A stretch of DNA of 25,924 nt from a virus: the IMG/VR virus record IMGVR_UViG_3300025646_000317, positions 1 to 25,924 of that record, one strand, 5' to 3'. Under the pieces are notes generated by a model that was not told the origin of the DNA, did no database searches, and saw only the letters and a list, made by a program, of their open reading frames with translations. Shown in pieces: positions 1-25,924 of this stretch (positions are counted from its first letter, which is position 1; each line of letters starts with the position of its first letter). The position numbers and the translations under genes were made by a program.

Positions 1-2
1 TT

Positions 3-806
3 TCCTCCATGGTTGAGGGTCCGGATGGCGAAGAGATGGGCGATGAGGATGGTGGCGAGGGCGCACCTGTTGATGAGGATGGCGCCGGCCCAGACGGTAT
101 GGAGGGAGAGGATAGCGCTCCCGCCGAAGGCGACGGCGGAGCCGAGGAGGGTGTCGATGACATGTCCGGTGACGACGATGAAGCCGTTGCTGCCGATCTG
201 GCCTCCCAGTACACCGAAGAGCAACTCATCATGGCGCTGTACCAACTGGCTCAGGGCTCCCAAGAGATGGGCGAAGGCATGGGCATGATGGGCTACTCAG
301 AAGCTGAAGCTTTTGAAGATGAGGTGGCTGAATTCTCGGAAGCTGCGCAATTCCCCGATCCGCTTGCCGCTAAAGTTGCCGAACTCGAAGAGGAATTGGC
401 CTCGCAACGTCGGCTTATGCGCCAAAAAGAGATCACTGATTTCTGCGAGAAACTGTATGATGGTGGTAAGCTCACCGAACAAGTTGCCCCCATTTCCGAC
501 CTGGTGCGGTTCATGGAGACGTTGAATGCGAAGAATTCCGTGAACTTCAGCGAGACCGGCAAAGCTAGCCAGTTCGACTTCATGAAGAACATGTTGGACA
601 ATCTCCCGTCCATGGTGTCGTTCAACGAAGTTGCTGCACCTGCTACCGCACCTGCCAAGAAGCCTAAAGCGCCTCGCCCCGGTGCTGAGGGTTATGTGTT
701 CGATGAGCGTAGCGCTCAGATCCATGCGAAAGCTGTGGAGTACTCTGAGAAGAATAATACCGACTACATGTCGGCTCTCAAGCTTGTTATCGACGACGAA
801 GTCTGA
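3..806 (+). CDS. Capsid scaffold, C-terminal part of a Mu gpI-like protease/scaffold protein (5' end outside window)
   Basis: The reading frame is open to the window edge; the first ATG is at 9, but the protein probably starts upstream. The visible part has a long acidic stretch rich in Asp, Glu and Gly (about the first 60 residues), a helical coiled-coil stretch (about 115-150) and a C-terminal part with the pattern FCEKLYDGGKLTEQ ... VNFSE ... LDNLPSMVSFNEV. That pattern is typical of the scaffold half of Mu gpI-type prohead proteases, where short lines end in 'VSF.E'. The role would be to assemble the procapsid around the connector and then be digested. Its place just before the decoration and capsid genes fits. 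The protease half, if present, lies left of the window. The family call is by motif memory, not by search. Confidence 0.72.
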   Translation, partial: SSMVEGPDGEEMGDEDGGEGAPVDEDGAGPDGMEGEDSAPAEGDGGAEEGVDDMSGDDDEAVAADLASQYTEEQLIMALYQLAQGSQEMGEGMGMMGYSEAEAFEDEVAEFSEAAQFPDPLAAKVAELEEELASQRRLMRQKEITDFCEKLYDGGKLTEQVAPISDLVRFMETLNAKNSVNFSETGKASQFDFMKNMLDNLPSMVSFNEVAAPATAPAKKPKAPRPGAEGYVFDERSAQIHAKAVEYSEKNNTDYMSALKLVIDDEV

Positions 807-826
807 TAACACAGTGGGGTAACACG

Positions 827-928
827 GGTGGGCTTTGACCCACCTCGCATCCACAAATCTTTGTAACAACGGTGGGCTACGCTCACCGGCGAATAGATCG
901 ATAACTTAGTTATCAAGCTCACTATTCG
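827..928 (+). promoter_or_regulatory. Three consecutive hairpins in the leader of the capsid genes
   Basis: The 200-base gap between scaffold and decoration genes holds three hairpins in a row. 827-844: GGTGGG, loop of 6, CCCACC. 870-888: CGGTGGGC, TAC, GCTCACCG with one G-T pair. 890-928: outer arms CGAATAG/CTATTCG enclosing GATAAC-TTA-GTTATC. No T-run follows any of them, so they are not standard Rho-independent terminators. They may stabilise or process the capsid mRNA. No clear promoter is seen here. Confidence 0.45.
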
Positions 929-1007
929 TCAGGTTACACCCAAGTTCAGCATGGTACATGGAAGATACGTCTCTGTGTGTCACAAGACAATAACGAAATG
1001 CTAAATA

Positions 1008-1721
1008 ATGGCAACTGATCCTCGTTACATGTCGTTCGACCATAAGTATGTTGAGACGGTTACTGTCACCGACAGCACCGCTCTCGCTAATGGTATCGAA
1101 CGCTGCCGCTTTGTGAAGCGAAGCGGTGCATACCCTGTCGCTGGTGGCTATGCCGCTGGCGTCAATGTGTACAAAATTTATGGTCAAGGCGAACTGACCG
1201 ACAAGGGCTACCAAGTCGAAGACGCCTCCATGACCGCCCTGACCGGCACCCTGTCCATCGCCACCACTGGTGTTGTGACCGGCTCTGGTACCAACTTTGA
1301 CCCCGAACTCAATGTTGGCGACACCATCAAGATTGGTGCGCAACTGTTCCGGGTTATGACCCGTACCAGCGATACCGCTGCCACTGTGCTGCCTGCACCG
1401 GCTACCGCCATTAGTGGTGGTACCGCCTATATCTGGCCTGGCACTTATGAAGGTCAGTCTAATCCCTCCACCACCCCCAGCAAGCCTGGCGTATTCCCTT
1501 ATCAGGGTCTGATGAGCGTGGTGACCACGGGTATCGCGATCGTAGAAGTCGATTCCGGCTCCACTTTCGCCGTAGACGACGCCGTGTATGCAACCACCTC
1601 CGGTACTGCTTCTAGCACCGCTGGCGCTGGTCTGATTCTCGGTCGTTCCCTGGACGTCATCGGTACTGCCGGTGCTGGCCAATATATCCGAGTGAAGCTC
1701 GGTAACGAAGCTGGTTCTTGA
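1008..1721 (+). CDS. Capsid decoration (cement) protein, DUF2190-like, with an inserted beta module
   Basis: 237 residues between scaffold and major capsid protein, the usual place for a decoration protein that binds the capsid surface. The ends fit the DUF2190 pattern: an early beta-rich part (residues 15-60) and a late part with GIAIVEVDSGSTFAVDDAVY and a closing GAGQYIRVKLG. Between them (about 75-145) sits a Ser/Thr/Gly-rich module with the pattern TGTLSIATTGVVTGSGTNF ... LNVGDTIKIG, a small beta module common in phage surface and fibre proteins. The ATG at 1008 has no good ribosome site, so the start is less certain. Very biased, C-rich codon use suggests high expression. What it binds is inferred from position only. 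Confidence 0.65.
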   Translation: MATDPRYMSFDHKYVETVTVTDSTALANGIERCRFVKRSGAYPVAGGYAAGVNVYKIYGQGELTDKGYQVEDASMTALTGTLSIATTGVVTGSGTNFDPELNVGDTIKIGAQLFRVMTRTSDTAATVLPAPATAISGGTAYIWPGTYEGQSNPSTTPSKPGVFPYQGLMSVVTTGIAIVEVDSGSTFAVDDAVYATTSGTASSTAGAGLILGRSLDVIGTAGAGQYIRVKLGNEAGS

Positions 1722-1741
1722 GAATAGGAGAGTAACTAATT

Positions 1742-2731
1742 ATGATGAATCTTGATCAAGTTAGAGTAATTGACCCTATCCTGACTCAACTAGCTCAGGG
1801 ATATAAGAATACTGACGGTGTGGCGACTTTCTTCGCTCCCTCTGTGTCCATGAACGTCCGTGCTGGTCGTACTCTTACCTTCGGGAAGGAGGCCTTCGCA
1901 GCTCAAAACTTCCTGCGTGCACCCGGTACCAACATTCAGAAAATCTCGAATGAATTCGGTACCCGGAGCTTCTCGCTTCGTCAAGAAGCGATTAGCTGGC
2001 AGATCGCTGAAGAAGTTGCTGCGGAAGCCAAAAACGGTGCTGCTGCAATCGATCTTCGCGCCTATGCCGCCAAAGACGCTGCAAATCGTCTGATGCAGTC
2101 CTGGGAAATCCAGGTTGCTAGCAAAGTCCTGGATGTGACCCAGTACGAGGCCGGTAACGTGCTCGATCTCGCCACCTACAATTCTGGTGCCGATCAGTTC
2201 AATAGCCCGACCTCTGACGTGGAAGTCCTGATGGACGACCTCAAAGAGCAGGTGCGTAGCCAGATTGGTTGCTATCCGAACAAGCTCGTGCTTTCCCCCG
2301 ATGCGTTTAACGCCCTGAAGCGTAACAAGCGTATTCGTGACTTCATGCAGCGCGGTGTCCTGGTGAACGAGAAGACCCTCGCAGAGATCTTCGGTCTCGA
2401 CGAGATTCGCGTCGCCCGCCGCCTTAAGCTTGGTGAAGACAACGCAAGCCTAGAGAACATCTACAACAACGTGGCTCTTCTCTTCTATCACCCCAGCGGT
2501 GCTACTGACGGCTTCACCCCCGCTCTTGATGCAAACTACGGTACCCCGGCTTATGCGTATACCTATACGCTGGCTGGCTATCCGATTTCCACCCCCGAGC
2601 GTTTCAACATGGATCGTCGTGTTTTCGAAGGCGACATCTTGGTTGAGCGTAGCTTCGAGCTGGTGGGTATGGGCGAAACCGGTCGCTGCGGCGCTGGTGC
2701 TGTCCTGCTCAACCCTGTGGGTGCAGCCTGA
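1742..2731 (+). CDS. Major capsid protein (HK97 fold)
   Basis: 329 residues. Main shell protein of the head. The start at 1742 has an AGGAG ribosome site about a dozen bases upstream; a second ATG follows at once. Fold hints: an N-terminal arm, a helix-rich P-domain region with AEEVAAEAKNGAAAIDLRAYAA, a region with GCYPNKLVLSPDAFNAL (typical of capsid proteins of this class), then RIRDFMQRGVL, a late segment with a Tyr-rich loop, and a beta strand near the end that places the ERSFELV stretch. Length, order after scaffold and decoration genes, the strong ribosome site, high-expression codon use and a strong terminator right behind it all support the call. The exact capsid subfamily is not known to me. 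Confidence 0.85.
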   Translation: MMNLDQVRVIDPILTQLAQGYKNTDGVATFFAPSVSMNVRAGRTLTFGKEAFAAQNFLRAPGTNIQKISNEFGTRSFSLRQEAISWQIAEEVAAEAKNGAAAIDLRAYAAKDAANRLMQSWEIQVASKVLDVTQYEAGNVLDLATYNSGADQFNSPTSDVEVLMDDLKEQVRSQIGCYPNKLVLSPDAFNALKRNKRIRDFMQRGVLVNEKTLAEIFGLDEIRVARRLKLGEDNASLENIYNNVALLFYHPSGATDGFTPALDANYGTPAYAYTYTLAGYPISTPERFNMDRRVFEGDILVERSFELVGMGETGRCGAGAVLLNPVGAA

Positions 2732-2735
2732 TCTG

Positions 2736-2744
2736 TGCTATACT
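2736..2744 (+). promoter_or_regulatory. Putative extended -10 promoter (TGCTATACT)
   Basis: TGC followed by TATACT is a good extended -10 element. The ten bases GTGCTATACT also occur on the - strand near 7022 and 20740, in front of two genes. Here it sits just behind the capsid stop codon and 20 bases before a strong terminator, so a transcript begun about 2751 would be stopped after roughly 40 bases unless the terminator is read through. No -35 box is seen. Confidence 0.45.
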
Positions 2745-2763
2745 GATACAGGTATCATCTCCC

Positions 2764-2789
2764 AGCCCGCCCTTGTGGCGGGCTTTTTT
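2764..2789 (+). terminator. Rho-independent terminator after the major capsid gene
   Basis: Perfect stem AGCCCGCC / GGCGGGCT with a five-base loop, followed by T's (2784-2789). It ends transcripts of the capsid gene. Confidence 0.9.
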
Positions 2790-2794
2790 GTCTC

Positions 2795-2803
2795 GTTGAA
2801 AGC
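2795..2803 (+). repeat. GTTGAAAGC element, copy 1
   Basis: Exact copy in sense orientation, 22 bases before the GTG at 2826. The flanks match the copy at 11186 (other strand) over 17 bases, and the degenerate copy at 25799 in 16 of 18. Confidence 0.6.
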
Positions 2804-2825
2804 TAAGTAGACGAGATACGCGCCC

Positions 2826-3617
2826 GTGGCCCCATACACCCCGCCTCCCGACGCCTATGGCGTCGCTAACAACTGTACACCGGCTACGGTAGATTATTTC
2901 ATTGAGGTGTTCGGATTTAACGAGGCCCTGGAGCTATCGCGCCTCGAAGATCCGACCGCGAACACAATCAATTACCAGCGTATCAACGTCGCTCTCCATG
3001 ACGCTGCGGTCCTGATTAATAACTTCATCGAAACTGCGCCGCCCCAGGGCAAGCTGCTGATAGCGGGGTCGTATCGCAGAACTCAGGCCATACTCGCTCG
3101 CTGGTACCTGGACACTCTGAGACCCCGTCAACAGGTCGTAGACGCCGCAGAGGCCGCCCTCAAACAACTCGACCTATGGGCAGCCAAAGAATCACCCTCC
3201 AGCGGCCTGAAGTGGCAAGAAGCCTACCGGTACTGGGGCAGCGCATGTGCGATGACGATGTCCAGCACGCAGCGGGATAGGGCGTTTACCGATGCATCGC
3301 TCGCGCGATGGGAAATGCGGTGGGGTACTAATAATCGCTGGAATCCATTCAAACGCAAAGGAGCCCCGGTCATCAACAATGTTGCTCAGCGCGAGCCTAG
3401 TGGATCGTTGGATAGGCAGGACGTCACGTTGATTGGTGATAGCACGCTTGAGGTCAATCAGCTATTCGATAGCTTGGAAACCACCCGAGACGTCGCCAGC
3501 TTTGCTGACACCCAGAACGCGGCCACGCCGGTCGAAGGCGATGTACTTGTTGTTGAGAATACGGACGGAGACATCACAACCTACGATGGCGGCCTGCAGG
3601 AGGCCGATACCTTCTGA
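2826..3617 (+). CDS. Head completion / connector protein, gp36-like (DUF1320) with extra C-terminal tail
   Basis: 263 residues, start GTG at 2826 after the terminator. The first 120 residues have the all-helical plan of DUF1320 (Mu gp36-like) proteins: a short helix with TVDYFIEVFGFNEALELS, a long helix with INVALHDAAVLINNFI, then a region LIAGSYRRTQAILARWYLDT and a last helix with AAEAALKQLDLWA. These proteins join the portal to the tail. The rest (about 125-263) is extra. Its end, LETTRDVASFADTQNA ... VEGDVLVVENTDG, resembles the end of the next gene product. Next to it are the 119-residue protein and the gp37-like gene, as in Mu-like heads. The family is recognised by pattern only. Confidence 0.65.
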   Translation: MAPYTPPPDAYGVANNCTPATVDYFIEVFGFNEALELSRLEDPTANTINYQRINVALHDAAVLINNFIETAPPQGKLLIAGSYRRTQAILARWYLDTLRPRQQVVDAAEAALKQLDLWAAKESPSSGLKWQEAYRYWGSACAMTMSSTQRDRAFTDASLARWEMRWGTNNRWNPFKRKGAPVINNVAQREPSGSLDRQDVTLIGDSTLEVNQLFDSLETTRDVASFADTQNAATPVEGDVLVVENTDGDITTYDGGLQEADTF

Positions 3618-3663
3618 TGCTTTGATTTTCAGCTACTCAATTTTGTAACACTCCCCCAACACT

Positions 3664-4023
3664 ATGTGGACATCTGACGCCAATCAAACTTACGGATACG
3701 ATCCCCTGAACCCCGGTATGCCCGGAGGATCGAGCCTGCTGACTATCGTGCCGAATACGGCCAGCGCGGCTTGCGGATATAATACAAGCGGATTGCAAGG
3801 TCTCACGCACTCCAGTTTCGGCGTATTCCCGGATAGTACGCAGTACAAGCAGACGGCTAGCGAATTACGCCAATATATCGTCAACCTCGAAGCTACAAGG
3901 AAGTTGCGCGACCTGGCCGATGTTAACTTTCAGCGCTCCCCGGAACCCGGCGATGTCCTTGCGTACAACTATACTACCGGGCTGTGGGAACTACTTGATT
4001 TCGTGTCCGGCGGTGAGTTCTGA
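3664..4023 (+). CDS. Small putative structural protein
   Basis: 119 residues, ATG at 3664, no strong ribosome site. The N-terminal half is rich in Gly, Ser and Asn. The C-terminal part has a helix SELRQYIVNLEATRKLRDL and then DLADVNF ... PEPGDVLAYNYTTGLWEL. This 'L-x-D-V ... GDVLAY' pattern is common in phage fibre, neck and tail proteins as a short beta motif, and it also resembles the end of the preceding gene product. The gene lies between two head-tail joining genes, so a virion role is likely, but the exact function is unknown. Its last 33 bases overlap the end of the deaminase gene on the other strand. Confidence 0.6.
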   Translation: MWTSDANQTYGYDPLNPGMPGGSSLLTIVPNTASAACGYNTSGLQGLTHSSFGVFPDSTQYKQTASELRQYIVNLEATRKLRDLADVNFQRSPEPGDVLAYNYTTGLWELLDFVSGGEF

Positions 4024-4394
4024 CCACGCACCATTGTCGGTGGAATAGTAGACGCGTTCGATACCTGATTCGGCAATGGCCAGTTGGCACACGGGGCACG
4101 GACGCGCCATGCACAACTCACCACGGCGATTCACCCTTCCAATAACCAACGTGTCACACAAAGCAGCATCGGGCTTGAGCAACGCTCTTAGCTCCGCATG
4201 GAGAGATACTCTGTAGGGCTGACCGACCTGCTCTGCGAGGCGTGATTGGACAGGGTGCGTCTTGCCCCACACATTGGTGCTTCGAACTGCGATACGGTTT
4301 TGCGAAGCAAGACGCATCCGACTCGCCAGCGCGAATCGATAGAGAGTGCGAGGTCGGTTACGGCTTTAGTTACGTGTCTACTCACCATCGGCAT
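3991..4394 (-). pseudogene. dCMP/cytidine deaminase, split by a -1 frameshift
   Basis: Zinc-dependent deaminase that would make dUMP (or uridine compounds) for thymidylate supply. The first part is read from ATG 4394 and carries LALSIDSRWRVGCVLLRK. The second part lies in another frame and carries NRIAVRSTNVWGKTHP, the zinc motif HAELRALL and PCPVC. Joined at the AAAA run (TTTT on the + strand at 4298-4301), the two parts make one normal family sequence of about 134 residues; one more A would restore the frame. The start overlaps the stop of the upstream gene (TGATG). Causes may be a real mutation, ribosomal slippage at AAAA or a sequencing error. If only the second part is translated (ATG 4317, 108 residues), it keeps the zinc site but lacks the first strand and helix. 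Confidence 0.75.
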
Positions 4395-4609
4395 CAGTCA
4401 ATAATTCCGGCCATACGCATACAGATCTCACCCCACTCAAGGATGTCACGTCCCTTGAAGTATTTGGACGTGGGGACCTCCCTATCCAGTACCCTTTCGC
4501 CCGTATCCAGGCGTTCCATGCGCAAATAACCATACGACTCGGTCTGCGCTAGCACATAGCAACGATAAGTGTCATCAAGGGTATTTTCCCAGAGGACGTT
4601 AGGGTTCAT
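4394..4609 (-). CDS. Small protein of unknown function
   Basis: 71 residues from ATG 4609, which has GGAG nine bases upstream; the in-frame TTG at 4624 is a weaker choice. The protein is acidic with aromatic residues and has a C-terminal segment FKGRDILEWGEICMRMAGI, probably helical. No family recognised. The stop TGA shares its last base with the ATG of the deaminase gene, so the two are likely one transcript with coupled translation. A promoter-like TGCTATTCT lies at 4642-4650. Confidence 0.65.
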   Translation of the reverse strand: MNPNVLWENTLDDTYRCYVLAQTESYGYLRMERLDTGERVLDREVPTSKYFKGRDILEWGEICMRMAGIID

Positions 4610-4632
4610 GGCGGTGTTCTCCAACTAGAAAT

Positions 4633-4641
4633 GCTTTCAAC
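4633..4641 (-). repeat. GTTGAAAGC element, copy 2
   Basis: Exact copy, sense to the small gene on the - strand, ending 23 bases before ATG 4609. With the copy at 4688 it forms an inverted pair between two divergent genes. Confidence 0.6.
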
Positions 4642-4650
4642 AGAATAGCA
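4642..4650 (-). promoter_or_regulatory. Putative extended -10 promoter (TGCTATTCT)
   Basis: TGC TATTCT on the - strand, directly before GTTGAAAGC and about 33 bases upstream of ATG 4609. No clear -35 box. Confidence 0.45.
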
Positions 4651-4687
4651 GCAGTGACGCAACCGATAAACAAAACGCTCACGGAAC

Positions 4688-4696
4688 GTTGAAAGC
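4688..4696 (+). repeat. GTTGAAAGC element, copy 3
   Basis: Exact copy in sense orientation, 39 bases before ATG 4736 of the tail terminator gene. Confidence 0.6.
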
Positions 4697-4735
4697 TTTT
4701 AAGGACGACACATCCCACCATAGCATCCTGTCCCC

Positions 4736-5683
4736 ATGCTTCTGGAGATCGAGAACCAACTTCATCGACGGGTGCACAGCACGCTCGGGCAGAGTGCTGT
4801 GGTGCTACGGCTTGCCGAGCAGCTCGATGACTCTGGGCGCGTGGCCGAGCAGGCGATGATCATTGTGTCGTTCACTGGGGCGAATACAGATAATCCGAAT
4901 AAGGGCGCTTACATACCCACAGTGCGCACACGCACGCTTACGTACACGCTCACCCTGGTCCAGAAGCAAGCACAGCGAGAGGGACATTCGTTTTGTTTGC
5001 CCATCCTCGATCTTCTCGCAGACGCCATCACAGGGTGGGTACCTGAGGTCCCTGGGCTTGAGTTCCAGACTGGATTCGAACTTGGTCCCGAGCGTTTTGT
5101 ACAGGTAACCCCTGAATCCTCGCAATTCATTTACGAACAGACCTACACCATTGAAGTGTTGATGCATGACGGTCGTTTCTACAGCCAACCATGCGCTGCG
5201 TTTAATCCTGTCCAGGTGGGAGACTTCTTGCCGGTGTGTAAGTGCCTTGTAACCCCGGGCTCAGATAGCCGGCAGACCGGCCTTGCCGTCTGGAGACGCA
5301 CACTGGATACGGATACGGAGCAGCGGTATGTGGTCGAGGATTTCAGATGCGGGCGCTTGATTGGTGACAATCTCACCGTCACATGTACGAATTCGGGTGA
5401 CGGCACCGCCACATACGTATTCACTCCTATTACTGCGATACGTGCCGATGGCAGCGTAGACACTTCCCTCCAGGTGACTGGAACGTTAACGGATGTATGG
5501 AAATGTACGAGAGAGGGTACTAAGTCGGGTTCGGAATACCCTGACTGGTTCAGTCTGAATATTGACACCGGGTTGTGGCGTAATGCGGTTGGCACCGTGC
5601 CCAACACAGAACCCGAAACAAGTTCCTATCAGTCGCTGACTATTACTCCTAACAAGGTGTATGATGAGAAATCGGTAACCTAA
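4736..5683 (+). CDS. Tail terminator / joining protein, Mu gp37-like (DUF1834), with C-terminal extension
   Basis: 315 residues, ATG 4736. The first 150 residues follow the gp37/DUF1834 plan: a first helix LLEIENQLHRRVHSTLG, a strand AMIIVSFTGAN, a strand with RTLTYTLTLVQKQ, a helix with LPILDLLADAITGWVPEVPG, and a closing strand IYEQTYTIEVLM. Proteins of this family cap the tail and dock it to the head. Residues from about 165 on form an extra beta-rich domain with four to five Cys, not known in the short family members. Position just after gp36-like genes fits. A GTTGAAAGC element lies 39 bases upstream. The family call rests on remembered pattern, so it is good but not proven. Confidence 0.65.
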   Translation: MLLEIENQLHRRVHSTLGQSAVVLRLAEQLDDSGRVAEQAMIIVSFTGANTDNPNKGAYIPTVRTRTLTYTLTLVQKQAQREGHSFCLPILDLLADAITGWVPEVPGLEFQTGFELGPERFVQVTPESSQFIYEQTYTIEVLMHDGRFYSQPCAAFNPVQVGDFLPVCKCLVTPGSDSRQTGLAVWRRTLDTDTEQRYVVEDFRCGRLIGDNLTVTCTNSGDGTATYVFTPITAIRADGSVDTSLQVTGTLTDVWKCTREGTKSGSEYPDWFSLNIDTGLWRNAVGTVPNTEPETSSYQSLTITPNKVYDEKSVT

Positions 5684-5718
5684 GCCATTTCTCCCTACTG
5701 ACCCCTCCTCCTCTCACC

Positions 5719-6132
5719 ATGGAAAAAGAATTTCTCGCCGCCCTCACCGCCCAATACAATTTAGCTGGTGCTGCTCAGCTTGCCCACTGGAACTCTGAAG
5801 GTGAAAACTTTTATGAGTACCACCTTCTCTTCGAGCGCATCTATGAGACTGCGGAAGCGAAGATCGACATGCTTGCAGAGCAAGCTCGTGGCAAAGGTAT
5901 CCAAATCAAGGCGTCTATCTTCACTGATGTTCCGGAAATTGACTGGGACACCTGCCAAGAGCTTGCTAAAGAGATCAAAGAGCTTGTCGACAAGCTCTGC
6001 GATGCCCTTAAGAAGTTGCATGCCAAAGCCGATGATAGCGAGGAATACGGAATTCTTAACGTTATCGAGGACATCCTGTCTGACTGTAACACTATGCGCT
6101 ATCTGCTCGGTAGCGTTAACAGTGAGTTTTGA
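5719..6132 (+). CDS. Dps-like ferritin (miniferritin)
   Basis: 137 residues. Dps proteins form 12-mers that oxidise Fe(II) with peroxide and protect DNA. The ferroxidase residues are all present with the exact Dps spacing: His23 (AHW), His35, Asp50 and Glu54, i.e. steps of 12, 15 and 4. The pattern HWNSEGENFYEYHLLFERIY matches the family signature. It lacks the long Lys-rich N-terminal tail used by some Dps proteins to bind DNA, and at 137 residues it is slightly short. No Shine-Dalgarno sequence is seen before ATG 5719. It follows the tail terminator gene, and a hairpin (6141-6158) closes it. It may protect phage DNA or adjust iron and peroxide in a photosynthetic host; that role is inference. 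Confidence 0.82.
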   Translation: MEKEFLAALTAQYNLAGAAQLAHWNSEGENFYEYHLLFERIYETAEAKIDMLAEQARGKGIQIKASIFTDVPEIDWDTCQELAKEIKELVDKLCDALKKLHAKADDSEEYGILNVIEDILSDCNTMRYLLGSVNSEF

Positions 6133-6140
6133 TAAAGTAA

Positions 6141-6158
6141 GGGAGGCCTGAGCCTCCC
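6141..6158. terminator. Bidirectional hairpin between convergent genes
   Basis: Perfect stem GGGAGGC-CTGA-GCCTCCC between the Dps-like gene (+) and the RlpA-like gene (-). On the - strand a T-rich tail follows (TTACTTTAT), so it works best for that direction. Confidence 0.65.
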
Positions 6159-6169
6159 CGACCATCAGC

Positions 6170-6535
6170 TTAGCTGAGTCTCGTATAGCAGACGCTGGCT
6201 ACACCGGCAGAAGGCGATGCGATACGGGAAAACGCGCCGTGGGATAAATCCAAGATACGCCCCCCGTAGTACGGTCCTCGGTCGGTGACAGTGACAGTGA
6301 CAGAACGGCCGTTGTCCTGGTTAGTGACCCGGATCCGGCTACCGAGTGGTAGCGAACGATGAGCGGTAATGTTCGCTCCAGGGTCCATAGGACGGCCATT
6401 GGCCATTGTTTGCCAAGCATAGCCGTCACCCACACCATAGTGGCTAGTGAGCCCGCAGCGGGATGCTGCGTGGGCGGGAGACTGAATGTGGGCTACGCCC
6501 GCAACCAGAGTTGCTAGTGCGAGAAGTTTACGCAT
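6170..6535 (-). CDS. Secreted RlpA-like double-psi beta-barrel protein
   Basis: 121 residues. Residues 1-24 are a Sec signal peptide: MRKLL, a hydrophobic core and AHA before the cut. The mature part is one RlpA barrel: ASRCGLTSHYG, then ANGRPMDP, TAHRSLPLGSRIRVTN, NGRSVTVTVTDRGPY and GRILDLSHGAFSRI. In bacteria RlpA is a lytic transglycosylase acting on peptidoglycan lacking stem peptides, and plant and fungal relatives loosen walls. The conserved Asp of DRGP and the DLS motif are present. No SPOR domain or lipobox Cys is seen, so it should be a free periplasmic protein. It could help lysis or wall changes at the end of infection. Start ATG 6535 is set by the signal peptide. Confidence 0.82.
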   Translation of the reverse strand: MRKLLALATLVAGVAHIQSPAHAASRCGLTSHYGVGDGYAWQTMANGRPMDPGANITAHRSLPLGSRIRVTNQDNGRSVTVTVTDRGPYYGGRILDLSHGAFSRIASPSAGVASVCYTRLS

Positions 6536-6578
6536 GATGTCGTTGCAAAGGACAACAGCAATAGAGCGATACGTAGGT

Positions 6579-6595
6579 GGTAGGCGAAGCCTGCC
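6579..6595. other. Hairpin in the intergenic gap upstream of the RlpA-like gene
   Basis: GGTAGGC-GAA-GCCTGCC with one G-T pair. The gap 6536-6694 holds this and the hairpin at 6666; I see no gene in it. Confidence 0.35.
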
Positions 6596-6665
6596 GGTGC
6601 CCCACGTTGTCTAAGGCTGCGACGCATACCGATACGGACGAATCCGTAAAGCTACGCGATTAGGG

Positions 6666-6683
6666 AGGGGCGTTTACGCCCCT
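6666..6683 (-). terminator. Hairpin behind the 98-codon gene
   Basis: Perfect stem AGGGGCG-TTTA-CGCCCCT, 11 bases past the stop codon of the gene at 6695-6991. There is no T-run, so termination strength is uncertain. Confidence 0.5.
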
Positions 6684-6694
6684 GTGCCCATCTC

Positions 6695-6991
6695 CTATTC
6701 TACATCATCACCGTCCTGGCGCTCCGCAATGCACTCAAACACACCACGGATCGCGTTGTCCAGGAGAGTGACGGCTTCACGTTCAGACATTTCCCCATCC
6801 GTACACAAAATGTTATAGATGAGGCGGGCGGGGTTGACGCGTTCGTCTTCGTTGTCGAGTCCGATAGCAGTAATAAAACCTTCGAAAAGGTCTATGTTCT
6901 CCCGTTGGCAAACTTCAATAATTTTAGTAAGGATTTCTCCTTCAATCAGGCAATCTTGAACCTCTGGAGTCTCGAGGGTAGTGACTGTCAT
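6695..6991 (-). CDS. Small acidic protein of unknown function
   Basis: 98 residues, ATG 6991. Acidic, all-helical by eye, with two blocks: IEGEILTKIIEVCQRENIDL and SEREAVTLLDNAIRGVFECI. No membrane segment or signal peptide. No family recognised. It follows the polymerase gene on the same strand but has its own promoter-like element (TGCTATACT at 7022-7030, about 30 bases before the ATG) and a hairpin behind it, so it may be a separate, strongly expressed unit. Confidence 0.65.
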   Translation of the reverse strand: MTVTTLETPEVQDCLIEGEILTKIIEVCQRENIDLFEGFITAIGLDNEDERVNPARLIYNILCTDGEMSEREAVTLLDNAIRGVFECIAERQDGDDVE

Positions 6992-7021
6992 TGGGAGCAG
7001 ACGGTTTCAGTGTACGTTTTC

Positions 7022-7030
7022 AGTATAGCA
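7022..7030 (-). promoter_or_regulatory. Putative extended -10 promoter (TGCTATACT)
   Basis: On the - strand the ten bases GTGCTATACT are identical to those at 2735 (+) and 20740 (-). They would start a transcript near 7015, giving a leader of about 25 bases before ATG 6991. No -35 box is clear. Confidence 0.6.
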
Positions 7031-7052
7031 CGGATAAGCGTGTGCAATCGGT

Positions 7053-9812
7053 CTACCGGTCGGCCAGAGAATTTAATGTAGATACTAGGCTAGTTATAGT
7101 ATGAGCGCGGCCATCAGGCTCAGCATTAGGCTGCGACACAGTCACCGTACTGGCCGTAGCCGCCTTTCTGAAGATTTTGTCAACCTCAATACTGCTAAAC
7201 CATGCATTTGCATGGGGCATCTCACAAATCTCGTACTTATACCGCAACCAAGCCCAAGACCACAAATGAGCCACCTGGTATAACGCGCTAACTAGATCAG
7301 CATCCTCTTCGCGACACATGTACAACACACTGTCGTGTACAGACATACAGAATCTGGCACGAACGTTAAATCGTCGCGTAAGGTGTTCCATGGCTGTAAG
7401 GAACGCATGAAGCATGGCGCTACCTGTAGACTGAATTACCCAGTTATTGCGCATAGTAAAGAATTCTTTGCCTACGGATTTAGGTCTAAAGGCTGTAGAC
7501 ATTCGTGTGCCGCTTAGGGGGTTGCAGGGAACATCTAAGTTGGCGATTCGCGACATTTCATTGTAAGCATATGAATCGCTACCTCCTATTAAGTTCGGAG
7601 ATGTTTTGCTGGCTTTTTTACCCTTCTTGCGAATAATAAGTTTTTTACCCATAGCTTCGGCCTCTTTGAGGCTAATGGACTTATTGCCCTTTCTGATCGT
7701 TGCAGCTAGTGTTTTAACTCCAGATCCATACAACATCCCATAGTTGCACCCCTTGGCAATCGATCTAGAAATACCAATAGTTTTTGCTGTCATGCTATGC
7801 ATATCTGTACCGTCATCTTTGGATCCGGCTAGAACACTATGACCAAACTGAGTACTTCCCGCGATTTTATGGTACGAATCGGCAAAGATACTTGCTATCA
7901 CACTTTCTTGTCCATCATAGTCTGAGGATACAAAGGTCCAAGGGGATTTTAATTGAACACGAGTTTTTACTTCAGTGCCAATCTTATCGGGTTTGGGGTC
8001 GGGTACTGTTAGCCAAAGGTGCTCACCAGCACGATTTGTGGCAGTATTATGGGGAATGGTTTGAGGAATAATAATATCCATATCTGATTCGTCTATAGCC
8101 TTTGTAGGAAGCTGTTCTAGCACTCGACTGCGCACTGAAGTCCAATAACTTACCTTCACTGCAAGACGAATTAGTTCTTGAGCTTGAGGCAAGTCACTAG
8201 ATAGCATTCCTGATTCAAAGTCATCTAGAAAGTCTTTACTAAGCACACCACCTACATTTAATCCTTCCCCATTGGGGTGAGGTAATCTTTCATAAGTCGA
8301 TTTTTCCTCATCCCAATACGTCCAACCTTCATCCTTAGAGTACACCATTGGCTGACCGTTCCATTTAAGGCGTAATAGGATATGGCTAAGCCTGCTCTTA
8401 GTCGTAATAGGTTCTAGGACAATACGACCCAAGGTCTTATCGTTTTTGGCGTTTTTTCTATACCACATTGGCACCCCATACCAACAACTCTTAGGGGTTC
8501 CATCCTTTTTCAAAGAGAAATTAGCTTCCCAATCAAGCTGAGAAAACCACGGATCAGGATCTGGATCAATATCTCCGTTTTTCCAGTCATGCAACAACTC
8601 TTCAGCAATCTCGCTCAATAGCTCATCTTGTCTGGAGATTGACTCTTTCCACACTCTTTCACAATTTTCTACCCAGTCTTTCCAATCTGAAACAACTGGC
8701 AATACAGATCCAGTTTGAGAAAAGTGTCCGTATAACGTTGTAAGACTAGGGTTAGATTGAAGATATTTAAGTACAACAATTGAATAGAGGTCAAATGTCA
8801 ATTTGACATCTCTAAGTGCGTATTCAACCAGTCTATCTCTATCTGGCTCAAAATCCCACATAGATTCGGCTACAACAAATAGATTTCTAGTCTTCTTAGT
8901 TTCTTTTTTCACAGGAACCATTGGCTTGCAATGGAAGTTATATGCATCGACTAGATTATTAAGCGAACCCTTGTCTACCCAGGAGGGTTTTCCTACTCCT
9001 TTAAAGGTTTTGTCGTCTGGATTAGTGAACCAAAATCGTTGATCAGAGGCTAAACCTGATACATTAATATGAGCGGACATTGTATCGAACCACAGGTTCC
9101 CAAAGGGGTCAGCTTTGTCAAATGGATCGTGTCTCAGGTAATATGCCTCACGAGTGCGTTGACGATCAAACCCTGCGTTGTGAGCAATCAGCAACGTATT
9201 CGTAGTACCTAGAGGAACAAGTTGGGGGATGTAGGGAACCGCAGGGTCAACAAAAGACTGATGCATCCAAACCCAGTACGAGTCAGGTGATACAACTGTT
9301 GCAAGGATGGGGTGGCCGAAGTTGGTACCTTTGACAAATGTTTCGCAGTCAAAGATAGCGATATCGACACCCTTTAATCCATCGGGTTCGTGAGTAACAG
9401 TCCAAGATCCATCCTGAGACCATTTGTACCTTGTCCAGCCTGTTTGGTAGACAAAATCTCCGATATTTGGGGGCTCTGGAACCTCAAGATCAGCAAACTC
9501 CTTGAGGAGTGTTACTTTGTCGCCAAGTATATCCTTACTGGTATTATCAAAGTGTTCGGCTATATTGTCGCCACTTAGAGGAGGCAGGTAGAAGTCAGGG
9601 AGTTTTGTAAAAATATCTGGGTTCTTAATGGGAAATTCTACTCCGAATTTCTCCATATCGTCTTTTATGCTATTTATGATTCCAGGATTTGGACCATTAA
9701 ATAGATTATCAAGGTGCTTAGCGTGGTAATTTGTTACTTCCTCGTCGCCAAAAGCGGCTCGTGCCATGTCCGGGCCAAGAACCGAGTAGCCAAGTGGGTT
9801 CAGATGGGTCAT
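7053..9812 (-). CDS. DNA polymerase, family A, mitochondrial POLG-like, with 3'-5' exonuclease
   Basis: 919 residues, ATG 9812. Replicative DNA polymerase of the phage. Exonuclease motifs: FDCET (D155, E157), HNAGFD (211-216) and YALRDV (Y331, D335), so proofreading is likely active. Polymerase motif A SSDYDGQES (D631, E636), motif B RSIAKGCNYGMLYGSG (R683, K687, Y691), motif C MSVHDSVLY (H826, D827). The closest family I recognise is animal POLG: the stretches DGTDMHSMTAKTIGIS, ARFCMSVHDSV and AWFSSIEVDKIFRK have direct POLG counterparts. Oddity: the Glu that follows the catalytic Asp in motif C is Ser828. Tyr691 at the ddNTP-selectivity position resembles POLG and T7. Codon use is visibly more AT-rich than in the virion and topoisomerase genes, which suggests separate ancestry. 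Confidence 0.93.
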   Translation of the reverse strand: MTHLNPLGYSVLGPDMARAAFGDEEVTNYHAKHLDNLFNGPNPGIINSIKDDMEKFGVEFPIKNPDIFTKLPDFYLPPLSGDNIAEHFDNTSKDILGDKVTLLKEFADLEVPEPPNIGDFVYQTGWTRYKWSQDGSWTVTHEPDGLKGVDIAIFDCETFVKGTNFGHPILATVVSPDSYWVWMHQSFVDPAVPYIPQLVPLGTTNTLLIAHNAGFDRQRTREAYYLRHDPFDKADPFGNLWFDTMSAHINVSGLASDQRFWFTNPDDKTFKGVGKPSWVDKGSLNNLVDAYNFHCKPMVPVKKETKKTRNLFVVAESMWDFEPDRDRLVEYALRDVKLTFDLYSIVVLKYLQSNPSLTTLYGHFSQTGSVLPVVSDWKDWVENCERVWKESISRQDELLSEIAEELLHDWKNGDIDPDPDPWFSQLDWEANFSLKKDGTPKSCWYGVPMWYRKNAKNDKTLGRIVLEPITTKSRLSHILLRLKWNGQPMVYSKDEGWTYWDEEKSTYERLPHPNGEGLNVGGVLSKDFLDDFESGMLSSDLPQAQELIRLAVKVSYWTSVRSRVLEQLPTKAIDESDMDIIIPQTIPHNTATNRAGEHLWLTVPDPKPDKIGTEVKTRVQLKSPWTFVSSDYDGQESVIASIFADSYHKIAGSTQFGHSVLAGSKDDGTDMHSMTAKTIGISRSIAKGCNYGMLYGSGVKTLAATIRKGNKSISLKEAEAMGKKLIIRKKGKKASKTSPNLIGGSDSYAYNEMSRIANLDVPCNPLSGTRMSTAFRPKSVGKEFFTMRNNWVIQSTGSAMLHAFLTAMEHLTRRFNVRARFCMSVHDSVLYMCREEDADLVSALYQVAHLWSWAWLRYKYEICEMPHANAWFSSIEVDKIFRKAATASTVTVSQPNAEPDGRAHTITSLVSTLNSLADR

Positions 9813-9831
9813 GAGAGGCTACGCACACACT

Positions 9832-10506
9832 TTAGTAGTATACCATAAACTCGTCACGATCGGTGTAGTACACACCTGTTGCCTCCAGGCTCGTCGCATC
9901 GATGATACTAACATTCTTGTGCCAGTACGGGAGCCCGTAGTGCCCAAAGAAATACATGTAATCCGGATCAATGTGGTGCTTGGACAGGTCTGGGTCCCTG
10001 AACCAGGCGTAGCCGGGACCGAACAGTATGGTGTCTCGTTTCAGGTTCTGTGTCTCGTGAGGGTAGTAGGCATGGGCAAGCCTGTACTTGCCTTCGAGTT
10101 CGAGATAGAGGGGTGCGTTGGACAGCATGGAAATATACCGTACCCGTTCGTTGAGCGGTAGCTCGCGCAAACACTCTAGGGTGTAACGTAGCTCTTTTTT
10201 CTTCACTTTCTCGCTAGGCATTATTAACGAGTTCAGAACATAGTTCTCGTTGTTGCCCAGCACCAGGGTCGCGTTACCTTTATCGACGAGGTCGCGGATG
10301 ATCTTCAATACCTTGATGGGCGAACAACGTTTGTTATGCCGAAAATAAGGCTTTGGGTGTATCGTGTCACCTAAAAACACGTAATGATACGTCAGGTCCG
10401 GATCACGACCCAATATGGTGCGAAGCAGGGCGACCCGGCCATGCAGATCGCCCACAAATGCATAGGGTCGGGTTACAGGTCGTAGATCCGTGCCTCCAGT
10501 GCCCAT
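9832..10506 (-). CDS. Calcineurin-like metallophosphoesterase
   Basis: 224 residues, ATG 10506. Metal-dependent phosphatase or nuclease of the PPP-like group. Motifs: FVGDLHGR (19-24), FLGDTI (45-49), LGNNEN (83-88) and, late, FFGHYG. The first two and the last bind the two metals. In most family members the third is GNHE; here the His is Asn, which removes the usual proton donor and may change activity or substrate. Phage relatives such as lambda phosphatase act on phosphoproteins; the target here is unknown. The gene is 19 bases upstream of the polymerase gene on the same strand, likely in one transcript. Its start overlaps the 42-codon gene before it by 34 bases. Confidence 0.82.
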   Translation of the reverse strand: MGTGGTDLRPVTRPYAFVGDLHGRVALLRTILGRDPDLTYHYVFLGDTIHPKPYFRHNKRCSPIKVLKIIRDLVDKGNATLVLGNNENYVLNSLIMPSEKVKKKELRYTLECLRELPLNERVRYISMLSNAPLYLELEGKYRLAHAYYPHETQNLKRDTILFGPGYAWFRDPDLSKHHIDPDYMYFFGHYGLPYWHKNVSIIDATSLEATGVYYTDRDEFMVYY

Positions 10507-10601
10507 GGATTAGTCTCAAGATACTGGTAGAAGGCTAGCGTGGGACCAAGGTAAATTGCAAGAAGCGACATGGTCAGAGTGAGGCGATTAAAGGTACACA
10601 T
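10473..10601 (-). CDS. Tiny putative membrane protein
   Basis: 42 residues, too short for usual ORF cut-offs. One hydrophobic segment, LTMSLLAIYLGPTLAFY (about 9-25), then a polar tail with NPWALEARIYDL. The ATG follows directly on the TAG of the 51-codon gene (TAGATG) and its 3' end overlaps the phosphoesterase start, as expected in packed phage operons. Function unknown. Confidence 0.5.
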   Translation of the reverse strand: MCTFNRLTLTMSLLAIYLGPTLAFYQYLETNPWALEARIYDL

Positions 10602-10757
10602 CTATGGTACATAGCACTGGCGGCTATCGACCACAATCGGTGTGGATTTGTCGACAATGTCCTGAGCGAGCCATATTGCGTAATGGCCAGGGAAATCCAC
10701 AATCGTGTGTAGCACGCGATACAAGCGGTTAGCGTACCTGATTATTCGGAACCTCAT
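10602..10757 (-). CDS. Small protein of unknown function
   Basis: 51 residues from an ATG inside the end of the coiled-coil gene (29-base overlap). Basic N-terminus MRFRIIRYANRLYR, then VLHTIVDFPGHYAIWLAQDI and a strand STPIVVDSRQCYV. Its TAG abuts the ATG of the next tiny gene. The adjacency on both sides, rather than any family match, supports it. Confidence 0.5.
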   Translation of the reverse strand: MRFRIIRYANRLYRVLHTIVDFPGHYAIWLAQDIVDKSTPIVVDSRQCYVP

Positions 10758-11169
10758 AGATCGGAACGGGCTGCTGCGGCATCAAATATTCCACAACCTT
10801 GAACTGACTAACAAAAAACGAACTCGCCAAAATCGCGCCTGCCCAGAGCCAACGGAAATTTTTGAGATCTTGAATCGCGGCGCGATTGGTTTCAATCTGT
10901 TTTGAGAGACGGTCTTCGTTACCGTGGATAACACTGTACATGATATCTTTATCTTCCGTGGCGCGTTCTATTTTTTCTTCGTGCCTGATTAGGATTTGCG
11001 AAATATTGCTATTAGATTCAGAAATTTTCTCCACTGCCTGCTCCAGCTTCGAGAGCATCTGCTTGCTTAGTTCGTCGTACGACTGAAGTTTTTCTTCTAA
11101 AATAGATACCCTGACGTTGGATGGCAGGTTGTTTGAGTTGTTAAAAAAAGCCACAGCAACGTAAGTCAA
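10729..11169 (-). CDS. Coiled-coil protein with C-terminal membrane anchor
   Basis: 146 residues. Residues 20-100 form a long coiled coil (ILEEKLQSYDELSKQMLSKL and further heptads); residues 105-122 (FRWLWAGAILASSFFVSQF) are one membrane helix. The end is Pro-rich. This plan is common for small phage proteins of the lysis or superinfection type (holin-like, XhlA-like), but the exact role is unknown. No ATG is available at the N-terminus: the frame opens with TTG 11169, and a GTG lies at 11154. A GTTGAAAGC element lies 16 bases upstream of the TTG. No ribosome site is visible. Confidence 0.65.
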   Translation of the reverse strand: MTYVAVAFFNNSNNLPSNVRVSILEEKLQSYDELSKQMLSKLEQAVEKISESNSNISQILIRHEEKIERATEDKDIMYSVIHGNEDRLSKQIETNRAAIQDLKNFRWLWAGAILASSFFVSQFKVVEYLMPQQPVPIYEVPNNQVR

Positions 11170-11185
11170 AAGCTAGTTTCAATTA

Positions 11186-11194
11186 GCTTTCAAC
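11186..11194 (-). repeat. GTTGAAAGC element, copy 4
   Basis: Exact copy in sense orientation, 16 bases before TTG 11169. With its flanks it is identical to the copy at 2795 over 17 bases. It is part of a small inverted repeat, AGCTA...TAGCT. Confidence 0.6.
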
Positions 11195-11226
11195 GAGACG
11201 TGGTGCGGCTTTTTACTAGTGTGTGC

Positions 11227-11346
11227 TTACCAGAGACCGGGAACAATTTGACCGGTCACGGCATACGCCCCCAACGCAGCTACAAGGCCGATGAGGGCGA
11301 CACGCGAATTCCAGAGTTCAACCTCTTGAGGAGTGGGTTCTTTCAT
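11227..11346 (-). CDS. hli: High-light-inducible protein (Hli)
   Basis: 39 residues, below usual ORF cut-offs. Hli proteins are one-helix relatives of plant light-harvesting proteins. They bind chlorophyll and carotenoids and protect photosystem II under stress; cyanophages often carry them. The signature is clear: VELWNSRVALIGLVAALGAY followed by AVTGQIVPG, with the chlorophyll-binding E..N.R and the TGQ..PG end. The usual WNGR is WNSR here. The ATG at 11346 has a hydrophilic lead of about ten residues. It lies between the 38-codon gene and the coiled-coil gene on the same strand. In infected cells it would sit in the thylakoid membrane and keep energy supply going. Confidence 0.9.
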   Translation of the reverse strand: MKEPTPQEVELWNSRVALIGLVAALGAYAVTGQIVPGLW

Positions 11347-11401
11347 AGTGGTACGGTGATATAGAGGGGCGCTTACACCCTTACCTACCTTTCACCGGAT
11401 T

Positions 11402-11518
11402 TCAGCCGATAACGCAAGGACGCTTCGCCAGAGAGGAGGTTGAGTGGGCGAAATCTTTCGCTTTGCGCTCAGCGGCCTTTTTGGTGGCAAGGTGGTAGAT
11501 GATGAATGCGGGCTTCAT
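11402..11518 (-). CDS. Tiny basic protein, unknown
   Basis: 38 residues starting ATG 11518: a short hydrophobic start (MKPAFIIYHLA) and then a basic helix (TKKAAERKAKDF). No family recognised. A GTTGAAAGC element lies 24 bases before the ATG, the same spacing as in front of other genes here, which supports a real gene. Confidence 0.4.
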   Translation of the reverse strand: MKPAFIIYHLATKKAAERKAKDFAHSTSSLAKRPCVIG

Positions 11519-11542
11519 GGCAATTAGTGGTGTTTCTACAGG

Positions 11543-11551
11543 GCTTTCAAC
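11543..11551 (-). repeat. GTTGAAAGC element, copy 5
   Basis: Exact copy in sense orientation, 24 bases before ATG 11518; it overlaps the last base of the gene at 11551-11820. Confidence 0.6.
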
Positions 11552-11820
11552 TACCAATCGGTAGTTTTATCCTCTTTGTCGTCAATTTGGTCTTGCATAT
11601 AGTACAGGGTGCGGCAAAGGTTTTTCAGGAACTTGGGGTCAATGGACCCCGGATCGACACCGTCAAGCAAGCTGTCTCTAAACGGTCCGATTTGCTGCTC
11701 TTCTCGGTACTCGTAATAGGCTTCGTCAGACTTGAAGTGTTGGTAGCGTAAGGTTACTCCAGGGCCATGCTTTTCAAGCATTTTTCGACCGTTGCTGTTA
11801 AGGAGGGAGTTCAGATCCAT
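11551..11820 (-). CDS. Small protein of unknown function
   Basis: 89 residues from ATG 11820; the frame is open further upstream but runs into tRNA-Arg, so the ATG 14 bases behind the tRNA is preferred. Hydrophilic, with KHGPGVTLRYQHFKSDEAYY, then DGVDPGSIDPKFLKNLCRTL and a charged end. No family recognised. No ribosome site visible. Confidence 0.55.
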   Translation of the reverse strand: MDLNSLLNSNGRKMLEKHGPGVTLRYQHFKSDEAYYEYREEQQIGPFRDSLLDGVDPGSIDPKFLKNLCRTLYYMQDQIDDKEDKTTDW

Positions 11821-11834
11821 AGTAATGAGTGTAA

Positions 11835-11908
11835 CGACCCGAGTTGGATTCGAACCAACGACCGGCAAATTAGAAGTTTGTTGCTCTATCCAACTGAGCT
11901 ATCGGGCC
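11835..11908 (-). tRNA. tRNA-Arg (UCU)
   Basis: 74 nt cloverleaf: acceptor GGCCCGA/TCGGGTC with one G-T pair, D-arm GCTC/GAGC, T-loop TTCGAAT, anticodon TCT at 11872-11874 in loop CTTCTAA. The anticodon stem has one mismatch (A-C) at its base. No CCA encoded. It reads AGA and AGG. Confidence 0.95.
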
Positions 11909-11910
11909 AA

Positions 11911-11994
11911 TGGGGGGTGGGGGACTTGAACCCCCACAACCTTTGAGTCTGCGGATTTTAAGTCCGCTGCGTCTACCAATTTCGCCAACCCCCC
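11911..11994 (-). tRNA. tRNA-Leu (UAA)
   Basis: 84 nt with the long variable arm of tRNA-Leu. Acceptor GGGGGGT/ACCCCCC, anticodon stem GCGGA/TCCGC with loop CTTAAAA, anticodon TAA at 11958-11960, T-loop TTCAAGT. No CCA encoded. It reads UUA (and UUG). Confidence 0.95.
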
Positions 11995-12005
11995 CTCCCC
12001 TCCCA

Positions 12006-12078
12006 TGCGGGCCGCGAGGATCGAACTCGCCTCAACCGAATTATGAGTTCGGTGCATTCACCAGATTGCTAGGCCCGC
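12006..12078 (-). tRNA. tRNA-Met (CAU), elongator type
   Basis: 73 nt. Acceptor GCGGGCC/GGCCCGC is fully paired and the anticodon stem is CCGAA/TTCGG, so it lacks the 1-72 mismatch and the three G-C pairs of initiator tRNA. Anticodon CAT at 12043-12045. A tRNA-Ile with modified C34 cannot be excluded. Confidence 0.92.
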
Positions 12079-12095
12079 AGGAAAGGGATTTCTCC

Positions 12096-12245
12096 CTAGC
12101 TACCCTGACCCCGGTAACGTTTACGCCTACCGTTGCGGCTTGTGGCCGACAGTTTCGTGTTCTTGCTCCGGCCCTGTCTCGTGACCTTAGGCTTTCCGGC
12201 GAACACCAGCGCACTAACCGATGTGAAAGATGGTTTTCGGGCCAT
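12096..12245 (-). CDS. Small very basic protein, unknown
   Basis: 49 residues, ATG 12245, with a GAGG ribosome site upstream. Rich in Lys, Arg and Ser: MARKPSFTSVSALVFAGKP, then VTRQGRSKNTKLSATS and NGRRKRYRGQG. Such a charge suggests nucleic-acid binding. It lies between speD and the tRNAs on the same strand with short gaps. No family named. Confidence 0.7.
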   Translation of the reverse strand: MARKPSFTSVSALVFAGKPKVTRQGRSKNTKLSATSRNGRRKRYRGQGS

Positions 12246-12277
12246 GTGCGGAGTACCTCTTCCGGTTGACTACCCCA

Positions 12278-12616
12278 CTATCGTAGCACATCTTTCACGG
12301 AGTGGTGGGCCGCGTCAAAGTAGCTGATCAGGTTGTCCACAATCTGGATCGTGCTGACAGATCCGCACGTGAAGATGTCCACCGCAGCAGAGCGGTGCTC
12401 GGGCCACGTGTGGATGGAAAAGTGCGAGGTTGTGAGCAACGCGAGGTACGTGAACCCGGCCTCGCCCACAGGATCGAACTGATGATCCAGGGTGTTTACC
12501 ACCTCGGCCCCGGCATTAGCCAGCATGCCGTCTGCGAATACGCTAAACGTTGCCAGATCCCTCAGACCCTCCACATCCTCGCACTCGTACAGATTCAAAA
12601 GGACATGACGACCCAT
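12278..12616 (-). CDS. speD: S-adenosylmethionine decarboxylase proenzyme
   Basis: 112 residues from ATG 12616, with a GGGGCGG stretch just upstream; the frame opens earlier at a TTG (12640), less likely. SpeD makes decarboxylated SAM, the aminopropyl donor for spermidine, and is a known cyanophage gene. Motifs: MGRHVLLNLYECE at the start and SHFSIHTWPEH ... VDIFTCG. By position, Ser64 should become the pyruvoyl group, and His69 and Cys84 are the processing and proton-donor residues. The residue before Ser64 is Thr, where bacterial enzymes usually have Glu (ESH), so self-cleavage may differ. The gene begins 10 bases after the Dam-like gene. Polyamines would help package or replicate phage DNA. 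Confidence 0.9.
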   Translation of the reverse strand: MGRHVLLNLYECEDVEGLRDLATFSVFADGMLANAGAEVVNTLDHQFDPVGEAGFTYLALLTTSHFSIHTWPEHRSAAVDIFTCGSVSTIQIVDNLISYFDAAHHSVKDVLR

Positions 12617-12626
12617 GTCCGCCCCG

Positions 12627-13427
12627 TTATAAGTTCGCAACTAAGTAAACCTCCGTCAAATCAGTATCCTCACAAGCTTTCAACACCGGTACAAAGTGTT
12701 GCGGGTCGAAGTACTCTGAGTAGTTGTTGACCACACGTCCCCACCGGGTGTGTAACGCTGATACGCAGATCTTGTATCCTTCTGCGGCCAGCGAGTTCAG
12801 TTCTTTGGATATGAATTCGAGCTTTCTCCGGGTCCACGAGTACCCGCAACCGTAATGAGCGAAGTGATCGGGCAGGTGGAGATACAGCAGGCTATTGTCG
12901 TCTAGTTTTCCGATAGGGAAATTGTAGATGTTCGACCGATAAAACTCGATCTCCCTCCCCTTATTCGACTTGGCCCAGTACCTTATCCCTTCGTAATCCG
13001 GCTCAATAGGGGCGTGTTCACCAATCAATTGCCACTTCTTGTAGGTGTACGAGAATCCGCTCATGGCCATAAGACAATAAAGAGTGGCAACATCGTCCCA
13101 ATTATTCAAGATCTTCCCCCTCCGCAGGTTATTGTAGGCCGACAAGACCTTACACCTCCTGATCCAGTCCTGGCCTGAATCGAATTTTTTCTCCCAACAC
13201 TCCCGTATGTAGCGATGAGCAGGGGCCAACAGCAATAGTTTGTGCAACTCCAACCAGTATCGTTCGCTAGCGCATAGAACAAGATCCGGTGAACCACTAG
13301 CATACATGAAGTTAGCAGTACCTGTATCAATACCCACAATACGCATAGCGGATATATCCGGATACTGGTCGAAAAATTGCAAATGCGTGCGTGTAGAACG
13401 CCCGGGTGAGGGCAGTATGTGCGGCAT
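12627..13427 (-). CDS. Dam-like (D12 class) methyltransferase fold protein with degenerate motifs
   Basis: 266 residues; ATG 13427 overlaps the TAA of the upstream gene (TAATG). The plan follows D12 adenine methyltransferases: an early PSPGRSTRTHLQFF for the usual YPGxK, a glycine-rich MRIVGIDTGTANF for the FxGxG motif, LVLCASERYWLELHKLL for the 'NDxNxxL' helix, a middle ATLYCLMAMSGF for 'NRTxFNG', and a C-terminal helix with LEFISKELNSLAAEGYKICVS as in Dam. The catalytic DPPY is not recognisable; the place holds YLHLPDHFAHY. So it may be inactive, use a changed site or be an unrelated protein; the resemblance is by eye. It lies between a 133-codon gene and speD. Confidence 0.5.
   Translation of the reverse strand: MPHILPSPGRSTRTHLQFFDQYPDISAMRIVGIDTGTANFMYASGSPDLVLCASERYWLELHKLLLLAPAHRYIRECWEKKFDSGQDWIRRCKVLSAYNNLRRGKILNNWDDVATLYCLMAMSGFSYTYKKWQLIGEHAPIEPDYEGIRYWAKSNKGREIEFYRSNIYNFPIGKLDDNSLLYLHLPDHFAHYGCGYSWTRRKLEFISKELNSLAAEGYKICVSALHTRWGRVVNNYSEYFDPQHFVPVLKACEDTDLTEVYLVANL
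12676..12684 (-). repeat. GTTGAAAGC element, copy 6 (within coding sequence)
   Basis: Exact copy in sense orientation, inside the 3' end of the Dam-like gene and 59 bases before ATG 12616 of speD. Confidence 0.45.
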
Positions 13428-13828
13428 TACACTCTTACCTTACGCCAACTTTTACCATCATAATAGGATACGAGTTCCTTAGAGAAGATACGAATCGTGC
13501 CGGGATGAGGCCCATAATATGTACGCTTCTTACCAGCGTTATTGTCAAAAATCTCGTTAAGTTTGTATTCCATGCCCGAAACACTGCTAAGTAGTTGCTT
13601 TTCCACCCACTCATATATCCTGATGATGTCGCTACCTGTGAATTTGGCAAAATAAAGAGCCGAGAGCCTAGGAACACTAATCCCACTCATCTCCACGTAT
13701 TCATTGCTGGCAGGGTGGAGCTTGTAACCCAAAAATGCCTTGGATCTAGGGTTTTCCATGTTCGCGAAGCGATGCAGGTCTCCGGGGCCAAGGGTGAAAT
13801 ACGTATCCGAGTCAGTCACAATCACCAT
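13427..13828 (-). CDS. Protein of unknown function
   Basis: 133 residues from ATG 13828; an in-frame TTG at 13876 is also open. ATG 13828 lies just inside the end of the bilin reductase gene (overlap of 17 bases). It begins MVIVTDSDTYFTLGPGDLHR, then SKAFLGYKLHPASNEYVEM, an alpha/beta-looking middle, and ends DGKSWRKVRV. No family recognised. The stop is coupled to the Dam-like gene (TAATG). Confidence 0.6.
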   Translation of the reverse strand: MVIVTDSDTYFTLGPGDLHRFANMENPRSKAFLGYKLHPASNEYVEMSGISVPRLSALYFAKFTGSDIIRIYEWVEKQLLSSVSGMEYKLNEIFDNNAGKKRTYYGPHPGTIRIFSKELVSYYDGKSWRKVRV

Positions 13829-14441
13829 GTGGGAACAGGTACGTTCGGATGTAGTCATTTGCGAACTCGGCTCCAAAGTACGACTTCAATATACCATGGG
13901 CGGGGTCGTGATCGGCCATATACCGGTCGAATCCGGTAAAATCGGGCCTGTTACCGGTGTTTGCCGGCAGTCTCGCCACATAACGGCGCAATCTTTCGTA
14001 ACATACCGTTACGAAATCCTCGTAAAAAGGGTTATCACTCCTCTTGTGCCATAATTTGGTCGAAAAATACGTATCCAGGTCGTAATGGCGTGAACTTTGG
14101 ACTTCTCGAGGAGAAAAATCGGGGAAAAACGCCTCAATAGGGCGATTATCACCATTTGGTGGGTGAAAATCCGTCGCCCCTAAGTAGCGATTGGCCATTT
14201 CGATGTACTCGGAACCGAAAATCGGGAAATCCCGTCCCTCAGACGGATACACCAGCAGCGTTTCGGCAAAAAACTTGCCCGGAACCGTCAAAATACAGCC
14301 CCGGGCATACGATATACCGAGATCCGGGTACCGGATCGCGATGGATTCGATCCGAACGGGGCCGGATTCATCGATCCGGGGCTCCCACTCCCCCTGAATC
14401 ACTTCAACGGCCCACTTTTCTGACCACAACGGTGTTGTCAT
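13812..14441 (-). CDS. Ferredoxin-dependent bilin reductase (PcyA/PebA/PebS family)
   Basis: 209 residues, ATG 14441. The family reduces biliverdin with electrons from ferredoxin to make phycobilins for phycobilisomes. Seen: DFPIFGSEYI (as PxFGxD), GATDFHPPN with the conserved catalytic Asp91, then TYFSTKLWHKRSDNPFYEDF, and the family-typical end FDRYMADHDPAHGILKSYFG ... FANDYIRTYLF. Length is near the usual 230-250. I cannot tell PcyA, PebA, PebB or PebS apart from these motifs, so the pigment made is unknown. The start overlaps the end of the AbrB-like gene by 38 bases. Cyanophages carry such genes; here it is in one - strand run with the Dam-like and speD genes. Confidence 0.82.
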   Translation of the reverse strand: MTTPLWSEKWAVEVIQGEWEPRIDESGPVRIESIAIRYPDLGISYARGCILTVPGKFFAETLLVYPSEGRDFPIFGSEYIEMANRYLGATDFHPPNGDNRPIEAFFPDFSPREVQSSRHYDLDTYFSTKLWHKRSDNPFYEDFVTVCYERLRRYVARLPANTGNRPDFTGFDRYMADHDPAHGILKSYFGAEFANDYIRTYLFPHGDCD

Positions 14442-14787
14442 CTCTAAGTTCCCACTGCAATGTGTCGCCTACTCTCCATTTTAACACATTACACACCACT
14501 TTCGGGAGTGTTATCGTGCCGTTTTCACTGATTTCAGTAATAAAATGCGTCTGTTGGTACTTGCCAGACTTGTAATCGTGGGAGATTTTAGCCTCCATGT
14601 CATCCGCGATCATATTTTCATTGATCTGGATGTACTCGAGCATGCCGTTGACAGTGTTTGCGACGGAGTCGACTACCTTTGCGGGTACTTTGGGGTCGTC
14701 AGCGATAGCCGAAATCGCCTTGACCAACTCCTTTAACGTAGTGCTGTAGTTGAGGAAACGTTGTTCCAGGTCTTCCCAAGGGTGCAT
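14404..14787 (-). CDS. AbrB/SpoVT-like domain protein
   Basis: 127 residues, ATG 14787. The first 75 residues are helical (LNYSTTLKELVKAISAIADD). The C-terminal part, about 84-125, looks like the small swapped-hairpin AbrB DNA-binding domain: EISENGTITLPKVVCNVLKW, GDTLQWELRDDN and VVVRKV. AbrB domains pair in dimers and bind DNA, so it may be a regulator of phage or host genes. A promoter-like TGCTAGAAT lies at 14815-14823. The gene comes before the bilin reductase and may head that operon. Confidence 0.65.
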   Translation of the reverse strand: MHPWEDLEQRFLNYSTTLKELVKAISAIADDPKVPAKVVDSVANTVNGMLEYIQINENMIADDMEAKISHDYKSGKYQQTHFITEISENGTITLPKVVCNVLKWRVGDTLQWELRDDNTVVVRKVGR

Positions 14788-14814
14788 GGCCGGTAAAGTG
14801 TTACGTGAACCTAT

Positions 14815-14823
14815 ATTCTAGCA
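14815..14823 (-). promoter_or_regulatory. Putative extended -10 promoter (TGCTAGAAT)
   Basis: On the - strand, TGC TAGAAT lies about 28 bases before ATG 14787. No -35 box found. Confidence 0.45.
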
Positions 14824-14866
14824 TGGTCCGAGCCCGAAACCGCCCAGATTGTCACCTGATTCTAAC

Positions 14867-15043
14867 TTATGCTCGACCATACACTCTATAGTAGCGCTGG
14901 TATCCGAGCCATCGTCCCATCCTGGGGGTGACCCCGAGGCTCTCGCAGCAGTCGAGGTAGGACTGGAATTCGTACCAGGGGGTGGATTCGAGGTCATTTT
15001 GACTTGGAGAGTTCTTTACTAAGTTCCTTTGCCATTTTAACAT
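14867..15043 (-). CDS. Small protein of unknown function
   Basis: 58 residues from ATG 15043, or 72 from ATG 15085; both starts lie inside the preceding membrane-protein gene. The end is distinct: STPWYEFQSYLDCCESLGV and GRWLGYQRYYRVYGRA, aromatic and basic. No family recognised. The 5' third overlaps the gene at 14994-15239 out of frame. Confidence 0.5.
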   Translation of the reverse strand: MLKWQRNLVKNSPSQNDLESTPWYEFQSYLDCCESLGVTPRMGRWLGYQRYYRVYGRA

Positions 15044-15239
15044 ACTTTCGACCAACGTACCCGCGCTTGATGAGATAGGTGTCATAGCGTAATTGAATCA
15101 GCAAACGTATCTTAAACAGTTCAGTCCGTACACGTAGTGCAGGCTCGGATACGAACTTGAGGTACAAATAGTCCGCTACGTTCCTGTCCAGAACAATGAT
15201 GTACACTAAAACGAACAGGAACAGTAGAGAGTAAGACAT
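14994..15239 (-). CDS. Small membrane protein with one N-terminal helix
   Basis: 81 residues, ATG 15239. Residues 2-17 are a membrane helix (SYSLLFLFVLVYIIVL), followed by DRNVADYLYLKFVSE and a Lys/Arg-rich end with KMAKELSKELSKSK. The plan (short membrane helix, then a charged cytoplasmic helix) resembles small cyanophage proteins of unknown role. A GTTGAAAGC element ends 31 bases before its ATG. Confidence 0.6.
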   Translation of the reverse strand: MSYSLLFLFVLVYIIVLDRNVADYLYLKFVSEPALRVRTELFKIRLLIQLRYDTYLIKRGYVGRKYVKMAKELSKELSKSK

Positions 15240-15258
15240 CTGTTATAGAGGGGGTAAC

Positions 15259-15768
15259 TTATTCTTCTAGGCTTTCAACACCACTTAGAGACTCTAACGG
15301 TTTAAGTACATTTTTCGGTACAAAAAACGCCGGTCTCCCTCTGGCCGGATCCGCCCAGAACCGTTCCTGCATCACGTCCCCGGCCACGCACCAGCCGTGG
15401 ATCAGGATCCGGTTGTTCTCGATCGTCACGAGGACTAGCTTTTTATCCGGCCTCTCATCCCTCTGCACAATAAGGTCGTAGTAGTGGCGGCTACGAGTCT
15501 TGACCTCGATGTCACCGGGCAGGTCGGCTACACCCCGTTTCGCTTCTTTCTCCGCAAACAAATGCTGCTCAAGACCCAGATGCGCTGCGACCGCTACTTC
15601 GCCTTGAGCCCCCAGCCGATGCATTTCCAGTGCGCGGTTTCCGGACTCCGGCGCCCGGTTTCTTCCCCGCAACCCCTTTGCTTCGTTTGCTTGCTGCCGT
15701 CTTAGTGCTTCGTTTTCGGCGAGTTCCCTTTGATGGGGCGTCAGTGTGACCTGGATCGGGATAGGCAT
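15259..15768 (-). CDS. Putative PD-(D/E)XK nuclease
   Basis: 169 residues, ATG 15768. Seen: LGAQGEVAVAAHLGLEQ (helix with the conserved Glu, residues 53-68) and DLPGDIEVKTRS (D...D-x-E-x-K, about 82-92), then strands YDLIVQRDE and KLVLVTIEN and an end with RGRPAFFVPKNVL. These are the active-site elements of PD-(D/E)XK nucleases. It may act in recombination or DNA processing, or degrade host DNA. The first 66 residues are encoded in the same DNA as the last part of the topoisomerase gene, in another frame. Confidence 0.65.
   Translation of the reverse strand: MPIPIQVTLTPHQRELAENEALRRQQANEAKGLRGRNRAPESGNRALEMHRLGAQGEVAVAAHLGLEQHLFAEKEAKRGVADLPGDIEVKTRSRHYYDLIVQRDERPDKKLVLVTIENNRILIHGWCVAGDVMQERFWADPARGRPAFFVPKNVLKPLESLSGVESLEE
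15271..15279 (-). repeat. GTTGAAAGC element, copy 7 (within coding sequence)
   Basis: Exact copy in sense orientation, at the 3' end of the nuclease gene and 31 bases before ATG 15239. Confidence 0.45.
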
Positions 15769-17647
15769 TGGGTAAATCGTTTAACCACACCGTTAATTTA
15801 GCACGTATCACATCGATACGCTCATTGGCGCAAGTCTCGATAAAGGCGTTCCAAGCATATTTACCCCTCTTCGGCATACCACGCGCAAGCGCGTCGGTCT
15901 TCATTTGCTCCAGTAGTTGTTTGCGCTCTAGCTTGCCCGCCCGCGTTGTCATCTGAATACGGTGGGCATACTGCTCCTTATAATCGGTCCACGCGTCGTG
16001 CAACTTGCCTGTGCCCACGTTATCGGCAATCCACCGATTCACCGCCCTCGCAGTCATTCCCAACAACTTACCCTCGCCCACGATACGTTCCCGCTCCGTC
16101 AAGGGCCTCGCTTTAGCAGGGGTTTCCGCGATATCTTCAGTCATCCACACAGCCCTTGCAGGGCCTCCTAGGCCCCTCAGAGAGGCGATTTGAGTGCATA
16201 TATGGGTGTCAAGTTCCGGCCCGGGTGAGCACAACGGTCGGAGCGTAGCGATCTGTTCGGATACGATCGCATGCTGCTCATGGACCTTGTCCGATTCCGT
16301 CGCAATCAGAGTGGAGACGGGTATGCCGATCACATAGCGAGCCATGCTCTCGTCCAATTTCCACCCCCTCATCACCTTAGTGACCGCAGTCTCCTTGTCC
16401 TTTGCAGTCCGCACAATCTTCAAGAATTTATCCAAGTCGGTGAGGACCCGGACCACAGCGTTGAGGCGTGCGAGTTCTGTAGTTAGTTTGCTTACCTCAT
16501 GCTGATTAACGCTAGCCACATAACGTACCCTTTCCTCGTACCATGTCAGTATTGATTCTTTGACCCCGACGGTGCGCGGCTTACCGTCAACCCCTACGGC
16601 CGTACAGTTCACGTTGTGAACAAACTTAAGGCCCGTATTGCCGTGTAGCAGTGTCGACAGGATGGCGTCCCGATCCTCGACCTTTTTCATCACCAGCACG
16701 ATCCGGACTCCATCACGACTAGAGAGGTCGGCGGCGTCGAGCAGGCCGGGCAATTTATCGGCGTCAGCAAGATCACGTACACGCTCCAGGAACTTCTCGC
16801 TTGACCCGTTAGCCAATTTCGTCACAATAAGTGCGGGGCGAGTTGAGCGCTTACCCCACGCCAACTTATCATCCATCTCCCACTCCCCATACGCCACCAC
16901 GGCCCCCTTTCCCGTAAGTAACACGCTACCCAAGCCGTCATCTTTAACGATTCTCCCGCCGGCAGGAGGCTCGGGCGGATTCGCAAACTTAGACAGTAGA
17001 GATTTATCAGTAAGGTTTTTATTCTTAATAAGGGCGGTGGTGGCGTTTACCACATCCTTTAGGTTCCACGGGATGTGGTGGCATGCATAGCCGCTAGCGA
17101 TACCCTGTGAGCCGGTCAGCAATAGCGCAGGGAGCGCGGGAACGAAACGTGCAGGTTCCTGGCAAGTACCGTCGTAGTTCTCTCGCCATTCGCCAATACC
17201 TTGACGTACCTGTTCTAGGTATACCTGGTCAGAGAATGTGGTCGACCGTATCTCCAAATACCTTGGCGCGGCTGGCGGATCTTCAGATACCATTTGACCC
17301 GCCGAATCACCACACTGGATCGATCCGCCCGCATTACCATGGATATCAGAAAGAGTATACCTCATACTGGAATGTTGACCCATCACGATCGCAACGGATG
17401 ATGATGAACCATGGGGATGATACTTGGACAGGACAGTACCATCCAGGCGTGACACTTTGATGTAACGAGTACGAGAGGATAAGTCCAGATCCCTCATACC
17501 CAGCAACACTCTGCGTTGTGCAACCTTCAACCCATCAACCACATCCGGTAACGCCCGGTTAAATATGGCGCAGCTATAGGATAGAAAGTCCGTGATGAGT
17601 TCGGACGTAATTGATACGGATTCGGGCATGGGTTGCTTAGTCGCCAC
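15569..17647 (-). CDS. Type IIA DNA topoisomerase, subunit A (GyrA/ParC-like)
   Basis: 692 residues if GTG 17647 is used; ATG 17629 gives 686. The breakage-reunion subunit: it cuts both strands and passes another duplex through. Seen: ALPDVVDGLKVAQRRVL (32-48), SKYHPHGSSSS (74-84) and AAPRYLEIRS with the catalytic Tyr130 and the preceding Arg129. It needs a GyrB/ParE-like ATPase subunit, which is not in this window. The length fits a core without the full GyrA C-terminal beta-pinwheel. The last 60 residues are a Lys/Arg/Ser/Gly tail that coincides with a 200-base overlap with the nuclease gene. The product would relax or decatenate phage DNA. Confidence 0.9.
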   Translation of the reverse strand: MATKQPMPESVSITSELITDFLSYSCAIFNRALPDVVDGLKVAQRRVLLGMRDLDLSSRTRYIKVSRLDGTVLSKYHPHGSSSSVAIVMGQHSSMRYTLSDIHGNAGGSIQCGDSAGQMVSEDPPAAPRYLEIRSTTFSDQVYLEQVRQGIGEWRENYDGTCQEPARFVPALPALLLTGSQGIASGYACHHIPWNLKDVVNATTALIKNKNLTDKSLLSKFANPPEPPAGGRIVKDDGLGSVLLTGKGAVVAYGEWEMDDKLAWGKRSTRPALIVTKLANGSSEKFLERVRDLADADKLPGLLDAADLSSRDGVRIVLVMKKVEDRDAILSTLLHGNTGLKFVHNVNCTAVGVDGKPRTVGVKESILTWYEERVRYVASVNQHEVSKLTTELARLNAVVRVLTDLDKFLKIVRTAKDKETAVTKVMRGWKLDESMARYVIGIPVSTLIATESDKVHEQHAIVSEQIATLRPLCSPGPELDTHICTQIASLRGLGGPARAVWMTEDIAETPAKARPLTERERIVGEGKLLGMTARAVNRWIADNVGTGKLHDAWTDYKEQYAHRIQMTTRAGKLERKQLLEQMKTDALARGMPKRGKYAWNAFIETCANERIDVIRAKLTVWLNDLPNAYPDPGHTDAPSKGTRRKRSTKTAASKRSKGVAGKKPGAGVRKPRTGNASAGGSRRSSGRSASGS

Positions 17648-18014
17648 TATCTACGCTATACACACTCGTGGGATACACCCCAATGTTGCGCGATAATAGG
17701 AAGTACCCGGCATTCGGATTATAGTACTCGATATAGGTTTCCTGCCCCTCCAGGATGAAGTTGTTGTAGTAGTCCTTGACTGATTCGAGTTCTTCCTCGG
17801 TCTGCATCTCGGTAGGGAACACGCTCTTCAGGCACAAGGTGTCATCGCTTTCGTCGAGTTCAAAAATCTCGACCGTAGTGCCAAAGACCGGGTGTTCAAG
17901 GATCACCTTATAGACGTCGTCGTCAATCTTGACCACCCCGTGCAGGATGTCGGACCGAACCGACAAGAACTCTTTTTCCACGTAGATCTCGGGGTACCTT
18001 TTGGGCTTTTTCAT
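17637..18014 (-). CDS. Protein of unknown function
   Basis: 125 residues from ATG 18014; the frame also opens at GTG 18041. Acidic alpha/beta protein: YPEIYVEKEFLSVRSDILHG, then VEIFELDESDDTLCLKS, a helix with TEEELESVKDYYNNFIL, and an end GYFLLSRNIGVY. The stop overlaps the topoisomerase GTG start by 11 bases. No family recognised. The gene is divergent from the zinc-ribbon gene, so the 92-base gap at 18015-18106 should carry promoters for both. Confidence 0.6.
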   Translation of the reverse strand: MKKPKRYPEIYVEKEFLSVRSDILHGVVKIDDDVYKVILEHPVFGTTVEIFELDESDDTLCLKSVFPTEMQTEEELESVKDYYNNFILEGQETYIEYYNPNAGYFLLSRNIGVYPTSVYSVDSGD

Positions 18015-18067
18015 GGTCGCTTTTGGTGTAACTGTTACCACGCTACCACGCTTTCACCACAAAAAGG

Positions 18068-18087
18068 TGATAGACTATGTGAGTCTA
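18068..18087 (+). promoter_or_regulatory. Promoter-like element with overlapping inverted repeat
   Basis: Extended -10 TGATAGACT (18068-18076) for the zinc-ribbon gene, about 30 bases before ATG 18107. The -10 is also one arm of TAGACT-ATGTG-AGTCTA, which could be an operator or a leader hairpin. Confidence 0.4.
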
Positions 18088-18106
18088 TTTACATCCCTTG
18101 CCAGCC

Positions 18107-18352
18107 ATGGCGAATTCTTATATACCCAAACGCCAGTACTTCGGCCCCTATGACCCCTACGTGGAGTGTCACGACGACGTGTACCGCAAACAAGACGAAG
18201 CGGGGCGGTGCGGGATCTGCGGCAAAAAAACCCATTACAGATCCGTCTACTCGACCGAGTTTTGCTGTAGTATAGAGTGCAGCAACGAGCTTTGGTGTGA
18301 CATCACTGAAAAAATCGCAAGTGGCGGCGGAAAACGTCGCCGCGCTTCTTGA
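18107..18352 (+). CDS. Small zinc-ribbon protein
   Basis: 81 residues from ATG 18107; the frame also opens at TTG 18098. Cys pattern: GRCGICGKKTHYRSVY ... FCCSIECSNELW, that is C-x2-C plus CC-x3-C after about 15 residues, which could hold one zinc ion as a treble clef or ribbon. Basic end GGGKRRRAS. Function unknown; it may bind nucleic acid or protein. The end overlaps the next gene by 56 bases. Confidence 0.65.
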   Translation: MANSYIPKRQYFGPYDPYVECHDDVYRKQDEAGRCGICGKKTHYRSVYSTEFCCSIECSNELWCDITEKIASGGGKRRRAS

Positions 18353-19661
18353 GGAGGCCAACGACCCCTTACAAACCCCTGAAAGGCTACGCGTCATCTG
18401 GCATTCGACCAAATCGGTCCGGGTCCGTAAAGCCATAGCCTCGAACCCAAACTCGGATTCGAAGACGATGGCCATGGCCGCCCGTCTCTATATTCGTGAG
18501 GTCATTGGGAACCCCAGCTTCGAGATTCTGAATCTCTTCGCTGAGGACAAGATGGTCAAGACCCTGTATGACGCCTACATGGAGCCGAGTAAAATCGGCT
18601 CTATTATGTCGATCAGGAAAGCTGTCGACCGCACAAACGTGGCGAGAGCTGTAATGGTGTCGCCACGCCTTTCATCTTACCAGAACCTGCATGATATCTG
18701 CAGTGTCTTGAGTAGTGTGGAGTTTAGTCGAGAACTCAAGGATCCGGATGTCAACAAACGTGTCCAGGGTGTTGCGAAGCGTGGCATCGGCTTCTATCAG
18801 CTCCCGACCCTGCTGTTCCTTCACAGCAATGGGGTCCTTAGTGACACGGATCTGGGTAGAGCTTTTAACCGGATGGATACGGCGGAATCGCGTACCACGC
18901 GTGGCGCCTACGTAAGTACTGTGTTTGAGTACGTAGGGAAGGCGGCCAACGACCCCCAGTACAAACAGATTCTTCTGGATTTTGTCCGTATCAACAAGGC
19001 CCACCAGGTCCGTGACCTGATCAAGACAATCAAAAAGAAGCCGGAAACCTTGAGTGACACTAACCTGTCAATGTTTAACTGGTTGTTTCGTGAGCTTTTA
19101 AGGGGCGATGTTGAGTGTAAGCGTCGCCAATATAGAGAAGCGAGACAGAGGTATGGCTACGGTTCGTACCAATCCCTGGGTGATGGGTGCCACAGTTACC
19201 ACCTTTCCGACCTTATTTGGGTGATGGTCAGCCTCCGCAACGGATGCGGAGAAAAATCGATTACTGACATCGACCTAGTCAAGATGTTTGACGACATTAA
19301 AAGGGTCGGATTCGACTCGGATTACGGTCCGTATTCCTGTGAGCTAAAGTTTGCTGAAATGAAGTTCCTCACTGGCCGGAACAACATGTGTCGCAAGCTC
19401 ATCGAACTCAAAGATGACCGCGCCTTCTTGTTCTATACCACCTGCGGACTGATGTGGCCGGAATGGTACGCCAAGGGTGATATCTCGAATCCTGAGTACC
19501 AAGTGGTTCAGCGTTTGCACCGTATCAATGAGAAGCGGTTTGCAAACGGAGAACCCGCCCTGTACACCTACTCGAACCTAGACGATTTCCCCTGTGTAAG
19601 GGTCGCCCAGAGTCACGGGCTAGAGTACAACAAGGAGGACTACTACACCAATAAAGAATGA
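18297..19661 (+). CDS. Helical-repeat protein (leucine-rich variant-like), unknown role
   Basis: 454 residues from GTG 18297. The first 120 residues have short helical repeats with the pattern TPERLRVIWHSTKSVRVRK, AIASNPNSD and VIGNPSFEILN. These 'VR..(V/I)A.NPN' units are typical of LRV or HEAT-like repeats. The rest is all-helical, with NKRVQGVAKRGIGFY, and a later stretch LLRGDVECKRRQYREARQRY with many basic residues. No catalytic motif recognised. The start is only weakly supported because it overlaps the zinc-ribbon gene by 56 bases, but no better start lies nearby. It could be a scaffold or nucleic-acid binder; that is open. Confidence 0.6.
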   Translation: MTSLKKSQVAAENVAALLEEANDPLQTPERLRVIWHSTKSVRVRKAIASNPNSDSKTMAMAARLYIREVIGNPSFEILNLFAEDKMVKTLYDAYMEPSKIGSIMSIRKAVDRTNVARAVMVSPRLSSYQNLHDICSVLSSVEFSRELKDPDVNKRVQGVAKRGIGFYQLPTLLFLHSNGVLSDTDLGRAFNRMDTAESRTTRGAYVSTVFEYVGKAANDPQYKQILLDFVRINKAHQVRDLIKTIKKKPETLSDTNLSMFNWLFRELLRGDVECKRRQYREARQRYGYGSYQSLGDGCHSYHLSDLIWVMVSLRNGCGEKSITDIDLVKMFDDIKRVGFDSDYGPYSCELKFAEMKFLTGRNNMCRKLIELKDDRAFLFYTTCGLMWPEWYAKGDISNPEYQVVQRLHRINEKRFANGEPALYTYSNLDDFPCVRVAQSHGLEYNKEDYYTNKE

Positions 19662-19670
19662 TACGGACTC

Positions 19671-19696
19671 GGGCTGGCAAGTTTTCCAGCCAGCCC
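19671..19696. terminator. Hairpin between convergent genes
   Basis: GGGCTGG and CCAGCCC can pair (7 bp), or GGCTGG and CCAGCC with a T-rich loop. It lies between the ends of the repeat protein gene and the 335-codon gene. No T-run follows. Confidence 0.5.
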
Positions 19697-19707
19697 CTAC
19701 CGTCTCC

Positions 19708-20715
19708 CTACTTCCCAGCTACTTCGGCGCGATATTCGTCAAGCAGCTTGATAAAGTGTTCGTCGTATTTGCCTGCCTTGATATCCTTGAGCTTATCGAG
19801 CGGGTGCTCAGGCTTCTCAGTGTACTCGAAGAACGTTGGTAACGACTTCGCATCACACAAGCCCCGGAACGGCTTAAGTTCGATCTTGTCGACACCGCCG
19901 GCACTATCGAGGCGCCGGATCAAGTGTTTCTTGATATCGTTGTAATTGAAGTCGTCTAGGCTGTCGCCCCACGCCCGTTTAATGAGTTCGATGGCGTGGT
20001 CGGTATTCGTCAGTGTGGGTACAACTGGCTCAGATTCAACAGGATTAGCACCTCTACCCAGTTTCTCGATACATCGTTTATGGCGAGTCTTAAGGTATTT
20101 GGACATTGGCCCGATACCATATTTCGATTCGATCTTTTCACATAGGCCGACCATAAACGCTTCGCCCCCCTCTGTCTTAAGGATTTCTTCATATTTCCTG
20201 TCCAAGTACAGAGCAGGGTCAGCGGCCAATCCACGACTGATACCTGCTTCCCAAGCCTCTAGCTTCTTTACGATTGTCGACTGGCGCTCAGGCTGCTTAT
20301 CCGCCTTATTCCAGCGCATCCCTTGGCTCTTAGCCTTCTCGATGCGTTCGACAAATTCCTCTCCTAGCTCGGGAGTCTGAGTTGTTGCCGTGGACGGTTT
20401 ACCCCAGATCGATGCGAGCCCAGCCCCAATGTTTCCAATGGCGTTTGGGCCGTATTTGTGCTGTGCGAAATTCTCGCTGAGGGCGAACAGCTTCTCCGTA
20501 AGCTCCTTGCGGACCTGTGTGTCATTTAGTTGATAGTTGAGCTGCAAAATCCGTTCCTGCTGCTCGGCCTCCCTCATCTTGATGTAGTGGTCGGCACTGG
20601 TCCTCTTGAGTTCGAGAATGGCCTCTATCAGGGTCTCCTTGGGGAAGGAGCGGAGGACGGTGATACCCAGGTTGGGCTCCTCCACGATGGTCCGGATGTC
20701 TGAAAGCTTTGGCAT
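19708..20715 (-). CDS. Protein of unknown function with N-terminal coiled coil
   Basis: 335 residues, ATG 20715. Residues 25-85 form a helix or coiled coil (EAILELKRTSADHYIKM, QQERILQLNYQLND). Residue 90-105 is a Gly-rich GNIGAGLASIWG, and the C-terminal half is charged and helical with repeated Lys/Glu. No motif recognised. It has a very good promoter candidate (TGCTATACT at 20740) about 25 bases before the ATG and a hairpin behind it, so it is probably a single-gene unit. It could be an early protein because of its strong, isolated promoter; that is inference. Confidence 0.65.
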   Translation of the reverse strand: MPKLSDIRTIVEEPNLGITVLRSFPKETLIEAILELKRTSADHYIKMREAEQQERILQLNYQLNDTQVRKELTEKLFALSENFAQHKYGPNAIGNIGAGLASIWGKPSTATTQTPELGEEFVERIEKAKSQGMRWNKADKQPERQSTIVKKLEAWEAGISRGLAADPALYLDRKYEEILKTEGGEAFMVGLCEKIESKYGIGPMSKYLKTRHKRCIEKLGRGANPVESEPVVPTLTNTDHAIELIKRAWGDSLDDFNYNDIKKHLIRRLDSAGGVDKIELKPFRGLCDAKSLPTFFEYTEKPEHPLDKLKDIKAGKYDEHFIKLLDEYRAEVAGK

Positions 20716-20739
20716 GGCTTTGGTTAAGGGGTTGATACG

Positions 20740-20759
20740 AGTATAGCACTTTTGAGTGC
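20740..20759 (-). promoter_or_regulatory. Promoter (TGCTATACT) with overlapping inverted repeat
   Basis: TGC TATACT at 20740-20748 (- strand) drives the 335-codon gene. Next to and overlapping it is GCACT-TTTG-AGTGC (20746-20759), a possible operator. The ten bases GTGCTATACT equal those at 2735 and 7022. Confidence 0.6.
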
Positions 20760-21549
20760 CCCCTTAGCTATCACCAGGAATCCGGCTAACTGTGCTTAAA
20801 AATCAATGTCGACATTTTTAGGGCTAAAATACCGGACCCTCATGACGGCCTCTTGAAAAGGTCTGCTTGAAAACCCTTGCGGCGCAACGGGTCCGGTTTT
20901 ACCCCAAACTGGTCAAAATTTTTTGACCGAAAAAAGTTGTTTACAGACCAAAACAAAGTTATTTGAATCTCTTAACCACCCTTTTCTTGGGCCATTTTGA
21001 CCGGTAAATTTTTAAAAGGTGCAGGAAAACATTTTTAGTCTGATAACTCAAGTATCGAGTCATTTTTGCTCAATTTGACACTAATTTACTACTTGATTTT
21101 TACACCACGTTTTGGTCAAAAAATAGGCCCCGCCGTCAAGGTCAGCCCTCGAAGCCGTCATTGGACCTTAGTCTCATTAGTCTCAACATGAGAACCCTTG
21201 CTATGACTAGGTTCTTGTTTGGGGCAAAATCCGGGATTAGCGCTCACTCAGTGTATTTTCTATTATTTTTCTTCTACTATTCCCTTTTTTATTTTTTATT
21301 TCTATAGGTAGGGGGGTATAGAGGGCTGTGCGTGGGTTGGCTGGCCTAAAGGGCTTTATGGACCACCAGGAGGTAATCCGGACAAAGCCCCGAGTCACGT
21401 TGAAAGCCATACAGACCACCTGAATCCGGCCCATGCCAGCCGTATACATGGCTAAGGTCCCGTTAGGTTGGAAGACCCCGGACCTGGGTACCAGCAGCCT
21501 CAGCCTCGCAAGTATCGTGGGTGCGTAACACATACACACACAGACTTAT
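20760..21549. other. Large non-coding, AT-rich region: origin or control region candidate
   Basis: 790 bases without a convincing gene. Contents: a perfect 12-bp palindrome AATGTCGACATT (20805-20816); an inverted repeat CCGGACCC/GGGTCCGG (20832-20839 and 20889-20896) enclosing two direct CTTGAAAA repeats (20852, 20866); GGTCAAAA/TTTTGACC sites at 20911, 20921, 20995 and 21114, the first two as a hairpin; a pyrimidine-rich tract about 21251-21306; and a GTTGAAAGC copy (21399). Both neighbouring transcription units point away from it or start within it. Such a mix is usual for a replication origin, but no known initiator site is identified. Confidence 0.45.
21399..21407 (+). repeat. GTTGAAAGC element, copy 8
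   Basis: Exact copy. The 13 bases GTTGAAAGCCATA are shared with the copy at 25685. Confidence 0.5.
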
Positions 21550-21762
21550 ATGGATCTCACCGATATTCACGCCCTAGCCTACGCCTTCATCGGTATCATG
21601 ATCGCCGAGGTTGTAGTCAAACCTATTGCGGTACGCCTAGGACGCTATCTTATAAAAAGGCTGGACGACCGAATCCTGATCATTCCGAACTGGCTAAGTC
21701 GCCAAGGTCGCTTCAAGGATCGGTGCGACTGCCCAGAAGATGAGTGGAAAGATACTCTGTAA
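21550..21762 (+). CDS. Small membrane protein
   Basis: 70 residues, ATG 21550. Membrane helix about 8-25 (ALAYAFIGIMIAEVVVKP), then LGRYLIKRLDDRILIIP and a charged end. It may be anchored in the host membrane. No family recognised. Its 3' end overlaps the first paralog gene on the - strand by 50 bases. Confidence 0.55.
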   Translation: MDLTDIHALAYAFIGIMIAEVVVKPIAVRLGRYLIKRLDDRILIIPNWLSRQGRFKDRCDCPEDEWKDTL

Positions 21763-22003
21763 GGGTCTTAGCGAGACTTTCTCCCATAGAGTAACAAAAC
21801 TCTTTACTTAGGCTTATTGTTTTCTTTTTAAAGGAGGTGTCAAAAAGTTCGTTAATAGCTTCTGACACGCCGCTCTCTGTATCCAGCCCACTATACACAC
21901 TAAAAGTGTAAAACATACTTTCAGCATCTCTACCTTTTACTATATTAATCCCGTTCTCTTCGCACCAGGGTCGGACTATAGAGTCAAAGAAACCCATCTT
22001 CAT
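21713..22003 (-). CDS. Array paralog 1 (WCEEN subtype)
   Basis: 96 residues from ATG 22003, with an AAGGG stretch a few bases upstream. Last gene of the small-paralog array in transcription order. N-terminal helix FDSIVRPWCEENGINI, then a variable middle and a C-terminal helix SLAKTLTEYLSTHLL. The first helix matches paralogs 2 and 3 (LQDWCESNSIEW, LEAWCKENRIVW). No known family. Confidence 0.6.
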   Translation of the reverse strand: MKMGFFDSIVRPWCEENGINIVKGRDAESMFYTFSVYSGLDTESGVSEAINELFDTSFKKKTISLSKEFCYSMGESLAKTLTEYLSTHLLGSRTDP

Positions 22004-22039
22004 CTGCCCTTATGCGAAAAAGAATAAGGTCGGTTCAAG

Positions 22040-22315
22040 TTACTCATTTAATCTAAGGCGACGTGTTATCACATCGGTTAGACAAGTGATGTCCTCCAGA
22101 CAAGTGATGTTCCTTTTAAGGCTCATGACGGACTTTATCACGTAATCCGAGACCTCGCACTGAGGGAACCTGGTTTCCCCAAAGCACTCCTGTAGGGCTG
22201 CTTCTACCGGGTCCAGGGGCTTCATGGTGAATACGTGCATTCCGATCATAGAGTCGTACTTCCACTCGATGCTGTTGCTTTCGCACCAGTCCTGGAGACA
22301 GTGTTCAAATTCCAT
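22040..22315 (-). CDS. Array paralog 2 (WCESN subtype)
   Basis: 91 residues from ATG 22315, which has a good ribosome site (AAGGGGG). The start overlaps the end of paralog 3 by 11 bases. It shares FEHCLQDWCESNSIEW and QECFGETRFP with paralog 3 (FEEALEAWCKENRIVW, EKCFGEGSP). Function unknown. Confidence 0.65.
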   Translation of the reverse strand: MEFEHCLQDWCESNSIEWKYDSMIGMHVFTMKPLDPVEAALQECFGETRFPQCEVSDYVIKSVMSLKRNITCLEDITCLTDVITRRLRLNE

Positions 22316-22631
22316 ATACCCCCTTATAAATCCAATTTGAAAGGTAATATTTGGACAGCTCAAATTCATTAAGAATTTTACGAGATACATACTCAACAAA
22401 CTCTTCTTTACTATCCACTGTGTCTCTAATAGAATTTAAGTACCACTCACTGAAACCTACGTAAGGACTTCCTTCTCCAAAACATTTCTCGATCTCAAAC
22501 TCTGTAGATCCTGGTTCTCCTTTAGAGAATAAGTGATCGAGTCTTTCCTCCCTCTTTGTCCACACAATCCTGTTTTCCTTGCACCATGCCTCCAGAGCCT
22601 CTTCGAATTCTAATTCAAGCTTTTTACTCAT
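22305..22631 (-). CDS. Array paralog 3 (WCKEN subtype)
   Basis: 108 residues from ATG 22631, whose ATGA overlaps the stop of paralog 4. Contains FEEALEAWCKENRIVWTKRE, EIEKCFGEGSPYVGFSEWYL and a last helix FVEYVSRKILNEF. The codon use is AT-rich. Function unknown. Confidence 0.65.
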   Translation of the reverse strand: MSKKLELEFEEALEAWCKENRIVWTKREERLDHLFSKGEPGSTEFEIEKCFGEGSPYVGFSEWYLNSIRDTVDSKEEFVEYVSRKILNEFELSKYYLSNWIYKGVYGI

Positions 22632-22876
22632 AAGAACGGCCACATGGTAGCGTGCAGTCTAACATGCTCGCGAATCTCGGCAACCGACATCGTTTTGAGT
22701 TTGGGCCAACTTAGACGGATTATTTCGCGTCCCTCGATATCCATGCCCACATACCCCCCGGCCGAGAAACATGAAATCAGGTCATTAGCCACACACTCCT
22801 TGTTGAAAGCATCGATACGTTTCCGATTCGAATCCCTCATATACATGTGCGGCAGTGGGTGAGTGTCAGAATCCAT
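22628..22876 (-). CDS. Array paralog 4 (divergent)
   Basis: 82 residues from ATG 22876, overlapping the end of paralog 5 by 11 bases. The first helix RIDAFNKECVANDLISCFS takes the place of the L-C-K-Y-G helix but lacks the consensus; the end is SVAEIREHVRLHATMW. Included because of position, size and coupling. Function unknown. Confidence 0.5.
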   Translation of the reverse strand: MDSDTHPLPHMYMRDSNRKRIDAFNKECVANDLISCFSAGGYVGMDIEGREIIRLSWPKLKTMSVAEIREHVRLHATMWPFL

Positions 22877-23084
22877 GGACCAGGAGTGCCTCAATGATCT
22901 GGTTCTCAATACTAGCACGGGTCCATGAACCTGGATCGCAGTAGCAAAACACTATTAGTGGGGATTGCCCGTCGAAAAGATCTATCAATGTACGGTATAC
23001 ACGAAACTCGCTCCCTATAATGAACGGAGTCAACCCGTACTTGTTGCATAACTCTTTAACTACCTTTTTATAGTTTTCGTTCAC
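22866..23084 (-). CDS. Array paralog 5
   Basis: 72 residues from GTG 23084 (GTGA overlaps the TGA of paralog 6). Typical of the array: VVKELCNKYGLTPFIIGSE, a short beta middle with LIVFCYCDPG, and the last helix SWTRASIENQIIEALLV. Function unknown. Confidence 0.65.
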   Translation of the reverse strand: MNENYKKVVKELCNKYGLTPFIIGSEFRVYRTLIDLFDGQSPLIVFCYCDPGSWTRASIENQIIEALLVHGF

Positions 23085-23305
23085 GATGCCATCCCATGCA
23101 ACGCATACCCTACTACAATACCTTCCAGTTCGCTGTAGGTCATCATACCCAACAATTCCACCTCTAGATACCCGTACACACTGACATACGGATACTCTTG
23201 CCCCCAGCTATAGAATTTGTACGAACGACATTCCGGGTCATAGGAGACCTCGACTCCATACCGATCGCACACTTCCCGTAGTTCTTTCCACTCCATGGAA
23301 CTCAT
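23081..23305 (-). CDS. Array paralog 6
   Basis: 74 residues from ATG 23305, which follows directly on the TAA of paralog 7. WKELREVCDRYGVEVSYD, a Tyr-rich middle, last helix TYSELEGIVVGYAL. Function unknown. Confidence 0.65.
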   Translation of the reverse strand: MSSMEWKELREVCDRYGVEVSYDPECRSYKFYSWGQEYPYVSVYGYLEVELLGMMTYSELEGIVVGYALHGMAS

Positions 23306-23605
23306 TTACTTGCAAAAAGATCGATTCATAGCTTTCTCTGCTATAAGGGCCTCTAGTGCTGGCCAGTTAGGGTGGATAAGGAGGTTGATGTCTACACTAA
23401 ATACATTAGCAAATGAAACCTCCGCATCAAGATCTGGATGACTAATCACCTTTATAGGGTAATCATATTCTCCCTTTAAAGACCTGTCGAAGTCCAAGTA
23501 ATCCTGAGGGTAAGAGAATAGAGCATCATGAAAAGCATGGAATCCGTACTTTTTGCAGAGGGACATAAATTTTTCAAAATTTTCAGGCATCTCATTAGTC
23601 ATCAT
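23306..23605 (-). CDS. Array paralog 7
   Basis: 99 residues from ATG 23605 (a second ATG follows at 23602), overlapping the end of paralog 8 by 11 bases. ENFEKFMSLCKKYGFHAF, then middle strands and NWPALEALIAEKAMNRSF. Together with paralog 8 it matches the pair 9/10 in order and partly in sequence. Confidence 0.65.
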   Translation of the reverse strand: MMTNEMPENFEKFMSLCKKYGFHAFHDALFSYPQDYLDFDRSLKGEYDYPIKVISHPDLDAEVSFANVFSVDINLLIHPNWPALEALIAEKAMNRSFCK

Positions 23606-23870
23606 TAAAACAGTCCATAATGGAGCAGGTAGTGGCAAACTCTGCTACCATGGTCTCCAGATCTTCCCAGGGTTTTGTCAGATCGAAAGCGTAAATTACA
23701 AGCTTGAACTTTAGCAGCTCCTCCATACTCATCATTGAATGATCCCTTAGCTTATGATAGATTAAAGTTACAGCGACGGGGCCGGTGTCGTATCCCCCCC
23801 AGCCATAAAAAGGTGTGCAGTTGTTCTCCTTGCACAATTGGTCGATTTTTTGGCGGGTGATCCAGTCCAT
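23595..23870 (-). CDS. Array paralog 8
   Basis: 91 residues from ATG 23870 (TGATG overlap with paralog 9). RQKIDQLCKENNCTPFYG, VTLIYHKL, LVIYAFDLTKPWEDLETMV and CSIMDCF. Nearly the same as paralog 10 for most of its length; the two genes are copies 525 bases apart. Confidence 0.7.
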   Translation of the reverse strand: MDWITRQKIDQLCKENNCTPFYGWGGYDTGPVAVTLIYHKLRDHSMMSMEELLKFKLVIYAFDLTKPWEDLETMVAEFATTCSIMDCFNDD

Positions 23871-23905
23871 CAGAAGCTGTGTAACATGGTGTATTCTACC
23901 AGAGT
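23806..23905 (-). repeat. Direct repeat, copy A (100 bp, offset 525)
   Basis: Nearly identical to 24331-24430, with only a few mismatches. Covers the start of paralog 8 and the end of paralog 9; weaker similarity continues left through the paralog 8 / paralog 10 genes. Confidence 0.9.
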
Positions 23906-24136
23906 TTTTTCGATACTGTCCCAGTCCGGTTTAATAAGGCTAGAATATCCTATGTAAATGACCTCGGATCCCTTTCGGAATCCGTATATCGCCACCTTCT
24001 TTGGCACAGATAGATGTATAGAATAGAGGCCGTATTTTACGACAAGCCTATTTAACCGGATGATGGTTTCTTCAGTCATTCGAAAATCTCCTCTATCACA
24101 CACCCAATCAAAATTTTCAGGTATCGTATTAGCCAT
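23870..24136 (-). CDS. Array paralog 9
   Basis: 88 residues from ATG 24136, overlapping the end of paralog 10 by 8 bases. N-terminal part ANTIPENFDWVCDRGDF resembles the start of paralog 7; then NRLVVKYGLYSIHLSVPKK and the end PDWDSIEKTLVEYTML. Function unknown. Confidence 0.65.
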   Translation of the reverse strand: MANTIPENFDWVCDRGDFRMTEETIIRLNRLVVKYGLYSIHLSVPKKVAIYGFRKGSEVIYIGYSSLIKPDWDSIEKTLVEYTMLHSF

Positions 24137-24395
24137 CCTCAAAACAGTCCCTAATGGAGCAGGCGGTGGCAAACTCTGTTATCATGGCCTCCAGATCTTT
24201 CCAGGGTTTTATCAGATCGAAAGCATAGATCTCAAGCTCGAACTCTAGCATATTTTCGTTACTCATCGCCATATAATTCATTGGACGCTTATAGATCAAA
24301 GTTACAGGAGGACTGTATCCCCCCTTGCTATAAAAAGGTATGCAGTTGTTCTCCTTGCACAATTGGTCGATTTTTTGGCGGGTGATCCAGTCCAT
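24129..24395 (-). CDS. Array paralog 10
   Basis: 88 residues from ATG 24395. Sister of paralog 8: RQKIDQLCKENNCIPFYS, YAFDLIKPWKDLEAMI, ATACSIRDCF. The start codon overlaps the TGA of a 12-codon gene remnant (24395-24430). Confidence 0.7.
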   Translation of the reverse strand: MDWITRQKIDQLCKENNCIPFYSKGGYSPPVTLIYKRPMNYMAMSNENMLEFELEIYAFDLIKPWKDLEAMITEFATACSIRDCFEDG

Positions 24396-24430
24396 CAGAA
24401 GCCGTGCAACAAGGTGTATTCTACCAGAGT
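24331..24430 (-). repeat. Direct repeat, copy B (100 bp, offset 525)
   Basis: See copy A. The right edge (24430) coincides with the last base of the paralog 11 stop codon, which marks the duplication breakpoint. Confidence 0.9.
24395..24430 (-). pseudogene. 12-codon remnant of a paralog 9-like gene
   Basis: In frame it reads TLVEYTLLHGF and stop, matching the end of paralog 9 (TLVEYTMLHSF). The rest of the gene is missing: paralog 11 ends at this very point. Left over from the 525-bp duplication. Confidence 0.75.
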
Positions 24431-24681
24431 CATTCAAACATATCCTCCATGACACACCCAATCAAAAGCGATTCGATTTCGTCCATCCTACCTTCTCTCA
24501 CCAAAACCGTATTCACCTTTACGCGGTTTCCGTACATAAATGGTCTTTTAACATCCCAACGAGCAACGGTGATCAGGGAACTAATAATAGCGCCTTCGTG
24601 TACTATGCAGTCTGTCGCCACGCAACCGTACCTCTTGCAGAGCTTAAAAAACGCCTCGAGGTTATCAGATGACTGGTACAT
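24430..24681 (-). CDS. Array paralog 11
   Basis: 83 residues from ATG 24681 (TAATG overlap with paralog 12). NLEAFFKLCKRYGCVATD, middle strands with VNTVLVREG and the last helix MDEIESLLIGCVMEDMF. Function unknown. Confidence 0.65.
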   Translation of the reverse strand: MYQSSDNLEAFFKLCKRYGCVATDCIVHEGAIISSLITVARWDVKRPFMYGNRVKVNTVLVREGRMDEIESLLIGCVMEDMFE

Positions 24682-24932
24682 TAGGTGAAAAGGTAGGGAA
24701 GAGAAAAATCAATGATAGCGGATTCAATGCTTTCCCAGTCAGGGAGATCTATAGACTCTATCGGAATGGTTAGAGGAAAATCAGTTCTCAAGTAAAATGG
24801 TCTATTTATACACTCAATGACTATTTTTAAAGGCTTTTCGTTTCTATATTCCAAATACTCAGGATAACAATTGTACTTAAAGCACAAACTATAAAGTGTT
24901 TTAATGTTTTCTGACTGGTAGAAGTTAATCAT
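24681..24932 (-). CDS. Array paralog 12
   Basis: 83 residues from ATG 24932. NIKTLYSLCFKYNCYPEYL, NRPFYLRTDFPLTIPI and LPDWESIESAIIDFSL. AT-rich codon use. The ATGA start overlaps the TGA of the decayed paralog 13. Confidence 0.65.
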   Translation of the reverse strand: MINFYQSENIKTLYSLCFKYNCYPEYLEYRNEKPLKIVIECINRPFYLRTDFPLTIPIESIDLPDWESIESAIIDFSLPYLFT

Positions 24933-25094
24933 TGGGTGAAAGAGTTCAGGACAGCATAGTTAACAACAACCTCTTCAAGCTTCTCCCAGTTCGGTTCTTT
25001 TAGCGACTCAAGTCTCATGTAGAAAGGGGGAGAGCTTCTGCAAGCAGATCTCTTGAAAGACCTCGTGATTTCTCTCTATCCCTGGATCAATCAT
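24929..25094 (-). pseudogene. Array paralog 13, decayed
   Basis: From ATG 25094 the frame gives an N-terminal start with NHEVFQEICLQK and stops after 28 codons. In another frame the end is complete: SPPFYMRLESLKEPNWEKLE, EVVVNYAVLNSF and stop, clearly like paralogs 12 and 14. So the middle is deleted and the frame is shifted. Confidence 0.75.
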
Positions 25095-25095
25095 T

Positions 25096-25341
25096 TCAGT
25101 TACCAGTAAAAATGTTGCTTATAGCTTTTTCGGCAACAAGGGCCTCAAGCTTCTCCCAGTCGGGGTCCCTTAGCGACTTCGCCTTTACAGAGAATAAGGC
25201 TCTGGGGCGGTTCCCCCAGATAGTCGGCTTCTCTCTAACGACAAGCACTCCGACCATTTTCCCCCGTTTATCGAAACGATAAGTGCAGTATAACCCGTAG
25301 AGCGAGCAGATCTCCTCGAACCGTTGGCAGTTGCTGGTCAT
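25096..25341 (-). CDS. Array paralog 14
   Basis: 81 residues from ATG 25341 (ATGA overlap with paralog 15). CQRFEEICSLYGLYCTYRF, KMVGVLVVREKP and SLRDPDWEKLEALVAEKAIS. Good example of the family: helix, strands, then the W-E-K-L-E helix. Function unknown. Confidence 0.7.
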   Translation of the reverse strand: MTSNCQRFEEICSLYGLYCTYRFDKRGKMVGVLVVREKPTIWGNRPRALFSVKAKSLRDPDWEKLEALVAEKAISNIFTGN

Positions 25342-25523
25342 TGGAAAACCTCCAGGGACACAGCAATAACTTTTTGCTCAATGTCTGACCAGTTGTCGTC
25401 CAGTCGGATAATATAACCCCCCGGCTTGTCTATGTGTATGTGATATAACCCCGGGAGCAATGTTTCACCTAAAAAGACACCGTGGCGTTTACAGAGTGCA
25501 ACTAATTCCGGATAACCACTCAT
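25338..25523 (-). CDS. Array paralog 15 (first complete gene of the array)
   Basis: 61 residues from ATG 25523. YPELVALCKRHGVFLGETL, strands HIHIDKPGGYIIRL and NWSDIEQKVIAVSLEVF. A -10-like TATAGT (25547-25552) lies 24 bases before the ATG and may start the array transcript. Function unknown. Confidence 0.65.
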   Translation of the reverse strand: MSGYPELVALCKRHGVFLGETLLPGLYHIHIDKPGGYIIRLDDNWSDIEQKVIAVSLEVFQ

Positions 25524-25546
25524 AACGGAAGGGTCGACGCCCCACC

Positions 25547-25554
25547 ACTATACA
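25547..25554 (-). promoter_or_regulatory. Putative promoter of the paralog array
   Basis: TG-TATAGT on the - strand; start expected near 25540. No clear -35 box. It is the only good candidate upstream of the array. Confidence 0.4.
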
Positions 25555-25564
25555 CGAATCCGTC

Positions 25565-25581
25565 ACGGGCCGCAGGCCCGT
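25565..25581. terminator. Hairpin upstream of the array
   Basis: Perfect stem ACGGGCC-GCA-GGCCCGT, between the gene fragment 25589-25696 and the array promoter. Short T-run only on the + strand. Confidence 0.5.
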
Positions 25582-25588
25582 TTCGCCG

Positions 25589-25696
25589 TCAGGCGCCTAG
25601 GAAGCAAAACTTAAAATGTTTTTCACAAAAAGTTGCAATTCTATCTGCAACACCACCCTCGAAAACCCCCATCAGGACTGGAAAGTTGAAAGCCAT
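25589..25696 (-). pseudogene. Truncated array paralog (N-terminal fragment)
   Basis: 35 codons from ATG 25696. The end ADRIATFCEKHFKFCFLGA looks like the first helix of paralog 15 (PELVALCKRHGVFLGET), after which the frame stops; the C-terminal half is absent. It could also be a tiny gene of its own. Confidence 0.45.
25685..25693 (+). repeat. GTTGAAAGC element, copy 9
   Basis: Exact copy; the 13 bases GTTGAAAGCCATA are shared with the copy at 21399. The complement is the start of the fragment gene on the - strand (ATGGCTTTCAAC). Confidence 0.5.
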
Positions 25697-25737
25697 ATAG
25701 GGATAAGGGCAGAGCGCTCCATCCAGATCTACACATA

Positions 25738-25761
25738 AGGTGTGAAATTTTAGTCACACCT
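25738..25761. other. Inverted repeat, terminator- or operator-like
   Basis: AGGTGTGA, eight A/T-rich bases, TCACACCT. The stretch 25697-25790 holds nothing else I can name. Confidence 0.45.
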
Positions 25762-25798
25762 CGGAGCCATCAACATCCGTAATATCACTTCTACTTAT

Positions 25799-25807
25799 CT
25801 TTCAACG
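25799..25807 (-). repeat. GTTGAAAGC-like element, degenerate copy
   Basis: On the - strand CGTTGAAAGATAAGTAGA, 16 of 18 bases like CGTTGAAAGCTAAGTAGA at 2794. Confidence 0.45.
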
Positions 25808-25817
25808 CTCACGTCCC

Positions 25818-25924
25818 CTGTACACCCTCACCCCCACCGCCCCCCTCCTGTGGGCCATCTCCCCTGGTGGCGTCGACGACCATGTGATCCCCTTCGGTGA
25901 CGTCGTCCGCATCGAAGGTACATG
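25818..25924 (+). CDS. Possible start of a gene cut by the window edge
   Basis: Open frame with the C-rich third positions of the virion genes: LYTLTPTAPLLWAISPGG, DDHVIPFGDVVRIEGT. No ATG, GTG or TTG is found between the in-frame stop at 25743 and 25818; the first in-frame GTG is further in. The start is therefore unresolved, and the gene may begin at CTG or carry a frameshift. Confidence 0.35.
   Translation, partial: MYTLTPTAPLLWAISPGGVDDHVIPFGDVVRIEGT

Follow-up and report, generated by a model that had tools for sequence, protein, structure and literature searches.

Phages are full of small genes without known function. The window, a 25.9 kb virus record, carries a dense run of such genes on its minus strand, and the question it raises is whether these form one family and, if so, what their products do for the phage. 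At least ten of the genes are related, with a common predicted fold and orthologs in three viruses. Such a set offers what a lone orphan gene does not: variable and conserved faces can be separated and members compared side by side.

Origin of the window

At 57% identity to the enzymes of cyanophage S-TIM5 and relatives, the DNA polymerase of the window marks the virus as an S-TIM5-related cyanophage. A cyanobacterium is very probably its host, because the window encodes an S-adenosylmethionine decarboxylase (SpeD), annotated in S-TIM5 too, and a ferredoxin-dependent bilin reductase, a phycobilin gene, here in an S-TIM5-like phage (Table 1). A protein with a MazE/AbrB-type C-terminal domain is also encoded. 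Nearer, uncultured kin are the IMG/VR contigs L005 (record G001, 38,940 bp) and L010 (record G003, 127,396 bp), the polymerases of which are 76-78% identical to that of the window. The psbA gene was looked for on L005 and L010 and found on neither. A 99% identical contig (L008/L030) stops just before the array.

Table 1. Positions of the array genes and of other features of the window
Feature	Position	Strand	Evidence or remark
DNA polymerase	7053-9812	-	
S-adenosylmethionine decarboxylase SpeD	12278-12640	-	PF02675, E 7.7e-26
Ferredoxin-dependent bilin reductase	13812-14441	-	PF05996, E 2.3e-11
Protein with MazE/AbrB-type C-terminal domain	14404-14787	-	PF04014, E 6e-6
Small ORF at array end	21550-21762	+	No family match
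g01, last ORF of run, possible CFGE-subtype relative	21713-22003	-	WCEEN motif only
g02, CFGE subtype	22040-22315	-	Cross-phage relatives h05, k14
g03, CFGE subtype	22305-22631	-	Related to L005 h05 and L010 k14
g04, small ORF in run, unlinked to family	22628-22876	-	Left-out HMM 1.3 bits, within background
g05, core, 72 aa, GTG start	22866-23084	-	Left-out HMM; ortholog of L005 h03, L010 k08
g06, core, 74 aa	23081-23305	-	Left-out HMM; groups with L005 h02, L010 k04/k06
g07, core, 99 aa	23306-23605	-	Left-out HMM 29.1 bits
g08, core, 91 aa, recent tandem duplicate of g10	23595-23870	-	Left-out HMM, DNA identity
g09, core, 88 aa	23870-24136	-	Left-out HMM 25.4 bits
g10, core, 88 aa, recent tandem duplicate of g08	24129-24395	-	Left-out HMM, DNA identity
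g11, core, 83 aa	24430-24681	-	Left-out HMM 23.6 bits
g12, core, 83 aa	24681-24932	-	Left-out HMM 30.5 bits
g13, frameshifted core copy	24929-25094	-	C-terminal part matches family HMM
g14, core, 81 aa	25096-25341	-	Left-out HMM; AlphaFold2 model
g15, core, 61 aa, first array gene	25338-25523	-	Left-out HMM 14.1 bits, above all background ORFs and shuffles
ORF fragment at array head	25589-25753	-	HAD-like VDLDG motif

Organisation of the array

On the minus strand, a head-to-tail run of 14 intact small ORFs (61-108 aa) and one frameshifted copy, g13, extends from position 25523 down to 21713. The N-terminal and C-terminal parts of g13 are in different frames, and 45 bp of it are 80% identical to g14. 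Genes overlap or abut at 11 of the 14 junctions and are separated by a single base at one more; true gaps occur only at g11-g10 (34 bases) and g02-g01 (36 bases). The array is apparently one operon, which fits these overlaps. Consensus promoters and terminators were no commoner than in shuffles.

The first-pass annotation had described at least 14 head-to-tail paralogs between 21713 and 25696, with overlaps almost throughout. The run itself was recovered, with g13 in addition, but g01 and g04 could not be linked to the core of the family by leave-one-out HMM. The span holds for 21713-25523; positions 25524-25696 fall outside the array, where the ORF looks like a fragment with a HAD-type motif. 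Overlap is the rule at most junctions, the two gaps excepted.

The HAD-like fragment has no good start codon and is perhaps a remnant. At the other end of the array, a small ORF on the opposite strand has look-alikes where the arrays of L005 (8816-8995, minus strand) and L010 (4170-4358, minus strand) end.

Family membership

An HMM of the other core members, with the nearest copy also left out, was used to score each ORF, and 2632 background ORFs and 3900 shuffled proteins served as controls. Scores for g05-g12, g14 and g15 were 13-33 bits, above every background ORF and shuffle. The weakest, g10 (E 0.023) and g15 (E 0.013), still ranked first, g10 being moreover an obvious duplicate of g08. 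These ten intact ORFs are assigned by profile to one family, with the frameshifted g13 as its eleventh copy. Scores of g01-g04 with the core HMM stayed within background, giving no link to the core.

It had been proposed that most members share two conserved helix motifs around a variable middle, a reading that would fall if profiles connected no members beyond the pairs 8/10, 7/9 and 2/3. When this was checked, the reading held for ten members, which pass the leave-one-out HMM. Mean relative entropy reaches 1.54 for ELCKRY, 0.99 for GLRVIY and 1.08 for DWEELE, compared to 0.3-0.7 in the middle. The two helix motifs, LCxxYG and WxxIE, are the conserved parts of the family. Three lines support the family reading itself: the leave-one-out HMMs, the orthologs in L005 and L010, and a fold predicted with confidence, in which the ends are conserved and the middle varies. 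A subtype of paralogs 1-3 had also been proposed. It stands for g02 and g03, grouped apart with h05 of L005 and k14 of L010 through a CFG motif; g01 is at most a weak candidate for it. Comparison of this CFGE set with the core by hhalign gave a probability of 4%, with no sequence-profile link. The pair g02/g03 is taken as a sister subtype, with a predicted fold similar to that of the core.

When 28 core members were scanned against Pfam-A, PHROGs v4, NCBIfam 20 and PADLOC 2.0, no match rose above the family cut-off, and the best E-values (0.008-0.05) each came from one member alone. Missing from the libraries searched, the protein family appears to be previously unrecorded.

Predicted fold

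The AlphaFold2 model of g14, built on a 28-member alignment, has an alpha-beta-beta-beta-alpha order (pLDDT 85, pTM 0.71), a confident prediction for proteins of 60-100 residues. The g03 model is of moderate confidence (pLDDT 73, five sequences) and reads alpha-beta-beta-(alpha)-beta-alpha-alpha, the same order of elements as in g14 with one extra helix.

Solved structures gave chance-level matches only when searched by sequence. With Foldseek, nothing in the PDB fell below E 0.2, and many of the matches were GNAT enzymes at a TM of about 0.3. The best VIA rows in the PDB had a Z of about 4. Among them was 7u65 chain G, which is T7 Gp1.2, an inhibitor of E. coli dGTPase with this single known target (background, with GenBank annotations); the Gp1.2 query sequence was identical to T7 records. 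The alignment to this chain (Z 4.0, 68 residues, rmsd 3.9) is tied with unrelated chains and folds. Like the array proteins, T7 Gp1.2 is small (about 85 aa) and an accessory protein of a phage, and it shows a weak fold resemblance, but a single gene encodes it (a few records have two copies) and not an array. The best viral-model match was an 80-aa protein of Dickeya phage Dagda, of the T7 subfamily (Foldseek probability 0.99, E 0.009, TM 0.48), itself not identified as Gp1.2. Luksen, a relative of Dagda, carries a gene for 82 aa where T7 has gene 1.2. When the core was compared to six Gp1.2 homologs by hhalign, the probability was 0.2%, with 1 aligned column. Because the sequence profiles of Gp1.2 and the family do not align, Gp1.2 is treated as a lead and not as an assignment, and the nearest solved candidates, Gp1.2 included, are no more than weak ties. 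None of these searches yielded a firm relative.

Relatives and genomic slot

IMG/VR scans with family members returned only L005 and L010 besides the window; these collection scans were confirmed by tblastn from one sequence, and distant members elsewhere may be missed. The L005 array contains eight genes (6828-8848), seven of them in the core family, and the L010 array about sixteen (280-4205), with eleven in the core family. Ortholog groups in the tree are g05/h03/k08, g06/h02/k04/k06, h07/k16 and h08/k17, and g02-g03/h05/k14 is a recognisable ortholog set across the phages. Four further small ORFs (k09-k12) lie inside the L010 array at 2006-2973, unlinked to the core. A LELTFG-like motif at the C-terminus is common to three of these, k10-k12, which may form a small paralog set of their own.

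Only chance matches were obtained by tblastn with three members in the phage collection, and no relative of either of two queries was found on GTDB genome contigs. A whole-record HMM search of S-TIM5, S-TIM54, S-TIM66, S-CBWM1, Mic1, A-HIS1 and Luksen gave nothing significant, and the cultured relatives S-TIM5, S-TIM54 and S-TIM66 are without the array. The multigene family is specific, so far, to one cyanophage lineage.

In the window, L005 and L010 the array sits at the same genomic place, an accessory slot bounded by thyX and by a conserved gene near gyrA. In the latter two phages it is upstream of gyrA, and in L010 also just upstream of a homolog of the window gene at 19708-20715. S-TIM5 and S-TIM54 contain thyX and the neighbouring genes, with the slot filled by unrelated small ORFs; that of S-TIM5 additionally holds a kinase, a helicase and an anti-restriction gene, the last labelled by PHROG annotation only. 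The variable accessory region of S-TIM5-like cyanophages (Aurunvirus) is the same slot and also has small ORFs, but those of S-TIM5 are unrelated to the array family.

Evolution of the array

The arrays of the window, L005 and L010 intermingle in the tree, which has moderate support and several long branches; much of the duplication therefore predates the split of the phages. Lineage-specific pairs are g08/g10 and k02/k03. Purifying selection is seen on L005/L010 orthologs, with dN/dS of 0.11 for h07/k16 and 0.37 for h08/k17, and synonymous sites are saturated in the remaining ortholog pairs. The array orthologs of these two phages are 35-73% identical, compared to 88% for their DNA polymerases. 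Array orthologs are constrained yet diverging fast, and gene number varies between phages from 8 to about 16.

The recent pair g08/g10 is 82% identical in DNA over 332 bp, and tandem DNA repeats are present. Its differences are unevenly spread. The N-terminal end is near-identical (1 change in the first 21 codons), the last 30 codons have about 11 differences, and the middle has about 36 changes in 37 aligned codons, synonymous sites included (ends versus middle, Fisher p 0.007 for synonymous differences and 6e-7 for all sites). Across the pair dN/dS is 0.96, with nothing above 1. Positive selection is unsupported, the middle being equally diverged at synonymous sites. For this reason a mosaic origin, in which the middle was exchanged or the ends were converted, fits better than simple positive selection. 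The uneven divergence could also reflect homogenised ends and relaxed constraint, and not a change of specificity. The set is old and is still turning over, as seen in its recent tandem pairs, its frameshifted member and copies whose conserved ends enclose a diverged middle.

Possible functions

A stable two-helix frame, a variable sheet, many copies in what appears to be one operon, constrained rapid divergence, a slot whose content varies among phages and the lack of an enzyme signature together fit small binding proteins directed against host factors. The favoured reading, held at about even confidence, is that the array encodes accessory host-takeover or counter-defence binding proteins. 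Each protein would be a small binding module in which the helices hold the fold and the central strands and loops contact the partner. The members would each be aimed at a different host protein, or at a different variant of one, and the set would act as an accessory kit for takeover or counter-defence. Fast, mosaic evolution and an accessory location agree with the earlier suggestion that the members bind different partners, such as host defence or regulatory proteins, on one shared frame. No enzyme-family match was found among the 28 core members in the libraries scanned, and no member matches a known inhibitor or anti-defence family by sequence. The slot of the array is the one in which cultured S-TIM5 carries its annotated anti-restriction gene. 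If the members do bind host proteins, they offer a ready-made panel for cyanobacterial defence and takeover targets, which are poorly known.

The array could instead serve phage self-regulation, a rather unlikely reading in which the paralogs bind one another or the replication and transcription machinery of the phage (e.g. the Pol gamma-like polymerase or gyrase), copy number giving dosage and not partner range. In each of the three phages the array does lie no more than 4-19 kb from gyrA and the DNA polymerase, its orthologs and the replication genes are conserved in the same phages, and a polymerase gamma accessory subunit is among the VIA rows, though at Z 2.9-3.5, within noise. Against this, array members diverge far faster than the polymerase, their number differs between phages, and S-TIM5, S-TIM54 and S-TIM66 have the same polymerase type without an array. 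A largely neutral array, a tandem-duplication hotspot in which a small ORF is copied, decays and is kept by chance, would account for the frameshift in g13, the dN/dS of g08/g10 and the tandem repeats. It is improbable because of the purifying selection on L005/L010 orthologs; moreover, 14 of the 15 reading frames are intact, and overlaps pack them tightly. Least probable, and very doubtful, is that the genes are multiplied homologs of T7 Gp1.2 acting as nucleotide-pool takeover proteins. A dGTPase target would not account for 10-16 different paralogs, and the structural match is tied with unrelated folds, the profiles do not align and the Dagda protein is not itself identified as Gp1.2; these points stand against the shared size, the 7u65 row, the Dagda match and the position of the Luksen gene.

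A further reading, rather unlikely, sees the array as a repertoire that diversifies itself. Tandem paralogs would recombine, keeping both helices while swapping or diverging the central strands, and new binding specificities against changing host targets would arise. The array would then act like a cassette system for phage inhibitors.

The array proteins are of mixed charge, with pI from 4.2 to 9.4. A uniform DNA-mimic mechanism is unlikely because of this mixture, and DNA mimicry was rejected as the common mechanism.

Tandem small genes are also known from the poly-immunity loci of polymorphic toxin systems, which contain small immunity genes in series. The likeness is an analogy only, as no toxin was recognised in the window and there is no family match. 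Another analogue is given by the AcrID1-type anti-CRISPR paralog sets of archaeal viruses, in which several small uncharacterised inhibitor paralogs occur per viral genome (PMC11065993). Their regulatory context differs and the analogy is organisational only, but the layout idea is the same as in the array.
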